From: Spirochaetia bacterium
Lineage (GTDB): Bacteria; Spirochaetota; Spirochaetia; Sphaerochaetales; Sphaerochaetaceae
Direction: 5' to 3'
NCBI GenBank assembly: GCA_022482625.1
Contig: JAKVOU010000001.1
Span: 930,001-994,000, forward strand
Length of the DNA stretch: 64,000 nt
How positions within the stretch are numbered: position 1 is the first letter of the stretch; each line of letters begins with the position of its first letter. The notes under the pieces were generated by a model, which searched no databases, was not told the DNA's origin, and saw only the letters and a program-made list of their open reading frames with translations. Shown here one piece after another: positions 1 through 64,000 of the stretch. A program made the translations under genes and the position numbers.

Positions 1-310
1 CAATCTGACTTTTCTTTTCATCCAGATCCTGCACTTCAAGTCCCAGCAGATTGCAGGCACTGGAAAAGGAGAAACGAGTCCTGGTAGAATTATCCCTGAA
101 TATTGAGATTCCCAATCCACTGTCAAAGACCTTGGAAGAAATATTATTCTCCCTTAGACCGCGAAGAATCTCAGCTACCGTAAAGACAGCTTTAATCTCA
201 TCATCACTTTCCTTCCAAGTGTGATAGAAATCATTAAGATACATATTCTGCGTATCAAGGGACTTGAGCACCTTGATCAACTGCTCTATCGCAGCCTTGT
301 CCTTCTTCAT
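1..310 (-). CDS. ygeW: YgeW-type knotted carbamoyltransferase, N-terminal part (cut by window edge)
   Basis: The first 103 residues are visible; the rest lies outside the window. The translation closely follows E. coli YgeW, including the carbamoyl-phosphate binding segment 'FRDNSTRTRFSF' and the preceding 'ENISSKVFDSGLGIS'. YgeW belongs to the aspartate/ornithine carbamoyltransferase superfamily, and in known clusters it sits with ygeX/ygeY, ygfK, ssnA and xdhD in anaerobic purine breakdown. Its exact substrate is not settled. The ATG ending at 310 is preceded by a good GGAG ribosome site (AGGAGAAAGTGTAT before the ATG). It is the last visible gene of the minus-strand cluster, but the 183-base gap to xdhD, with a hairpin and repeated motifs, suggests it may have its own promoter. 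Family assignment is firm; function is inferred from context. Confidence 0.88.
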   Translation of the reverse strand, partial: MKKDKAAIEQLIKVLKSLDTQNMYLNDFYHTWKESDDEIKAVFTVAEILRGLRENNISSKVFDSGLGISIFRDNSTRTRFSFSSACNLLGLEVQDLDEKKSQI

Positions 311-384
311 ATACACTTTCTCCTCTACATAGGTACTATGGATACACGTATCATAGCATGAGCCGATATTCTTGTCTAGAAAGA

Positions 385-400
385 TGTTGCAGTATGTTGC
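385..400 (-). promoter_or_regulatory. Direct repeat GCAACA-N4-GCAACA upstream of ygeW
   Basis: On the minus strand the sequence reads GCAACA TACT GCAACA, ending about 75 bases before the ygeW start. The repeat spacing of 10 bases is one helical turn. The second half-site is also part of the palindrome ATGTTGCAACAT (394-405). The same spaced repeat occurs at 11606-11621 between ygfK and the divergent PLP-enzyme gene, so it is a candidate operator for a regulator of the purine cluster. No regulator gene is visible in the cluster. Confidence 0.45.
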
Positions 401-444
401 AACATATTCTGTAGTTGTGTTTGTGCACGGTACATTCATCACTG

Positions 445-469
445 GGACCGTACCTGTGGCACGGTCTCA
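445..469 (-). terminator. Hairpin downstream of xdhD
   Basis: GGGACCGT and ACGGTCTC form an 8-bp stem (one G-U pair) with a 9-base loop, 25-50 bases after the xdhD stop. No clear T-run follows on the minus strand, so this is at best a weak or factor-dependent terminator, or an RNA-stabilising hairpin. Confidence 0.35.
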
Positions 470-493
470 GGAAACTTGATACTTTTTTATCAC

Positions 494-3376
494 CTATACA
501 ATCTTACCCATGGCACGCAGAATCTTTTCACTGGTAAACGGCCACGAACGCATCCATACCCCTACTGCATCATGAATGGCAATGGCAATGGCTGGAGCAG
601 CTCCGTTCGTAGCAATCTCACTGATTGACTTTGCACCGAAAGGCCCTTCCTCATCATTTACATCAATGAGCACTGCCTTGAAATCCTCAGGCATTTCACT
701 GATCATCGGAGGACAATAATCGGTAAGGTTAGTGTTCAAAGGAACTCCTTCCTTGTTGAAGATCAAACCTTCATAAAGCGAATGACCGATTGCCTTGAGC
801 GCAGCCGCATACATCTGGCATTGCGCCATCTCGGGATTGATAGGAGTCCCTGCATCCTGCAATGCATAGAACTTCATCACCTTTACTTCGCCTGTCTTGA
901 CATTGACAGCAACCTGGGCAAAGTGCGCCCCATAAGGAATGGAATTGACCATGGTAGTAAAGGATGCCTTGCCCATCAGCTGTCCATTGCCAGTACCACT
1001 GAGTGCAGTATGGCACAGTTCACCATAAGGCAATTCCTTGTTGCTCTTGGTACTGACTATCTTGCCGGGTAGTTCAAGAATGAGATCTTCTTCTTTCTCA
1101 TTCATCTGAAAAGCAGCTTCCTTGAAAATTGCCTTCTTCAGATCTTCACAGGCAAGCCGTGATGCATTGCCGGAAAAATATGTACCGCTGGAAGCATAGG
1201 CCCCGGTATCAAAGGGACAGCTGTCTGAATCTCCGCTGATCACGGCAACCCTGTCCATCGGTACCCGAAGGATTTCACAGGCAAGCTTGCAGCTGATTGT
1301 GTCCAGCCCGGTTCCCAAATCGGCACCACCGGAAAACACCTGTACTGATCCGTCAGTCATCAGCTTTGCCCATGCATTGGCATGGTCCAGTCCGGGAAGT
1401 CCCGATCCTTGCTGAATCATAGCAAAGCCTTTCCCTATCTTCCAATCAGGGTCAGCAGACACCTCCTTCCTGCCCCATCCAATCATCTTGGCACCTTTTT
1501 CCAATGCCTCACCAAGCCCACAGGAACCGACAGGAACGACATTACCTTCCCTGCCTTCTCCCAAACCTCTGAGAATTTCAAGCATATATCCTTTGTGCAC
1601 ATGATTCTTCCGTGCTACTTCCAGATAATCGATACCGAGTTTCTCACTCAGTTCTGCCATGCAGGTCATCAGTGCAAAAGCACCTTTCGGAGCCCCATAT
1701 CCCTGATAGGCACCTACAGAGGCTATATTGGAATAATAGGTAGTCACATCAAAACGCATATTGTCTACTGCAAGAAGCGGCAAAGTCTTGGAACAAGCAT
1801 TCATCGGAACAGTCAGGCAATGATTGCCATAAGGCCCGGTATTTGCTCTGACATCCATGTCAACAGCAGTAATCTTGCCATCCTTATTCGCTCCCAGCTT
1901 GACCGTAATTCTCATTGGATGACGAGTCGCTGTCGTAATGAATTCCTCCGCCCTGGTATTCCTGTAATAAATAGGGAGTCCCGTCTTCCAGACAGCATAA
2001 CCAACGACATCCTCTACCAGGATATCCTGCTTGGAGCCGTAGCCGCCGCCTACCCTTTCCTTGATGACATGGACTTTGTTTTCACTTACGGAACACAGAC
2101 GGGCAACCACACGGCGTACATGGTAAGGTACCTGAGTCGAACAATGAAGCGTGAGCCGGCCCATCTCTATCAAGCCGAAGCACAAATGTGGTTCCAATGG
2201 TGTACATTGTATCTGATTGGTTCGATATGTCCGCTCGATTACGACATCAGATTGTGCAAAAGCCTTGTCGACATCTCCGATATGGCCCTTGGCTTCCGAC
2301 GCAATGTTATGCCGTACATCCCCATGCAATGGAAATTGATAGATTACCTTACCATCCCTCTTGTCATAGTGCTTGTTGTATGCATCAAGGTCATCAGGAG
2401 CACCTACGACATACTCAACCAGACTGTCATGAATCAAAGGTGCGTCTTTTGCCATAGCATCCTCTACGGACATTACAGGCTTCAGTACTTCATATTCCAC
2501 CTTGATTGCATCTCTGGCAGCAATGGCACTTTCCACATCAGTTGCAACTATTGCAGCAACCCTATCTCCGACGTGCCGGACCTTCTCATTGAACATTCTG
2601 CGGTCATGCGGAGATGGTTCCGGCGCACCTTGCCCGGCTTGGGTATAGTAGATATCAGGAGTATTCTTATAGGTCAGGATGATATCGACCCCGCTCATCT
2701 TTTCTGCCTTGCTGGTATCGAGTTTCTTGATATAGGCATGGGCATACGGAGAACGTAGGAAAATCATAATATGACTGTTCGCGGTTACCTTGTCTTCGAC
2801 AAAGACCCTCTCTCCGGTGACCAAAGCCGGTCCGTCAATCTTTCCTTTCGGTTTTCCGACGAACTCCAGGTTCGGTCGGAAAGTCGGACTGATCGGCGTA
2901 ACATAATGTCCTTCATCCCTCAGTTCACAGGCAAGCTGGACTGCCAGATAGTAGTTCTCGTATCCTGCGTCCCTGACGAATATGCCGCTGAGTATATCCT
3001 TGATTTCCTCCCGTTTAGGATGGGGTTTATGTTCAAGCAACCAGGTAAGCAGCAATGCCGCTGCAGGAGAATCATAGGCACTTTGGACAATACCGGCATC
3101 AATCATTGCCTGCTGTACATAGGAAAGATGGTTGCTGTCTCCCAAGCAACCAGGAGTTCTGATTACCGCCCCTTCAGCCTGATCTGCAAGCATCAATGTA
3201 GCAAGGACAGGTTTGTCGTTTATAAGTATGGTATCGGCTCCGATGAAACCTTCCCCATCATCCCCATCCCTGACGAAGTTAAAACCAGCAAGTACAAGGG
3301 CCTTCTGAAGCGTCATACCTTCTTCAAACTTCAGTATAGTGTTTTTTCCGTCTATGGTGCACTTGATGGTCTTCAT
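494..3376 (-). CDS. xdhD: XdhD-type molybdenum hydroxylase (putative hypoxanthine/xanthine-type oxidoreductase)
   Basis: A 960-residue protein collinear with E. coli XdhD (956 residues). Residues about 1-165 match the ferredoxin-like domains of xanthine dehydrogenase, but every expected [2Fe-2S] cysteine is replaced (for example 'RDGDDGEGFIG' and 'GIFVRDAGYENYY'), as also in XdhD. The remainder is the aldehyde-oxidase/xanthine-dehydrogenase molybdopterin domain, with 'RVGGGYGSKQ', 'GAYQGYGAPKG' and, near the C-terminus, the catalytic-glutamate motif 'GAKSISEIATNGAAP'. The ATG overlaps the ygfM stop (TGA inside the start region) and has a GGGAGAG ribosome site, so translation is probably coupled. 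The family is linked to labile-selenium hydroxylases of purine catabolism. With no FeS centres of its own, electron transfer must rely on partners. Family identity is strong; substrate is inferred. Confidence 0.9.
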   Translation of the reverse strand: MKTIKCTIDGKNTILKFEEGMTLQKALVLAGFNFVRDGDDGEGFIGADTILINDKPVLATLMLADQAEGAVIRTPGCLGDSNHLSYVQQAMIDAGIVQSAYDSPAAALLLTWLLEHKPHPKREEIKDILSGIFVRDAGYENYYLAVQLACELRDEGHYVTPISPTFRPNLEFVGKPKGKIDGPALVTGERVFVEDKVTANSHIMIFLRSPYAHAYIKKLDTSKAEKMSGVDIILTYKNTPDIYYTQAGQGAPEPSPHDRRMFNEKVRHVGDRVAAIVATDVESAIAARDAIKVEYEVLKPVMSVEDAMAKDAPLIHDSLVEYVVGAPDDLDAYNKHYDKRDGKVIYQFPLHGDVRHNIASEAKGHIGDVDKAFAQSDVVIERTYRTNQIQCTPLEPHLCFGLIEMGRLTLHCSTQVPYHVRRVVARLCSVSENKVHVIKERVGGGYGSKQDILVEDVVGYAVWKTGLPIYYRNTRAEEFITTATRHPMRITVKLGANKDGKITAVDMDVRANTGPYGNHCLTVPMNACSKTLPLLAVDNMRFDVTTYYSNIASVGAYQGYGAPKGAFALMTCMAELSEKLGIDYLEVARKNHVHKGYMLEILRGLGEGREGNVVPVGSCGLGEALEKGAKMIGWGRKEVSADPDWKIGKGFAMIQQGSGLPGLDHANAWAKLMTDGSVQVFSGGADLGTGLDTISCKLACEILRVPMDRVAVISGDSDSCPFDTGAYASSGTYFSGNASRLACEDLKKAIFKEAAFQMNEKEEDLILELPGKIVSTKSNKELPYGELCHTALSGTGNGQLMGKASFTTMVNSIPYGAHFAQVAVNVKTGEVKVMKFYALQDAGTPINPEMAQCQMYAAALKAIGHSLYEGLIFNKEGVPLNTNLTDYCPPMISEMPEDFKAVLIDVNDEEGPFGAKSISEIATNGAAPAIAIAIHDAVGVWMRSWPFTSEKILRAMGKIV

Positions 3377-4201
3377 TTGATCTCTCCCTTGGCCCTGCGA
3401 TAGGCCTGTGCAACGGCAATTCCAGTAACATAGCGTTTATAGGCAGCCGAACCGAATTGGTCATCCACTGCACTGCATGCACTTGAAACAGCAAACTGCA
3501 CGTCAGCGGCATCAGCATACGACTCGTTCTCAATGCCGTTTTCGATATCACCGAATCTCAAGATACCCGTACCTTTCACTGCTGCAAAAATCCTGACATC
3601 AGCAAATTTTCCGTCATTGACAGCAGCACCGAAGGAAACCGTAACTGCAGCATGGGCCTGGGCAGTCTTGGAAAAACGCGAAGAATCCACGAAACGATCT
3701 TCATCAGGAAGCAGAACGCCGACCAGCAGCGTAGAACTGAATTGCGAGTGATAGGCATGGTACTCCCGGATAGGAATATTGTCACTTGAATAGACTCCCT
3801 TCACTGGACAGTCCATAGGTAAGGAGCCTTGATTTTGAAGCAAGGAGTGTCGGCATAAGATAAGAATCATCTCGGCCAAGGGCAAGATTCCCACTGACTG
3901 TTGCCATATTCCTACGAGTCCTGGAAGCGCAGAAGTGTGCCGCCTTCTTAAGATAGTCAGGTACCAGCGGACTATCAATCAGTTGTTGAAATGTCACGCA
4001 ACCACCGATCTTCACTTCACCGTTTACCTTTTCAATCTTATCGAGTCCGAGTTTACTCAGGCTGATGACACCTTCACACTGTATTGAAGAATCCAACCTG
4101 TTTATCTCAGTTCCTCCTGCCAAGAAGGCATAGGAAGGATTGTCCTTCATTTTTGACAAGGCATCCTTTACATCAGTTGCAATCAAATAATCTTTTTTCA
4201 T
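3373..4201 (-). pseudogene. ygfM: YgfM-like FAD-binding subunit, frameshifted
   Basis: Two overlapping frames together give one FAD-binding molybdenum-hydroxylase subunit of about 275 residues (E. coli YgfM is 259). The N-terminal frame starts 'MKKDYLIATDVKDALSK' with the FAD-binding 'YAFLAGGTEINR' and 'RRNMATVSGNLALGRDDSYL', then stops at 3782. The C-terminal frame carries on from 'DNIPIREYHAY' to 'GSAAYKRYVTGIAVAQAYRR'. The switch lies between about 3782 and 3850, and the total length (829 bases) is one base off a multiple of three, so a single-base insertion (or two-base loss) explains it. The stop of the 8-oxoguanine-deaminase-like neighbour overlaps this start and xdhD overlaps its end. 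Either a real lesion or a sequencing error; the rest of the gene looks intact. Confidence 0.8.
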
Positions 4202-5580
4202 GCTATCACCCCTGCTTCTTCGAGCAATCTCTGGCTGACAGCTCTTCCGTCAGCAGCAAGCTCATGTTCATCATATCCCACCAAATGGCCATCGTCCACG
4301 ACGAGTTTGCCATCCACGATCGTATAACTCGCTTCATGATTTGTACCGCAGAATAACAAGGAAGCCACACTATCGCTATAGCTTCCGGCATACGGCAAGG
4401 CCGACACATCAAAGACGGCAAGATCAGCCTTCCAGCCTTCTTCCAGCTTGCCGACTTTTTCAAATCCGAGCATCTTGGCTCCGTTGATGGTTCCCATCGT
4501 AAATACTTCATCACTTGATAGTGCACAGGAACCATATCTGACTCTCTGAAGCAACAAAGCCATCCGCAGTTCACCCAGCATATCCGAACTGTCATTGCTT
4601 GCCGATCCATCAACGGCCATACCAACGGTTATGCCTCGGTCCAACATATCACGGACACGGCAGATGCCACTGCCAAGTCTCATGTTGCTGGAAGGGCAAT
4701 GGGCAATCTGGCAACCGTTTTCGGCAAGCCTGTCCAATTCGGCATCATTGAAATGGATACCATGGGCAAAGAACACATCAGGTCCCAGCATGCCGCATTC
4801 TTCCATAAGGTCAAGAGGACGCATACCATAGGCCTGTTGGCAGAAATCAGCTTCGTCTTCGGTCTCACACAGATGTGTATGGAGTCTTACTCCATACTTA
4901 CGGGCAAGCTCACTGGTCTGTTTCATCAAATCCTTGGTAACAGAAAAAGGAGAACAAGGGGCAAGGACAATCTTATGCATTGCATCTTCACCAGCCTGAT
5001 GGTACTTGAGAATGCAGCGTTCGCTGTCTGCAAGGATTTCTTCCGTAGTCTGGACCACAGAATCGGGCGGAAGGCCTCCATCCTTCTTTGAAAGGCTCAT
5101 TGAACCGCGTGTGGGAGAAAAACGGATACCAAGTCTGTCTGCCGCCTTGAATTGCAATCCCATAAGATCTCCATCAAAACCTCTCGGATAGAGATAGTGA
5201 TGGTCAGTGGTACAAGTGCAACCGGTCTTAAGCAATTCACCGATAGCCATACAGCTGCTGATATACACCGACTGGGCATCGATGTGTTTCCAGATATCAT
5301 AGAGATAGGTCAGCCAATCAAAAAGCTTGGCATCCTGTACAGCCGGAAGATTCCTAGTCAATGTCTGATAGAAATGATGATGGGTGTTTACCAATCCTGG
5401 TATGACAACTGAATTGCTGCAATCGATGACTCTGCAGCCATCCTCGGCTTTCAAGCCACCTTCCGGTGCTATTTTTACAACCTTTCCCTGTTCAATCAAC
5501 AGGTCAGCACCTTCAAGCGGTTCTTCTTCAAAATTCTTTGCTAGACAGTGTATGTCTTTCAGTAAGACAGCATCCTTCAC
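4198..5580 (-). CDS. 8-oxoguanine deaminase-like amidohydrolase
   Basis: Amidohydrolase-superfamily enzyme of about 460 residues, related to 8-oxoguanine deaminase and hydroxydechloroatrazine ethylaminohydrolase. Metal-binding motifs are visible: 'VNTHHHFYQTL' (HxH), 'HTHLCETEDE', 'FAHGIHFND' and 'VGMAVDGSASND'. The segment 'CTCTTDHHYLYPRG' is typical of 8-oxoguanine deaminases. The proposed start is GTG at 5580 because a textbook GGAGGAG site lies 6 bases upstream; ATGs a few codons earlier lack one. The gene sits between ygeY and ygfM and overlaps ygfM by 4 bases. It probably deaminates an oxidised or substituted purine feeding the pathway. It is distinct from the second amidohydrolase of the cluster (SsnA), and E. 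coli has only the latter at this place. Confidence 0.82.
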   Translation of the reverse strand: MKDAVLLKDIHCLAKNFEEEPLEGADLLIEQGKVVKIAPEGGLKAEDGCRVIDCSNSVVIPGLVNTHHHFYQTLTRNLPAVQDAKLFDWLTYLYDIWKHIDAQSVYISSCMAIGELLKTGCTCTTDHHYLYPRGFDGDLMGLQFKAADRLGIRFSPTRGSMSLSKKDGGLPPDSVVQTTEEILADSERCILKYHQAGEDAMHKIVLAPCSPFSVTKDLMKQTSELARKYGVRLHTHLCETEDEADFCQQAYGMRPLDLMEECGMLGPDVFFAHGIHFNDAELDRLAENGCQIAHCPSSNMRLGSGICRVRDMLDRGITVGMAVDGSASNDSSDMLGELRMALLLQRVRYGSCALSSDEVFTMGTINGAKMLGFEKVGKLEEGWKADLAVFDVSALPYAGSYSDSVASLLFCGTNHEASYTIVDGKLVVDDGHLVGYDEHELAADGRAVSQRLLEEAGVIA

Positions 5581-5649
5581 TTGGTTCTCCTCCTCTCCGT
5601 ACATCAATCCATTCTACTTTCAAAAACAAAATGACTTTCTCTAGAACCA

Positions 5650-5681
5650 TTCAGCCGCAGTTATTGCTAACTACGGCTGAA
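5650..5681 (-). terminator. Intercistronic hairpin between ygeY and the deaminase gene
   Basis: TTCAGCCG pairs with CGGCTGAA, and after one mismatch AGTTA pairs with TAACT around a TTGC loop: a 13-bp imperfect stem in the 135-base gap. There is no T-run after it, so it is more likely a message-processing or stabilising element, or a partial terminator, than a full terminator. Confidence 0.5.
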
Positions 5682-5715
5682 CTACACGGCAGGTACAGAT
5701 GTCCTTTTCGTAGAC

Positions 5716-6930
5716 TTACTTTTCCAGCACGTATGGAAGCATTGCATAAAAAGCAGAACAGATCTCAAGATCCTTCACCCTTGTGATTTCATTAGGTGCA
5801 TGAGCCTGAGCTTCATCTCCTGGACCAAATCCGATTGCAGGAATCTTATGGCGTCCGGTAGTCGCAACCATGTTGGTAGAGAAAGTCCACTTGTCAACGA
5901 CAGGTTGTTTTCCAAACAAGTCTACGTAGTCCTTGATGCCAGCCTGTACCAACTTATGGCCTTCAGGAATCTTCCAAGTCGGAAAGTAAAGTTCCTGGGA
6001 ATATTGTTTGTTGGTCCAACCGGTTTTCTCATAGTTAGGCATTTCAACGACAAAAGCATCAGGAGCATCGCCGGTAGCCTTGGAAACATATTCCCTTACC
6101 TGATTGAGGGCAAGTTCCTCATCTTCGCCCCAAGTCAAACGTCTGTCGCAGTAAAGCATTGCATAGTCTGCCACAGCACACTGGCTTGGTCCCTTGACAT
6201 CCATCTGACTGACTGTGATGGTACCCTTGCCGAGGAAATGATCATCGTCAGGCTGGAGGTCCTTGTTGAGCTGCTCGATTGCAAGGGCTGCACGGCTTGC
6301 TTTGTAAGCTGCACTGACACCTCTTTCAGGGGCACTTCCATGGCAAGAAATTCCCTTGAGAATAATCCTGATTTCCATACGGCCACGATGGCCTCTGTAA
6401 ATGCGGCAGGAAGTAGGTTCTGTAGATACGATGAAATCGGGCTTGAAATGTTCTTCTTCTATGAGATACTTCCAGCACATGCCGTCACAATCTTCTTCCA
6501 TGACCGTAAAGGTAAAATAGCAGGTATAGGTACCGCCATAACCAAGTTCCTTCAGTATCCGGCCGGCTGTAATCATCGAAGCAGCTCCGCCCTTCTGGTC
6601 ACTTGCCCCGCGTCCAAGAACCTTGCCGTCCTTGATTTCTCCGCTGAAAGGATCGAACGTCCAGTTGGCTATATTACCGACTTCAACGGTATCGATATGT
6701 GCATCAAATGCCAGTTTCTTAGGGCCATTGCCTACTCTTCCGACTACCGAGCCAAGGTCATCGATATACACTTCATCGAAACCAGCTTCCTTGCATAGTT
6801 TCACGATAAGGTTGCATACATCCTTTTCCTTGGAACTGTAGCTCTTGGTTTTGACCAGCTTTGAAAGATTCTCGGCCGTGTAATCCCTATACTCGGCTGC
6901 CTTTGCAGTAATTTGTTCCTTGATACTCAT
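5716..6930 (-). CDS. ygeY: YgeY-family selenium-metabolism-linked hydrolase (M20 peptidase-like)
   Basis: M20/ArgE/DapE-type metallohydrolase of 404 residues from the chosen start (E. coli YgeY is 403). Zinc ligands are visible in 'LAFDAHIDTVEVG' and 'GRGASDQKGGAASM', the Glu-Glu pair in 'FTVMEEDCDGM', and later metal-site residues in 'VSTEPT' and the C-terminal 'GFGPGDEAQAHAPNE'. The frame is open further upstream to 7041, but ATG at 6930 ('MSIKEQITAK') has GGAG eight bases before it and matches the family length. In known uric-acid/purine clusters YgeY is thought to act on a ring-opened ureide or dipeptide-like intermediate; this is inference here. It lies 49 bases after ssnA in the same operon. 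Confidence 0.88.
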   Translation of the reverse strand: MSIKEQITAKAAEYRDYTAENLSKLVKTKSYSSKEKDVCNLIVKLCKEAGFDEVYIDDLGSVVGRVGNGPKKLAFDAHIDTVEVGNIANWTFDPFSGEIKDGKVLGRGASDQKGGAASMITAGRILKELGYGGTYTCYFTFTVMEEDCDGMCWKYLIEEEHFKPDFIVSTEPTSCRIYRGHRGRMEIRIILKGISCHGSAPERGVSAAYKASRAALAIEQLNKDLQPDDDHFLGKGTITVSQMDVKGPSQCAVADYAMLYCDRRLTWGEDEELALNQVREYVSKATGDAPDAFVVEMPNYEKTGWTNKQYSQELYFPTWKIPEGHKLVQAGIKDYVDLFGKQPVVDKWTFSTNMVATTGRHKIPAIGFGPGDEAQAHAPNEITRVKDLEICSAFYAMLPYVLEK

Positions 6931-6979
6931 TCTATTCTCCATTGCCCTGAGGGCAGTATTCCAATTGATATTGCACCAG

Positions 6980-8290
6980 CTACGGTGCCAAGGTATCGAC
7001 TTTGTCCCATACTTTCCGGGCAACTTCCGCAGCTTTCGCATAGATATAGTCTACGTCCAAACCAGGGAATCTACGGTCTATCATTACCATTTTTCCGTTT
7101 ACCATTACCGACTGTACGCAGTTGCTGCTCATACCCCAGACAAAATGTCCTGCAACGTTGTCACTGACAAGTGGTGTCGGACAGTGATAGTCAAGAAGCG
7201 CAAGGTCAGCCTTATATCCTTCAGCCACCATGCCGAATTTTCCGGGGAAATACATCCCGATAAGATCATTGCCCCTGTTCATAGCTGCTACGAAGTCTGC
7301 CGGCCACCAAGGTCCCTTGGCATCACGGTGCTTGAAGAAAGCAATCTTGAGTTCTTCGAACATGTTGCCGCCGCACCCATCGGTACCCATCACCAGTTTT
7401 TCAATTTGGGGCAATTTGTCTGCATAGCCAACCTGGTTATTCATGTTGCTTCTCGGGTTATGGGCAAGGAAACAATGCCTGCGATTGATCAATTTGATCT
7501 CATCGTCATTGAGGTAGATTCCATGGACCATAAGTGCATTTTCCGTAAGCAAGCCATGCTCATCCAGCCGTCTGATTATATCCTTGCCATAGTGATGATG
7601 AGCATGGGCAACATCATAGTCTCCTTCAGCAACATGGACATGTACGCCACATCCGGTCTTTCTGACCGCTTCACCCATCATATCCAGGGCTTCATCAGGA
7701 AGTGTAAAAGATGCATGTCCGCCGATCATCGCCTTTACCATATCACTTGCACCGTCCATGGCAAAGTCGACATTCTCCTGTACGCCCTCCTCAACTTCCT
7801 GCATACCACGGTTTCTGTCCGTCACTTCATAACAGGTCATACCCCTGATTCCCACTTTCTCCATCCCGGAGGCAATGGTCCTTAGGGATCCCTTGATAAA
7901 GGAAGGACTGGCATGATGGTCAACCACACTGGTAGTACCGCTTGCTATGGCATCGATCGAGCAGATAAGTGACGAATAGTAGGTAGCCTCTTCGTCCAAG
8001 GCACGGTCCAGCCGCCACCACCATTCCCTGAGGATCTGAATAAGGTCCCGCTGTGGTCCAGCCTGTACCAACATACCTCGGGAAAGCCCACTGTAATAAT
8101 GATGGTGAGCACAGACATTGCCGGGAATAAGTGTCTTGCCCCTTCCATCTATGATCTGTGCCCCTTCTGCTTCAATGCCTCTTGCAATCTTTGCAATCAC
8201 ATCACCGTGCACCAATACATCCATATCATCCTGAACGGTGAACGGAGGCCTGGTCTGCATGATCCTGACATGTCTGAACAGTGTATCCAT
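6980..8290 (-). CDS. ssnA: SsnA putative aminohydrolase
   Basis: About 436 residues, collinear with E. coli SsnA (442). Diagnostic segments include 'PGNVCAHHHYYSGLSRG', 'WWWRLDRALDEE', 'SVVDHHASPSFIKGSL' and 'MTCYEVTDRNRGMQEVEEG'. Metal-binding residues follow in 'GVHVHVAEGDYD', 'MVHGIYLND' and 'LVMGTDGCGGNMFEELK'. Two ATGs are in tandem; the one ending at 8290 is preferred because GGAGG lies about 6 bases before it and it overlaps the ygfK stop. SsnA belongs to the amidohydrolase superfamily and is a constant member of ygfK/xdhD clusters, where it probably hydrolyses a purine-derived ring or amino group. Assignment is strong, substrate unknown. Confidence 0.9.
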   Translation of the reverse strand: MDTLFRHVRIMQTRPPFTVQDDMDVLVHGDVIAKIARGIEAEGAQIIDGRGKTLIPGNVCAHHHYYSGLSRGMLVQAGPQRDLIQILREWWWRLDRALDEEATYYSSLICSIDAIASGTTSVVDHHASPSFIKGSLRTIASGMEKVGIRGMTCYEVTDRNRGMQEVEEGVQENVDFAMDGASDMVKAMIGGHASFTLPDEALDMMGEAVRKTGCGVHVHVAEGDYDVAHAHHHYGKDIIRRLDEHGLLTENALMVHGIYLNDDEIKLINRRHCFLAHNPRSNMNNQVGYADKLPQIEKLVMGTDGCGGNMFEELKIAFFKHRDAKGPWWPADFVAAMNRGNDLIGMYFPGKFGMVAEGYKADLALLDYHCPTPLVSDNVAGHFVWGMSSNCVQSVMVNGKMVMIDRRFPGLDVDYIYAKAAEVARKVWDKVDTLAP

Positions 8291-11200
8291 CATTCCTCCA
8301 CAGGTCCCAGCAGATAGCTATAGGACTGATAAACTTCTTCGATCAAGACCGCAGTTTCATCACTGACAGGACCGTCACCGTTAAGTATGCCGTCCCCATC
8401 CATATTTGCATGAATGATCTTACCGCCTTCCCTTATCGTAATGTCTCCACCTTCAGCAAAAAATCCTTGATTTTCACTGGATTCGAAATCTTCCATTGTA
8501 GAAAAGAGTGTAAACTTGTCTTTGTACGGTGCTCCTACATGAGGACAGAACGTAGCGCAGTTTCCGCATTCATTGCAGTAGGCATCCAGATGCAGGATCT
8601 GGAACGGATCCTCAAACATACCGGAATTCCTCATGTCAATGGCAACATTCGCACGATTCGGGCAAACTTCCACACACTTGTTGCACAGATAGGAACATTC
8701 AAGGCAACGCTTTGCCTCATTTGCGGCAAAGGCAGCTTCATCATCTTGAAGGGAAACCTGCAACCTTACCGTGTCTTTCTTGGAACGGATATCAGCAAAG
8801 TATGCATCCTCTTCTTCAGTCAGGTTTTCAGCTTCTTCATCGCTCAGTTCTTCTTCGTGTTCCTCGTGATCATCACAGCAGCAACATCCGTCATCATCGT
8901 CGTCGTCATCATCATCAGCAATGCCCTCTGCTTCATAAGTTGCATAGACCTTATCGATACAGGCATCTACCGCAGTTCTCGCAGAAGCAATGCACTTTAC
9001 GACAGTCGATGGACCACTTGCCATATCACCGAGTATAAAGACATCTGAGACCTTGCTTTCAAGGGTCTTGCCATCGTGAAGCATGCGTCCCTTCTCGTCA
9101 CAGGGAAGTCCATAGAAATTGACACTCTCAGCATCAACATGTGAAGCAATGGCAGCAATCACATGGTCACAAGGCAAGTCGTATGTCTCTCCTGTAGGCT
9201 CCGGACGCTTTCTGCCTGAAGCATCAAGCTCACCAAGTTTCATTTTCATGACTGTCAGCGTACCATCTGCACAACTCACCGGATTGGAAAGGAACCTGAA
9301 ATTGATTCCCTCCGCTATAGCCAGTTCATATTCTTCTTTTTCTGCAGGCATTTCATTGATGCTCCTGCGATACACCACCGTAACATCGGTGACACCCGGT
9401 ACCTTCATTGCAGACCTGGCCGTATCCATGGCAACGTCGCCGGCACCGACGACAATCACATGACCACTCAAAGCAGCAGATGCAGGGTTCTTCCTGAAGT
9501 TACGCAAGAAAGGTAAAGCGCCCTCTACGACGGCTTCTCCCCCTTTGAGCTTGAAGCTATTGTCTTTCTCCGTACCTATGCCATAGAAGATATAATCGAA
9601 GCCAGCAGCCTTGAGCACATCAATTTTCGTCGACTCCATGCTGCTGCCAAAGGCAAATTCCACGCCATTGGCCTTGATGAAATCGACATCGGCCTTGATA
9701 GCCTCTTCAGGAATACGGAACTGAGGGATTACATGGCGGACTACCCCACCGGCATCCTGTTCACGTTCAAAGACTTTCACCTTGAAACCTGCCCTTGCAA
9801 GCATCAGAGCCGCTGATAATCCGGCAGGTCCTGCTCCTATGACTGCAGCACTCTTGTCTGCAGGTTCTCCCGGTTTTTCCCATATTCACGTGATAAACTG
9901 TCTGTAGCCGTTTTCAGCCGCCAGTCGTTTCATCTCCCTGATCTGCACTGCACCTTCATAGTCCATACGGGTACAATGATACTGGCACTGATGGTCACAG
10001 ATGTTGCCGGTAATATTGGGAAGAGGATTCTTTGAATAGATCAAGCCAAGCGCTTCTGCATACTGCCCTTCCCCGACCAATGCAATATAGTCAGGAATAT
10101 CCTGATGAATCGGGCATGCTTCGATACAGGGTGCCACATAGCAGTCAAACAGTTCAAGCGGCGTATCCACCGATACGGTTTCTGTTCCTCTGAAAGACTT
10201 CTTCTGGAAATCACTTCCGGTACTTTTCCTTGCAAGTTCATCCAGCTTGGTTACATCAATCTTCTTCATATTCCAGGCACTTGAACGTTCCAAAAGCCTT
10301 GCCATCTGTGCGAGACGTCCATAACCACCTGGATGTAGCATATCCGTTGCCACTGTTATAGGACGGATGCCAGTTTCAAATATCTCAGTGATGTTCAGTG
10401 CATTGGCACCGCCGGAATAGGAAATGGGCAAATTCCCTTCAAATTCCTCAGAAAGCTTTGCGGCCACATTGATGCTGATCGGCATCAATGCCCTGCCGCT
10501 CATGTACATTTCCTCTCCAGGAAGCTGTCCCTGGTCATTGACAGACCCAAGGGTATTGGTCAATTTGACACCGAAACCTCTGCCGTTGGACTTTGCCAAG
10601 GCCAAAAGACGCCTAAGCATGGCAACGGCATCAGCATACTGCAGGTCTTTCTCAAAGCTTTCCCTTTTCAGATGCGTATAGTCATAGCCAAGTCCATCAA
10701 GGATGTCCCGTACCTTGTCATAGCCAAGCAACGTCGGGTTCAACTTGACGAAAGTATCGATTTTCTTTTCTGTAAGCATATAGCTGCAGATAGCCTCGAT
10801 TTCCTTCGGAGGACATCCATGCATGGTAGACAGGGTGACACTCTTCACCATCTGCGGGGAAATCCGCTTTGAAAGTCCCGAGAGTCTTGCTTCTCGGCCT
10901 GCCCAAGGACTTCCTTCAAACAAATCACCCTCAGCAAGGAAACTGTCGAGTTCATCCAAGTATTCTGCAAAACGTCCGTCCTTGCGCCCGTCCATCATGG
11001 AATCGATAAACTGCTGCATCTTTTCTGTCTTGATACCTGCAAGGTCATAGCCGACGCTCATGTTGAAAATAAAATCAGGTTCCCCCTCTTTTTTCCCTTT
11101 ATGCAAGGCCTCGAGCACATGGCAGATAATCCAAGCCTTTGCATACTCATCCCAGGCCTTGGAAAGCGTAAATTCAGTTGACCATTCAGTATTATATCCT

Positions 11201-11508
11201 TCATCCCTGGCGTCGATACATGGTTTTGCAATATCCAGATGATCCATTTGCTGGACAGTCTTCAATTCAATGAAACGTGCACCGGCAAGATAGCTGGTCA
11301 CTATATTCTGTGCAAGCTGTGTATGTGGACCTGCAGCAGGACCGACACACGTTGTGGAAGTCTGTGAAAAAACCTTGCAACGGTGCTTGCTTTCATCTTG
11401 ATAGAATTGATCCTCTGAAAAACCGAAGATTGAACGATGGTTACGGTATTCACCGATTATTCTGTTCAGCAATTCCCCGAACGGCACGGGACGCATGATA
11501 TCTGACAT
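8290..11508 (-). CDS. ygfK: YgfK-type putative selenate reductase/FeS flavoprotein, with in-frame TGA
   Basis: A single reading frame of 1073 codons interrupted only by TGA at 9886-9888 encodes a full YgfK (E. coli 1032 residues). The first part (540 codons) is a dihydropyrimidine-dehydrogenase/glutamate-synthase-like barrel ('MRPVPFGELLNRI', 'STMHGCPPKEIEAIC', 'SYSGGANALNITEIFE') ending with a cysteine-rich FeS region 'CDHQCQYHCTRMDYEGA'. After the TGA come the FAD site 'AAVIGAGPAGLSAAL', the NAD(P) site 'VIVVGAGDVAMDTARSA', and two [4Fe-4S] clusters ('CLECSYLCNKCVEVCPNR' and 'CNECGNCATFCPHVG'). Between the last two parts lies an unusual insertion at about 8800-8920: nine Asp, Gly, four Cys, then an Asp/Glu/His stretch. 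The start has AAGGAG six bases upstream. It probably carries electrons to or from XdhD. The TGA may be Sec, nonsense or error. Confidence 0.85.
9886..9888 (-). other. In-frame TGA inside ygfK
   Basis: The codon sits in the linker just before the FAD Rossmann motif ('GYRQFIT', TGA, 'IWEKPGEPADKSAAV'). Coding continues in the same frame on both sides with full family similarity, so no frameshift is involved. A CTGCAG...CTGCAG hairpin with a 9-base loop starts about 23 bases after it. The site does not look catalytic, and E. coli YgfK as I recall it has no cysteine there. Confidence 0.8.
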
Positions 11509-12032
11509 GTTCTGCTCCTTGAAATATTTTCTTTCTGCCTAAGCGGTCCATCGCCATATTGTCAATTATATTGTAAAGAGTTTTTCCCTATTGTCAATAT
11601 TATTCGCAACAAAATGCAACACTTATGGCCATAGTTACTATTTTCTAACAATATAATAAAAAGGTAAAAGTTAAAATCGGCATTGTGCAAACAATTTTGC
11701 TTTCGTGCTGTCAGTTTTGTTTCATGAAGGACCTTTCGTCAGTTTCTTCTTTCCAGCAAAACCTCAAAACCTTCAGAAGCAATCGACAGGAAAAGTAAAG
11801 TCTATATGGAAAATTTCCGAATATATAGACATAAACAGTAAGAAAAGGCAATATTGTAGACAATATTTGAGGCTGACGAACCTTATTTTTGATATTTGAT
11901 ACCATAGATTAATGTATATCACAATTATTTTGACTTAAAAATTAATTTACTGTAATTTTTGCTTTACATTTTTATCTTTTCAAATAATAATGAACTCTGA
12001 AATTACAGAAGAACCAATTTGGAGGAGCATAT
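11509..12032. promoter_or_regulatory. Divergent control region between ygfK and the PLP-enzyme gene
   Basis: This 524-base AT-rich gap separates two divergent transcription units and holds no convincing gene. Candidate sites are two TATTGTCAAT direct repeats 32 bases apart (11557-11566, 11589-11598), GCAACA-AAAT-GCAACA (11606-11621, as upstream of ygeW), and the palindrome AATATTGT-AG-ACAATATT (11850-11867). The first two groups lie within 115 bases of the ygfK start. No regulator gene for them is visible here. Confidence 0.55.
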
Positions 12033-13499
12033 ATGCTGATAAACTTACAAGTCAATCCGGAAATCAGAGAAAAGAACGCCAAAAGGTGCAAGGAAAAGGG
12101 AATCCTTCTACCGACGTTCAAGGAAATGATCAATCCTCAGCTGATCTCCGACGACATCAAGAAAAAACTTTCCACGACAGGCCTGTGGGATGTCAATCCG
12201 ACAAACCTGTACAGGATAACATGGCACAATGAGCCCAAGGAAAAAGGCGGCCAGTACGGTGGAGTCAACTTCATTGAGGTTCCTCATGAAATCACCGGTA
12301 CAAAAGCAAGGATATTTGCTTTGGTCGGCAAGTGGTTCCCCTGCGGTTGTCATAAGGTAGGTGCGACCTATGGATGCCTCGCTCCGGCTTTGGCTTGTGG
12401 CAATTTTGATGCAACCACACAACAAGCGGTATGGCCTTCTACCGGAAACTATTGCCGCGGCGGTGCTTACAATTCTGCACTCCTCAACTGCGATTCCATT
12501 GCAATCCTGCCGGAGGAAATGAGCCAGGAACGTTTCAATTGGCTGAAGACAGTTGCCGGAGAAGTCATTGCAACCCCAGGTTGTGAATCAAACGTAAAGG
12601 AAATCTTCGACAAGTGCCATGAGCTTGATGCTGAACGTGGCAAGCACATCGTCATTTTCAACCAGTTCGACCAGTTCGAAAACTATCTGTGGCATTATGA
12701 AGTAACAGGACAGGCAATCATTGAAGTCCTGCATAAGCTTGGCATCAAAGACAAGTCGTTCAGAGCTTATATTTCTGCAACCGGTTCAGGCGGCACACTC
12801 GCAGCAGGTGACCATCTCAAGAAGGAATATCCGCACATGAAGATTGTCGCAGCAGAAGCATTGCAGTGCCCCACTTTGCAGAGGAATGGTTTCGGCGGTC
12901 ACAGGATTGAGGGTATCGGTGACAAGCATGTACCATGGATACATAACGTCAAGAATACAGACATGGTCGTTTCAGTCGATGATGAAGACTGCATGAACGT
13001 CTATAGACTGTTCAACGAAAAACTGGGAACTGAATATCTTGCAAGCAAAGGCGTAAGCAAGAAAGACATCGACAATCTTCCTCTCTTCGGCATCAGCGGC
13101 GTAGGCAACCTGTTGGCAGCCATCAAGACAGCCAAGTACTATGAAATGGATGAAGATGATGTACTCTTTACCGTACTGACCGATTCCAGTGCCATGTATA
13201 CCTCCAGGATTGCTGAACTTGAGCAGAAGAAGGGAAAGTTCACCCATGATGATGCCGTAGCAATCTATAGCGGAGCATTGATGGCACAGGACATCGACAA
13301 TGTTGCTGAGCTTTCCTATTATGATCGTCTGCGTATACACAACCTGAAGTATTATACTTGGGTCGAGCAGCAGGGCAAGACCTATGAGGAAATCAAACGG
13401 CAGTGGTATGATAAGGATTACTGGGAAGAGTTGCCAAGGCTCACTTCCGAAATAGACAAGAGAATCGAAGAATTCAACGACTTGATCCGTTCCATCTGA
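12033..13499 (+). CDS. Fold-type II PLP-dependent enzyme (cysteine synthase-like lyase)
   Basis: A 488-residue protein of the cysteine-synthase/tryptophan-synthase-beta superfamily. The probable Schiff-base lysine is in 'CGCHKVGATYG', the substrate-carboxylate loop in 'PSTGNYCRGGAYN', and the phosphate-binding glycine loop in 'SATGSGGTLAAGD'. It is longer than ordinary cysteine synthases (about 310) and is not collinear with E. coli YgeX (diaminopropionate ammonia-lyase, 398), the PLP enzyme normally found in this cluster type. By position it may do an equivalent job, releasing ammonia from an amino-acid product of purine breakdown; that is inference. Start: ATG with GGAGGAG seven bases upstream. 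A hairpin-plus-T-run follows the stop. Paired with a threonine synthase gene 80 bases downstream. Confidence 0.8.
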   Translation: MLINLQVNPEIREKNAKRCKEKGILLPTFKEMINPQLISDDIKKKLSTTGLWDVNPTNLYRITWHNEPKEKGGQYGGVNFIEVPHEITGTKARIFALVGKWFPCGCHKVGATYGCLAPALACGNFDATTQQAVWPSTGNYCRGGAYNSALLNCDSIAILPEEMSQERFNWLKTVAGEVIATPGCESNVKEIFDKCHELDAERGKHIVIFNQFDQFENYLWHYEVTGQAIIEVLHKLGIKDKSFRAYISATGSGGTLAAGDHLKKEYPHMKIVAAEALQCPTLQRNGFGGHRIEGIGDKHVPWIHNVKNTDMVVSVDDEDCMNVYRLFNEKLGTEYLASKGVSKKDIDNLPLFGISGVGNLLAAIKTAKYYEMDEDDVLFTVLTDSSAMYTSRIAELEQKKGKFTHDDAVAIYSGALMAQDIDNVAELSYYDRLRIHNLKYYTWVEQQGKTYEEIKRQWYDKDYWEELPRLTSEIDKRIEEFNDLIRSI

Positions 13500-13518
13500 T
13501 CTGAAGATGGATTCATGA

Positions 13519-13546
13519 GGGACATGCTACGGCATGTCCCGTTTTT
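13519..13546 (+). terminator. Terminator-like hairpin between PLP-enzyme and threonine synthase genes
   Basis: GGGACATGC and GCATGTCCC form a perfect 9-bp stem with a 4-base loop, followed by GTTTTT. It lies inside what otherwise looks like one transcription unit, so it may lower expression of the downstream gene instead of stopping all transcription. Confidence 0.75.
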
Positions 13547-13579
13547 ACCTGCGGCAAAGGCTGCAGAAAGGACCAGACC

Positions 13580-14803
13580 ATGCGATATACCTACAGATGC
13601 TGTGACTGTGGAAAAGAATTTGCCAGTGACGAGGTCGTGTACCAATGCCCTGACTGTTCCCAGCACCAGGACGAAGGCACATTTCCAAAGGGCAATCTGA
13701 TCGTCGAACTCAACCAGGAAGATCTGGATGCACTGCGCAAAAAAGAACATGTTACGTTCTATGACTTCTTCCCCTTCCCCGTACCAGACAAAGACTGCTA
13801 TCCTGTCGGAAATACACCGCTAGCACATCCACGGAGACTTGCAGAAAAGCTAGGGCTTCCTAACCTTACCTGCAAATTGGATACCCAGCTCCTGTCCGGT
13901 TCATTCAAGGACAGGGCTTCACAGCTAGTAGCTGCACAGGCACTCCACTATGGCACTAGAAAGATTGCACTTGCTTCAACAGGTAATGCGGGAGCAGCTA
14001 TGAGTTGTGCGGGAGCAGCCTATGGGCTTGATATCATCCTGTTCGTCCCTGAAACAGCACCGATCAACAAACTGATGCAGAGTGTCCTGTACGGAGCTAC
14101 GGTTGTCCCTGTCAAAGGGACCTATGATGATGCATTTGCCCTTTCCATTGCTTACACCAAGCATTTCGGAGGTATCAACAGAAACACTGCCTACAATCCG
14201 ATGACTATCGAAGGCAAGAAATCAGTTTCCATTGAACTGTTTGAACAAATGGAAAGAAATGTACCCGATGTCATGTATGTACCGGTAGGAGATGGTTGTA
14301 TCTTCGCTGGTGTGTTCAAAGGATTCTATGATTTGAAGAAAGCCGGATTGATTGATAGGATTCCACATTTGGTCGCTGTGCAGAGCAAGCAGAGCAATGC
14401 TATTGCAAAGGCTTGGAGAACACACGAAATGGAAGCCATAGAAAAAGCGTCGACCCGTGCAGATTCCATTAGTGTTGAAAATCCTGCCAATGGCAGGATG
14501 GCTGTAAAGTATATAGATGAAAGCAAAGGCTGGGCTGTTGAAGTCGAAGACAAAGATATCCTTGCTGCACAACTTGAACTGACCAGCAAAGCCGGTATCT
14601 TTGCAGAACCGGCAGCAGCCTGTGCTTGGGCAGGATTGGAAAAAGATGCTGAGTCCCTAAAGAAAAAATTCGGTGCAGATGTCAGCGTCTGTGTCCTGCT
14701 TACAGGAACAGGTTTCAAGGATATGGCGGTATTCCAAGGAAGAGCCACCATTCCTGCTGCCATTGAAAACAGTGAAGAAGCAGTCATTGCACGATTCTCC
14801 TAA
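13580..14803 (+). CDS. thrC: Threonine synthase (PLP-dependent)
   Basis: 407 residues, class of threonine synthases with an N-terminal zinc-ribbon-like pair ('CCDCGKEF', 'CPDCSQ'). The PLP lysine is in 'LLSGSFKDRASQL', the catalytic loop in 'ASTGNAGAAM', and the phosphate loop in 'VPVGDGCIFAGVF'. It converts O-phosphohomoserine to threonine in the cytosol in classical members. Its neighbour is another PLP enzyme and both face away from the purine cluster, so a modified role in that pathway is possible but unproven. Start ATG at 13580 follows GAAAGGA (weak ribosome site AAGGA about 10 bases upstream). A strong terminator follows. Confidence 0.85.
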   Translation: MRYTYRCCDCGKEFASDEVVYQCPDCSQHQDEGTFPKGNLIVELNQEDLDALRKKEHVTFYDFFPFPVPDKDCYPVGNTPLAHPRRLAEKLGLPNLTCKLDTQLLSGSFKDRASQLVAAQALHYGTRKIALASTGNAGAAMSCAGAAYGLDIILFVPETAPINKLMQSVLYGATVVPVKGTYDDAFALSIAYTKHFGGINRNTAYNPMTIEGKKSVSIELFEQMERNVPDVMYVPVGDGCIFAGVFKGFYDLKKAGLIDRIPHLVAVQSKQSNAIAKAWRTHEMEAIEKASTRADSISVENPANGRMAVKYIDESKGWAVEVEDKDILAAQLELTSKAGIFAEPAAACAWAGLEKDAESLKKKFGADVSVCVLLTGTGFKDMAVFQGRATIPAAIENSEEAVIARFS

Positions 14804-14825
14804 TAAATCGACAAGATGATTGCAG

Positions 14826-14857
14826 GGGATGGATGCCTGAGCATCCGTCCCTTTTTT
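14826..14857 (+). terminator. Rho-independent terminator after threonine synthase
   Basis: GGGATGGATGC pairs with GCATCCGTCCC (11 bp, one G-U) around CTGA, followed by a six-T run. It ends the two-gene PLP-enzyme unit. Confidence 0.9.
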
Positions 14858-14999
14858 CTGCCAAAAAGGAAATCTTTCAGCAACTGTTTCCAAATGTCTG
14901 CCTCTTCTATCAACATAGTAGCCCAAACGACCATCTGGAAACTCGAAACATTTTGACAGTAAAACAAAAATAAAGTACCTTAATGCTACGGAGGTCACC

Positions 15000-15473
15000 A
15001 TGCAGAACTTCATCATCGGACTTGGTATCGGCATCGCAGTCGCTATCGTTACCTTGATTGCCATGGCCGTCAATAACCATAAAAAACTTTTGGAAAAGCA
15101 AACAGAAACAGATAAACTCAAGAACATGCTGAACGACAGGATGGATCTTGAAAATGAAGGCATACAGAAACTGAAAAAGGAAAATGAAACCCTGAAGAAA
15201 CAGAATGAAAACCTGAGGATTACCGTAGCAACCTATTCTCAGAAACCAGGAAGGAAAGAAATCTCCAGACTGCATGTCTATCAGCTTGCAGCAGACCGTC
15301 TGATGCTCAACTCCCCTGGCTTCGGTGCCGCATGGCAGGCTTCTTTGAAGGAAAGTGAAGACGAGTTCCAAAAGACCTATATCGGCATCCAGCCGTTCAT
15401 CAGGAAAATCATCCCTCTGAAGACAGATGCCACAGTCATAAACCAGATTCCGGAAGATCCAAACGGAAATTGA
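15000..15473 (+). CDS. Membrane-anchored coiled-coil protein of unknown function
   Basis: 157 residues. One N-terminal membrane segment ('FIIGLGIGIAVAIVTLIAMAV', residues about 4-24) is followed by a highly charged coiled-coil region (about 27-78, rich in Lys/Glu/Leu/Asn), then a compact C-terminal part with 'RKEISRLHVYQLAADRLML'. No enzyme motif is seen. The start is clear: GGAGG six bases before the ATG. The gene stands alone after the threonine synthase terminator. The architecture suggests a cytoplasmic domain tethered to the inner membrane; I do not recognise a named family. Confidence 0.72.
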   Translation: MQNFIIGLGIGIAVAIVTLIAMAVNNHKKLLEKQTETDKLKNMLNDRMDLENEGIQKLKKENETLKKQNENLRITVATYSQKPGRKEISRLHVYQLAADRLMLNSPGFGAAWQASLKESEDEFQKTYIGIQPFIRKIIPLKTDATVINQIPEDPNGN

Positions 15474-16063
15474 AAGAGCCTGCATACCTTCCAGACAAAC
15501 AACGTACACACTTGTTTATGAGCAAAGGAAGATCCAGATTCGCCTGAATCCATTCAGTGACCTTTTTCCTTCAGGCAGATCCTTTCCAATAGTTACCGGT
15601 TCCTGGTCTATGGTGAATCCGATATACCAAAGAACATAAGAAAAGCCTTTTCCCTAGCGGGTAGACTGATATCGGATTGAGAAAAATAAGAACAGCTACC
15701 TGTCTGTACTGTCAAGCATCCTGCAACCATATACCACGGAAAACTGAAGATCAAATGCCTTGGAAAGAGCAAGTTTTCCTTCTGCATTGCTATAGCTATC
15801 GGAAAACAATAGGAAAAGATGCTCTTCCAGCGACGACTGATTTGGAAAGGAATACGCATGATGTATATAGCTTCTTAGAACTTTCTATTTCCCAAAATCA
15901 AGATTTTTTCAAAATTGGGAAATAGAAAACTGCAAATCCAAACAGGTCAATTTCTCTGAAAGAAAAATAATTGCTAGAAAAACAGGAATCCACACCATGT
16001 AACGGCATTCGGGCCAACAAATGTGTTACTACCAAACAGCTACATGTGCGGATGTGTTCTGAT
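15474..16063. other. Intergenic stretch without a convincing gene
   Basis: About 590 bases. Short frames here have no family features or ribosome sites. The only clear structure is the inverted repeat at 15882-15928. Confidence 0.5.
15882..15928. repeat. 14-bp inverted repeat
   Basis: TTTCTATTTCCCAA (15882-15895) and TTGGGAAATAGAAA (15915-15928) are perfect complements around a 19-base AT-rich loop. It lies 135 bases past the end of the ATPase remnant, so it may be a terminator for it or a remnant end of a mobile element. Confidence 0.7.
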
Positions 16064-16950
16064 TTATGAATAGAAACCGAGGATCCAATCCGCCACATCC
16101 ATGATTTTTATGCCTTCATATTGGTATTCCTCATGACCTGTACGGGCAATCAGCAATCGGGGGTAAGCATCCTTGATACTGAGAAGCGGAGCCACTTCCC
16201 TTTGAAAGGTATCCGCTTCCGCGATGGAATCAGAGACTTGGATGTAGAGCTTTTCGTTACGTTTGATGGCAACGAAATCAATCTCCTTCTTGTACAGTAT
16301 CCCTGCATAAAGCTCATATCCCTGCCTCAGAAGTTCGATAGCAACAATGTTTTCTATGGCCCTTCCCCAATCCATGTTCTTTGTTCCAAGCTTTGCATAG
16401 CGAAAACTCTGGTCAACAAGATAATACTTGTCATCACTGGAAAGATATCGCTTGCCTCTGATGTCATACCGGCGTATCTTGTAAAAGGCATAGGCATTGC
16501 ACAGATATTGTATGTACTTCCCCACGGTCCTGTGATTGACCTTGTAACCGCTCTTTCCAAGCGCATTCGCAATGCTTCTTGTAGAAGAAATATTAGAGAT
16601 ATTATCCAAAAGATAATCCACAAGCCGGTCCATCAAGGTCGTATTCCGAATATTGTATTTCTTCCTAAGGTCTCTCACAATAAGGATATCGAAAACATCC
16701 CTTACGTAGTCATATCGGTCCTCTGCTTCCTTATAAAGGTAAGAACCGGCCATTCCACCTTCCTTGATGTAGTTATCGAAAGCTTTCTAAGGATTATCAT
16801 AGGAAAAATAGTCCATGTATTCACCAAAGGAAAATGGATATACCTTGATTTCGTGGGTACGACCAGTAAACAACGTAGCAAAATCAGAACTAAGTAAAAA
16901 GGCATTGGAACCGGTAATATAGACACAATCATCAAGGTTTTTACCAATAT
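16064..16950 (-). pseudogene. Remnant of an AAA-type ATPase with DUF4143 C-terminal domain
   Basis: One frame runs from the insertion element to 16064, broken by a TAG at 16787-16789. Upstream of it is '[19 protein letters not shown]', the sensor region of ATPases that carry DUF4143; downstream, 'KAFDNYIKEGGMAGSYLYK' continues the same family, followed by the winged-helix and nuclease-fold-like DUF4143 part ('RAIENIVAIELLRQGYE', 'KEIDFVAIK'). The N-terminal half with the P-loop is absent: the sequence runs into the 35-bp inverted repeat of the insertion element at 16918-16952. So the gene is both 5'-truncated and interrupted by an amber codon. Such ATPases are frequent, dispensable genes of unclear function in anaerobes. 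It is very unlikely to give a working protein. Confidence 0.82.
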
Positions 16951-16952
16951 GA
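16918..16952 (+). repeat. Left inverted end of the insertion sequence
   Basis: Perfect reverse complement of 18549-18583. The ATPase frame reads through it as [11 protein letters not shown], which happens to resemble the native sequence of that family before 'ITGSNA', so the outer boundary of the element is uncertain. Confidence 0.8.
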
Positions 16953-16970
16953 ATGTGAACGAACTTCAAC

Positions 16971-18449
16971 TCACAGGGTAAGCTCGGGTTCGAATCCGAG
17001 TTTCTTGAAATAGGCAAGGTCCTTCTTTCTTTTGTTGTCTATCCGCCATGTCTTGCCATGCTTCGATAGCTTCATGTACCTTGCGGCGATGATGGCGTCG
17101 AGGGTCGAGCAGGTCGTCCGTCCCGTTTTCTTGATTGCGGCCTTGAGGCTCTGATGCAGGAGCCCGACCACGAGCATGATGAAGGCAAAGCCCTGCTCCT
17201 GGTAATACCCCTCTATCCTGAGGTTCGTGAACCTCCTGTAATTCTTCACGTAGTCGTAATAGGTCTCTATCTTCCAGCGGTCCTTGTACCTGTCGTAGAC
17301 CTCCTGCGCCGACAGCCCGGTGTCCGTGCGGAGCACCGAGACGCCCCACAGCTCCTTGTTCGCAGCAAGGCCTTCCTCCGTATATCCGCTTTTCCCTTCC
17401 TCCAGGCATCTGGTATAGTTGTACCGTGCCTTCCCGTTCTCCAGGAGGTCGCGGTAAACGAAAAGCCTCACACCGTCCTCCAGGTCGACCTGCCGGTACT
17501 GCACCATCGCGGTGACGGTCTTTCCCCGGGCACAGCAGAATTCGTCATCGAAGCAAAGGTTCGCGGTCGCCTTCCTGCATGCGGCCGTGTTCGATGGCTC
17601 CGGTGTGATGTAGGTGTTCCCATCCCGGGAAAAGAGGGAAAGGTTGTCCCGGGAGAAGAACCCCCTGTCGACGACGAAGAGCGTATCCCTGAACCGGTAG
17701 TCCCCCAGGAAATCCTTCACGCTCGCCTTGTCGACGCTCGATCCCCTGAAGACCCGGGTGCACAGCGGCCGCTCGCTGGCAAGGTCGAGGGCGACCAGCA
17801 CGTTCACCTGGTCCGCCTTCAGTTCGCCGGCCTTGTACCCCGGTTCGGCGAGGCCGTTCCTTCCGGAACAGGAACGGATGACATGGCCGTCGATGCCGAC
17901 GGTACCCGAACCCTTGGCGATCTGCGCACGTTCGAATGCCTCCACGCCGTTCCGCTTCCTCCCGAGCCCGTCCAGAAGAGAAGATATTGCGGCCTGCCCC
18001 ATGCCGAAGGAGTAGTCCCTGTATGCGAGGGGGAGCCAGCTCTGGGCGTAGAGCATCCCCACCTGGTCCATGTGGGAGAACCCGTTCGCATAGAGGATCA
18101 TCGAGTATGCCAGGATCTGTGCCGCCTTCCTGAGGGGGAACGCCGCCTTCAGGTCCGCGAAGGTTTCCCCGGCAAGCGACATGAGCAGCGCATACTGCCC
18201 GTATTCGAGGATGGTCAGCTCATCGTCATGGCAAGTCCCATAGTTCGCATTGGGGGCAAACCCCACGCCCGGTATGATCTTGCCGATGCACTTGCCGGTA
18301 CTCGTCCCCCATTTCCCGTCCGCAAGCTTCCTGGCCTTGTAGGTGTACACATAGTACTTCCCGCCGATGGCCTTGACCACACTGTCGGAGGAGGGCTTCA
18401 GGCGCCGTATTTCCTCAGGAACCGCAAAACCGGGCATAATGGCCTCCAT
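16971..18449 (-). CDS. DDE transposase, IS4 superfamily (IS1634-like)
   Basis: 492 residues. The conserved C-terminal signature Y-2-R-3-E-6-K of IS4-superfamily transposases is present as '[18 protein letters not shown]'; catalytic acidic residues are also in 'GIDGHVIRS' or '[10 protein letters not shown]' and in '[13 protein letters not shown]'. The length and the presence of a long insertion before the Glu fit the IS1634 group. Codon use is strongly GC-biased (third positions mostly G/C), unlike the neighbours. The frame is intact, so the element may still be active. The start ATG at 18449 could alternatively be the internal ATG of 'MPGFAVPEE'. Confidence 0.92.
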
Positions 18450-18548
18450 ATCATATTGGTAATATACCTAATACAATACAGCTGATTCCTGCTTGTTGCA
18501 AGTACCCATCTTCAAAAATTACAAGTAATTACTGTATTTCCCTTTCTG

Positions 18549-18583
18549 TCATATTGGTAAAAACCTTGATGATTGTGTCTATA
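18549..18583 (+). repeat. Right inverted end of the insertion sequence
   Basis: Perfect reverse complement of the left end. Its inner motif TCATATTGGTAA recurs at 18453-18464, just upstream of the transposase gene. Confidence 0.8.
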
Positions 18584-19031
18584 CAACAGTACGAATGCTT
18601 CCGGCACGTTCACCGCACCATTGAAGCAATTTGCCTATGCCGGTGCCCTTTATGGCGACAGTACAGCCTATTTTCTTGGTTTTCCCTATGGCCCGGGAGC
18701 TTTCTTGACCCAGGCAATAATAACATATGAGAACAAGACACTAAAAACAAAGGCGATGCTTGGCATCCTGCTGAAGGACGAGGCATCAGTAGATGAGCCA
18801 TATTCTTCTTCAAGCACGATGTCGGAATTTTCCTTGGCAGATTCGGATCTTCACATACTGCTCTCAGGAAAGGGTGAGCTCAAATTTACCGAAGCTGTCA
18901 CTGCCACGGGACTTCTCCATGAAGACCTGAATCTTAACGACAGTACATCAGATTTTACTGCTTCGCTAGGTATCACCATTCACTTGTTCCAAGCAGCAAA
19001 GCAGTATTTGGAAACAGGCATCGGCAAGTAA
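18584..19031 (+). pseudogene. C-terminal fragment of an unrecognised protein, 5' end lost at the insertion sequence
   Basis: An open frame enters from the insertion-sequence end and runs about 148 codons to a TAA. It has no start codon with a ribosome site. Alternating polar/hydrophobic segments ('AITYENKTLKTKAMLGILL', 'DFTASLGITIHLF') suggest a secreted beta-rich or outer-membrane-like protein, but I do not recognise a family. The most economical reading is that an older gene lost its N-terminal part when the element inserted or rearranged. Confidence 0.5.
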
Positions 19032-19249
19032 ATGACAAAAACACTGACAATCCATGACAAGGATAGCACATGAATAAATATTATATGTAGATATGTTTTG
19101 TTAGTATGAGCAAATCTATTCTCCATAAACTTGCCACATTTCTCCATTAAAAACCTATATTTCTTTTAAGTTTTCATATAGACAAAATCAATATTTTCAT
19201 TATAAATGAGTATAGCTTTATTGATTCAAGAAAGGAGAATAAAATTTCT

Positions 19250-21082
19250 ATGGCAAGGATACGCGGAATATTCGAAAGGATTTTCCTTTTTCCATGTCTC
19301 CTTTTGCTTTCTCTTACCGGCTGTTCCATGTCAACGACAAAATCACCTTCATATACTGTAACAGTCTCATGGAAATCCTATATGGCTGATACTGATTTGG
19401 AAACAGCTGGCACTACCACAGCATCAGGCAATACCGTCAGTTCATCAAGTCACTCAACTGCCGATGCTGCAAGTTCTGCCGTAGGATCCGTCACCACGTT
19501 CGTCACAGGTTCAAAATTCCCGGAAATACAGGATTCCACAAGATTCATCGTAGGCTATAGCCATGAAAATTCATCTTTTTCTGCTGACAGACTTGGCGAC
19601 CTCCATACCATGGAAAACAAATTCCTGGACAATATGGGGATTACACGGTATACACGGCAACAACCAGAAAATACGATCCATCCGGCCCCGTTCGACCGTA
19701 TGGAAGTTCCTACAGGAAAATTCAATTCAACCGAAGATATTGCGCAGGAAATGAACAAGAACTTCAAGGAACAAGGTGGTACGGGCACTGAGGTAGCTTA
19801 TGTTGAACCTGATTATACCATACAGGCCTTTTCCACAGCACCAGATGATCCATCCTATGACATGCAATGGAACATGCAGGATAATTATATGGATATACCT
19901 GACCTGCATGAAATTACATCCGGAAGTTCCGACATCACCGTGGCAGTCATCGATACCGGTGTCTATGAAGACGGAGAAGACTTTTCATCTGACACCTTCG
20001 TCACTGGATATAACTTTTGCAGTACCACGCAATCTGATCATTCAGTTCCCGGCTCAGGGACCACGACAACAGACACCACGGACGACAATGGACATGGTAC
20101 CCATGTAACTGGAACGATTGCAGAAGAAACTGATAACGGAGTCGGTGTTGCCTCCATAGCACCGGGAGTAAAGATCATGCCATTGAAAGCCTTGGATTCT
20201 GATGGTTCAGGCTACACTTCCGATATCTGTAATGCCATCGACTATGCTGTCAATAATGGAGCAGATATCATCAACCTTTCCCTCGGGAGCTCAAGCACTT
20301 CAAAGACACTCGAGACAGCCTGTGATAATGCCAGGGAAAACGGCGTACTTGTCGTCGCTGCAGCAGGCAATGACGATACAGAAGATGAAACATATCCAGC
20401 TGCGTATGATTCAGTCCTGGCTGTCGGTGCAGTAGGATATGATACTTCAGCAAAAGCAAGTTATTCCAACTATGGCGATTGGGTAGATGTCATGGCCTAT
20501 GGCGGAGATGTCGATAGCGATGACACTATTCCTTATATTGAAGATGGCACTACAAGAAACGGTATCTACCAATGGACGATTGATCCAGATGCAACAGGAG
20601 AAAACGGGGGATACTATTACTATGTCGGTACTTCCATGGCAACCCCGCATGTAACAGCTCTGGCTGCATTGTTGCTTTCCAAGGATTCCTCAAGGACTCC
20701 TGATGAACTTTCATCTCTCATCTGTGATACAGCTACGGCAATGGACTGTTGCAAATACGGACTTATCGACCCAATGGCAGCAATAGAAAACGATGTCAAT
20801 GACGTATCGGACACGGCAACCATATCATTTACCAGCGGAGAAAGCCAGTCGACCAGCTGGACGCTTTCTGCGGCGCCCGGTGATATTTCCGTTTCCGTTG
20901 ATGTTGATGAGGAATACCTCAGCGATGTTTCCGTGACACTTTATGATGAGGATGATAATGAAGCCGCTGATGCAGATGCATCAGATGTTGCTGACGGGGC
21001 CATTTCCCTCTCTTATACCGTCGATGCTACCGATACAGGAACCTATACGCTGACTATTACTTACTCAGGTTCTTCTTCTTGA
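19250..21082 (+). CDS. Subtilisin-like serine protease (S8), predicted lipoprotein
   Basis: 610 residues. The N-terminus is a lipoprotein signal ('FLFPCLLLLSLTGCS', lipid-attached Cys about residue 25). A propeptide-like region (about 80-190) precedes the S8 catalytic domain. The triad is complete: Asp in 'VAVIDTGVYEDG' (about 235), His in 'DDNGHGTHVTG' (about 281), Ser in 'GTSMATPHVTALAAL' (about 462), with the oxyanion Asn in 'VVAAAGNDD'. A C-terminal domain of about 95 residues is acidic and beta-rich, like pre-peptidase C-terminal domains. It should act at the cell surface or periplasmic face, degrading proteins. Ribosome site AAAGGAGAA lies upstream of the ATG. The gene stands alone, with 200-300-base gaps on both sides that contain no gene. 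Confidence 0.9.
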   Translation: MARIRGIFERIFLFPCLLLLSLTGCSMSTTKSPSYTVTVSWKSYMADTDLETAGTTTASGNTVSSSSHSTADAASSAVGSVTTFVTGSKFPEIQDSTRFIVGYSHENSSFSADRLGDLHTMENKFLDNMGITRYTRQQPENTIHPAPFDRMEVPTGKFNSTEDIAQEMNKNFKEQGGTGTEVAYVEPDYTIQAFSTAPDDPSYDMQWNMQDNYMDIPDLHEITSGSSDITVAVIDTGVYEDGEDFSSDTFVTGYNFCSTTQSDHSVPGSGTTTTDTTDDNGHGTHVTGTIAEETDNGVGVASIAPGVKIMPLKALDSDGSGYTSDICNAIDYAVNNGADIINLSLGSSSTSKTLETACDNARENGVLVVAAAGNDDTEDETYPAAYDSVLAVGAVGYDTSAKASYSNYGDWVDVMAYGGDVDSDDTIPYIEDGTTRNGIYQWTIDPDATGENGGYYYYVGTSMATPHVTALAALLLSKDSSRTPDELSSLICDTATAMDCCKYGLIDPMAAIENDVNDVSDTATISFTSGESQSTSWTLSAAPGDISVSVDVDEEYLSDVSVTLYDEDDNEAADADASDVADGAISLSYTVDATDTGTYTLTITYSGSSS

Positions 21083-21371
21083 TTCTGCCAAAGACATAGG
21101 TAGTCTCTTACTCATAATCGGATATTTCCCGAAAAGTTCCTTTACGCAATCTCTTACTAACTTCTGGTCCTGTGCTATCCTGGTTTACCTATTGCAATCC
21201 AAGGAAAAAACAATCCATATAATGATTTCCATTGTCTAAAAACAAACAGTCATTAACGATTTTGAAATAATTTATTATATTTTAGGAGTTACATAAAAGC
21301 TACATAAAGATGATGTACCTTTATAGAAAACAGATACGTCACCATCATGAACTATTTTCAGAGAGGAAAAC

Positions 21372-21608
21372 ATGAAAAGAAATTCAAAGAAATTTTTCCT
21401 ATTGGCAATAGCACTTCTAAGTTTGACAAGCTGTAGGATCCTGTTGGTAAGTCCTGGGCCCGGACATCCTGGCAAACCTTTATCACAAAATATTGTCAAA
21501 ATCCAAAGGGATAATGCAAACCCCCAGGACGACAACAAACCACCTGAAATACAAAAGGACAAAGATAAGAAACCTGGAGAACCGGTGCCGCCACCTGAGA
21601 CTCCTTGA
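21372..21608 (+). CDS. Small proline/lysine-rich lipoprotein
   Basis: 78 residues with a clear lipoprotein signal ('FFLLAIALLSLTSC', Cys about residue 21). The mature part is short, charged and Pro-rich ('PGPGHPGKP', 'KPPEIQKDKDKKPGEP') and looks disordered. The ribosome site GAGAGGA is seven bases before the ATG. Spirochaetes have many such small surface lipoproteins, and no function can be deduced. A strong hairpin follows the stop after about 50 bases. Confidence 0.68.
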   Translation: MKRNSKKFFLLAIALLSLTSCRILLVSPGPGHPGKPLSQNIVKIQRDNANPQDDNKPPEIQKDKDKKPGEPVPPPETP

Positions 21609-21657
21609 TCATACCAGTCATACAGGCAAAAATTTCCTTAGCAGAAACATAGGAAAA

Positions 21658-21691
21658 GGGACCGTTGCATCTTTGATCTTGCAACGGTCCC
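21658..21691. terminator. Bidirectional terminator hairpin
   Basis: GGGACCGTTGCA and TGCAACGGTCCC form a perfect 12-bp stem with a 10-base loop between two convergent genes (small lipoprotein and the CoA-disulfide-reductase-like gene). T-runs are short on both sides, but the position and stem strength support termination. Confidence 0.8.
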
Positions 21692-21710
21692 TTATATCAA
21701 GAAAGATCAG

Positions 21711-24191
21711 TTAGACAAAGAGATTGACATCACAGCTACTGGCAGCTTCCATGTAGGTTGCTACGCCACCGACTTCGACTCCGTCAAGAAGTTCTGCTTC
21801 AGTCACTCCCATGATGTCCATTGACATCTGGCAAGCCACCATCCGGACGCCCTGTGCCTTGGCTTGTGCAAACATGGTCCTCAGCTGGTCGACTTGTTTC
21901 TTCTTCATCCTAGACTTCATCATCTTAGGTCCCATACCTGCGAAATTCATATGGGAAAGCTTCAGATGGTCCATGTCATCAGGAAGCATTGCCCCGAACA
22001 TCTTGCCCATGAAATCCTTGCGGACTTTCTTGTTAGGTTTGCGTCGAAGTACTGACAATCCCCAGAACGTAAAGAACATGGTGACATCCTTGCCGCTTGC
22101 CGCTGCCCCATTGGCCAAGACAAATGCTGCAAGGGCTTTGTCAAAGTCATTGGAGAAGACAATCAAGGAAGCTCCGGATTTTGAAGAGACAATCTGTTGT
22201 GAATTCCCACTCACTTTGGCTCCTTTCTCAATGACTGCCTTGATGATGCCATCTTCCTTGTCAAGAGAGACAAGTTTACAACCGGTCATTTTGCACCAGG
22301 AAGCCACATCACGCTGGAAACCAGGATCCGTTGCCTTGACCTCAAGCAAATCTCCGTCAGACATGGTATCAATCTTTTTCTTGAGCTGTACGATCGGTCC
22401 AGGACACTGCAGCCCGCAGGCATCAAGCGTCAACGTTATTTTTTGTTTTTCAGTATGGTCTTGGTTCTCTGCTATTGGCTCACGCCGGGGAGCATCTCCA
22501 TTATCAGCAGGCAATTGCTTGCTTGCTTCACGGTCAGCACGTACCGGTGCCCATGTCTTATAGCCACCCGTGACATTATAGACCTGGGTAAATCCACGTT
22601 GTCTGAGGATTCTGCCTCCTATATGGCCCCTCAGGCCTATCGCACACATAAGGACAATCGGCTTATCCTTCGGAAATTTGTCAAGATTTGCCCTGAATTG
22701 ATCATGCGGAATATTAAGGCTGTTTTCGATATGCCCCAAATCATACTCATCCTTGGTTCTGACATCAACAAGTACGGCACCTTCCTTAATTTTCTTTTCC
22801 GCTTCATCGTACGTGACAAGTTCATCAAGTCCATCACGTTGGTTCTGGGCAATCATACCGACCATGTTGACCAGGTCCTTTGCGCTGTTGAACGGTGGGG
22901 CATAAGCCTGTTCAAATCCACTCAGGTCATCAACAGTTCCACCAAGTCCCATGACAGCAGAGATGACATCAAGCTTCTTGTCTACGCTCCTGCTGCCGAC
23001 AGCCTGGGCACCGAGCACCTTGCCACTTTCTTTGTCATAGATAAGCTTGAGGGAAACCGGCAGGGCACCAGGATAGTAACCTGCATGGTCAACCCCATGG
23101 GTAATAGCAACGCCATAGCCTGTATTGCCGCTTTTCTTCAGCATTCTTTCACTGCAGCCGACACTGCCGCAGCTCAAGTCGAATACTTTTGCAATGCTGT
23201 TGCCGAAAGTTCCTTTGTAAGGCCTGCAGGTTCCAGTGACAATTGCATCGGCACAAAGCCTTGCCATCTTGTTGACAGGTCCTGCCAAGGCAATTGCATT
23301 GCTTCCCTCACCCATAGGAGAAGGATACTCAATGGCATCACCGATCGCAGAGATTGAAGGGTCACTTGTCCTGCACATCTGGTCAACGACGATATGTCCG
23401 CGTGGGCCGAGTTTCAACCCTGCATCTTTTGCCAGTTTGCTCTCAGGTCTGACACCTATTGAAAGGATGACCATATCCACGTTGGAAATGACTGCATCGG
23501 GAAGTTGCACAGCGACGGTAGTCCCTTTGCGTTCAATACCTTTGAGAGCCTGTGAAAGATATAATTTGATGCCGTTGGCCCTGAGAGTCTGATGTACGGG
23601 TGCCACCATATCGGTATCCAGTGTAAGCATCACCTGGTCAGCAGCCTCTACCAGAGAGACATCCAATCCCTTTTCCTTGAGATTCTCAGCCATTTCGATA
23701 CCGATGAAACCACCGCCGACAACAACGGCCTTATGTGCTCCTGCGTCAAGAGCAGAAACGACTTTATCGATATCCGGAATGTTCCTGACTGTAAAGACAG
23801 CCTTGTCATCTACACCAGGAACAGGGGGCACAAACGGATTGCAACCGGGACTAAGGACAAGGTTGTCATATTTTTCCTTCCATGTCTTTCCGGTCTTCAG
23901 GTCCTTTACTTCCACGCTCTTGGCTTCCCGGTCTATGGACAGTACTTCCGTATTGCTCTTGACTTCGATACCAAAAGCATTGACGAATGTCGATTCGGGT
24001 GTGACAAGCAACCGATCCCTTTCTGCTATGGTACCGCCGGCATAGTATGGAAGACCACAGTTTGCAAAACTGACATAGGGTCCTCTCTCATACATCACGA
24101 TCCTGGCATTTTCATCAAGTCTCCTCAGTCGGGCTGCAACACCAGCCCCACCTGCAACGCCACCGACTACCAAATACGTCTTATTACTCAT
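21711..24191 (-). CDS. Four-domain CoA-disulfide reductase-like / rhodanese / TusA / DsrE protein
   Basis: 826 residues. Residues about 1-450 form a pyridine nucleotide-disulfide oxidoreductase of the CoA-disulfide/NADH-oxidase group (FAD site 'VVGGVAGGAGVAARLRR', the single redox Cys in 'SFANCGLPYYAGG', NAD site 'AVVVGGGFIGIEMAENL', FAD site 'ISAIGDAIEYPSPM'). Then comes a rhodanese domain (about 455-560, active Cys in 'VLMCAIGLRG'), a TusA-like domain ('DACGLQCPGPIVQLKK'), and a DsrE/F-like domain at the C-terminus. The combination suggests persulfide or low-molecular-weight disulfide handling, passing sulfane sulfur from domain to domain. Its start overlaps the end of a MarR gene by 8 bases, so the pair is one operon, presumably controlled by that regulator in response to sulfur or oxidative stress. 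Confidence 0.9.
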   Translation of the reverse strand: MSNKTYLVVGGVAGGAGVAARLRRLDENARIVMYERGPYVSFANCGLPYYAGGTIAERDRLLVTPESTFVNAFGIEVKSNTEVLSIDREAKSVEVKDLKTGKTWKEKYDNLVLSPGCNPFVPPVPGVDDKAVFTVRNIPDIDKVVSALDAGAHKAVVVGGGFIGIEMAENLKEKGLDVSLVEAADQVMLTLDTDMVAPVHQTLRANGIKLYLSQALKGIERKGTTVAVQLPDAVISNVDMVILSIGVRPESKLAKDAGLKLGPRGHIVVDQMCRTSDPSISAIGDAIEYPSPMGEGSNAIALAGPVNKMARLCADAIVTGTCRPYKGTFGNSIAKVFDLSCGSVGCSERMLKKSGNTGYGVAITHGVDHAGYYPGALPVSLKLIYDKESGKVLGAQAVGSRSVDKKLDVISAVMGLGGTVDDLSGFEQAYAPPFNSAKDLVNMVGMIAQNQRDGLDELVTYDEAEKKIKEGAVLVDVRTKDEYDLGHIENSLNIPHDQFRANLDKFPKDKPIVLMCAIGLRGHIGGRILRQRGFTQVYNVTGGYKTWAPVRADREASKQLPADNGDAPRREPIAENQDHTEKQKITLTLDACGLQCPGPIVQLKKKIDTMSDGDLLEVKATDPGFQRDVASWCKMTGCKLVSLDKEDGIIKAVIEKGAKVSGNSQQIVSSKSGASLIVFSNDFDKALAAFVLANGAAASGKDVTMFFTFWGLSVLRRKPNKKVRKDFMGKMFGAMLPDDMDHLKLSHMNFAGMGPKMMKSRMKKKQVDQLRTMFAQAKAQGVRMVACQMSMDIMGVTEAELLDGVEVGGVATYMEAASSCDVNLFV

Positions 24192-24549
24192 TTTCCTGTC
24201 CTTTTATCAAAGCTTCCTCGATATATCGGGGAAGACAAGTATCACAATGGTGAAATTTGTCCAATACGTTCTTGCCTTTTGCCGTAAGCCCAAGGTTGAC
24301 TACCCTCTTGTCATCCATCGAAGGACACCGGATCAACATGCCCTTGTTTTCAAGGGACATGATCAGGCGGCTCGCCCTTGAAGGCGACAAGCCCATGGCC
24401 GCTGCAATGGCTGCAGGAGCATCATTGCCTTTTTCTATGGCACACAGCGTGGAGGCTTCCGTAAAGGTCAACCCTACTTCTTTCTTCATGTGGTCCTCGA
24501 CCTGCTGGAGATCCCGCAATAAAACTCGCAATGCGCACAAATCAATCAT
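24184..24549 (-). CDS. MarR-family transcriptional regulator
   Basis: About 121 residues from the chosen start ('MIDLCALRVLLRDLQQ'). The winged-helix region is seen in 'TEASTLCAIEKGNDAPAAI' and 'LSPSRASRLIMSLENKGM', with the wing 'DDKRVVNLGLTAKG'. A C-terminal CxxC ('HHCDTCLPRY') could be a redox or metal sensor. ATG at 24549 has AGGA eight bases upstream; the frame is open further (to 24594) but that extension runs through the repeated operator-like DNA. It lies first in the operon with the CoA-disulfide-reductase-like gene and probably represses it. Confidence 0.85.
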   Translation of the reverse strand: MIDLCALRVLLRDLQQVEDHMKKEVGLTFTEASTLCAIEKGNDAPAAIAAAMGLSPSRASRLIMSLENKGMLIRCPSMDDKRVVNLGLTAKGKNVLDKFHHCDTCLPRYIEEALIKGQENE

Positions 24550-24565
24550 TATGTTTTCCTTATAT

Positions 24566-24610
24566 TTGCTACTAACAATATTTGCTACTAGCAACTATTG
24601 CTACTGACAA
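24566..24610 (-). promoter_or_regulatory. Three tandem operator-like repeats upstream of the MarR gene
   Basis: TTGCTACTAACAA (24566-24578), TTGCTACTAGCAA (24582-24594) and TTGCTACTGACAA (24598-24610) are phased exactly 16 bases apart. The middle copy is a perfect palindrome (TTGCTA-C-TAGCAA). They start 16 bases from the MarR start codon, as expected for autoregulation. Confidence 0.7.
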
Positions 24611-24710
24611 CTTATAACAATCCAGCCAAGATGTCAAGAAAAAATTATAAAAATATCGAATAAAATTTGATTGCCAGACAGACACTGTTTTGCTTAGTGT
24701 TGGCATTCTT

Positions 24711-24740
24711 TTGATGTTTTGGGCAAAATTTTCATATAAT
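24711..24740 (+). promoter_or_regulatory. Sigma-70-type promoter of the amino-sugar cluster
   Basis: TTGATG and TATAAT with an 18-base spacer, 60 bases before the murQ start. It is the best match in the murQ/MarR divergent gap. Confidence 0.6.
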
Positions 24741-24799
24741 TGATACATATCATAAAAATTGTTATTGCAAGAACCGCAAAACCAAGGTACCATTTCAGC

Positions 24800-25696
24800 A
24801 TGGAAAGAATATTGACGACTGAAGAAAACAATCCGGTATCGGTCGGCATCGATACAAAAAGCACCCTGGAAATCTGCAGGATCATCAATGATGAAGACAA
24901 GACGGTCCCTTATGCAGTAGAAAAAGCCTTGCCTGATATTGCAGCACTGGTAGATGACGTAGTCATAGCATTCAAAAAGGGCGGAAGGCTGCTATACATA
25001 GGAGCCGGAACCAGCGGACGTCTGGGAGTTCTCGATGCTTCGGAATGCCCACCGACCTTCGGCGTATCGCCTGAACTTGTCCAAGGCATCATTGCCGGTG
25101 GCGTACCGGCCCTTACAAGGGCCATCGAACATGCAGAAGACGATGGGCAGGCAGGTATCCAAGCTCTCAGGGACCTTGCTTTCTGCCCGGATGACGTATT
25201 GGTAGGCATTACAGCCTCAGGGGAAGCCGCTTTTGTCCTTGAAGCCCTGAAATATGCCAGGGATTTGGGTGCCGTTGTCGGTGCTATCAGCTGCAATGCC
25301 TCTTCCCGCGTGTTTGAGGCTGCAAAACACAGGATCTACCTACCGGTCGGTCCTGAAATCATTGCGGGAAGTACCAGGATGAAAAGTGGGACAGCCCAGA
25401 AACTGGCTCTCAACATGATTACGACCATCACGATGATAAAGATGGGAAAAGTCTATGATAACTACATGGTAAATCTGGTCCCGACCAATAGGAAATTAGT
25501 CAAACGGGCAAAGAAACTGATAAAAAAAATCTCCGACTGCAGTGACGAGGAAGTAGAGAGGGTATGGTCCCAATGTCATGACGATACCACCGTGGCCATA
25601 CTGATGGCTATGAAACATGACGAATATGAACATGCCCGCCTGCAGTTGGAAAACTCAGACTGGAACTTGCATAAAGCTTTGCAGCTTTATGAATAA
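24800..25696 (+). CDS. murQ: N-acetylmuramic acid 6-phosphate etherase
   Basis: 298 residues from ATG at 24800. SIS-fold sugar-phosphate binding is shown by 'LLYIGAGTSGRLGVLDASE' and 'LVGITASGEAAFVLEAL'; the MurQ signatures 'PPTFGVSPELVQGIIAGG' and 'EIIAGSTRMKSGTAQK' are present. The C-terminal part has the usual helical domain. It removes D-lactate from MurNAc-6-P to give GlcNAc-6-P, in peptidoglycan-fragment recycling. An upstream extension of the frame to 24740 crosses the promoter and lacks a ribosome site, so it is not used. It is the first gene of the sugar-uptake cluster, 30 bases before the substrate-binding-protein gene. Confidence 0.93.
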   Translation: MERILTTEENNPVSVGIDTKSTLEICRIINDEDKTVPYAVEKALPDIAALVDDVVIAFKKGGRLLYIGAGTSGRLGVLDASECPPTFGVSPELVQGIIAGGVPALTRAIEHAEDDGQAGIQALRDLAFCPDDVLVGITASGEAAFVLEALKYARDLGAVVGAISCNASSRVFEAAKHRIYLPVGPEIIAGSTRMKSGTAQKLALNMITTITMIKMGKVYDNYMVNLVPTNRKLVKRAKKLIKKISDCSDEEVERVWSQCHDDTTVAILMAMKHDEYEHARLQLENSDWNLHKALQLYE

Positions 25697-25726
25697 AAGA
25701 ATCCCGTAAGGGAAAGGAGTGTCAGA

Positions 25727-27001
25727 ATGAAAAGAAAGGTAATTGCTTTTGTTGCCGCAGCCCTATTGGCTGTAAGCTCCGGTTCTTTGTTTGCAAACGG
25801 CTCTGCCGAAGCTCCGGCCACAGAACAGAAAGTGACGGAACTGCAGCTATGGACATGGAGACCGGAGGATGTGGATTTCTACAATGGCCTGATCAAGCAG
25901 TTTGAAGCTGCGAATCCAGATATCAAGGTCACGCAGAATGCCATCAAGAACACTGAGTACAACACGGTACTTGCCTCTTCGCTTTCCGGAGGAAGCGGTC
26001 CCGACATCTTCATGGGAAGAGCATACGGCGGTCTGCTCACCTATGTGCAGTCCGGTTATCTTGAACCGATGGACAAGCTCTATCCTGAAGTAAAGAACTA
26101 CAGCAAAGGAGCCTTGGGCGGAGCCTCTGACAGCGATGGAAACATCTGGGGACTTCCTGCTGTCGGACAGACACTGTGCGTATACTATAACAAGAAGATA
26201 TTCGAAGAGAATGGGATTACCGTACCGGATACCTGGGACGAGTTCCTGGCAGACTGCAAGACGTTGAAGGCAAAAGGCATTCTGCCCATAGCCAACGGTA
26301 CCAAGGATGGTTGGACAGTCGAGACATTGCTGGGAGTCATCGGACCGGCGTTCTACGGACCTGACTTCTTTGACGATGTAGTTGCAGGCAAGACCAACTT
26401 CCTTGACCCACGTTTCATCGGAGCAATCAACAAGATCCATGAACTTACTCCTTACATGCCTGATATGTACACCGGTATTTCCTACACCGACATGCAGACC
26501 TCATTCATCAACGAAATGAGCGCCATGTTCCTGGGCGGTTCCTATGAGGCAAGCTACTTCAAGACCCAGAACCCTGACCTCGACTTCGACATCTTTCCAA
26601 TTCCTGGAACAAAGGCTTCCGATCCGAAACTTGTCTCTGTCTATGCAGACATGAACTGGGTAGTCAATGCCGCAAGCCAGCATATGGATGCAGACAAGAA
26701 GTTCATCAAGTTCCTGGCAAGCAAGGAAGTCGGACAGCAAATCATCGACAAGCTGCAGATGGTACCATGGACACCGGGAGTCGACGCAAGCAGTTCACCG
26801 TTCATTTCCAAGGTGCTTGAACTGCAGAAAACAAGCACGCCGTATCTGTTCCTCGTCGGTTTCAGATATCAGCAGCCGACAGGTTCCTCTCTCTGGCAGG
26901 CAGCAGGACAGGGCTTCATGTCCGGTGACCTGACTGCAGAACAAACCGCTGAACAGGTACAGAAAGGTATTGCATCGTACTACAAACCTTTCCAGAAATA
27001 G
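25727..27001 (+). CDS. Sugar ABC transporter substrate-binding protein
   Basis: 424 residues, extracellular solute-binding protein family 1. The signal peptide ends at 'SSGSLFANGSAEA', a form very common in spirochaete sugar-binding proteins. The mature part has the typical 'LQLWTWRPEDVDFYNGLI', 'GSGPDIFMGRAYGG' and 'YYNKKIFEENGITVPDTWDEF' segments. It delivers the sugar to the two permeases encoded next. With murQ before it and a MurK-like kinase after it, the likely ligand is MurNAc, GlcNAc or a muropeptide-derived sugar; this is inference. AAAGGAG lies eight bases before the ATG. A stable hairpin follows the gene. Confidence 0.92.
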   Translation: MKRKVIAFVAAALLAVSSGSLFANGSAEAPATEQKVTELQLWTWRPEDVDFYNGLIKQFEAANPDIKVTQNAIKNTEYNTVLASSLSGGSGPDIFMGRAYGGLLTYVQSGYLEPMDKLYPEVKNYSKGALGGASDSDGNIWGLPAVGQTLCVYYNKKIFEENGITVPDTWDEFLADCKTLKAKGILPIANGTKDGWTVETLLGVIGPAFYGPDFFDDVVAGKTNFLDPRFIGAINKIHELTPYMPDMYTGISYTDMQTSFINEMSAMFLGGSYEASYFKTQNPDLDFDIFPIPGTKASDPKLVSVYADMNWVVNAASQHMDADKKFIKFLASKEVGQQIIDKLQMVPWTPGVDASSSPFISKVLELQKTSTPYLFLVGFRYQQPTGSSLWQAAGQGFMSGDLTAEQTAEQVQKGIASYYKPFQK

Positions 27002-27024
27002 TACATCATCACAGATCCAGCACG

Positions 27025-27054
27025 GGCCTGTATGCGTGGATGCGCGTACAGGCC
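27025..27054 (+). other. Intercistronic hairpin after the binding-protein gene
   Basis: GGCCTGTA and TACAGGCC form an 8-bp stem with further pairing possible in the 14-base loop, in the 67-base gap before the first permease. Such hairpins often protect the binding-protein message so that it exceeds permease message. There is no T-run. Confidence 0.6.
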
Positions 27055-27068
27055 ATTGAAGGAAGCCC

Positions 27069-27989
27069 ATGCAAATCAAAAAGAAAACCCTGAGAAAATT
27101 CGGGACAGTCTCGTTTTTCGTATTACCGGCTCTGATCATCGTCATTACTTTGATCGTGGCCCCGCTCCTTATGTCCATGTTCAACAGCCTGTTCAGTTGG
27201 AACCAGATGGTCCGTCTTGATTTCATAGGTTTTGACAACTTCAAGGCATTGTTCACCAAGTATCCGTACCAGGAACGTTTTTTCAATGCCTTGAAAAACA
27301 ACGCACAATGGTTTGTCATGACTATGGTCATCCAGAATGGTTTCGGATTGCTTTTCGGCTATCTGCTTTCACGCCGTATCGCAGGTTCAGAATTCTTCAA
27401 AAGGGTCTTTTTCCTCCCTGTCCTGTTTTCCATTGTAGCCGTCGGTTTTTTGTGGGGATTGTATCTTTCCCCCAATGGCTTGCTCAATGCCATACTCAAG
27501 GCCACAGGAAAACCAGAATGGCAGCAGGCATGGTTGGGAAATGCAAAATATGCAAACAATGCACTTATCTTGGTCAACATCTGGCGTTGGGTAGGTTTCC
27601 CTTCCCTTGTATTCCTGGCTGCAATTGACATGGTACCGGTAGAATCCATCGAGGCGAGTCTCCTGGACGGGGCAAATTCCTGGCAGACTTTCTGGAAAGT
27701 CATTTTCCCGTTGATCATCCCTTCGCTTACCATTGTCTTCGTATTGACCATCATCGGAAGTCTGAACGTATTTGAGCAAGTCTATTGTATGACAGGGCTG
27801 GATGGGTCACCGAATTTTGCTACCGATACCATCGGTACCCTTTTCTACCGTACTGCATTTGGTTCCGTTGATGCAGGAAATCCTGAGATTGGGATGGGCT
27901 CTGCGATTTCAGTAGTCATTTACCTGCTCACATTCTGTTTTTCTCTCATATCCATCGTCACAACCCGCAGCAAGGAGGTCGAACTATGA
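27069..27989 (+). CDS. Sugar ABC transporter permease 1 (MalF type)
   Basis: 306 residues with about six membrane segments. It carries the coupling (EAA) motif in 'PVESIEASLLDGANSWQTFWKVIFPLIIP', which contacts the ATPase. The N-terminal segment 'FFVLPALIIVITLIVAPLL' is typical of the MalF/UgpA group. It overlaps the second permease by 4 bases. No ATPase gene is present in the cluster, so a shared MsmX/UgpC-type ATPase elsewhere must energise it, as in many such systems. Start ATG at 27069 has GAAGGAAG about 6 bases upstream. Confidence 0.92.
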   Translation: MQIKKKTLRKFGTVSFFVLPALIIVITLIVAPLLMSMFNSLFSWNQMVRLDFIGFDNFKALFTKYPYQERFFNALKNNAQWFVMTMVIQNGFGLLFGYLLSRRIAGSEFFKRVFFLPVLFSIVAVGFLWGLYLSPNGLLNAILKATGKPEWQQAWLGNAKYANNALILVNIWRWVGFPSLVFLAAIDMVPVESIEASLLDGANSWQTFWKVIFPLIIPSLTIVFVLTIIGSLNVFEQVYCMTGLDGSPNFATDTIGTLFYRTAFGSVDAGNPEIGMGSAISVVIYLLTFCFSLISIVTTRSKEVEL

Positions 27990-28843
27990 TCACAGACCTG
28001 CGCTACAGGCATGCTTCCATAGGCCAGAAGATTTTCATCATCTGTTCCATCATCGTCATGAGCATCTATGTCGTACTTATCATCTATCCGATCTTCAATA
28101 TGTTCATATCATCATTCAAGACAACAAGGGAAATCCTGCAGCATCCTTTCAGCATGCCTTCTTCCTACAGCTTCAAGAACATCAGGATACTCTGGATAGA
28201 CAAACATTTCGGACTATATTTTGCAAACAGTTTCCTTATTACCGTCGTTGCCATGGTCTTTGTCCTTCTCTTCGGTTCAATGGCATCTTTCGGTATTTCC
28301 CGCTACACCTTCAAGGGAAACATGCTGCTGTATATGATATTCCTCAGCGGTATCATGCTGCCCCTCAAGGCTGCCGTCATTCCGCTGTTTATGTTGATCA
28401 AGAAACTGAATCTGGTAAACAACAGACTTTCCTGTATCCTCATCTTTACCGGAATGGGACTTCCATCCACTGTTTTTATCCTTGCAGGATTCATGAAAAG
28501 TATTCCTAAAGAATTGGAATATGCAGGAAGAATCGACGGTTGCAGCGATGTACGCATCTATTGGCAGATATTCATGCCCCTGTGTGCATCTTCGATTGCC
28601 TTGGTTACCATCTACAACGCCGTTCCCATATGGAATGATTTCTTCTTCCCTCTCGTGTTCCTCCAGAGAGACAGCATCAAGACGCTTCCTGTCGGATTGA
28701 GTTCATTCTTCGGTACAAACAGCACGAACTGGGAAATGCTTTTCACAGGACTGTCTGTCGCCATCCTGCCGATGATCATCCTCTACCTGTTCATGTCAAA
28801 GTATTTCATCAAAGGCATGACGGCAGGAGCCGTGAAGTCATGA
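27986..28843 (+). CDS. Sugar ABC transporter permease 2 (MalG type)
   Basis: 285 residues with about six membrane segments. The EAA-type motif is 'IPKELEYAGRIDGCSDVRIYWQIFMPL'-like: Glu-Leu-Glu-x-Ala...Gly...Pro, lying before the penultimate membrane segments. It pairs with the preceding permease to form the channel. ATG overlaps the previous stop (ATGA) and has AGGAGG nearby, so translation is coupled. It ends just 4 bases from the end of the convergent RpiR gene. Confidence 0.92.
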   Translation: MITDLRYRHASIGQKIFIICSIIVMSIYVVLIIYPIFNMFISSFKTTREILQHPFSMPSSYSFKNIRILWIDKHFGLYFANSFLITVVAMVFVLLFGSMASFGISRYTFKGNMLLYMIFLSGIMLPLKAAVIPLFMLIKKLNLVNNRLSCILIFTGMGLPSTVFILAGFMKSIPKELEYAGRIDGCSDVRIYWQIFMPLCASSIALVTIYNAVPIWNDFFFPLVFLQRDSIKTLPVGLSSFFGTNSTNWEMLFTGLSVAILPMIILYLFMSKYFIKGMTAGAVKS

Positions 28844-28847
28844 ACAG

Positions 28848-29696
28848 CTACGCATCATGGTGTACGATTTCCCAAGTAGAACGAAGCAGTTCCTTACCTT
28901 GGGGAATCTGTACGATAAGGTTTGTATAGAGTATGTCGACGATAACCAGCTGGCTGATACGGGAAAAGGTTGCTCCCTGCCTGAACAATGATTCGGACTC
29001 GGGGACTGCAAGGATAAGGTCAGAAAGTTTTGCCAGCCTGTTGTCTCCGATTTTGGTAACGGCAATGATCGTACACTTTTGCTTGGAGGCAACCTGTGCT
29101 ATGCGAAGGATCGAAGGAGTGGCACCTGAATATGAAAAGACCATACACAGGTCTTTTGGTCCTAGGGTCTCTGCCTGTACCAATGACACATCGGTATCGG
29201 TAGAAAAACTGGGAAAGATACCCAACCGTATGAGTTTCTGCTGCAGGTCCATGGCAACAAGGCCGCTTGCTCCGACCCCGACCAGAAGTATCTTCCGTGC
29301 CGATTCGATAGCTTTGCAGGATTTCTCTATGGCATCCGGGTCAAGGACGGCCCCGATAAGCGATACATTCTGCCTGACCATGTCGACCATGGCATCGGTA
29401 ATGGTCTTGGCACTCTCAAGCGCCTTTTCGTCGAACAGATCCAACGAGGTGTCTTCCCCGCTGTTGCTATACAGATCCTTGGTAAGATCAAGCTTGAATT
29501 TTGAAAAGCTTTCCACCCCGATCTTCTGGCAGAGTCTTGTGATGGCAGAAGTACTGGTATTGGCTTTCTGGGCAAGCTGCGTAATGGTAAGATTGATTAC
29601 CTGTGAGGGATCTGCAATGATAAAGGAAGCAGCCTTCTGCTCCGAGGGCTTGAGTGTTGACAATGCTTGCTTGAGTAAATTTATGCTTCCGTCCAT
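28848..29696 (-). CDS. RpiR-family regulator (HTH plus SIS sugar-phosphate sensor)
   Basis: 282 residues. The N-terminal HTH ('LTITQLAQKANTSTSAITRLCQKIG', about residues 33-57) is followed by a SIS domain (about 125-260, 'KILLVGVGASGLVAMDLQQKL' and 'DLCMVFSYSGATPS'). Members such as MurR sense MurNAc-6-P and repress murQ operons, which fits this position. It is convergent with the permease and divergent from the kinase, with only about 50 bases between their starts, so it probably controls both directions. Start: ATG ending at 29696; a TTG three codons earlier is possible. Confidence 0.87.
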   Translation of the reverse strand: MDGSINLLKQALSTLKPSEQKAASFIIADPSQVINLTITQLAQKANTSTSAITRLCQKIGVESFSKFKLDLTKDLYSNSGEDTSLDLFDEKALESAKTITDAMVDMVRQNVSLIGAVLDPDAIEKSCKAIESARKILLVGVGASGLVAMDLQQKLIRLGIFPSFSTDTDVSLVQAETLGPKDLCMVFSYSGATPSILRIAQVASKQKCTIIAVTKIGDNRLAKLSDLILAVPESESLFRQGATFSRISQLVIVDILYTNLIVQIPQGKELLRSTWEIVHHDA

Positions 29697-29748
29697 ACTT
29701 ATCAAGATACTCTATCTTGGGGCAAGATACAAGAAAAGGATGTGTTGA

Positions 29749-30672
29749 ATGGAATACTTTTATGCGGGTATCGACGGTGGTGGCACCAACTGCAGGCTTG
29801 CAGTAGGCACTGAAGATGCCAGGATCGCCCATCAGATACAGGGTTCTGCTTCAAATATGTATTCGATTGGCTTCGAAAGGGCCTTTGCCTCCATGACAGA
29901 CCTGTTGGATGAAGCCTGCAGGACTTGGCAGCTTGATCTGTCTGCCTGCAGATGCCTGTGTGTCGGGTCTGCCGGACTTGGCCGTACAAATGAAAAGAAG
30001 TTGTTCACAGATGCATTCAGGAAAAAATATCCTCACCTTCCTGTCTACATCTGCAGTGACGGAGAGATCCTCCTTGCAGGTAGTCTCGCAGGGAAATCAG
30101 GTATCTGTCTCATCGCAGGTACTGGTTCAGTCTGCTACGGAACGGATGGCAAACGACTACTTCGCTCAGGTGGTTTCGGATGGCGTCTGGGGGACGAAGG
30201 TTCCGGTTGGTACATAGCCAACAGTGCATTGGCACGGACGCTGAAAAGCAAGGAAGACCGGGACTTACCTACTTCATTGGAAAAGGCAATCATTCCTTTC
30301 TTCCAGCTGAACAACTTGGAAGAAATCATTTCCTATGCAAATGCAAATGAGCGAGAAAAAGCCCAGATTGCAGCCTTTGCCCCACAGGTAACGGCCTTTG
30401 CCGCACAAGGTGACCAATTGGCAGCAGATATTCTCACAGAAGCTGGCACTGATTTGGGCAAACTGGTACTTTCAGTCTACAACCGACTGCAGGCAAAAGA
30501 AGAGCTACTTCTTTCCTGCAGCGGAGCCGTGGTTAAAAAAGACCCCTTCGTACAAGAAAGCTTCCATGCTTTTCTGAAAGCAGAGAAGCTTCCTCTCCAC
30601 ATGCTGGACCAACCACTTGGAGGGCCATTGGAAGGAGCACTGCTTCTTGCAAGGGAGAGAACAAGGATCTAA
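29749..30672 (+). CDS. MurK-like N-acetylmuramate/N-acetylglucosamine kinase (BadF/BadG family)
   Basis: 307 residues of the actin-like ATPase superfamily, BadF/BadG/BcrA/BcrD group that includes NagK-like and Clostridium MurK kinases. The phosphate-1 loop is 'YAGIDGGGTNCRLAVG', phosphate-2 'LIAGTGSVCYG', and 'GGFGWRLGDEGSGWYIA' is characteristic. It would phosphorylate the incoming amino sugar at C6 to supply MurQ, replacing the PTS route of E. coli (MurP). ATG at 29749 has AAAGGA upstream. The 3' end overlaps the convergent esterase gene by 4 bases. Confidence 0.85.
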   Translation: MEYFYAGIDGGGTNCRLAVGTEDARIAHQIQGSASNMYSIGFERAFASMTDLLDEACRTWQLDLSACRCLCVGSAGLGRTNEKKLFTDAFRKKYPHLPVYICSDGEILLAGSLAGKSGICLIAGTGSVCYGTDGKRLLRSGGFGWRLGDEGSGWYIANSALARTLKSKEDRDLPTSLEKAIIPFFQLNNLEEIISYANANEREKAQIAAFAPQVTAFAAQGDQLAADILTEAGTDLGKLVLSVYNRLQAKEELLLSCSGAVVKKDPFVQESFHAFLKAEKLPLHMLDQPLGGPLEGALLLARERTRI

Positions 30673-31433
30673 AGGGGAAGCCAAGCCAGCAGATGCTGGA
30701 CATACGTATCCCAGAAATCCCAGGTATGGGCGCCCTCGCCTTCTTCATAGGTGACAGGGATATGGTGTGCGAGCAGGAACTGGTGATAACTACGGTTTGC
30801 TGGCAAGAGTGAATCTTTTGTTCCTATGGCCATATAGATCTGCGGCATAGGGTCAGCTTTGAGAATCAGTGCTTCATAATCCTTGTCACTACCTTTCAAT
30901 GCTTCAAGATTGCCGAAGACACGTATAAACATTTTCCTACGGGACAATGGATTTGGCTCATCATCTGTTGACTTCAGGGCCTTTTCAATTATCAAGGCTG
31001 CACTGAGCAATCCTATGTGGCTGAAAGTAGTACAGTACTTAAGTCCATTCACTATGGCTCCATAGCCTCCCATGGAAAGGCCAGCAATAAAGGTATCTTC
31101 ATATTTGTCAGAAAGAGGCAGCAAGGCTCGTGTCTGTTGTACCAGTTCCGCTCCGATATAGGTACTGTATTTATCAAAAGGGCCAGGTCCATCGACGTAA
31201 AAGCTATTCTCTCCTGCCGGCATGATTACCGCCAGATTTTTCTCTTCTGCCCAGCGTTGTATTCGGGTTCCAGAAAGCCAATCATATTGGTTGCCATAGA
31301 CGCCATGAAGCAAATAGAGTGTCTTGAACTTTTGTCCAGGTATCAGGCCTTCCTTGTCAGAAGGAACGATTGCCGTCACATTGACAGTCCTTTTCAATGC
31401 CTGTGAATGCAGTGATATTTCCAGTAAAGCCAT
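30669..31433 (-). CDS. Alpha/beta-hydrolase esterase (EstA/esterase D type)
   Basis: 254 residues from ATG at 31433, which has AAGGAG seven bases upstream. Catalytic Ser is in 'FIAGLSMGGYGAI' (about residue 115), with the Asp and His expected in the C-terminal third ('YMAIGTKDSLLPANR' and 'EGEGAHTWDFW'). 'LYLLHGVYGNQYDWL' is the usual oxyanion-hole region. Family members cleave short acyl or acetyl esters. Next to an amino-sugar cluster it could remove O-acetyl groups from cell-wall sugars, but there is no direct evidence. No signal peptide, so cytosolic. Confidence 0.85.
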   Translation of the reverse strand: MALLEISLHSQALKRTVNVTAIVPSDKEGLIPGQKFKTLYLLHGVYGNQYDWLSGTRIQRWAEEKNLAVIMPAGENSFYVDGPGPFDKYSTYIGAELVQQTRALLPLSDKYEDTFIAGLSMGGYGAIVNGLKYCTTFSHIGLLSAALIIEKALKSTDDEPNPLSRRKMFIRVFGNLEALKGSDKDYEALILKADPMPQIYMAIGTKDSLLPANRSYHQFLLAHHIPVTYEEGEGAHTWDFWDTYVQHLLAWLPL

Positions 31434-31513
31434 GTTGTTTCTCCTTACTATCTTATGCAAAGACAATACTGCAGAAGGGCATTTTTTGAAAGTATATTCA
31501 TGGTTTTGCTTGG

Positions 31514-31542
31514 TTGACTGTCAACACTTTCATTGCTACAAT
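31514..31542 (+). promoter_or_regulatory. Promoter of tRNA-Leu
   Basis: TTGACT and TACAAT with a 17-base spacer, 10 bases before the tRNA start. A near-consensus sigma-70 promoter. Confidence 0.75.
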
Positions 31543-31552
31543 ATGCTTCGTT

Positions 31553-31636
31553 GCCGAAATGGTGGAATTGGTAGACACAAGGGACTTAAAATCCCTTGTC
31601 CGCAAGGACGTACGGGTTCAAGTCCCGTTTTCGGTA
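31553..31636 (+). tRNA. tRNA-Leu (anticodon UAA)
   Basis: 84-base class II tRNA. Acceptor GCCGAAA pairs with TTTCGGT (closing G-U). The D region holds 'TGGTAGAC', the anticodon arm is GGGA-CTTAAAA-TCCC with anticodon TAA, a long variable arm 'TTGTCCGCAAGGAC' follows, and the T arm is ACGGG-TTCAAGT-CCCGT. CCA is not encoded. It stands alone and borders the AT-rich accessory block. Confidence 0.95.
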
Positions 31637-31978
31637 TGTATGTCTTCGCTGTAACGATCCTCGACAGGAGGTTGGCCTTTGTTTCCAGCGTCTTGATATC
31701 GTCCTTAGCCGCAAGGTCAATCTGCATGGGAAAAAGGGCGTTTATATGTTTAAGAATTAAGGTTCTTATGAGTGGTTTTTGGGGCTTCATTTTCTTTTAG
31801 TCATTTTTCGAAACAATTAGTTACTTTTTTGTTATAACAAGACGAACTTTTTTCGTTATTTTTATTTCGTTCTGTACATTCATAAAATCAGAATATTTTG
31901 TATGTGCATATCATCAAGTAAAAAAATATACACAAATACATTTTTTTCCATACTTTCTAAGTCCAAGAGGAAATAATA
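31637..31978. other. Gene-free stretch after tRNA-Leu
   Basis: About 340 bases, increasingly AT-rich. A short minus-strand frame ('MQIDLAAKDDIKTLETKA') runs through it and into the tRNA and is not credible as a gene. No integrase, and no second copy of the tRNA 3' end was noticed. Confidence 0.45.
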
Positions 31979-32254
31979 GAAACGTTTTATAATCGGATAA
32001 AATCATTGGTAAAAGAAAAGAATATTACAATTGATTCGATGGAAAAGGAATCAATTGGTTCAAGTAAAAATGTATTTGAAGGGTGGCAATCGAGAGGAAC
32101 AATGCCACGAGTTGATGATTGTATGAAAATCGTTACATTTCTTAGAACTACTATAGATTATTTAATGACAGGAAAGTTTAACTCAAAAGGATATCCGAAA
32201 AGAATCAAAAAATTTCAGATAAACTTTGCAAAATATCAGAAAGTAACCTTATAA
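31976..32254 (+). pseudogene. Small HTH (Cro/CI-type) protein with a damaged start codon
   Basis: The coding frame reads 'KTFYNRIKSLVKEKNITI', then an HTH of the Xre type ('SKNVFEGWQSRGTMPRVDD' and 'MKIVTFLRTTIDYLMTG'), about 90 residues in all. At the expected start, a ribosome site GAGGAA is followed by ATAG-AAAACG where ATG-AAAACG would give 'MKTFYNRIK'. One extra A destroys the ATG and creates TAG. A TTG at 32006 is the only alternative and lacks a ribosome site. So the gene is either inactive or carries a one-base sequence error. Similar small HTH proteins are typical of spirochaete accessory DNA. Confidence 0.6.
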
Positions 32255-32347
32255 TAGTCAAAAGAATGGTTGACTTGATGCCTGTTATGAGACAGGCTAA
32301 GGACAAGGAACATACAAAGTCTATCGGATAAAGGAATGGAACAAACA

Positions 32348-32776
32348 GTGAAACAAAAAGCAAAATTGATAATTTTGTTATTTATGATTGCCTGTATGAA
32401 TCCTATTTTTGCAAGTCAATATGACAATATTGTATATTCTGAAATAAATCCACCAGAATGGCTTATTGGGACATGGAAGGATGCAAATGATCCTTTATTT
32501 ACTATTACATTTACAAAAAATGACATGGAACTTGCATCTGGATCTGATGTTGTTTATTTTTCAAGCATGATTTCAGCTTCCAATAGAAACATAAAAGCAA
32601 ATTGTTATATTGTAGATGCTTGTGACTATAAAACATTTCAATATTTTATTTTGGTAAAATATCTTAATTCTTCAGCTTGGATTATACAAGTTATATTAGA
32701 AAGAAATAATGTAATTGAATTATACTCATCTAATAAAAAAAGAGATACTTCAATGATACTAACAAAAGTTATATAA
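32348..32776 (+). CDS. Small secreted protein of unknown function
   Basis: About 142 residues. The signal peptide is 'KLIILLFMIACMNPIFAS', with likely cleavage after 'FAS'. The motif 'NPPEWLIGTWKD' is shared with the next gene ('SPPQWIQGTWSY'), showing the two are distant paralogues, perhaps small beta-barrel (lipocalin-like) proteins. GTG at 32348 is chosen since AAAGGA is about 9 bases upstream, whereas ATG at 32336 is directly abutted by that site. Strongly AT-rich codon use. No function can be assigned. Confidence 0.6.
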   Translation: MKQKAKLIILLFMIACMNPIFASQYDNIVYSEINPPEWLIGTWKDANDPLFTITFTKNDMELASGSDVVYFSSMISASNRNIKANCYIVDACDYKTFQYFILVKYLNSSAWIIQVILERNNVIELYSSNKKRDTSMILTKVI

Positions 32777-32778
32777 TC

Positions 32779-33261
32779 ATAAAAAAAATATTTATATGCT
32801 TCCTTTGTTGTCTTCTGTTTTTTTCTTGTTCATTAGATGTGCCAACGGATAATACAGAAAATTCTTCAGATGAAGATAGCAACCAATCAGATGTCAATTC
32901 TTCTTGGGCCTATTCTGAATTTTCTCCGCCACAATGGATACAAGGTACTTGGAGTTATTCCTCTGGCGGTACTATCAAATATTATATATTTACAGAAAAC
33001 AATGTAATCCGTACAGGAACTACAAGAATTTCTTTCCAAGATCAAGCTGATTGGTACAATAAATATAAAGGAAAAAATGGATATTTTAAAGAGATTGAAA
33101 ATACTTCTTCAGCCTATCGTTTTGAAGAGGTTAACAAAGATGGCCTCGCCAATTATTATACATTTGAAAAAAAAAGCGATACACAGATGTTAGTTACTGT
33201 AACTTATTATTTTTCAACAAGCAATACTCCTTTTACTTATACCAAATTTTCCGATGAGTAA
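32779..33261 (+). CDS. Lipoprotein-like paralogue of the preceding gene, start unclear
   Basis: In frame upstream of the first conventional start (GTG 32839) lies a complete lipoprotein signal 'KKIFICFLCCLLFFSC', so translation should begin near 32779. There the codon is ATA, not ATG, and no ATG/GTG/TTG is available before the signal. The mature part (about 145 residues) has an Asn/Ser/Asp-rich linker, then 'SPPQWIQGTWSY' and a beta-rich domain. Either ATA initiation coupled to the preceding stop (3 bases earlier), or a mutated start. A clear terminator follows. Confidence 0.5.
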   Translation: MKKIFICFLCCLLFFSCSLDVPTDNTENSSDEDSNQSDVNSSWAYSEFSPPQWIQGTWSYSSGGTIKYYIFTENNVIRTGTTRISFQDQADWYNKYKGKNGYFKEIENTSSAYRFEEVNKDGLANYYTFEKKSDTQMLVTVTYYFSTSNTPFTYTKFSDE

Positions 33262-33313
33262 ACTTTCTGTTACAGTTCTATTATCGTCTACATAGATATG
33301 GAGAGTCTAGATT

Positions 33314-33345
33314 AGGCAGAAAGGTATATTATTTCTGCCTTTTTC
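33314..33345 (+). terminator. Rho-independent terminator
   Basis: AGGCAGAAA pairs with TTTCTGCCT (9 bp) around a 9-base loop, followed by a T-run. It ends the two-paralogue unit. Confidence 0.88.
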
Positions 33346-33418
33346 GTCATTTAAATATATTACGTATATTTAAAATGGTAGCAAATCTCTGTTTTCGGTA
33401 TAATTTGTAACAGGATAT

Positions 33419-33852
33419 TTACTTACCATATACTAAATTAAAATTAATCTTAGAAACTATTGGATACCATTGAGGATACCAAATTCTGTAACCATTATAT
33501 ATAGCTATATAATCTTGGTATGTAAAACGAAAAAATCTATCAAAGAAGCAGAAAGTATCAGTATTATTTTGGATATAACCCAATAAAATAATTGGAAATC
33601 CTGTTGAATGTATCAAGATATAACATCATGTGTGGTGTCATGTGTGGTGTCATGTGTGGTGTCATGTGTGGTGTCATGTGTGGTGTCATGTGTGGTGTCA
33701 TGTGTGGTGTCATGTGTGGTTTGATCAATCCATTCATAGCTACAGTATCCAATGGAACAGTTGCCCTGAGCACTTTTCTACTTTTAAAATCAACAAGGAC
33801 TGTTATCTTAGAACTTTGCAACAAGTTTCCTTTTGTATCGTCTGTTACTCGA
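33419..33852 (-). pseudogene. Probable decayed gene containing the 12-bp minisatellite
   Basis: On the minus strand a protein-like stretch without a start ('LGIRVTDDTKGNLLQSSKI', then 'VDFKSRKVLRATVPLDTV') runs into about eight tandem MTPH units and stops at 33564. Another frame continues with an aromatic stretch ('FFDRFFRFTYQDYIAIYN') to 33419 that resembles an outer-membrane strand region. This looks like a broken gene invaded by repeat expansion. The family is not recognised. Confidence 0.35.
33627..33720. repeat. 12-bp tandem repeat, about 7.8 copies
   Basis: The unit CATGTGTGGTGT is repeated without a mismatch from 33627 to 33720. On the minus strand it encodes Met-Thr-Pro-His units. 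Perfect identity means recent expansion. Confidence 0.97.
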
Positions 33853-33936
33853 ATGCCTAGTTAAAGCTAAAAAAGGACCTGTCTCAGGCAAGTCCCATAG
33901 AAATTGACTATAACGTCTATAATTCAAATGCAACTC

Positions 33937-34560
33937 CTATTGTCGGAGATACCACAAAACTGCATGGGAGAAAAAATTATTTTTATCAACCAAAGAACTA
34001 TTGGTAATGAAAGGATTATAAACAACCATGCAGTTTGCAACAACATCAATGGAACGGGATGCTTTGAAAGACAAACCGAGATTACCTTGAATACCATATG
34101 CTACATAATCGTCCATACCAACATCACCAGAATAACCATACTGATAGAGAACATCAGGTCCCAGTGATAATTCAAGCGTCGTGTGTGATGAAAGGACAAA
34201 CGGATATTGAATTCCCAAGGAACAATTGATCCAATTGGCAGCCGTTTCCAAATCCTCACTGTCTTGCCATTCCGAATGCTGATATCTTTTTATAGAATTT
34301 TTTTGTACTAACCCGAAATCCACACTGGCATACAGTTCTACATTTGTTGCCTTACTACAATCAGCTGTTATCTTTGCTCCCAAAAGCAAGCCTTGTTCTG
34401 CAATGGAAGCTTTTTCAACGTCCGTATTGGGTTCAAATCGAAAATTGTCGTATCCGTACCCTGCATGAGCTTCAATGCTGTAATTGGATGGCAAGGCAAA
34501 CAGTGCAGATGAGCAGGCAGACAATGCTACATCAAGAGAATAATCCTTTTCATTTTTCAT
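33937..34560 (-). CDS. Outer-membrane beta-barrel-like protein, signal peptide probably frameshifted
   Basis: About 207 residues of alternating beta strands ('SIEAHAGYGYDNFRFEP', 'TNVELYASVDFGLVQ', 'TTLELSLGPDVLYQYGY', 'IQGNLGLSFKASRSIDVV'), typical of a small porin-like or OmpA-like barrel. The frame starts at ATG 34560 as 'MKNEKDYSLDVALSACSS', which is a poor signal peptide. A second ATG (34553) in another frame gives 'MKRIILLM' and, with one base added, joins 'ALSACSSALFA' to make a perfect signal. A one-base deletion in the signal coding region is therefore likely. GAGGTA precedes both ATGs. Confidence 0.6.
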   Translation of the reverse strand: MKNEKDYSLDVALSACSSALFALPSNYSIEAHAGYGYDNFRFEPNTDVEKASIAEQGLLLGAKITADCSKATNVELYASVDFGLVQKNSIKRYQHSEWQDSEDLETAANWINCSLGIQYPFVLSSHTTLELSLGPDVLYQYGYSGDVGMDDYVAYGIQGNLGLSFKASRSIDVVANCMVVYNPFITNSSLVDKNNFFSHAVLWYLRQ

Positions 34561-34921
34561 TACCTCACGTTTGTGTAAAATATCTGTTTATTATAATTAC
34601 AATACAGTTATTACACAATTGTCCCATAGCACAAGTGCTTGACTAAATCATAAAAATCAAAACTCATGCACATAAATAGAACAAAATCTCCCCTGACCAA
34701 TTAGAATAAAGAATATCTTTGACTCAAAGACATTTAAGATAAAGATTACACTATTATCCGTCATGATTGGCTTTTCCCTTGTAAATTATTCATCTGTCTC
34801 TATTTCTGACTTGCAACAAGAAAGAACTTCAGATAAACTTGCTGAAATTCATCCATTCGTGAAATTAGGATCAGGACAAAGCAAGTCTTTGACTGGAATC
34901 AGCGGCCAATGGAGAGCTCAT

Positions 34922-35689
34922 ATGATATACACATGTACGGAAGCAGACAGAACGGCACTTTTGGAATATTGCTCGGCAGACAGACCGATGAATCTGTTTA
35001 TCATCGGCGACATAGACCTATATGGTTTTTCAAGCAGTATCCAGACCATCTATGCAGACAAGGATGATGCAAGCTCCATCTGTTCTGTCTACTTGGCACA
35101 TAGGACCAATCTCGTCATCAATTCAAAAAAGAAATCCATTGACAATGAGTTCATCAAGACAATAGTCGAAAAACATGGCATCACCGATATCAACGGTGAC
35201 TATGAGGTAATCAAACAGATAAAACTGGAAGGTTTCACTACTAAGAAAACAACCATTGCAAGCCTGACCAATATGAGACACCTGTGTAACTATGATGAAG
35301 TGCCATTGCTGGAAAAAACAGATCTTGAAGAGTTTGAAATAGACGCTTCTGTAGTTTTCGGCCGTCCAGGACATATAGACACAATGAAAAGTGATTATGA
35401 CAAGGGTTGCTCACATTTCTATGGTTGCAAAGCAGAAGGAAAACTGGTAAGCGGTGCCATGACAGCAGCAGAATCAAAGAGTGTTGCCATGATCGTAAGT
35501 GTATTTACCCTTGAAGCTTACCGTGGCAGACATTATGCACTCAAGACGGTAAGTCGTCTCTGTGCGGATATGCTTGCACAAGACAAGCTTGTCTGCCTGT
35601 TCTTTGATAATCCCAATGCAGCACAAATGTATCATAAGATTGGTTTTGTTGACTATGGTGCCTATGGTATGATGAGAAAAGATAGCTGA
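34922..35689 (+). CDS. GNAT-family N-acetyltransferase
   Basis: 255 residues from ATG 34922, chosen because GGAGAG lies seven bases upstream. The frame is open to 34763 but the extension lacks a ribosome site and the stretch 34561-34921 holds nothing else convincing. The C-terminal half is the GNAT fold: 'KLVSGAMTAAESKSVAMIVSV', acetyl-CoA loop 'LEAYRGRHYALKTVSRLC' and 'FFDNPNAAQMYHKIGFVDYG'. The N-terminal half (about 1-130) resembles the FR47-type double-GNAT proteins. Substrate unknown. Stands alone. Confidence 0.8.
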   Translation: MIYTCTEADRTALLEYCSADRPMNLFIIGDIDLYGFSSSIQTIYADKDDASSICSVYLAHRTNLVINSKKKSIDNEFIKTIVEKHGITDINGDYEVIKQIKLEGFTTKKTTIASLTNMRHLCNYDEVPLLEKTDLEEFEIDASVVFGRPGHIDTMKSDYDKGCSHFYGCKAEGKLVSGAMTAAESKSVAMIVSVFTLEAYRGRHYALKTVSRLCADMLAQDKLVCLFFDNPNAAQMYHKIGFVDYGAYGMMRKDS

Positions 35690-35851
35690 TAATCGGACAT
35701 TTTACCTTTCCCCTATGCCAGGATATTACAGCACTGATCCTAATTGAACATTTGATCTAACAGCGAGTATCAAAAAAATACAAAATTTTAGATTCACAAA
35801 CAAATATATAACAATGCTATATATGCTTCAAAACTTATGATAACATATATA

Positions 35852-35892
35852 GGACAAAAACATATACGTTGAGTCAGCATATATTTTTGTCC
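35852..35892. other. Long hairpin upstream of the diguanylate cyclase gene
   Basis: GGACAAAAACATAT pairs with ATATATTTTTGTCC (13 of 14) around 13 bases, about 155 bases before the GGDEF gene in a 356-base gap that is otherwise gene-free. It could be a terminator of the GNAT gene in either direction (the arm itself holds a T-run) or an mRNA leader structure. It does not look like the GEMM c-di-GMP riboswitch. Confidence 0.6.
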
Positions 35893-36045
35893 ATGAAAAA
35901 TTATTTCCAGATTTTCTTTTATCTCTTTTCGGTATATAGTATAGATAACAGAAAGCAATCTATGTATAGAAAAACAGAAAATAATTCTGATTTTACTCTT
36001 TCTGGATTGTTGTAATCGGCACAAAGGAAAAGAGAAGGCAAAAAA

Positions 36046-37059
36046 ATGACTTCACGACAAGAAACATTGCTTAAAAATGCATTGCTAAGTCTCGAACATG
36101 ACCCGGATGGAATTTTTTGGGTCGATATCTATGGACAAACAGTCTATGTCAATGATGCTGCCTGTAAATTGCTTGGTTATAGCAAGGAAGAATTACTGCA
36201 CATGAGAGTAAGGGATTTCGATCCGAATGTAACGGAAGAAGATTTCGGCCCAGATGGCAGGATCCCACGTATGGTCCTTTCAAAACAAACGACACACTTG
36301 GAAACGACCCAGCAACACAAAGACGGACATCTTGTTCCTGTTGAAATTTCCATGAGTATCCTCAACAAAGGAGGCGAAGTTTATTTGGTAAGTTGTTTTG
36401 TACGGGACCTTACAAGTCAGAAAGAAGCTGAAAAACGCCTCAAAGAAGAGATAGAGGAAAGAAAATCAACAGAACAAAAGCTGGAAAACCTGAACAAGCG
36501 TCTCGGGAAAATGGTCTATACGGACCAACTTACCGAACTTTGGACCCGTAGATATTTCTTTGCCATCATCAACAAAAAAATCAGCAAGGCAAACAGACAT
36601 CAGATGAATCTCTCAATGCTATTGCTGGACATAGATCATTTCAAGGCAATCAATGATACTTACGGACATTTGATAGGTGATGCCGTATTGGTCGAGCTTG
36701 CAACGCTGCTTAGGCATCATGTCGCTGCTACCGATTCCATCATTCGATGGGGAGGCGAAGAATTCATCGTCATCCTTTCGGAAACAGACCAAGAGCATGC
36801 ATTCGACCTTGCGGAAAACCTACGGTCACTCATCGCCCAAAATGATTTTCATACCGATCTGCCGGTAACTGTCAGCATCGGAGTGGCACAATTCATACCT
36901 TTGGAAACGGTAGATACATGGATTACAAGGACAGATAAAGCTCTGTATGCAGCAAAGAATGCAGGACGAAACAGAATCTCTACAGCAGAACGACCTCTCA
37001 TCGGAACCACTGCAACTGAAATACAGGTTGAGGAAGGCGATATCAATCCAGAAAATTGA
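36046..37059 (+). CDS. PAS-GGDEF diguanylate cyclase
   Basis: 337 residues. An N-terminal PAS/PAC sensor (about 12-130, 'FWVDIYGQTVYVNDAACKLLGYS' region and 'YLVSCFVRDLTSQKEAEKR') is joined by a coiled coil (about 125-155) to a GGDEF domain (about 165-325). The signature is intact as 'IIRWGGEEFIVIL', and 'LLLDIDHFKAINDTYGH' carries the metal-binding Asp, so it should make c-di-GMP. The inhibitory I-site RxxD expected five residues before the signature is absent (AATD there), so product inhibition is unlikely. No membrane segment: a cytosolic sensor. GAGAAGG lies seven bases before the ATG. Confidence 0.9.
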   Translation: MTSRQETLLKNALLSLEHDPDGIFWVDIYGQTVYVNDAACKLLGYSKEELLHMRVRDFDPNVTEEDFGPDGRIPRMVLSKQTTHLETTQQHKDGHLVPVEISMSILNKGGEVYLVSCFVRDLTSQKEAEKRLKEEIEERKSTEQKLENLNKRLGKMVYTDQLTELWTRRYFFAIINKKISKANRHQMNLSMLLLDIDHFKAINDTYGHLIGDAVLVELATLLRHHVAATDSIIRWGGEEFIVILSETDQEHAFDLAENLRSLIAQNDFHTDLPVTVSIGVAQFIPLETVDTWITRTDKALYAAKNAGRNRISTAERPLIGTTATEIQVEEGDINPEN

Positions 37060-37297
37060 TTATTAGCCTTTTTATTGGCACAAGTACTCCTTGCCAAGTA
37101 AAGACTGCGGTGCCGTAAGTCTCAAGTATATTTCAAGGATAGATAATTCATGTATAAAAAGTATTTGCAAAAATCAGTTTGCCTGCACACAGTCAAATTT
37201 CAAAGATCAGGATATAGCACTCTGTTTTTAATTTGAAACTTACACCCTTCTGTTCTACTGTTTATCAAGACAAAGCGACATCACTTCACAGCTCAGG

Positions 37298-37567
37298 CTA
37301 ATTGGAATTCTTATTCTTTGCTTGGTGTTGTTTCTTCCATCGGTCAATGAACGCTGTAAAAGCGTCGATCTGTCCATCAATTTCCGAGTTCATGATTTCA
37401 CCACGTCCCGTCTGGTCCTGGCCTTCATAGACAGTCAAGTAGTAAAGTTGTTCTTCAATGTCCTCAATACGGAAATCGGGAGATGCTGCCCTTTGGTCCA
37501 AGTATTTCAATGTATCTTTGAATGCTTCATCGGCTACCTGTTCTTCTATGGTCATTTCATCCTGCAT
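37298..37567 (-). CDS. Small acidic protein of unknown function
   Basis: 89 residues, Asp/Glu-rich and probably helical ('EEQVADEAFKDTLKYLDQR', 'IEEQLYYLTVYEGQDQTG'), with a basic tail. AAGGGAAAAATGCA precedes the ATG, giving a usable GGGA site. The codon pattern is like that of the core genes and the sequence looks genuinely coding, but the family is not recognised. No membrane or signal segment. Confidence 0.6.
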   Translation of the reverse strand: MQDEMTIEEQVADEAFKDTLKYLDQRAASPDFRIEDIEEQLYYLTVYEGQDQTGRGEIMNSEIDGQIDAFTAFIDRWKKQHQAKNKNSN

Positions 37568-38118
37568 TGCATTTTTCCCTTTGTCAGTTCATAGAATACA
37601 AAAAGCGTGACAAATATATCGTTCTTGTGATTTCTTCACATATTCTGTGAGAAGAAATCTATAAACGATGTTTTCCGAGCAATGGTACTGTTTTTCAAGC
37701 AACGTTCAGTGCAATTGTCGAATCGACATGCTCTTTGCGGCAAGGATACCCGAATACGGGGAATCCTTGCAAGGCCATTTCCTATAGATAACAGACAACA
37801 AATTTAAGAGAAGAAGTAAATTCTCAAACATCTTTGCAAAACCATTGCCATCCATATCGTATAATCTGAGATATCTACTCCCCTATTTTAGTAAATAGGT
37901 AAAGAAAGATATTTTCAGTACAATGATAGAATCAGTTCATTATGACAAGATAGATTTTCATGCCATTTTGGTTGAACCGGCTATCATATCGAATTCAGTT
38001 TCCTTAATTCAAGTTATATGCTACACTTGAAACAAGAAAAAAGCTTCATGAATATTAAATTTGAATTACATTGGACAAATGTATCGTCGTCCCCCTCTAA
38101 GGAAAGGAGATTGCAATC
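37568..38118. other. Intergenic region with two hairpins
   Basis: 551 bases without a convincing gene. GATTTCTTC-ACA pairs with TGT-(GA)-GAAGAAATC (37629-37659), and GCAAGGAT-(A)-CCCG pairs with CGGG-(GA)-ATCCTTGC around AATA (37740-37770). Neither has a T-run. A small RNA or leader structures are possible. The ribosome site of the flavodoxin gene (GGAAAGGAG) ends the region. Confidence 0.5.
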
Positions 38119-38583
38119 ATGAACGTAGGTATTATTATTCTTTCAAATACTGGCAATACATTGGCAGTAGCCCAGAAGCTCAAGAATAGCTTCACAGCAA
38201 AAGGACAGACAGTATCCCTGGAACAGATAACCGCTGAGAGTAATGATCCGAATACTCCGGCAGGGAAACAGTTGAAAGACTGTCCTGACACAAAGCCTTA
38301 TGATGTCCTTATCTTCGGTAGTCCAGTATGGGCTTTTTCCATACCTTCTGTAATGAAAGCATATCTATCCCAAGCCTCTTCCATGGAAGGCAAAAAGGTC
38401 GGTTGCTTCGTCACCCAGCATTTTTCAAAGGCTTGGATGGGTGGAAACCACACCATCAAGCAAATGAAATCTCTCTGTATGGCAAAGGGTGCCACAATCT
38501 TTGCAACAGGAGTAATCAACTGGTCCAACAAAGCAAAAGAGGATCAAATTACAGAATTGATAGAAAAGATGACAAAGCTATGA
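38119..38583 (+). CDS. Flavodoxin
   Basis: 154 residues. The FMN phosphate loop is 'IIILSNTGNTLAVAQKL' (T/S-x-T-G-N-T form) at the N-terminus, and the ring-binding loops are 'VLIFGSPVWAFSIPSVMKAYL' and 'GCFVTQHFSKAWMGGNH'. It belongs to the flavodoxin/NAD(P)H-oxidoreductase-like short-chain group and acts as a low-potential electron carrier or small quinone reductase in the cytosol. AAAGGAG lies nine bases before the ATG. The defence island begins about 530 bases downstream. Confidence 0.87.
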   Translation: MNVGIIILSNTGNTLAVAQKLKNSFTAKGQTVSLEQITAESNDPNTPAGKQLKDCPDTKPYDVLIFGSPVWAFSIPSVMKAYLSQASSMEGKKVGCFVTQHFSKAWMGGNHTIKQMKSLCMAKGATIFATGVINWSNKAKEDQITELIEKMTKL

Positions 38584-39112
38584 AATCAAACCTTTTCAGA
38601 AGAAAATTATACTTTTCAAGTTAGCCTTATAATGTAAGTGCAAGGAGTTTTTGTGACTAATATGTTCATAACAAACTGATCAGTAATCCCGGTCTTGCCA
38701 GTAAAACGTTCAATTTGAAGAAAACAAAAAATTTTTCTGACAAAGAGAACCTGCTTGGCCTAATCAATGGATACTTCAGTTTACTTCAAGTGTCTCTCAA
38801 GGCTCATAAAGATTTCATCAAGAATAATATTTCAGAACTCTCTGAGCCTGTCTTGCTTTACCAAGAATTTGTCTCATGATAAGTTCGCAAAATCAAACTA
38901 CTAGTAAATAAGACAATGTAATTCCGTAAAACGCTCAAATATAGGAAAAAATTTTGTGAATAGAACTTCTATATGCAGAGTGTCAATAACACTGTGTAGT
39001 TTGGAATTACATATGTTTGCTAATTATAATATGTTTAAGCTTTTCCCTTTTAAATAGTATTTTCCAACATTTTGGATTATACTAATATCCATAAATTTAT
39101 AAGGATATTCCT
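38584..39112. other. Boundary stretch before the defence operon, with an orphan coding fragment
   Basis: A startless frame at 38664-38880 reads 'NKLISNPGLASKTFNLKK...' to 'LSEPVLLYQEFVS', protein-like but not recognised, so probably the tail of a lost gene. The rest is AT-rich and should contain the promoter of the helicase operon. No integrase or attachment-type repeat is seen at this edge. Confidence 0.35.
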
Positions 39113-42100
39113 ATGAAACGTATATTTGAATTCCGAAACCAATTAATAGAGAATTTTACTAACTTCTCAACAAGCTTTACAAAAGTAAAAGCAGAAGATA
39201 TCAGAAAAAAGCTTAATGATAGTAAAACAACAAATAAGTTTTGGCCGGAGCCACTTATACAAATCAATCCTCATTATAGGAAAGGTCACACCATTGCAGA
39301 ATTAGTTACATCAGGGATGCTACAACCTGAATGTAATAAGATATTTCGCTTCGGTAATATCAGTCTAAAATTGTTTGCTCATCAAGAACAGGCTATACTT
39401 TTTGCTGAACATAAAGAAAGTTTCGTCGTAACTACAGGAACTGGTTCTGGCAAAAGTTTAGCCTTTTTTGTCCCAATAATTGATACAATCATTCGGGAAA
39501 AGAAAAATAAAGCGGCAAATAGAACCAGAGCAATCATTGTGTACCCAATGAATGCTTTAGCAAACAGCCAATTAGGAGAAATCAACAAATTCCTTCACAA
39601 TTATCCACAATGCAATATTACTGTTTGCCGTTACACCGGGCAGGAAAACACAGCAGAACGAACAAGAATTGCAAATAATCCACCTGATATCCTATTGACA
39701 AATTACATGATGTTAGAATTACTTTTGACACGGTCCGAACCAAATGATAGAAATATCATAGAACACAGCAAACATTTGGAATTTCTTGTGTTGGATGAAT
39801 TGCATACCTACAGAGGTAGACAAGGCGCAGATGTTGCAATGCTTATAAGACGAGTCCGTCAACGGCTTGAAGCTACAGATTTGGTATGCATTGGAACTTC
39901 TGCCACTATGTCAACAATTGGAGAAGGAAATGATAGAGAAAAAGCAGTAGCGGAAGTAGCTTCACTGCTGTTTGGCATAACAATTCCCCCTTCAAAAATA
40001 ATTACGGAAAAATTAAAACGGGTTACACCGGAAAATCAATCAATTCATCCTCAAAAACTACATGATAGAATTATCAGTAACGTACCTTTTTCAAATAATT
40101 ATGATACCCTTGCAAAAGATGAATTATCAATCTGGATTGAACTGACTTTAAGTATAAATTTAAGTTCAAAAGAAGCTCCCAAAAGAGCAATTCCTTTATC
40201 TTTATCAGAAATTACCAAACGTTTATCAAAAACTGCATCAATTCCAGAAGAGCATGCAAAGAAAGTATTAATCGAATTCCTTACCCATTGTGAACACGTA
40301 AAAAAAGACAATGAGCCCCTTTTTGCATTCAAACTTCATCAATTCATTTCTGGACCAGGTTTTCTACTTACAACCCTTGAACCCCAAGGTAAACGAATTA
40401 TTACAGTTGAAGAACAACAATTTGCTCCAGGAAAATCCAAAGATAAAATCAGATTGTTCAGAACCTATTTTTGCAGAGATTGTGGACAAGAATTCATTCC
40501 TGTTTGGTTTGATTCTCATTCGAATAAATTTACACCTCGTCCAATTGACGAAAAACCGACACAAGACGACGGCCCTTCTTTCGGATATCTTATACCTTGG
40601 GATGACAAACAGCTCTTTCAAGGAACCACAGATGGTCTTCCTGATTCTTGGCTTGAAACAAAAACAAATGGCACTGAATCCGTTATACATAATAAAACAC
40701 ATTTCATTCCAATAGATAGAACTGTTGCTCCAGACGGAACTATTTCCACATCAGGAACACGATATTGGTTTATTGAAGGTCCAGCACGCTTTTGTCCTTC
40801 ATGCGGTATAGAATTTGAACCTCGGGCACATGAAAATAACAAATTAGTGGGTTTATCAGGCGAAGGCAGAACAACAGCCACCACAGTAATTACCATTAAC
40901 CTTCTTTATCAATTATTTTCAGAAGAACAAGATAGAGATAAGCGGAAATTATTGGGTTTTACTGACAACAGGCAGGATGCAGCTCTTCAAGCTGGACATT
41001 TCAATGACTTTGTTTATCTTGTAATGATACGAAGTGCTTTGTTAGCAGCATTGGAAAAGGAACAAGGGCCTTTAACTATCGACAACATTGCTCACAGGAT
41101 GTTTGGCGTCTTGGGATTTTTGGATACTGACAATACTGAAGTTTTATCAGAATATTTACTTAATCCAAATATTGCACCGAATATTCAAGAAGGAATTGAA
41201 GAAGCTGCAGAAGGAATTCTTACTTATCGCGTGTTACATGATTTGGAAAGAGGCTGGAAATACAGTAATCCCAATCTTATACAATTGGGATTATTGGAAA
41301 TTAATTACAACAATCTAGATATTTTGATAACAGACGAAAATCTCACTAGTAACTATCCTTTACTTGGCAAACTTGCCCCAACTGTCCGAAAAAAACTATT
41401 TTTAATCCTATTTAATACGCTAAGAGAAACTTTCTGTATAAGTTCAAGATATCTTGACAATATTTTACTAACAAAATGTAAAAACCAAACCTATAATCGA
41501 GTTACTGATCGTTGGGAATTACAAAATCAAGAAAAACTACATTTAGGAAATCGACTGGTATGCGGGAAACGACCTTCGGCACAGCAAACAGGAGCTTTGT
41601 TCAGATACTATAGCGGAAGTTCATCATCTCGATTAGGCCAACGTTTAAGAAAAGTTCTTGCAGAGAAAGATAGTCCCTGGAGCAGAGAGACTGGAACAAC
41701 AATCAACAAAGTAGCAAAGCAACTTATTGGGGAACTTTTGGAAACAGCAGAAGTATATGGACTAGTAATAAAACAAAAAGAATTCCAAAAGAAAAAAGAA
41801 ATTATCAGCTGGCAATTGTCTGATACTGCCATGAGTTGGAATCTAGGAAAACCAAGTAATGAAGGAAAATGGGCTAACCGTTTCTTTTCTACGCTTTATC
41901 GAACCTTAGCTAATCAATTTCAACAAAAAAATTATATGATATTTGGGTTTGAAGCTGCAGAACATACAGCACAAGTAGAACAAGAACGAAGAATTGAATT
42001 AGAACAACGCTTCAGATTTTCAAAAACTGATAAAACTGCATGGGAAACACATCATCAGGGCAATCACCTCAAGCCATTACCAGTGTTATACTGCTCTCCT

Positions 42101-44344
42101 ACAATGGAACTTGGCATCGATATTTCCTCGCTAAATACAGTATATCTACGTAATGTACCGCCAACACCTGCAAATTATGCCCAACGATCTGGACGAGCAG
42201 GAAGATCAGGACAAGCGGCTTTGGTTATTACATATTGTGCAGCACAAAGCCCTCATGACCAATGGTTTTTTCATCATAGTGAACAAATGATACATGGAAT
42301 CGTAAAAACACCATCCTTAGATCTTTCAAATAGAAATCTCATTGAAAGTCATTTCCTTGCTGTTTGGTTTGCCTGTGCAAACTGTCCAATTATTTCTTCT
42401 GTTAATGAAGTCTTGGATAATGAAAAAGTCGATCAAGGATTACCAGTCAAAGAAGAAATCAAAGCAAAATTAGTGGATCCACAAACCATCAAAAATGCAA
42501 AATCTATGGTCATTGCTTTAGCAAAAGACCTACAAGATACTCTGAGCAATCAACAAATACCTTGGTTGGATACTGTCTACGTCCAACACATAATTGACGG
42601 AGCCTTTGAACGCTTTGACCATGCCTTTGACATGTGGAGAAATCTGTATATCTCAACTAAAAAACAAATTGAAACTGCCGCTAAAGTAATGGTAAATCCT
42701 ATGACGACAAAGAAGAAAAGAGATACTTACCAACGAATCAGCATAGATGCTAGCAAACAGTTAAATTTATTATTAGGATCGAATTCTGCTAATGGCCCTT
42801 CTTCAGATTTTTATATTTACCGTTATTTAGCCGGACAAGGTTTTCTACCAGGCTATAACTTCCCTAGACTTCCTTTGCTCGCTTGGTTACCCAGCCCTAC
42901 TCAGGAAGATAACAAAGATAATCAAAACACGATAACAATAAGCCGTCCAAGATTTCTTGCTTTATCCGAATTTGGTCCAGATAGTCTAATCTACCATGAA
43001 GGTAAAATCTTCAAGGTTGTAAAAGTAAAATTCAATGCCACAGAGACAACTTCTTCTTCTACAGGCAACTTTAAACTTTCGACTTCGAATATTACCATTT
43101 GCAATAAATGTGGTTATGGAATTCTTTCTACAAACGGCACGGAAACCGTCATTGATCGCTGTCCTAGATGTAATGCTCCTTTGGATGACTTAGGCCTAAT
43201 TACCTCATTATATCGTATTGAAACGGTGGAAACAAAACTTACAGAACGTATCTCTCTCAACGATGAAGAACGACAACGTCAAGGTTATGATATGCAAATT
43301 ACATTTGCATTTGATAACAAACAGACGAAAAGCCATTTAGAGTGGTCTGTTACATCAAAAGAAGGAAAAGATTTTGTTCAATTTCTCTATGCCCCTGATG
43401 CTACACTTTATAAAATCAATAAAGGTTGGAAACGTAGAACTAATAAAAATATTATGGGATTTCTCATTGATCCACAAACAGGCCTTTGGCTACGTGAATC
43501 TAACAGTTTGGAATCCAATGCCAATAATGAAATCCCTGCCATTGACCATGTTGAATCGCAACGAATTGTCCCATTTGTAGAAGACTACAAAAATATATTA
43601 TTATTTGAACCTCTGGAGCCACTTTCTCAAACTACTATGGTTACATTGCAAGCGGCTTTAAAGCGAGGTATTGAAGAAGTCTTCCAATTAGAAGAATCTG
43701 AATTAGCAGTGGAACCCTTGCCTTCTGCAGATATAAGGAAACAAATTTTGTTCTTTGAAGCTTCAGAGGGAGGTGCAGGTGTTCTTAGTCAAATTGCAGG
43801 TAATGATAAGGCAATATCTGATATTGCAAAGAAAGCATTGGAAATCATGCACTATAAACCAGATTTATGCAACGAACTTACTGTTAAAGAAATTGCGTCA
43901 ACAGATGCAGATGCCCCCTGTGAAACAGGTTGTTACCATTGCCTACTATCTTACCAAAACCAAACTGATCACCAGTTTATCAATCGAAAAGACCCTGATA
44001 CTCTTCGTATTCTTATTGCATTAATAAATGGAACAAGGAAAACATCCGTAAAAACATCTGATAGTTTTAATAATCAGTCTTCAAGTTTTTTACATCTTCT
44101 TGAAACGCTTGGTTATCCTTCAAAAGAATATAAAAGAAAAGTATTACATAATGGTACAGAAATTCCTCTTTATAATGCGTCAAGAAGACTTTGTCTTTTT
44201 TTTACTGCGCCAGAAGAAAAAATCATCTCCTATCTGAAAGAAAAAGTATTGCTAGTTATTATACTTGGAAACAACCCTGATGACTGGGAAGAAAAGATCC
44301 GGCATAATAAAACCATATTCGCAGTTGGAGAAAAAGTCGAATGA
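39113..44344 (+). CDS. Giant DEAD/DEAH-type helicase with C-terminal DUF1998-like cysteine cluster (DrmA/DrmB-fusion-like)
   Basis: 1743 residues. Superfamily 2 helicase motifs: Walker A 'TTGTGSGKSLAFF' (about 105-115), motif II 'LVLDELHTYRGRQG' (about 226), motif III 'GTSATMS' (about 261), motif VI 'YAQRSGRAGRSGQAAL' (about 1022). Two inserted CxxC pairs ('FCRDCGQEF' about 452, 'FCPSCGIEF' about 560), a zinc-ribbon-like region ('CNKCGYGIL', 'CPRCNAPL', about 1330-1355), and the DUF1998-type end 'CETGCYHCLLSYQNQTDH' (about 1602) are visible. DrmA and DrmB of DISARM, DruE of Druantia and MrfA-type helicases share this make-up; in DISARM the helicase and DUF1998 parts are separate proteins. It overlaps the next gene by 4 bases (ATGA). 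AT-rich codons mark it as acquired. Probably translocates on invading DNA. Confidence 0.85.
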   Translation: MKRIFEFRNQLIENFTNFSTSFTKVKAEDIRKKLNDSKTTNKFWPEPLIQINPHYRKGHTIAELVTSGMLQPECNKIFRFGNISLKLFAHQEQAILFAEHKESFVVTTGTGSGKSLAFFVPIIDTIIREKKNKAANRTRAIIVYPMNALANSQLGEINKFLHNYPQCNITVCRYTGQENTAERTRIANNPPDILLTNYMMLELLLTRSEPNDRNIIEHSKHLEFLVLDELHTYRGRQGADVAMLIRRVRQRLEATDLVCIGTSATMSTIGEGNDREKAVAEVASLLFGITIPPSKIITEKLKRVTPENQSIHPQKLHDRIISNVPFSNNYDTLAKDELSIWIELTLSINLSSKEAPKRAIPLSLSEITKRLSKTASIPEEHAKKVLIEFLTHCEHVKKDNEPLFAFKLHQFISGPGFLLTTLEPQGKRIITVEEQQFAPGKSKDKIRLFRTYFCRDCGQEFIPVWFDSHSNKFTPRPIDEKPTQDDGPSFGYLIPWDDKQLFQGTTDGLPDSWLETKTNGTESVIHNKTHFIPIDRTVAPDGTISTSGTRYWFIEGPARFCPSCGIEFEPRAHENNKLVGLSGEGRTTATTVITINLLYQLFSEEQDRDKRKLLGFTDNRQDAALQAGHFNDFVYLVMIRSALLAALEKEQGPLTIDNIAHRMFGVLGFLDTDNTEVLSEYLLNPNIAPNIQEGIEEAAEGILTYRVLHDLERGWKYSNPNLIQLGLLEINYNNLDILITDENLTSNYPLLGKLAPTVRKKLFLILFNTLRETFCISSRYLDNILLTKCKNQTYNRVTDRWELQNQEKLHLGNRLVCGKRPSAQQTGALFRYYSGSSSSRLGQRLRKVLAEKDSPWSRETGTTINKVAKQLIGELLETAEVYGLVIKQKEFQKKKEIISWQLSDTAMSWNLGKPSNEGKWANRFFSTLYRTLANQFQQKNYMIFGFEAAEHTAQVEQERRIELEQRFRFSKTDKTAWETHHQGNHLKPLPVLYCSPTMELGIDISSLNTVYLRNVPPTPANYAQRSGRAGRSGQAALVITYCAAQSPHDQWFFHHSEQMIHGIVKTPSLDLSNRNLIESHFLAVWFACANCPIISSVNEVLDNEKVDQGLPVKEEIKAKLVDPQTIKNAKSMVIALAKDLQDTLSNQQIPWLDTVYVQHIIDGAFERFDHAFDMWRNLYISTKKQIETAAKVMVNPMTTKKKRDTYQRISIDASKQLNLLLGSNSANGPSSDFYIYRYLAGQGFLPGYNFPRLPLLAWLPSPTQEDNKDNQNTITISRPRFLALSEFGPDSLIYHEGKIFKVVKVKFNATETTSSSTGNFKLSTSNITICNKCGYGILSTNGTETVIDRCPRCNAPLDDLGLITSLYRIETVETKLTERISLNDEERQRQGYDMQITFAFDNKQTKSHLEWSVTSKEGKDFVQFLYAPDATLYKINKGWKRRTNKNIMGFLIDPQTGLWLRESNSLESNANNEIPAIDHVESQRIVPFVEDYKNILLFEPLEPLSQTTMVTLQAALKRGIEEVFQLEESELAVEPLPSADIRKQILFFEASEGGAGVLSQIAGNDKAISDIAKKALEIMHYKPDLCNELTVKEIASTDADAPCETGCYHCLLSYQNQTDHQFINRKDPDTLRILIALINGTRKTSVKTSDSFNNQSSSFLHLLETLGYPSKEYKRKVLHNGTEIPLYNASRRLCLFFTAPEEKIISYLKEKVLLVIILGNNPDDWEEKIRHNKTIFAVGEKVE

Positions 44345-47127
44345 ACGAAAATTTATTTACACCTGGTAATCTTGTCTGTGCGAGAGGAAGAAACTGGGTA
44401 GTACAATCTGGTTCAAACATACAAGAACTTCGGTTACGTCCTCTGACCGGTTCAGAGGATGAAGAAATATTTCTTTCACCTGCACTTGAAACAGAAAAAA
44501 TACAACAAGCATTTTTTCCTGATCCTTCTCCTGACCAAATAGGCAGCCTGCGTTCTGGAATATTATTCAGAGAAGCAACAATGATAAAATTGATAAATGG
44601 AGCCGGTCCTTTTCGCTGTTTCGGGCATATTGCAATCGAACCACGCGCCTATCAGTTAGTTCCGTTATTAATGGCCTTAAAGATGGATACTATCAGATTA
44701 TTGATTGCAGATGATGTGGGAATTGGCAAAACAATAGAAGCTGGTTTAATTGTAAGGGAATTATGGGATCGCTTTGAAATTACTCAACTTGCAGTGCTGT
44801 GTCCCCCTCATCTTGTCAGCCAATGGGTAAAGGAACTCAATGAACATTTCCATCTCCCTGCCATAGGTCTGACAGCTTCATCCGTTTTTGCCTTAGAAAG
44901 AAATCTGCCAGTCGGTGCATCACTGTCTGACAAATATCCTGTTTTGGTTGTTTCCTTAGATTATATAAAAAATAATCGGCATCTGAACAATTTTCTTTCA
45001 TCTGCACCAGATTGCATTATAGTCGATGAAGCCCATACGTGTACATTGAAAAGCAATGAACGTAATCTTCGATATGAATTACTCCAACAATTGTCAAGAA
45101 AAAAGACAAGACATATGATTTTCCTTACTGCAACTCCTCATTCAGGTGATGATGAAGCATTTTATAATCTGCTTGGTTTACTAGATGAAAAGTATAACCT
45201 GTTGGCTGATGGTAAAAAACATATAGAACTAAGATCTGATCTTGCATTGCATTTTGTGCAACGACGTCGGCAAGATATTCTAGAATATCAAGAAAATATG
45301 TCATTCCCACAGAAAGTACAAAAAGAAGTTGCGTATAAGCTGACTACTCAATGGGAAGCTTTTTTTGAAAGTGTACGCAGATATTGTGCAAAACTAGGAA
45401 AACAGTATGAAGAAATGGGAAAGCAAAATACCATGATTTGGTATGCAACGCTTGCACTTTTCCGTTGTGCAGCATCGAGCCCTGATGCTGCTATACAAGC
45501 ACTGACAACAAGAAAACAGCATGAAGAAGAAGTCCCTTTGGCTGATGAAGATGTCCTTGATATGGATGAAGTTGCAGACGATGGCAATGTATCTGGTTTC
45601 TACAGCAATAATGATTCTGCAATTAGGGCGCTGCTCCATGATGCAAAGGCTTTGAAACGTGAAGAAGATTCTAAATTAAATTGCCTCATACAAAACTTGA
45701 AACATGATATATTGGATGAAGGTTATCATCCTGTTATTTTTTGTCGGTATATTTCAACAGCCAAGTATGTAGGCAACGCCCTAAAAGACTACTTACCTAA
45801 AAAATATGAAATCAGCGTCATTACCGGAGAACTTACACCTGCAGAACGACAAGAGCGAATTGAAACTCTCAAGGATGTATCTTATCCCATCCTTGTATCG
45901 ACTGATTGTCTATCTGAAGGAATTAATTTACAAGAAAATTTTAATGCAGTCATTCATTATGATTTGGCATGGAATCCGACACGACATGAGCAAAGAGAAG
46001 GACGTATAGACAGATTTGGACAAAGCTCGTCTCAAGTACGTTGTCTCATGCTTTATGGTGAAGATAACCCAATAGACGGTTTTATACTTCGAGTCATTGT
46101 AAAGAAAGCAAAAACTATTAAGGATACTTTGGGTGTATTAGTGCCAATTCCTGAAAATAATGCAGCTATCAGTCACGCCTTGCTTCGAGCGATGTTTTTA
46201 AAAAAATCTATGCAGACAGACAAGCAACTTGAATTTGACTTCGGAGAAATTGATGAAGCAGCAAAGATTCTCGAGACACCTTGGGAAGATGCAATGGAAA
46301 AAGCCAAGAAAAACAGAACAATCTTCGCTCAACATTCTTTGCATCCTGAAAATGTTTTACCAGAATGGGATCGTCAGAAAAAAGTTTTAGGAATTGCTAT
46401 AGAAGACATAGAAGATTTTGTTTCCTTTATTCTTAAACGTTTAGGTTGTGGTTTGACAAAAGAAGGCAATAACCGATGGCTATTCAATCCAACCGACATG
46501 CCACAATCGCTTAGAAAAATGTTCAAATCAATAGGAATAGAAAAACCAATGAGTATATCTTTTAAGTTTCCTGCTCCTTTTGGAAGTACATTTATCCATC
46601 GCAGTCATCCTTTAGTACAGTTGCTAGCAACTTATTTTATGGAATCGATTCTATCAGAAAATTCTCAACAGGCCCTTTTTACGGGGCGTTGTTCGGTCGC
46701 CGAAACCTCTGCAGTGAAAGAAGTGCATACTTTGTATCTCGTTCGTCTGCGGCATCAGGTTACCACTCAACTCAATACAACCATTCGTTGTGTTATGGCC
46801 GAAGAAATAGTTTTGCTCGCTTGTAAAGGCTATACATCCCCACAATGGTTAGAAGAAGATTCAGCACTTCCTTTACTTAACCACAACAGTGAAGTAAATC
46901 TAAACGAAAGATTAAAAAAAACACAAATTGAACACGCCTTGGCTTTCTACCATAAAGAAAAAAATGCAATCACTGAAATTTGTATGAGACACTCTGGCGA
47001 CCTCCTTGAAGATAACCGAAGAGTACGCAGTGCAGCAGCAGGGAAAGGACAAATGAGTGTAAAACCATGTATACCACCGGATTTACTTGGAGTCTATGTT
47101 CTGCTTCCTAGCAACAAGGAGTTATAG
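44341..47127 (+). CDS. SNF2/RapA-type helicase (DrmD-like)
   Basis: 928 residues. Walker A 'ADDVGIGKTIEAGLIVREL' (about 124), motif II 'IIVDEAHTCTL' (about 228), motif III 'FLTATPHSGDDEAFYNLLGL' (about 262), and the C-terminal helicase motifs 'LVSTDCLSEGINLQ' (about 520) and 'QREGRIDRFGQ' (about 550). The rest, about 350 residues, is helical and family-specific. SNF2 proteins of this size next to a methylase and a DUF1998 helicase are the DrmD component of class 1 DISARM. Translation is coupled with the preceding gene (4-base overlap) and the stop lies 1 base before the methylase ATG. Confidence 0.85.
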   Translation: MNENLFTPGNLVCARGRNWVVQSGSNIQELRLRPLTGSEDEEIFLSPALETEKIQQAFFPDPSPDQIGSLRSGILFREATMIKLINGAGPFRCFGHIAIEPRAYQLVPLLMALKMDTIRLLIADDVGIGKTIEAGLIVRELWDRFEITQLAVLCPPHLVSQWVKELNEHFHLPAIGLTASSVFALERNLPVGASLSDKYPVLVVSLDYIKNNRHLNNFLSSAPDCIIVDEAHTCTLKSNERNLRYELLQQLSRKKTRHMIFLTATPHSGDDEAFYNLLGLLDEKYNLLADGKKHIELRSDLALHFVQRRRQDILEYQENMSFPQKVQKEVAYKLTTQWEAFFESVRRYCAKLGKQYEEMGKQNTMIWYATLALFRCAASSPDAAIQALTTRKQHEEEVPLADEDVLDMDEVADDGNVSGFYSNNDSAIRALLHDAKALKREEDSKLNCLIQNLKHDILDEGYHPVIFCRYISTAKYVGNALKDYLPKKYEISVITGELTPAERQERIETLKDVSYPILVSTDCLSEGINLQENFNAVIHYDLAWNPTRHEQREGRIDRFGQSSSQVRCLMLYGEDNPIDGFILRVIVKKAKTIKDTLGVLVPIPENNAAISHALLRAMFLKKSMQTDKQLEFDFGEIDEAAKILETPWEDAMEKAKKNRTIFAQHSLHPENVLPEWDRQKKVLGIAIEDIEDFVSFILKRLGCGLTKEGNNRWLFNPTDMPQSLRKMFKSIGIEKPMSISFKFPAPFGSTFIHRSHPLVQLLATYFMESILSENSQQALFTGRCSVAETSAVKEVHTLYLVRLRHQVTTQLNTTIRCVMAEEIVLLACKGYTSPQWLEEDSALPLLNHNSEVNLNERLKKTQIEHALAFYHKEKNAITEICMRHSGDLLEDNRRVRSAAAGKGQMSVKPCIPPDLLGVYVLLPSNKEL

Positions 47128-47128
47128 T

Positions 47129-50100
47129 ATGGCAAGAAGTACTACGCATTTATGGCAAAATATTCATCTCGAAGGTACAATTTTTTCAAATGACCAGCTT
47201 GAAGCAATTTCTTGTGAGAACGCAATAGCACAAAAAAAAGAGGATTATCAAATACCTCCAGGATTATCCTTGCTTGATGAAATCGGTCGATCATACCAGA
47301 TTGCTCGAGCTCTTTCCAAACAATTTGAGATAAAAATAACAAATAAAGAAAATAATATACGTCTGGTTACACAAGAATTTGTACGTAGATTCTTTACTAT
47401 GTGTCTTGGCTGGGATTTGCAAGCAGTCAGATCAAAACATATAGAACAATATGGTTACCCATTACAACGTATTGCATATGATTTGGTACCACTGACTGTT
47501 TGTCCTGCTAATCTTACACTTGATTTTTCTGACAGTGCTTTCTCTGTAAGCAATGGAGGTTCTTCAAAGCTTACAGTAACCCAGATGGTACAAGAGTATC
47601 TAGATAGTGTCGGACGAGAACGATGGGGGGTAGTTTCAAATGGTAAGTCAATTCGTTTACTTAGATCGTCTCCAACGCTTTCTCGTCCCCAATATCTGGA
47701 ATTTGATCTTCTAGCTATCCTTGAAGCTGATTCTTATAATGAATATGGAATCCTTTGGAGAATATTCCATGTCTCAAGAATTCATGATGCAATTAATGAC
47801 ATCCCTTTGCATATCTGGGAAGAATGGAGAAATACAGCTATTGAAGGTGGAGAACGGATTAGAGAAAGATTACGAAAAGGTGTTACAGAAGCCCTCTGCA
47901 TCCTTGGTTCAGGTTTCCTAAACAATCCAAAAAATTCATTACTTTATGAAAAACTAGCCACAGGATCATTGACAGAACAGACTTATCACCAACAGTTGCT
48001 TCATTTAATTTATAGACTCTTGTTTATATTTGCAACAGAAGAAAGGAAAAGCGACAAAGGACTAAGGCTTATTTTTTTGCAGGATCCTTTACTGACGAAA
48101 GAAAGAGATCTATATGATAAAGGTTATAGTCAAGCCCGATTACGTATCATTTTGAATTCTATATCCAATTTCAATGCGTACAATGATCTCTGGGAAGCAC
48201 AGAAAATTGTATTCCGTTGTTTGGAAAAAGGAGAAAGAAAACTTGCTCTTCCAGCGCTCGGAGGATTATTTCTTCACACTCAGTGCCTCGATTTAGATAC
48301 GGCAAAATTATCAAACGAGGCTTTTCTATCTGCTTTATATTGTTTGCGGTGGTCCCAAGAAGATAATTATAGTCATTGGGTAGATTATGGTAATATGGGA
48401 ACTGAAGAACTAGGTTCTGTATATGAAAGTCTACTTGAACTGATTCCCCATGTAGATTTGGATACAAAATCTTTTCGTTTCATCGGGATTTCAGATGAAG
48501 AAGATACAGCAGGTAATCTGCGAAAGACAACAGGTAGCTATTACACACCTCACTTTCTCGTTGAACATTTGATAGAAACAACACTTGTACCTGTTCTTGA
48601 AAAGAAAATTAAGGAGAATTCTACTGATCCTGAAACCGCAATTTTGTCATTGAAAGTAGTCGACCCTGCTTGTGGAAGTGGGCATTTCCTTCTCGCTGCA
48701 GCTCGTACAATAGCCGTACGACTAACAAAACTGAGAAGTGATGCAAATACCCCTGATGGTTATCGTGATGCTTTACGGTTAGTAATCAAAAACTGTATCT
48801 TCGGAGTAGATATTAACCCAATGGCCGTAGAATTGACAAAAATGTCCCTTTGGTTGGAAGGATTTGAACCTGAAAAACCTCTTGGTTTTCTAGATTCACA
48901 TATCCTTTGCGGTAATTCATTGCTCGGTGTCTTTAATCTTTCCATATTGGATTATGGTATTCCATCTGATGCTTATAAAAAACTTACAAAAGATGATACC
49001 GAGATCTGCAAAGAACTTCGAAAATGTAATAGTGCTGAACAAAAAAATCTTCAAGTTTATAAAAATGATAAAACAATTCGACAAGGAACTTTATTTGATG
49101 AGACAGAAGAAGAAAACCCGCTTTCAGAAATCACCAATTTACCAGAAGATTCATTAGAAGAAATCACAACAAAAACAAAACGTTATAAAGAACAATTAAC
49201 TAAGTTGAATGATATGGTAGATATGATTGCTGCAGATACTTATATAGGTGCATTTCTGACGGTCAAAGACAATTCTTCAATCGTTCCTACGACAAGACTA
49301 CTGCGACAAATAAGGGAAAATCTGAAAATTGATGAAAAAGATAAAAATGCAATTGAAACCAGCAGGAAAACAGCAAGAGAAGCAAAAGCTTTTCATTGGC
49401 CTTTGATGTTTCCAAATGTCTTTTCTTCTGGTGGATTTGATGTCGTCCTTGGTAATCCCCCATGGGAACGTATAACACTGCAAGAGAAAGAATTCTTTGC
49501 ATCGAGAAGACCAGATATTGCAAATGCTATGAATGCTGCACAAAGGAGAAAGAAAATCTCTAAGTTAGGAAAATCAGAAGTGAATACCCCTGATCAACTT
49601 CTCTACCAGCAATTTTTATCAGCTTGTCATACAGCAGAAACACAAAGTACATTCTTCCATGTCAATAACAAAAACCAAGGTCAATACCCACTTTCAGGTA
49701 AAGGCGATGTCAATTTGTATGCTCTTTTTACCGAACTATTTTCTAAACTAAAGAAAAAGGAAGGATCTGCAGGTATAATTGTTCCAACAGGAATTGCAAC
49801 TGATGATTCCACAAAGGAACTATTCGCTTCCTTTATTAATAACGAAGAATTGCAATCCTTATATGATTTTGAAAACCAAAATATTTTCCCAGCAGTACAT
49901 AAAAGTTATAAATTTTGCCTACTTACCCTTTCCAAGACTAAAACTGCAGACTTTGCCTGTTTCTTGCACACAATACAGGATTTGGATGATGATCGACGAC
50001 ATTTCCAAATGGAAGCTTCTGATTTTGATCTAATAAATCCCAATACGCATTCCCTTCCTCTGTTCAGAAGCAAGGCAGATGCAGAACTGACAAAGCAAAT

Positions 50101-51175
50101 GTACCGACATTCGCAAGTAATTTGGAATGAAAATGATACAAAATCAGGAAATCCTTGGAATCTATCTTTTTCTCGATTATTTGATATGTCCAATGATTCC
50201 AAACTTTTCCAGACACAAGCAAATTCCAGTTGTTATCCCCTGTATGAAGCAAAAATGATACACCGATATGACCACAGATGGGCAACCTTTGATGGTGCTA
50301 CCGATAAAAAAGGAAATCTGATTACGAGAAATGTTACTCCTGAAGAAAAACAAAACCCCGGTTTTGAAATCAAGCCTCGTTATTGGGTTGATAAAAGACA
50401 AGTTTTAGCAAGAATTGCACAAAACGTACCTTCAAAAGTAATCAAGGCATGGCTTGACCATGATGAAACACAGCTAAGGGAAGAACTTCTTTATTCAAAC
50501 AACGCTATTCTTTCCAAGCTAGGAGATTCTACGCAGATCTGGCAAGATATGGACCAATTTATGGACCAGCAAAGTCCTAAATGGTTAATGGGATGGAGAG
50601 ATATTACTAATTCGACAAATATGAGAACCACCATTGCTACAATAATTCCACGATCTGCAACAAACGATAAGTTTCTATCGATTATGAATTTAGATACCAC
50701 ACAAGCAATGATATTTCTTTCATGTGTAAACAGCCTAATTTTCGACTATATAGCACGCAAAAAAGTTGGTGGAACCGATATGAAATATTTTATTTTCAAA
50801 CAGCTTGCTTGTATTCCCCCAAAGGCTTTTTCTGATATACAAAAACAATTTATTGTAACAAGAGTTCAGAAATTGCTAGCAACTTCAACTGCAATGGCAA
50901 AAGCTCTGGATTGTAATTTACATCCATATAATGAAGAGGAAAGAGCAATACTACAAGCTGAAATAGATGCTTTTTATGCTAAAAAATATGGCTTATCACA
51001 GAAAGACCTAGAATATATTTTAGATCCCCAATCTATAATGGGCAAAGATTATCCGACCCAAACCTTTCCAGGGCTAAAAACCGACGAAGAAAAACAATAT
51101 GGTGAATATCGAACTAAACGACTCACACTTGAAGCTTGGAATCGCTTGGAAAAGGACCCTGCCCTATGGACATAG
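47129..51175 (+). CDS. Eco57I-type N6-adenine DNA methyltransferase (DrmMI/PglX-like)
   Basis: 1348 residues from ATG 47129, which has AAGGAG about 8 bases upstream; an in-frame extension to 47087 overlaps the SNF2 gene and is not used. Motif I 'VVDPACGSGHFLLAAARTIA' (about 510) and motif IV 'VVLGNPPWERI' (about 775) define a gamma-class amino-methyltransferase. 'ELGSVYESLLELIP' (about 427) is a family landmark of Eco57I/PglX-like enzymes. The N-terminal 400 residues include a restriction-endonuclease-like segment ('VRRFFTMCLGWDLQAV', 'WGVVSNGKSIRLLR') but no obvious PD-ExK set; the C-terminal part is the target-recognition region. It should protect host DNA by methylating a specific site. 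Confidence 0.88.
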   Translation: MARSTTHLWQNIHLEGTIFSNDQLEAISCENAIAQKKEDYQIPPGLSLLDEIGRSYQIARALSKQFEIKITNKENNIRLVTQEFVRRFFTMCLGWDLQAVRSKHIEQYGYPLQRIAYDLVPLTVCPANLTLDFSDSAFSVSNGGSSKLTVTQMVQEYLDSVGRERWGVVSNGKSIRLLRSSPTLSRPQYLEFDLLAILEADSYNEYGILWRIFHVSRIHDAINDIPLHIWEEWRNTAIEGGERIRERLRKGVTEALCILGSGFLNNPKNSLLYEKLATGSLTEQTYHQQLLHLIYRLLFIFATEERKSDKGLRLIFLQDPLLTKERDLYDKGYSQARLRIILNSISNFNAYNDLWEAQKIVFRCLEKGERKLALPALGGLFLHTQCLDLDTAKLSNEAFLSALYCLRWSQEDNYSHWVDYGNMGTEELGSVYESLLELIPHVDLDTKSFRFIGISDEEDTAGNLRKTTGSYYTPHFLVEHLIETTLVPVLEKKIKENSTDPETAILSLKVVDPACGSGHFLLAAARTIAVRLTKLRSDANTPDGYRDALRLVIKNCIFGVDINPMAVELTKMSLWLEGFEPEKPLGFLDSHILCGNSLLGVFNLSILDYGIPSDAYKKLTKDDTEICKELRKCNSAEQKNLQVYKNDKTIRQGTLFDETEEENPLSEITNLPEDSLEEITTKTKRYKEQLTKLNDMVDMIAADTYIGAFLTVKDNSSIVPTTRLLRQIRENLKIDEKDKNAIETSRKTAREAKAFHWPLMFPNVFSSGGFDVVLGNPPWERITLQEKEFFASRRPDIANAMNAAQRRKKISKLGKSEVNTPDQLLYQQFLSACHTAETQSTFFHVNNKNQGQYPLSGKGDVNLYALFTELFSKLKKKEGSAGIIVPTGIATDDSTKELFASFINNEELQSLYDFENQNIFPAVHKSYKFCLLTLSKTKTADFACFLHTIQDLDDDRRHFQMEASDFDLINPNTHSLPLFRSKADAELTKQMYRHSQVIWNENDTKSGNPWNLSFSRLFDMSNDSKLFQTQANSSCYPLYEAKMIHRYDHRWATFDGATDKKGNLITRNVTPEEKQNPGFEIKPRYWVDKRQVLARIAQNVPSKVIKAWLDHDETQLREELLYSNNAILSKLGDSTQIWQDMDQFMDQQSPKWLMGWRDITNSTNMRTTIATIIPRSATNDKFLSIMNLDTTQAMIFLSCVNSLIFDYIARKKVGGTDMKYFIFKQLACIPPKAFSDIQKQFIVTRVQKLLATSTAMAKALDCNLHPYNEEERAILQAEIDAFYAKKYGLSQKDLEYILDPQSIMGKDYPTQTFPGLKTDEEKQYGEYRTKRLTLEAWNRLEKDPALWT

Positions 51176-51921
51176 ATTATTATACCTTCATGCTTGTAGA
51201 TAATATTGCAATAACATCAGGTTGGGAAAACGTTAGCAAGCTCAACAATACATGCATTGAAATATCCTCTGCTTTACATCATTTCAGAGGATTTATCCAA
51301 TTAGTCAAAAAGGAACAATATAAGTTATCATTTTCGTCTTCTACTCTGTCAGAAGAACTTGCAAAGCAATATAGTGAGAGTTCCCTTGCACAAATTGATG
51401 GAATTGATACTCTTCGGCTTATCCTAAAGAAAGCATCTGTTTTGGCGTCTGTATTGCCAGATACACCATTACAAATATATTTAGAAAAAATCAAGAATCT
51501 CAATATTGATGATACAACGATAAAGAACGAAGTTACACAAAGAATTGGCCAAACATGTTACAGAGATGCCTTGATAAAATATTGGAATGGCAAATGCGCC
51601 CTTACAGGTTTAGATATTCCCGAATTGCTCTATGCTAGTCATGCAAAACCATGGGCTGATTGTACCACCGCAACAGAACGGCTCAATGTATTTAACGGCT
51701 TACTTTTGGAAAGTCGTTTTGACAAGCTTTTTGATCAGGGTTATATTTCATTTGCTAACGATGGACGCATTTTGATCTCTCCTGTTCTTACTCCTTCCCA
51801 ATTGCAATTACTCGGACTCTATCCCTCCTTGCAGATAAGGAGACTAAGGCCAGAACATTTTGTCTTTTTGCAATATCATAGAGAACATATATTCAAGAAA
51901 AATAAATTAGTCAGCACTTAA
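51166..51921 (+). CDS. HNH endonuclease of the defence operon
   Basis: 251 residues from ATG 51166, overlapping the methylase end by 10 bases, with AAAGGA upstream. The C-terminal HNH domain (HNH_2 type) reads 'KCALTGLDIPELLYASHAKPW', then 'RLNVFNGLLLESRFDKLFDQGY' (about 143-195), with the catalytic His in 'ASHAKPW' and the Asn in 'FNGLLL'. The N-terminal 120 residues ('ALHHFRGFIQLVKKEQYKL') are helical and may bind DNA or a partner. It is the only clear nuclease of the four-gene operon. Its stop overlaps the stop of the convergent helicase gene. Confidence 0.86.
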   Translation: MDIDYYTFMLVDNIAITSGWENVSKLNNTCIEISSALHHFRGFIQLVKKEQYKLSFSSSTLSEELAKQYSESSLAQIDGIDTLRLILKKASVLASVLPDTPLQIYLEKIKNLNIDDTTIKNEVTQRIGQTCYRDALIKYWNGKCALTGLDIPELLYASHAKPWADCTTATERLNVFNGLLLESRFDKLFDQGYISFANDGRILISPVLTPSQLQLLGLYPSLQIRRLRPEHFVFLQYHREHIFKKNKLVST

Positions 51922-53687
51922 ACATAGATATATTCCCAATTAGATATGGAAAAGCGTGATAATAAAAATTGATTCTCTATTTTTGGCATAGCAATAACAA
52001 GAAGTTTTCTTGGTCTTGTCATTGCAACATAGGCTATTCTCATTAATTCAGTATCTAATGAGCCTTCACAAAGAAATCGTGAAGTAATCGTATTTCCTTT
52101 GTTGTTTCCTACAAGTAACATCAAAGCATCATAAGTTTGTCCTTTTACACCATGTACAGAAGATTCTGTATATGATGATTGATTTATAGTTTCAAAATAA
52201 CTTTTCAAAGGTATTGTCTTGAAATCTTTAACTTTTTGATCCCGTTTCTTAATTTTTATAACACCTTGAATAGTTTTATCTTTTAACAATGTAAGGTTAT
52301 ATTGACAACATAATTTATTTATCTGTTCTATTAGTCTTTTAACCCAATCTGATAGTGGTAAGTTTGCAGATGGAAGTTTTATTAATAATTCAACTACAAT
52401 AGAGTGCCAAAATTCATAAGGCATGCAATTTTCAATTTCTACTCTAAAATCATCTTGAATATCTTTATATCCCTTAATAATTAGCCCAAACAAACCTTTT
52501 TCACAAAATTCATAAGCTTTTTTCCTTGATCCTGCCATCCATTCATATGAAGCATTTGCAAAGAATTTGACTTCAGGGCTTTTCCAAAGGCCAGAAACTT
52601 CCCTATTAGAACTAATTCTTCCACGAGTGACAATGGCAACATGTGAAGCATCAATAGTAATTGCATGTTCAATACAGATTTCTCTAAATTTTTCTATTAT
52701 CTTCCCTTTATTATTTTTTATATTTCCTTCATACAATAACAATATAGGTTCTTGAGAGTAAGCAACATCTGAACCAATAGCTTTGCTTGGTTCTGTCCCC
52801 TCTAAAGATTTTGAAAAAAATCTCGTAACATTACAGATCAATTGTGAACTTCGAAAATTGCCAGTTAACCGTAATGTACGCCACTTATCACTATCGATTT
52901 TATCTCTAAAACATTTCGGAGTTGCATTTCTCCATTCATAAATTGATTGATCAGGGTCACCTATCAAAAACATAGATTTTGTTCCCGCCTGATTGATTAA
53001 ATCCAATACAGCCATCTGTTCTGCAGAAGAATCTTGTGCTTCATCAACAATAATTACAGGGAAACGTGTTGCAATAGCCGCTGCAATATTAGGATGTTTT
53101 TTTAGTAATAAATAGGCAAAACTTGCTGTTTCACTTTGAAATATAAGTCCTTTTTTTAGCAACAGTTTTTTGTATTGTTCACATGGAAGCGCAGCTCCTT
53201 TTTCTTTTTTACAACGAATATTCTCATTATTATATAACAATCTGCCATTTTTATCCCATCTGAAGCTACTTATGTTAGTAACACATCCTTTACGATAACA
53301 CTCAGATTTCCATTGGAAGAAGGGAAGCAAAAACAAATCATCCAGAGAAATAATAGGACGTTTTGGTTCAGGATAGAGCAAATATCCAAATCTTAGTAAA
53401 ATATATTTATTGATAAAACTATCTAAGGTCCCTAAATAATGTGGATAGCCAGTATCGAATCCTGGTAAAATCATTTCTTGTACTTGTTGCTTAACTTCTT
53501 CGCTGGCAACATTCGTGAAAGAGAGAATTGCTACCCCCTGGTGAGGTTGTTTCCAATTTTCCACATACTGTACAAATTTTTTTGCAATACTTGTGGTTTT
53601 GCCACTACCAGGGCAAGCTTGGAGTACAATATTGCCCTCAGCCTTAAGAAAAATATTTTGTTCTTCTGTAAAGTTATACATAAGCAT
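51918..53687 (-). CDS. UvrD/PcrA-like helicase (GajB-like)
   Basis: 589 residues, superfamily 1 helicase. Walker A 'LQACPGSGKTTSIAKKF' (about 23-38), motif II 'VIIVDEAQDSSAEQ' (about 212), motif III/IV 'IGDPDQSIYEWRNATPK' (about 242) and motif VI 'MRIAYVAMTRPRKLLVIA' (about 560) are present. The accessory 2B-like region is reduced, as in GajB. It overlaps the upstream OLD-nuclease gene (TAATG), so the two proteins are translated together. Pairing with an OLD-family nuclease is the hallmark of Gabija. A second in-frame ATG (53681) is an equally good start. Confidence 0.85.
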   Translation of the reverse strand: MLMYNFTEEQNIFLKAEGNIVLQACPGSGKTTSIAKKFVQYVENWKQPHQGVAILSFTNVASEEVKQQVQEMILPGFDTGYPHYLGTLDSFINKYILLRFGYLLYPEPKRPIISLDDLFLLPFFQWKSECYRKGCVTNISSFRWDKNGRLLYNNENIRCKKEKGAALPCEQYKKLLLKKGLIFQSETASFAYLLLKKHPNIAAAIATRFPVIIVDEAQDSSAEQMAVLDLINQAGTKSMFLIGDPDQSIYEWRNATPKCFRDKIDSDKWRTLRLTGNFRSSQLICNVTRFFSKSLEGTEPSKAIGSDVAYSQEPILLLYEGNIKNNKGKIIEKFREICIEHAITIDASHVAIVTRGRISSNREVSGLWKSPEVKFFANASYEWMAGSRKKAYEFCEKGLFGLIIKGYKDIQDDFRVEIENCMPYEFWHSIVVELLIKLPSANLPLSDWVKRLIEQINKLCCQYNLTLLKDKTIQGVIKIKKRDQKVKDFKTIPLKSYFETINQSSYTESSVHGVKGQTYDALMLLVGNNKGNTITSRFLCEGSLDTELMRIAYVAMTRPRKLLVIAMPKIENQFLLSRFSISNWEYIYV

Positions 53688-55693
53688 TATCGAGTTGTTG
53701 TTACAGAATAAATGGCATTCTTGATATATTCAGGCACAACAAATGGAGAAGTTACAGTTTCATCCTCTGCAATTTTTTTAAGTTGCTGCTTGATTATTCT
53801 GCTTAATGATTGTGCAATCTGTGCTTTTGATGCATCCCTCTTACGTATAAATAGCCATATCATAATTGCCTTATTATCCAAAGAAGAATCTTGTTCAACT
53901 TCCTTTTTAAGTTCAACACCAACTTGAGGAAATACATCAACAATAGCTTCAAGCATGTATTGAATATTATCCTTTTCCAAAGCCAATTCATATTCAAATG
54001 TTTTTCTTGCCTGATAAAAGCCAATTCCATAATTTGAACACAATGCTTGAATTTTTGCACATCTATCAGAACAGGTACCTTTATCTAACTTGTTCAAAAT
54101 ATCAGTTAAATCAGTTTTAAAATCAGTTTTAAAATCAAGATCTTTTGAGATATAAGTATCCAAAGAATTAGCATCTGAACATCGATCATCATCTGTAACA
54201 ATTGCGGTTTTTGCAAAACTTCCCTTTTCCCCTGGTAAAGTTGCTATTTTAGCAAAAGGAGTAAATGCAGTTCCATTGATATTGACTAATTCAACTGCAT
54301 ACTTATCAAATTGCCGATTTAACAAAGCCGCGAAATCAGGAAGAAGTATAGCCTCACTAATTCCCTCAACAAATAGAATACCCTTAGCAAAGAACATTTG
54401 AGACTTAGTAACATCAATATATTTTTCTAAATAATCTTTCTCTTTTTCCTCTAAGTTTGCATCTTCCAAAGGATAGCAACAGACTGCATGATTTTTCTCA
54501 TATAAAAGATTAATAGCATTGATATCAATCCTAGATACCAAGGTCGGAGAATGTGAAGTATAAATTACTTGTATCACAGAAGAGGTATTGTAACGTTTCT
54601 CAAAAAAACTATGTATAAGTTCCTGTAATTGGGGATGTAAATGGGCCTCAGGTTCTTCAACTACAAATAGATTTAAATATACGCCTGATTTTTCCAGTGA
54701 CATATCTCCTAATACAGTAGCCATAAATAAAATATTATTATATCCCAAACCATTCTGATATAACTCAAATGAATGATTCCTCAGTAATCTCAATGAAGAC
54801 TTTAGTGAATCGTCTGAATCCTCAGAAACCTTTAAAAATTCATCAATTGCCAAATACATACCGTCATCTGTTTGCTGAATAAGACGCGAAAACTTCGGAT
54901 CAATACACTTTGAAATAATTCTATCATAATACTCATAATCTTTTTGAATAAAATACCATTTAGGAAGAATCCAAGATCGGAGTGAAGAGGTAATTGACTC
55001 AAAACGAGGTTCTACAAGACCAATATCTATTTGCTGAGATAACAGCTCTTGTTCAATTTCCTGAAGATTAGCATTGATTATATCTTTAATTTGTATAATT
55101 GGCTCTGCTTGCAATAATTGAGTATTTGATTGTTGTAATATATTTACTAAATCTGCTTTTTTATCATCATCTTCAACAACAGTATCTAATAAAGTAGCAA
55201 GCTTACTTGAACGAGACGGCTTCATTTCATTTTCTGCATCACGCAAGGCACCTAAGTAGGCTAAATTAATTGCATAAAAAGTTTCTGCAGAAAGTTGATT
55301 CCCTTCCTCTTTGTCACCCCAGGCCTTATACTTCACTTTTCTATTTCCATAAGAAGAAGAATCTATATAAAAGTGAATATGGAACTCACCTAGAGACTCA
55401 CCTTGAGGATCCCAAATTTCAATTAATTGCTTAGGTACATCTTCAAGATAAACATCAAACTGAGAAGTTTCTGCACGTTTTCCTTGGGCATCAATATGAA
55501 AATCTGCTTTACTGAAAAAAATATCTTTTCGATAGAGTACAGCACCAAAGGCAATCCTGATTGCATCAATGACTGCCGATTTTCCAGTGTTATTTTCTCC
55601 AATAATGGCATTAACACCTTTATTAAACTTTACAGTTATACCTTTTGCATCAAAAATACGAAAATTTCTAATTACTATCTTTTTCAAGTACAT
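53687..55693 (-). CDS. OLD-family ATPase/TOPRIM nuclease (GajA-like)
   Basis: 668 residues. An ABC-type ATPase head begins at the N-terminus ('VNAIIGENNTGKSAVIDAIR', P-loop about 32), with the signature and 'LFVVEEPEAHLHPQLQELIH' (Walker B) in the middle. The C-terminal TOPRIM domain has the conserved Glu in 'ILFVEGISEAILLPDFAAL' (about 440) and the Asp pair in 'AIVTDDDRCSD' (about 500). GajA of Gabija is a sequence-specific nicking enzyme inhibited by nucleotides. This one is about 90 residues longer than the Bacillus reference as I recall it. AGGA lies eight bases before ATG 55693. Confidence 0.86.
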   Translation of the reverse strand: MYLKKIVIRNFRIFDAKGITVKFNKGVNAIIGENNTGKSAVIDAIRIAFGAVLYRKDIFFSKADFHIDAQGKRAETSQFDVYLEDVPKQLIEIWDPQGESLGEFHIHFYIDSSSYGNRKVKYKAWGDKEEGNQLSAETFYAINLAYLGALRDAENEMKPSRSSKLATLLDTVVEDDDKKADLVNILQQSNTQLLQAEPIIQIKDIINANLQEIEQELLSQQIDIGLVEPRFESITSSLRSWILPKWYFIQKDYEYYDRIISKCIDPKFSRLIQQTDDGMYLAIDEFLKVSEDSDDSLKSSLRLLRNHSFELYQNGLGYNNILFMATVLGDMSLEKSGVYLNLFVVEEPEAHLHPQLQELIHSFFEKRYNTSSVIQVIYTSHSPTLVSRIDINAINLLYEKNHAVCCYPLEDANLEEKEKDYLEKYIDVTKSQMFFAKGILFVEGISEAILLPDFAALLNRQFDKYAVELVNINGTAFTPFAKIATLPGEKGSFAKTAIVTDDDRCSDANSLDTYISKDLDFKTDFKTDLTDILNKLDKGTCSDRCAKIQALCSNYGIGFYQARKTFEYELALEKDNIQYMLEAIVDVFPQVGVELKKEVEQDSSLDNKAIMIWLFIRKRDASKAQIAQSLSRIIKQQLKKIAEDETVTSPFVVPEYIKNAIYSVTTTR

Positions 55694-55999
55694 AATATTT
55701 TCCTATTAGATTCACTGCGCTGCAATTTTTATAGCAAGATATATTAATTATATTAACAAATAGCATAATTATAAAATATATTCAACATAGAAATACATCG
55801 CAACTCACTTATATATTCACAAAGCTAATTTAACTTTTAACATTTAACTAACTATTATGTTGCTTTGAAACTATGTTTGCAAGGTCACATTGTTTTACTG
55901 CCTGCATAATGCTATTTTATGAAATCCACATAACAAAAAATAAAATATTACTAAAATAATTTGATTTTCATTATCAATAGTTCTTTAATTTTGTTTTCG
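55694..55999. other. AT-rich gap at the right edge of the defence island
   Basis: 306 bases without a gene. It should hold the promoter of the GajA/GajB-like operon and the end of the next minus-strand gene. No repeat matching the left edge was noticed. Confidence 0.4.
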
Positions 56000-57982
56000 T
56001 TATTTTTCCCACTGCAAGGTAGGATAAGAATTTCCTTCATCAATATCCCAGATATCTATAAAATCCCAACTAGAATATGTACTTTTTTCTTTCATCTGTT
56101 CAGTCGTCTTGGGAGTTCCCTTAATAGAATCATTTTGTCCAGAGGTTTCACTATCATAATAGCAATCCGTAATAGTTGCTTTACTTGATTTTATACCAAT
56201 CAGACCACCTAGATATTCTTCTCCTGTCACTTTGCCTGCTGCGTAGCAGTATTCAACAGCAATATCATCACCATTTCCAATCAGTCCTCCTATATATTCA
56301 CTACCTGTCACATCACCGACTGCATAGCAATTTACGAGAGAGGCTATCTTACCATTACCAATTAAGCCTCCTACATATGAATTTCCATCTACACTTCCAG
56401 ATACATAACTATTCATTACTTTGGTAGCAACGGTTCCATAGCATTCGCCGATAAGTCCTCCAACATCTTCTTTTAAACCTGTAGTATTCCCTGTAACATA
56501 ACAACAATCAACTGTTGTATTCCCAAAACCTGTACCAAGAAGGCCTCCAACACAACTTTCTCCTTTAACTTTTCCAGTGACATAGCAATTTGAAATTGTC
56601 GACCCATCACTAAAGCCAATCAATCCACCGGTAAAAGGATCCGTAGTTTTTACAATACCCGAAGAAAAACAAGAACTTATTTCATCACTAGTAGATTCTC
56701 CAACAATTCCTCCAGTCTTAGTACCTCCGTAACCATTGGTTATTGATCCGCTAAACGTACAATTTGAAATTGTTCCGTAACTACTACTGCCAACAATCCC
56801 TCCTGTAGTATTATAGCCATATATAATTCCTGTAAAAGTACAATCTTTTATTATACCACAATTTCCTTTATCATTTTCACTAGAAATATTTTCTCCTATG
56901 ATACCACCAACGTCCCATCCCAAACCATTATTAGAAATAAACATAGAGCTATCACAATCAATTACTGTACCATAATTTATACCAATAAGCCCTCCAATAT
57001 GCGCTTCACAGGGTGAATTGCTATTTGTAATTGAACCAGAACTAGAACAGTTTTTAATCAAGCCATTATTTTGATTGACAATAGCTCCCGTACAGCGTTC
57101 ATTCTTAATATCTAATGACTTAAGTGTAATATTTTTCAGTACTGCATCTTTCGTTATTGCACCAAATAAACCTGACCCGGTTGATTTTAAGCCTGAAATC
57201 GTATAGCCATTACCATCATACTGCCCTTGGAACATATAATCCTCATAGCCATCTCCCAGATATTTTCCGACAGGTACCCAACCATCATTTTCACAAAATA
57301 CACTTATATTGATATCTGCTGTCTGAATAAAATAAGAATCCAAATACTTGCGTGCCAGACAGAGTTGGGCACCAGTTGCTATTTTGTATGGATTTTCTGC
57401 ACTGCCATCTCCCCCTGCAAATTCTGTTGCTACAACAGTTTTCCACTGAGCATAAAGCACTACAGAACAATCATCTATCGCTATGGTGTCACCTTCTTTA
57501 TAATTTGTACCATTTCCATCTGCACTTGTATTCCATCCAGAAAATTCACAATCATCTCTGGCTAATTCTCCACTGTTACCTAATACAGAAACAGTATTAC
57601 CCGTATAATATTTGGTAGTATCTGTTGGCACAGTTCCACTGGTTGCCTTATTTGATTTATAATAAACAGAATATGTTTGTAGCCAAATCGCATACAATGT
57701 TAAATCAGAAGCAGGCATTGTAAAAGTTGAATTAAGTTCATATGTAGTTCCAGAACCATTACTCACAGTATTCCAATTTTCTAAGTGATAACCGACATTA
57801 CTATGGAAAGCACTACCAAGGACAGAGACTTCATCGCCTGCATGATAGGTCAAATTTCTAGAATATCCCCGGTCAAAATAAGTAAGGGTGTATTCTTTAC
57901 TAGATTTCGATCCCAATTCCAAGCTACAACTTGCAAGAAAAACAATAGCCACCATGTTAAATATTAGTAATAAGCGTTTCAT
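56000..57982 (-). CDS. Surface lipoprotein with InlB-type and GLUG repeats
   Basis: 660 residues. Lipoprotein signal 'MVAIVFLASCS' (Cys about residue 19). Two Listeria-Bacteroides (InlB B-type) repeats follow at about 30-105 and 105-185 ('GYHLENWNTVSNGSGTTYEL' and 'FSGWNTSADGNGTNYKEGD'). From about 190 to 640 there are some 15 GLUG-type repeats of 25-35 residues built on Gly-Gly-Leu/Ile-Ile-Gly ('VGGLIGNGKIASLVNCYAVG', 'IGGLIGNGDDIAVEYCYAAG'), forming a beta-helix-like stalk. Cysteines recur regularly as 'NCYA'/'DCYY'. It should be a cell-surface adhesin-like or matrix protein. AT-rich, adjacent to the defence island, apparently one gene alone. Confidence 0.85.
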   Translation of the reverse strand: MKRLLLIFNMVAIVFLASCSLELGSKSSKEYTLTYFDRGYSRNLTYHAGDEVSVLGSAFHSNVGYHLENWNTVSNGSGTTYELNSTFTMPASDLTLYAIWLQTYSVYYKSNKATSGTVPTDTTKYYTGNTVSVLGNSGELARDDCEFSGWNTSADGNGTNYKEGDTIAIDDCSVVLYAQWKTVVATEFAGGDGSAENPYKIATGAQLCLARKYLDSYFIQTADINISVFCENDGWVPVGKYLGDGYEDYMFQGQYDGNGYTISGLKSTGSGLFGAITKDAVLKNITLKSLDIKNERCTGAIVNQNNGLIKNCSSSGSITNSNSPCEAHIGGLIGINYGTVIDCDSSMFISNNGLGWDVGGIIGENISSENDKGNCGIIKDCTFTGIIYGYNTTGGIVGSSSYGTISNCTFSGSITNGYGGTKTGGIVGESTSDEISSCFSSGIVKTTDPFTGGLIGFSDGSTISNCYVTGKVKGESCVGGLLGTGFGNTTVDCCYVTGNTTGLKEDVGGLIGECYGTVATKVMNSYVSGSVDGNSYVGGLIGNGKIASLVNCYAVGDVTGSEYIGGLIGNGDDIAVEYCYAAGKVTGEEYLGGLIGIKSSKATITDCYYDSETSGQNDSIKGTPKTTEQMKEKSTYSSWDFIDIWDIDEGNSYPTLQWEK

Positions 57983-58862
57983 TTTATAATTATTTACCTT
58001 TTAAAGGAAAAGACTACGTACCTAATTAGTTTATGTCAATCTTCAAGAGAATAGACATACACCGCAATCACTAGCATTTCTTTTAAATAAATATTTGTTT
58101 AGTAATAAAATATTTAAAATTAATAAACAAAATATAGAATTTTGTTAAAATTAAAAGCAAATATTAAATAAACTTACATAATGAATGAAATATATTTCCT
58201 CAAAACTTACAAACAAGTTAAAGAAAAAAATCTTTACTCAAAAAAAGAAATTTGCTTTTTTACAAAACCAGAATATTGTCAAAAATTGACACAAGGATTA
58301 CATAAAATCAGTGACAAAACATTTTTAAAAATTTATACTAATAGGCAAATAGTATAGTAAACTTATATTAATTACTTGTTTATATCAAATTGCTCTTTTT
58401 AAGGGTTCCAAATTGTTCCTCCATGTGTATCAAAGGATAACCCATGGTGCTGGCAATGCAACACGCTTTTCATTCTGCAAAGATTTTTTCTTATTATTGG
58501 GCCTGTATTTCTGTTTTGTAATGCAATAGGATAATAATTTTTTTCCCATAATCTCATCATCATTGGCTCTGTATACTACTTGTTTTACATGTATCAGATA
58601 GGTTTCCATTCGACGTTCATAACAAAGCCTTTTCACAAAGGTCTGTTTGGCAAATAATCCTTTAATCCTTACAGACACCAGATAATCAGCATATACAATT
58701 CAACCTTTTTTATATGATTTCAAAAAAACAAACCATACTTTGCGTAAAACACAAACATCCTATTATTTTAAATCGTTTATAAAAGACCTGCCACCATGCC
58801 ATAATATGCTGACTTCCAATGTCGTAGAGGAATCATCCAAAACAAAGAAAAACGAAAAGACC
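57983..58862. other. AT-rich stretch with at most a small open frame
   Basis: About 880 bases. An open frame of 58 codons (58181-58357, plus strand, 'MNEIYFLKTYKQVKEKNLYS') has plausible composition but no ribosome site. Another 82-codon minus-strand frame (58430-58678) has neither ribosome site nor family features. No RNA gene or repeat recognised. Confidence 0.4.
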
Positions 58863-60197
58863 CTAGGACAAATCCTTCATTTTCCACCTCAGAAAACTGA
58901 CAGAAACCACAAATGTTCCTGCTTCTGCAAACGGCAGTGACAGCCAGATTCCCTCAAAGCCAGACAAATGTGGCAATACTATAATACCAAAAGCAAGAAG
59001 TACCAGGCTCCTCAGCAAGGAAATAACCATGGAACATTTCTCATCTCCAAGTGCAGTAAAAAAGACCGAAGCAAAAACATTCACTCCACTGAAAAGAAAA
59101 GCCCATGCAATGAGGCTGAATCCAGTTTTTGCAATCCCATATACAGCAGACCCTTCAGGAACGAACAGACCTGTTACAGAAGATCCGCAACACAGAGCCA
59201 GAAGAAATGCGGAAATCGATGCAACCGCAATGAAACCGATACAGTGCCATACCAACTGCTTCACTTCCCCATAAGCCTTTTTCCCAAATGCATAACTGAC
59301 AAGAGGAACAACTCCCATGGAAAACCCGATGAAAAGTGTATCAAGCAAAAACTGTGCATAGATGATGATAGTTATTGCAGCAACACCATCGACTCCAACC
59401 AGACGGAGCATAGCCCCATTGAAAAGAAAGGTAGTAACGGCAACAGAAAGTTGTCCGACCAGCTCGGAAGCTCCGTTACCACAGCTTTCTGCAATGAGAC
59501 GGAAATCCCGACGAAAACGGGTAATGTATAACTCAGAACCGGTACCATGCAGAAAGAAGACCACCCCGCCTACAGCAGGAACGAGGTAACCGATCCCAGT
59601 AGCCAGGGCAGCACCTCTGATACCCATCCCAAACGGTCCCATAAACAAAAAATCCAAACAGGCATTCATTGTTCCAGCTACAGCGACCAATGAAAAACCC
59701 AGTTTCGGGCGTCCGGCCGTCACAAAGAAAAAAGCTGAAAAGAGTCTGCAGTATATTTGCAGGAGAGAACAGACTAAGCAAGAGAAGATATGCGGCCGCA
59801 TAAGCTTTCAATACACCTGTAGGCTCCAAGAAAACTGACTGATGCTATCCATAAACATACTGCCTGACAAAGCAATCGCTATCCCAAAAACAAAACCTAC
59901 AAAGACAATAAAGGAAAAATCTTGCCTTGCTTCCTTCTCATTCCTTTCTCCGAACTTACGGGCAACAATTGCACTGCCACCGGAAGCAAGCATTGATCCC
60001 AGTCCCACGATGAGGTTGATCACCGGTGTTACGATATTGACGGCAGACAAGGCATCGCTCCCTACAAGCCTAACTATGCATATTGTATCCACGAGCGTAT
60101 AAAGACCGGAAAAAAGCATCATGAATATTGTCGGAGCAGCGAAGGCAACAAGGGAACCTATCGTCCGATGAGCTACATTGATACCCTTCTCAGACAT
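58863..60197 (-). pseudogene. MATE-family multidrug exporter with clustered frameshifts
   Basis: The ends are in one frame: 'MSEKGINVAHRTIGSLVAF' to 'MLASGGSAIVARKFGERNE' (start 60197, GGGG site upstream), and 'FFFVTAGRPKLGFSLVAV' to the C-terminus at 58863. Between about 59735 and 59830 the conserved sequence ('TGVLKAYAAAYLLLLSLFSP') is in another frame. Three one-base insertions in about 95 bases (in TTTTC, in GCCTACA and in the T-rich run) would restore 'QFLGATGVLKAYAAAYLL' and the whole 445-codon MATE protein, 12 membrane segments. Net length change is zero modulo 3. Its start overlaps the AraC-type regulator gene by 8 bases, so the pair is an operon. Decay or local sequence errors. Confidence 0.75.
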
Positions 60198-61080
60198 TTT
60201 TCCCCGGGGACCTGCAAACAGGACAAGTGCATCCTTCATGGAGTTTCCTGTCAAACAGAAACTTCTGGGTAGGATAGCCAAATTCAACCGACAAGTCAGA
60301 AGGGACAAAACCGGAATCAAGAAGAAACTTTCTATAGCCTGTATCAGATCTGTCACCATCTCTGTACGTCGTCATACAGACGGTATCGCTTCCCTGCAAC
60401 AGTCCGTGCACAGCCTTTGAAAGAAGCAAGGAAGCAAGCTCAGTCTTTCGGCATAACGGATGTATGCCGAGAAAATCTATGAATCCCCTGTCTGGAGATA
60501 CCAATAGCGCCCCGACAAGAATATTTCCCTTATAGGCAAGAAGCGCCTGCCCTGCTTTGATATATTTTTCAACAGCACTGATATGTTCTCTTTCATCAAA
60601 ACAGGGATATCCATCGACAGCTAAACCAGCCAGTCGCAGCCATCCGGAAATATCAGTCATTTCTGCATTATCAAATTCCAAGGAAACTGAATTTGCCTTC
60701 CCAGACAGAAAGGCAATTTCCTCAGAAAAATCCCATCGTTGCTGCAATGGATAAAACAGCTGCCTTTTCCTGAAGCTCCCAGGCGCATACTTATATCTCG
60801 ACCGGAATGCATTGCTGAATGCCTGCTGGTTTTCATACCCTGCTGACAATGCTATGTCCATGATCGGCAAGTCAGAAAACGAAAGCAACCGGGCAGCTTC
60901 CGTGAGCTGACGCCGCTTCAAGTAAACATGGAGTGGCAATCCGGTCATCATGGAAAAAGTTCTGTCCAGGTATGCCATCGACAGGCCGACACAATCGGCA
61001 ACAGCCTCTAGGCCAAGCCTATGCGTCAGGTTGTCTTCAATATAGTCAATGGCACGTAATATCTTTCCTGTCGTATCCAC
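60190..61080 (-). CDS. AraC-type regulator fused to a GNAT acetyltransferase domain
   Basis: 296 residues. The N-terminal AraC/XylS DNA-binding domain (about 1-105) shows both helix-turn-helix parts ('LGLEAVADCVGLSMAYLDRTF' region and 'IMDIALSAGYENQQAFSNAFR') and 'RYKYAPGSFRK'. Residues about 110-280 form a GNAT-like domain ('ILVGALLVSPDRGFIDFLGI', 'LASLLLSKAVHGLL', 'GYRKFLLDSGF'), which may sense or modify a small molecule. The C-terminus has CxCPxC ('GCTCPVCRS'). Start is GTG 61080 with GAGAG nine bases upstream. It directly precedes, and overlaps, the MATE exporter gene, suggesting it senses an exported toxic compound. Confidence 0.82.
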   Translation of the reverse strand: MDTTGKILRAIDYIEDNLTHRLGLEAVADCVGLSMAYLDRTFSMMTGLPLHVYLKRRQLTEAARLLSFSDLPIMDIALSAGYENQQAFSNAFRSRYKYAPGSFRKRQLFYPLQQRWDFSEEIAFLSGKANSVSLEFDNAEMTDISGWLRLAGLAVDGYPCFDEREHISAVEKYIKAGQALLAYKGNILVGALLVSPDRGFIDFLGIHPLCRKTELASLLLSKAVHGLLQGSDTVCMTTYRDGDRSDTGYRKFLLDSGFVPSDLSVEFGYPTQKFLFDRKLHEGCTCPVCRSPGKNV

Positions 61081-61178
61081 TTTTCATCTCTCTGTCCAAG
61101 TATAAGATTCCATGGATATCTTGTTTTATCCATTCTTGACCTTTTTGCAAGATTTTTCCACCTTCCGATGGAACTATG

Positions 61179-62219
61179 CTATGCGGCAAGTGCCAGATCA
61201 CCAGGTTGTATCCAGCCCTTTTTCCGCATTGCTTCACTGAAGACAAAAGAAAGGGCCGCAGGAAGGACAAAATGAAGCAATACCATCGGGACAAATGCCG
61301 ACATGCCCATAGTAGCAATCGTATTGAACTGTCCCACCAGTCCACTTGTTCCCATTCCTGCTCCGGCAGCATTGTTCGTCATCTTGAAAACAAGCGTAGA
61401 CAGCGGTCCTACGATAGCGGCAGTCAATGTCGGTGGAATCCATATCCGCCAGTTATGGACAATATTCGGTATCTGCAGCATGCTGGTTCCCAGTCCTTGG
61501 CTGATCAAGCCTGAAATACCATTTTCCCTATAGGAAGAAACGGCAAAACCGACCATCTGCGCGCAACACCCCACCGTAGCTGCACCTGCAGCAAGCCCGG
61601 AAAGATTCAGACTGATGCAGATAGCCGCCGATGAAATAGGAAGCGTAAGGATCATACCGACCACAGTTGCAACCAAGATACCCATCGGAAGCGGATAGAG
61701 TGTAGTAAGCTGATTGATGAACATGCCCAAGGCCTTCATCATAGCAGAGACAAACGGAGAAAGAAACTTGCCGACCAAGCCTCCGGTCAGGATAGTGACA
61801 AAAGGTACGACGATGATATCTACCTTCGTTTTTCCGGCCACTCGCTTGGAAGCTTCGGCAGCAGCCAATGAGGCACACAAGGCACCGACCGGTTCCCCAA
61901 GAGTCAGTTTGATGAACTCTCCGGAAGGAGAAAGTACAATAGTCCCTGCACCGATAGCCCCTGCTACCGCAGAACAAAATACACCGAGCGGGCTTGCCCC
62001 GACGCTCATGGCGACACCGACACCGATAGCAGGACCGGTAAGATACTGGGCAACCTGTCCGAATTGGACAAGCAGTGGAATCGAAGCATAGGTTCCGATT
62101 TGTTTGATGATAAGACCGATGATGAGAGACGCGAACAATCCCTGAGCCATACCATTGAGGAACGTGACAAAATAGTCAGCTACCCCTTTCCGCCCGCTGG
62201 TTTTTCTTTTGGTTTCCAT
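61179..62219 (-). CDS. PTS EIIC-type sugar transporter (PTS_EIIC_2 family)
   Basis: 346 residues with about nine or ten membrane segments, rich in Gly/Ala. 'GPAIGVGVAMSVGASPLGVF' and 'CAQMVGFAVSSYRENGISGL' are typical of the EIIC-like family also written as PTS_EIIC_2. No EIIA or EIIB gene is adjacent, so sugar specificity and whether it is phosphotransferase-linked are unknown. ATG at 62219 has AAGGAG six bases upstream. It is the downstream partner of a possible 49-codon frame. Confidence 0.8.
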   Translation of the reverse strand: METKRKTSGRKGVADYFVTFLNGMAQGLFASLIIGLIIKQIGTYASIPLLVQFGQVAQYLTGPAIGVGVAMSVGASPLGVFCSAVAGAIGAGTIVLSPSGEFIKLTLGEPVGALCASLAAAEASKRVAGKTKVDIIVVPFVTILTGGLVGKFLSPFVSAMMKALGMFINQLTTLYPLPMGILVATVVGMILTLPISSAAICISLNLSGLAAGAATVGCCAQMVGFAVSSYRENGISGLISQGLGTSMLQIPNIVHNWRIWIPPTLTAAIVGPLSTLVFKMTNNAAGAGMGTSGLVGQFNTIATMGMSAFVPMVLLHFVLPAALSFVFSEAMRKKGWIQPGDLALAA

Positions 62220-62229
62220 GCGAAGCTCC

Positions 62230-62379
62230 TTAGTACTGTAGTAAAATTATGAGTGTAATTCGGATGACAGAACATGACAGTAATCCATCGCTACTGGCAC
62301 GGCCTCCAAGATTGACAAAGGCATGATACCTGTTTCCTGTTTTTTGTACAAGCAGGTCAGTAGAATAGGTGTAATTCAT
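62230..62379 (-). CDS. Possible 49-residue small protein or leader peptide before the EIIC gene
   Basis: ATG at 62379 opens 49 codons ('MNYTYSTDLLVQKTGNRYHAF...') ending 10 bases before the EIIC start, with its TAA overlapping the EIIC ribosome site. GAGTGAAAAG just upstream could serve as a weak ribosome site. The N-terminal 30 residues look coding; the end is hydrophobic. It could be a leader peptide controlling EIIC translation, or chance. Confidence 0.35.
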   Translation of the reverse strand: MNYTYSTDLLVQKTGNRYHAFVNLGGRASSDGLLSCSVIRITLIILLQY

Positions 62380-62562
62380 CTTTTCACTCAAAAAATAGTA
62401 TCATAATTCAAAATATAGTACCTATTAAGGAATATTAATATTATAGATATATCAAAGCTCTTCTTTAAGTCTAAATAAAAACGACTCAGAGTTCAGAAAC
62501 AATCACACGAAAAATAATGTCATCTGGAACAGTCAGGAAATAAGACCTTTCCTGCGGGCTTC

Positions 62563-64000
62563 CTACACGGCCATAAGACGGGAGGACACCCCAAGCTTTC
62601 CGAAGATACTCAGTACATGTGTTTTCACTGTAGCCAAGGATATGCAAAGCCTATCCGCAATTTCTTTGTTGGTGATACCCAAGGCCAGTTCTTCCAGTAC
62701 TTCCTGTTCCCTTACAGACAGCTGTTCAGGAAGCCGTCCACATATACCATCGTATCCACAGACTTGCCATACCCTTCTTAGGAATGTCAATTCACCTTTC
62801 GACATCGAGCGATCCGCTGATGAAAAGGCCGACAATGGAACCAAGAGTACTGACCTTTCCAAATAAAATGGCAAAAGGATACAATCTGCACTTGCATAGT
62901 GAATGGCTTCCCTGAGCAGGTTCATCACTTCACGTTGCTCGCTAGTCAGCTTTTTCCCAACTGTCAGCAGATGTATCTTGAGCAATCCGGCTTCTACCAG
63001 GCGAAGTTTGTTTTTTTTCAGACGAGAAATAGCCAACACATCATCAACTTCTTCCATTGCTTCAGCTTCTTTGCCCTGACCGGCAAGCAGACGGGCACGA
63101 AGAAGGCGCAGGAATGGCTGCAGGTATTGACGTCGGTCAGTTCCTAGTTCACGTAGAAAAGTAGAAGACATCGAAGGATCAAGACATCCTTCACAGGCAA
63201 ATTCCCAAACCAAACGACCAAGATTGAACAATGACAGCGTAGGATAGGTATTCAGCAGTTTTTCAAATCCAGCCTGTCCCTCTGCAATATTCCCGGACAA
63301 CAACAATAGTTCTGACTGATGGAACTGCAAGGTAATATCAGCAATATCCAGATGGTACCGTTGGTTCCGTAATATCGAGGCAGCCTTTTCTATGTTTTCG
63401 CCTGCCTCCAGGAGCTCCATCCTACGCATCAGAACCCCGGCCAATCCAAAGAAATAGTTTATCTTGATACCGGAAATCATTGCTTTGGCATTGCAGAACC
63501 GGAAAGTCTGGGCATAACATGACAGACTTTTGTTAAGATTTCCAGTTTCTTCATAGACCTGTGCCAGCTGATTATAGGCAAAGAACGTAACAAACATATT
63601 GGCCCCGGAGCAAGTCTGCACAGCAAGCTCAATCCCATATTCTGCTTCGTCATAAAGCATTTTCTCCATCTGTATTGTAGAATTACCGACCAATATCATT
63701 GCCTGTGATACAGGCCCGAGCCCAACATTCTTGAGCAAATCCACCGGTAGTACACGCATGGATGGTTGAATGCCGTTTTCTGCATTCAGATACACATCCA
63801 AAGCCTGTATGACCTGCAATAAGCCAGGGTCATTGCATTCCTCCTGGTATCTCCTGCTTATCTGCCTGCAACGTTCACTGTCCAGATTGGCAAGATTATA
63901 CAGGAAACACTGGACCGTAAGATCAGTATGCTGTACGAGCAAATCAAGGGGAATCCTGTTGAGATAGCTCCATGCCCCAGTCTGTCCTTCCATCGACTGT
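62563..64000 (-). CDS. MalT-like LuxR-family regulator, C-terminal part (cut by window edge)
   Basis: At least 478 codons, continuing past the window. The visible part is a helical TPR-like region (about 1-395, e.g. 'FNLGRLVWEFACEGCLDPSM') ending in a LuxR-type HTH ('LSVREQEVLEELALGITNKEIADRLCISLATVKTHV', positions 62590-62700). This is the arrangement of MalT-type large regulators, whose N-terminal ATPase lies outside. The first Met at 63993 is not taken as the start because the frame stays open to the edge. It probably controls the EIIC gene or others nearby. No membrane segment. Confidence 0.85.
   Translation of the reverse strand, partial: QSMEGQTGAWSYLNRIPLDLLVQHTDLTVQCFLYNLANLDSERCRQISRRYQEECNDPGLLQVIQALDVYLNAENGIQPSMRVLPVDLLKNVGLGPVSQAMILVGNSTIQMEKMLYDEAEYGIELAVQTCSGANMFVTFFAYNQLAQVYEETGNLNKSLSCYAQTFRFCNAKAMISGIKINYFFGLAGVLMRRMELLEAGENIEKAASILRNQRYHLDIADITLQFHQSELLLLSGNIAEGQAGFEKLLNTYPTLSLFNLGRLVWEFACEGCLDPSMSSTFLRELGTDRRQYLQPFLRLLRARLLAGQGKEAEAMEEVDDVLAISRLKKNKLRLVEAGLLKIHLLTVGKKLTSEQREVMNLLREAIHYASADCILLPFYLERSVLLVPLSAFSSADRSMSKGELTFLRRVWQVCGYDGICGRLPEQLSVREQEVLEELALGITNKEIADRLCISLATVKTHVLSIFGKLGVSSRLMAV

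Follow-up and report, generated by a model that had tools for sequence, protein, structure and literature searches.

A four-gene ARMADA Type I operon from a Spirochaetia bacterium with a degenerate Vsr-like helicase tail and a separate HNH nuclease gene

Which defence system is formed by four co-directional genes in the genome of a Spirochaetia bacterium, and which of their products cuts DNA? The genes occupy positions 39113-51921 on the + strand of a stretch of 64,000 nucleotides (the window, i.e., all of the DNA that was analysed), and the ORF list of the window shows them overlapping or abutting (Table 1), in agreement with the extents and the spacing (a 4-base overlap, a 1-base gap and a 10-base overlap) given in an initial annotation. 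Longer TTG starts listed for the third and fourth gene were set aside as mechanical, and the ATG codons at 47129 and 51166 were used. Pfam identifies DEAD, Helicase_C and MZB/DUF1998 domains in the first gene (g1), SNF2 and Helicase_C in the second (g2), Eco57I/N6_Mtase in the third (g3), which carries the motifs DPACGSG and NPPW, and HNH_2 in the fourth (g4). The domains first called for these genes, a helicase with a DUF1998-like end, an SNF2 helicase, an Eco57I-type methylase and an HNH nuclease, were thus confirmed. The sequence indicates that the active sites of the ATPase, the methylase and the HNH protein are intact.

The operon lies within an AT-rich island (GC content 0.31-0.41 between about 32 and 60 kb, versus 0.43-0.51 in the flanks) and adjoins a complete Gabija gene pair that is convergent with it; it had rightly been described early on as an operon of the defence type with ties to DISARM and Druantia. 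In PADLOC, GajB matches with 532 bits over residues 5-573 of 581 and GajA with 561 bits over the entire protein, and GajB and the HNH gene share 4 bases at their 3' ends. The 64-kb window contains no second copy of the 3' end of tRNA-Leu, which leaves the right boundary of the island undefined. When the genus was searched for an empty site, matches to the left flank were limited to some 80 bp around the tRNA gene, and the DNA that matched the right flank was 66-68% identical; with matches that short on the left and that divergent on the right, no empty site is demonstrable in the genus. Promoters and terminators were predicted no more often than in shuffled sequence. Other features of the region are an array of a 12-base tandem repeat (TCATGTGTGGTG) at 33602-33745, in an AT-rich stretch near tRNA-Leu, a gene inside the island for a likely surface protein of 660 aa that contains GLUG and Listeria-Bacteroides repeats (56000-57982, - strand), and a probably broken MATE transporter gene, represented by two adjoining ORFs of 312 and 183 aa (58863-60359, - strand).

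Table 1. Features of the operon and its surroundings, in window coordinates
Feature	Position	Strand	Description
tRNA-Leu(taa)	31552..31637	+	Left edge of the AT-rich island
g1, YprA-family helicase of the ARMADA Type I kind	39113..44344	+	1743 aa; DEAD helicase, MrfA-type Zn domain (MZB/DUF1998), degenerate Vsr-like tail
MZB (DUF1998) Zn-binding domain	43646..43945	+	g1 residues 1512-1611; Pfam PF09369, E 3.8e-9
Vsr-like (PD-(D/E)xK) domain, predicted catalytically dead	44057..44329	+	g1 residues ~1649-1739; from alignment with intact relatives
g2, BrxHII/RapA-like SNF2 helicase	44341..47127	+	928 aa; 4-base overlap with g1
g3, PglX/DrmMI-like Eco57I-type N6-adenine methyltransferase	47129..51175	+	1348 aa; ATG start; 1-base gap after g2
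g4, stand-alone HNH nuclease	51166..51921	+	251 aa; ATG start; 10-base overlap with g3
HNH active site	51640..51735	+	Codons H 51640, N 51694, D 51721, D 51733, corresponding to VcaM4I H224, N241, D250, D254
Gabija	51918..55693	-	GajB 51918-53687, GajA 53687-55693; complete pair, convergent with the operon

ARMADA Type I, as set out in the main text of a 2025 preprint by Bell et al. (PMC12458937), which covers about 52,000 YprA proteins, begins with a YprA homologue, followed by a BrxHII-like helicase and then by a PglX-like methylase. The same text places its YprA protein nearest to Druantia DruE, describes BrxA-like, beta-barrel Zn and MarR-like insertions around RecA2, and treats a predicted active Vsr nuclease at the helicase C-terminus as typical, while membership is defined by clade and gene order. 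The genes g1-g2-g3 stand in this order, and so do those of their relatives: a neighbourhood check, as suggested in the initial annotation, found the order kept in nearly all of 90 loci from many phyla. The recurrence of g1-g2-g3 in nearly all of these loci, many of them closed by the HNH family, is not chance. In PADLOC, DruE1 is the best profile match of g1 (342 bits), versus 53 bits for DrmA. A tree that is rooted on Druantia-like helicases, and built without the named ARMADA Type I and II reference proteins, places g1 within a single clade of YprA-SNF2-MTase operons. By gene order and profile scores, the operon is classed as ARMADA Type I. This corrects its annotation, since PADLOC labels pieces of the system DruE, DpdE, DrmD and DrmMI, and none of the listed families connects the HNH gene with this system. 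According to the main text of PMC12458937, anti-phage activity of ARMADA has been published for Type II only, in which the helicases/ATPases and the methylase are required for defence and protection occurs without abortive death; the published ArmC mutants affect ATPase motifs, and no nuclease requirement is reported even there.

The distinct DISARM type that had been proposed for this operon was not recovered. That the operon is a true DISARM type, its DrmA and DrmB fused and an HNH protein standing in for DrmC, is very improbable: DrmD and DrmMI have their homologues in g2 and g3, but g1 is far nearer to DruE than to DrmA by the scores above, g2 reaches 302.9 bits against a curated NCBIfam cut-off of 610 for DrmD, and everything except the HNH gene is explained by ARMADA. 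DISARM class 1 was rejected because one fused helicase is present, and neither a separate DrmB nor DrmC is found among the operon genes. The profile comparison proposed with the DISARM reading supports the relation to Druantia through the match of g1 to DruE1 and, through the cut-off missed by g2, speaks against a DISARM type. The fusion of A and B is likewise no novelty, as the DUF1998-fused helicase is the usual YprA state and the separate DrmB is the exception found in DISARM. A search for DrmA across the phylum gave no match, and its positive control was silent as well.

The nuclease expected at the end of the g1 helicase seems to be degenerate. In an alignment of the helicase tails of the window and 66 relatives, two classes are found, 24 intact and 43 dead (that of the window and those of 42 relatives). 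Assignment to a class relied in part on residues that are also tabulated here, the catalytic E not being one of them: E, D, D and H are complete in 24/24 intact tails, while among the dead ones E is kept in 2/43, a deletion has removed the loop that carries the catalytic H in 43/43 and the other positions are scrambled. In g1 of the window, all four residues are lost. Pfam DUF559 matches 4/4 scanned intact tails, three of them above the cut-off, and gives no match in the three dead tails scanned (window, L097 and L034). The AF2 model of g1 covers its C-terminal 244 residues; the modelled MZB domain matches MrfA (6znp, Z 7.6) and DrmAB (7s9v, Z 6.3), and the Vsr-like tail is predicted as a folded domain with pLDDT mostly >90. 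VIA-align superimposes the tail on I-Bth0305I with Z 7.3 and an rmsd of 3.2 over 83 residues, and on AbaSI with Z 5.4, matches that are weak if taken alone. The alignment and the model are best read as describing a putative pseudo-nuclease, in which the fold has been kept and the catalytic set is gone.

The g4 protein consists of an N-terminal domain and a VcaM4I-like HNH domain, modelled with pLDDT 94. The latter matches VcaM4I by sequence (E 3e-39) and by structure (Z 16.8), and the closest solved relatives of g4 are the modification-dependent nucleases VcaM4I and TagI. In VcaM4I, H224, N241, D250 and D254 are the assigned active-site residues, and their mutants have been tested; the equivalents are invariant in 36/36 homologues of g4 and present in the window protein. 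A sequence search of the N-terminal third for a modified-base reader (EVE, SRA) gave no match, and the PDB match begins at residue 119. In a structure search, residues 5-107 yield weak RWD-like matches to Mediator and kinetochore proteins (Z 5-7), which lie below the noise level of the tool, so that no fold is claimed for this domain.

The HNH family is located downstream of the methylase and on the same strand in 42 loci of those examined. It follows the methylase directly in, for example, Myxococcus (L069), Corallococcus (L072) and Rhodoblastus (L102), and elsewhere lies behind variable cargo. A whole-genome search with the family alignment located it just beyond the locus end in L015, L016, L017, L036, L040, L048, L054 and L061, and the whole-genome search of ten active-Vsr genomes for the HNH family found none; L057 was left uncounted, its match lying some 13 kb beyond the end of the locus and possibly on a different contig. 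Of the resolvable loci, 43/44 with a dead Vsr and 7/19 with an active Vsr have the HNH gene (Fisher p 2e-7, a value that overstates independence, since in the main sample Vsr was lost in essentially a single event on the tree). As the loci were ranked by similarity to g2 of the window, the branch of the window is over-sampled. A sign test on independent pairs had only one pair and no power. The association between the HNH gene and a dead Vsr is numerically strong and is not composed of independent repeats. The initial annotation had placed HNH in the position of the missing nuclease; its presence where a nuclease is expected is upheld, while its replacing DrmC is not, because what it accompanies is the death of the helicase-fused Vsr.

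Of 393 genomes of the phylum, four have the HNH family at full length; they are exactly those with a dead-Vsr g1, and it is found in 0/5 genomes with an active-Vsr g1. Proteins that share only the HNH domain occur in 28 further genomes of this set, matches that start only at residue 77 onward not being counted as family members. In plasmid records, the HNH gene was found in 0/7 active-Vsr operons, including that of Deinococcus radiodurans R1, and in 5/7 dead-Vsr operons, its position on the Hydrogenimonas plasmid being taken from coordinates. Plasmid pISP0 of Sphingomonas sp. MM-1 has, like the window, a compact operon of four genes. A dead Vsr without an HNH gene occurs in L051 (Methylobacter, with a broken methylase) and on the plasmids of Kozakia, where IS21 follows g3, and Chlorohelix. 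On the Candidatus Chlorohelix plasmid (L133, 12492-30037), the Vsr residues were lost independently, no HNH gene is present and a large EVE-HTH-AAA_5 (McrB-like) gene is next after the methylase. The D. radiodurans R1 plasmid MP1 (L131, 12495-24965) carries an active-Vsr ARMADA Type I operon, which may be broken, as its methylase is split into two ORFs with ISDra3 adjoining. On the Acidithiobacillus caldus megaplasmid (L128), a Phd/VapC toxin-antitoxin pair lies between the SNF2 helicase and the methylase (23234-23868).

The cargo between methylase and HNH varies among L015/L025, L016, L027, L098, L034 and L104, and includes McrB-like AAA with McrC, a second SNF2 helicase, SIR2, LmuB-like SMC and OLD-like ATPases. 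The HNH gene could itself be cargo swept along downstream in islands that collect nucleases, its link to Vsr loss then being a founder effect in one lineage. Such a history is quite unlikely. It fits the single Vsr death on the tree and the LmuB-like SMC, SIR2, McrBC and OLD-like ATPases that likewise occur between g3 and HNH, but while this cargo varies, the HNH gene stays downstream of the core, usually as the last gene, in five or more phyla; the residues of its active site do not vary, and in none of the 393 genomes was the full-length family found elsewhere than in operons of this kind. Its divergence also tracks that of g1: distances for g1 and g4 agree despite the intervening cargo (Mantel r 0.88, 0/999 permutations as high).

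The order of events was read from a helicase tree built without the Vsr tail, on which the Vsr state changes once and the HNH state three times. Basal lineages have an active Vsr and no HNH gene, a clade of nine rows (Burkholderiales, Thauera and Accumulibacter) has an active Vsr and mostly an HNH gene, and a 54-row clade that includes the window has a dead Vsr and an HNH gene. HNH gain and Vsr death both fall on starred branches, and the Druantia-like outgroup backs a polarity in which the gain came first and the loss later. On the plainest reading, the HNH gene would have joined the operon first and Vsr would have decayed once afterwards. The path would lead from an ancestor with a fused active Vsr, through addition of an HNH gene at the operon end, to a state in which Vsr was inactivated and HNH kept.

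The main rival to an effector role of the HNH protein is that it serves as an auxiliary or backup nuclease, a separate and possibly modification-dependent (Type IV-like) restriction enzyme, which accompanies ARMADA and catches phages with modified bases that defeat the adenine-methylation check, while the helicases alone block phage DNA. This is unlikely, although the nearest solved relatives VcaM4I and TagI are modification-dependent, one active-Vsr clade also has the HNH gene, and according to published work BREX and related systems commonly have backup nucleases, among them HNH proteins. Retention of HNH is near-complete only where Vsr is dead, which suggests a need and not an option, and the N-terminal region of g4 is unlike EVE or SRA by sequence, its fold matches being weak.

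The operon thus probably encodes, as far as sequence comparison can tell, a four-gene ARMADA Type I anti-phage system of a branch in which DNA is cut by a separate HNH endonuclease. Recognition of self via DNA modification has been proposed for DISARM and ARMADA, and DruE has been reported to load on DNA containing 3' single-stranded DNA. In the proposed mechanism, g3 would methylate adenines of the host genome as the mark of self, and g1 and g2 would act as translocases that, as DruE and DrmAB do, engage foreign or single-stranded-DNA-containing DNA and unwind or remodel it. Recruitment of the HNH protein, for which the dead Vsr domain is perhaps the site, would follow, and this protein would cleave the DNA. 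A broader proposal is more tentative: that this is a widespread ARMADA subtype in which the pseudo-nuclease has become a docking or licensing platform for the HNH effector and, in addition, the gap between methylase and HNH is a slot for interchangeable effectors (Lamassu-like SMC, SIR2, McrBC, OLD-like ATPases).

The three-gene core and its order are known from ARMADA Type I, as described in the main text of PMC12458937, and what is new is the nuclease arrangement. In a widespread branch of ARMADA Type I, the nuclease of the helicase is predicted to be dead and a separate HNH protein seems to have taken over. This dead-Vsr/HNH branch is apparently undescribed. The initial annotation had asked for a published type with all four components; none was found, and in the main text of PMC12458937, as distinct from its supplement, which may mention HNH, the term occurs only in a reference title. 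The literature search found no other account of an HNH swap in ARMADA. For Type-1 BR (DUF499 systems), whose helicase is without a fused nuclease, nearby HNH and other nucleases are thought to compensate (PMC12839542), and the idea of a nuclease swap thus has a precedent in BREX-related systems. The ARMADA nuclease has so far been a predicted one, and a fused nuclease lost after a second had joined constitutes a natural experiment on the activity that is needed. The surviving clade with both nucleases represents an intermediate step of the swap.

Compared with known systems, the g4 protein shares the HNH fold with VcaM4I (EVE-HNH) and TagI and has all four active-site residues of VcaM4I; unlike these enzymes, it has no EVE or SRA reader recognisable by sequence and is operonic with helicases and a methylase. 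The DUF499-centred BREX-related systems (Hma) also combine an N6-methylase and an SNF2 helicase, but the operon has a YprA helicase instead of the DUF499 ATPase. Dpd, suggested by a full-length PADLOC match of g2 to 'DpdE' (576 bits), was rejected, as this is the model of an SNF2 partner and no 7-deazaguanine genes are found among the operon genes. Druantia provides in DruE the best profile match of g1, but has no SNF2-methylase pair beside its helicase, and g1 lies outside the Druantia-like rows of the tree; Druantia was rejected, as the partners here are SNF2, N6-methylase and HNH, and DruH or the DruABCD/DruMFG partners are absent. DISARM class 1 has an SNF2 helicase (DrmD) and a methylase (DrmMI) homologous to g2 and g3; its DrmA and DrmB are separate, the PLD nuclease DrmC is present, and g1 is weak against DrmA. 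ARMADA Type II, for which defence was shown experimentally in E. coli, shares the three homologous core genes, but arranges them as SNF2, methylase and YprA, followed by a RelE-GajB fusion. It was ruled out because the gene order differs and GajB is the partner of GajA, both on the opposite strand; nor is the window GajB its ArmD, since it is a full-length GajB match without an extra N-terminal domain and belongs to the separate Gabija system. The closest likeness is to ARMADA Type I, with a YprA-like helicase, a BrxHII-like SNF2 helicase and a PglX-like methylase in the same order and the same affinity to DruE; that type has been described with an active Vsr and no HNH gene, whereas here Vsr appears to be dead and a conserved HNH gene comes last.
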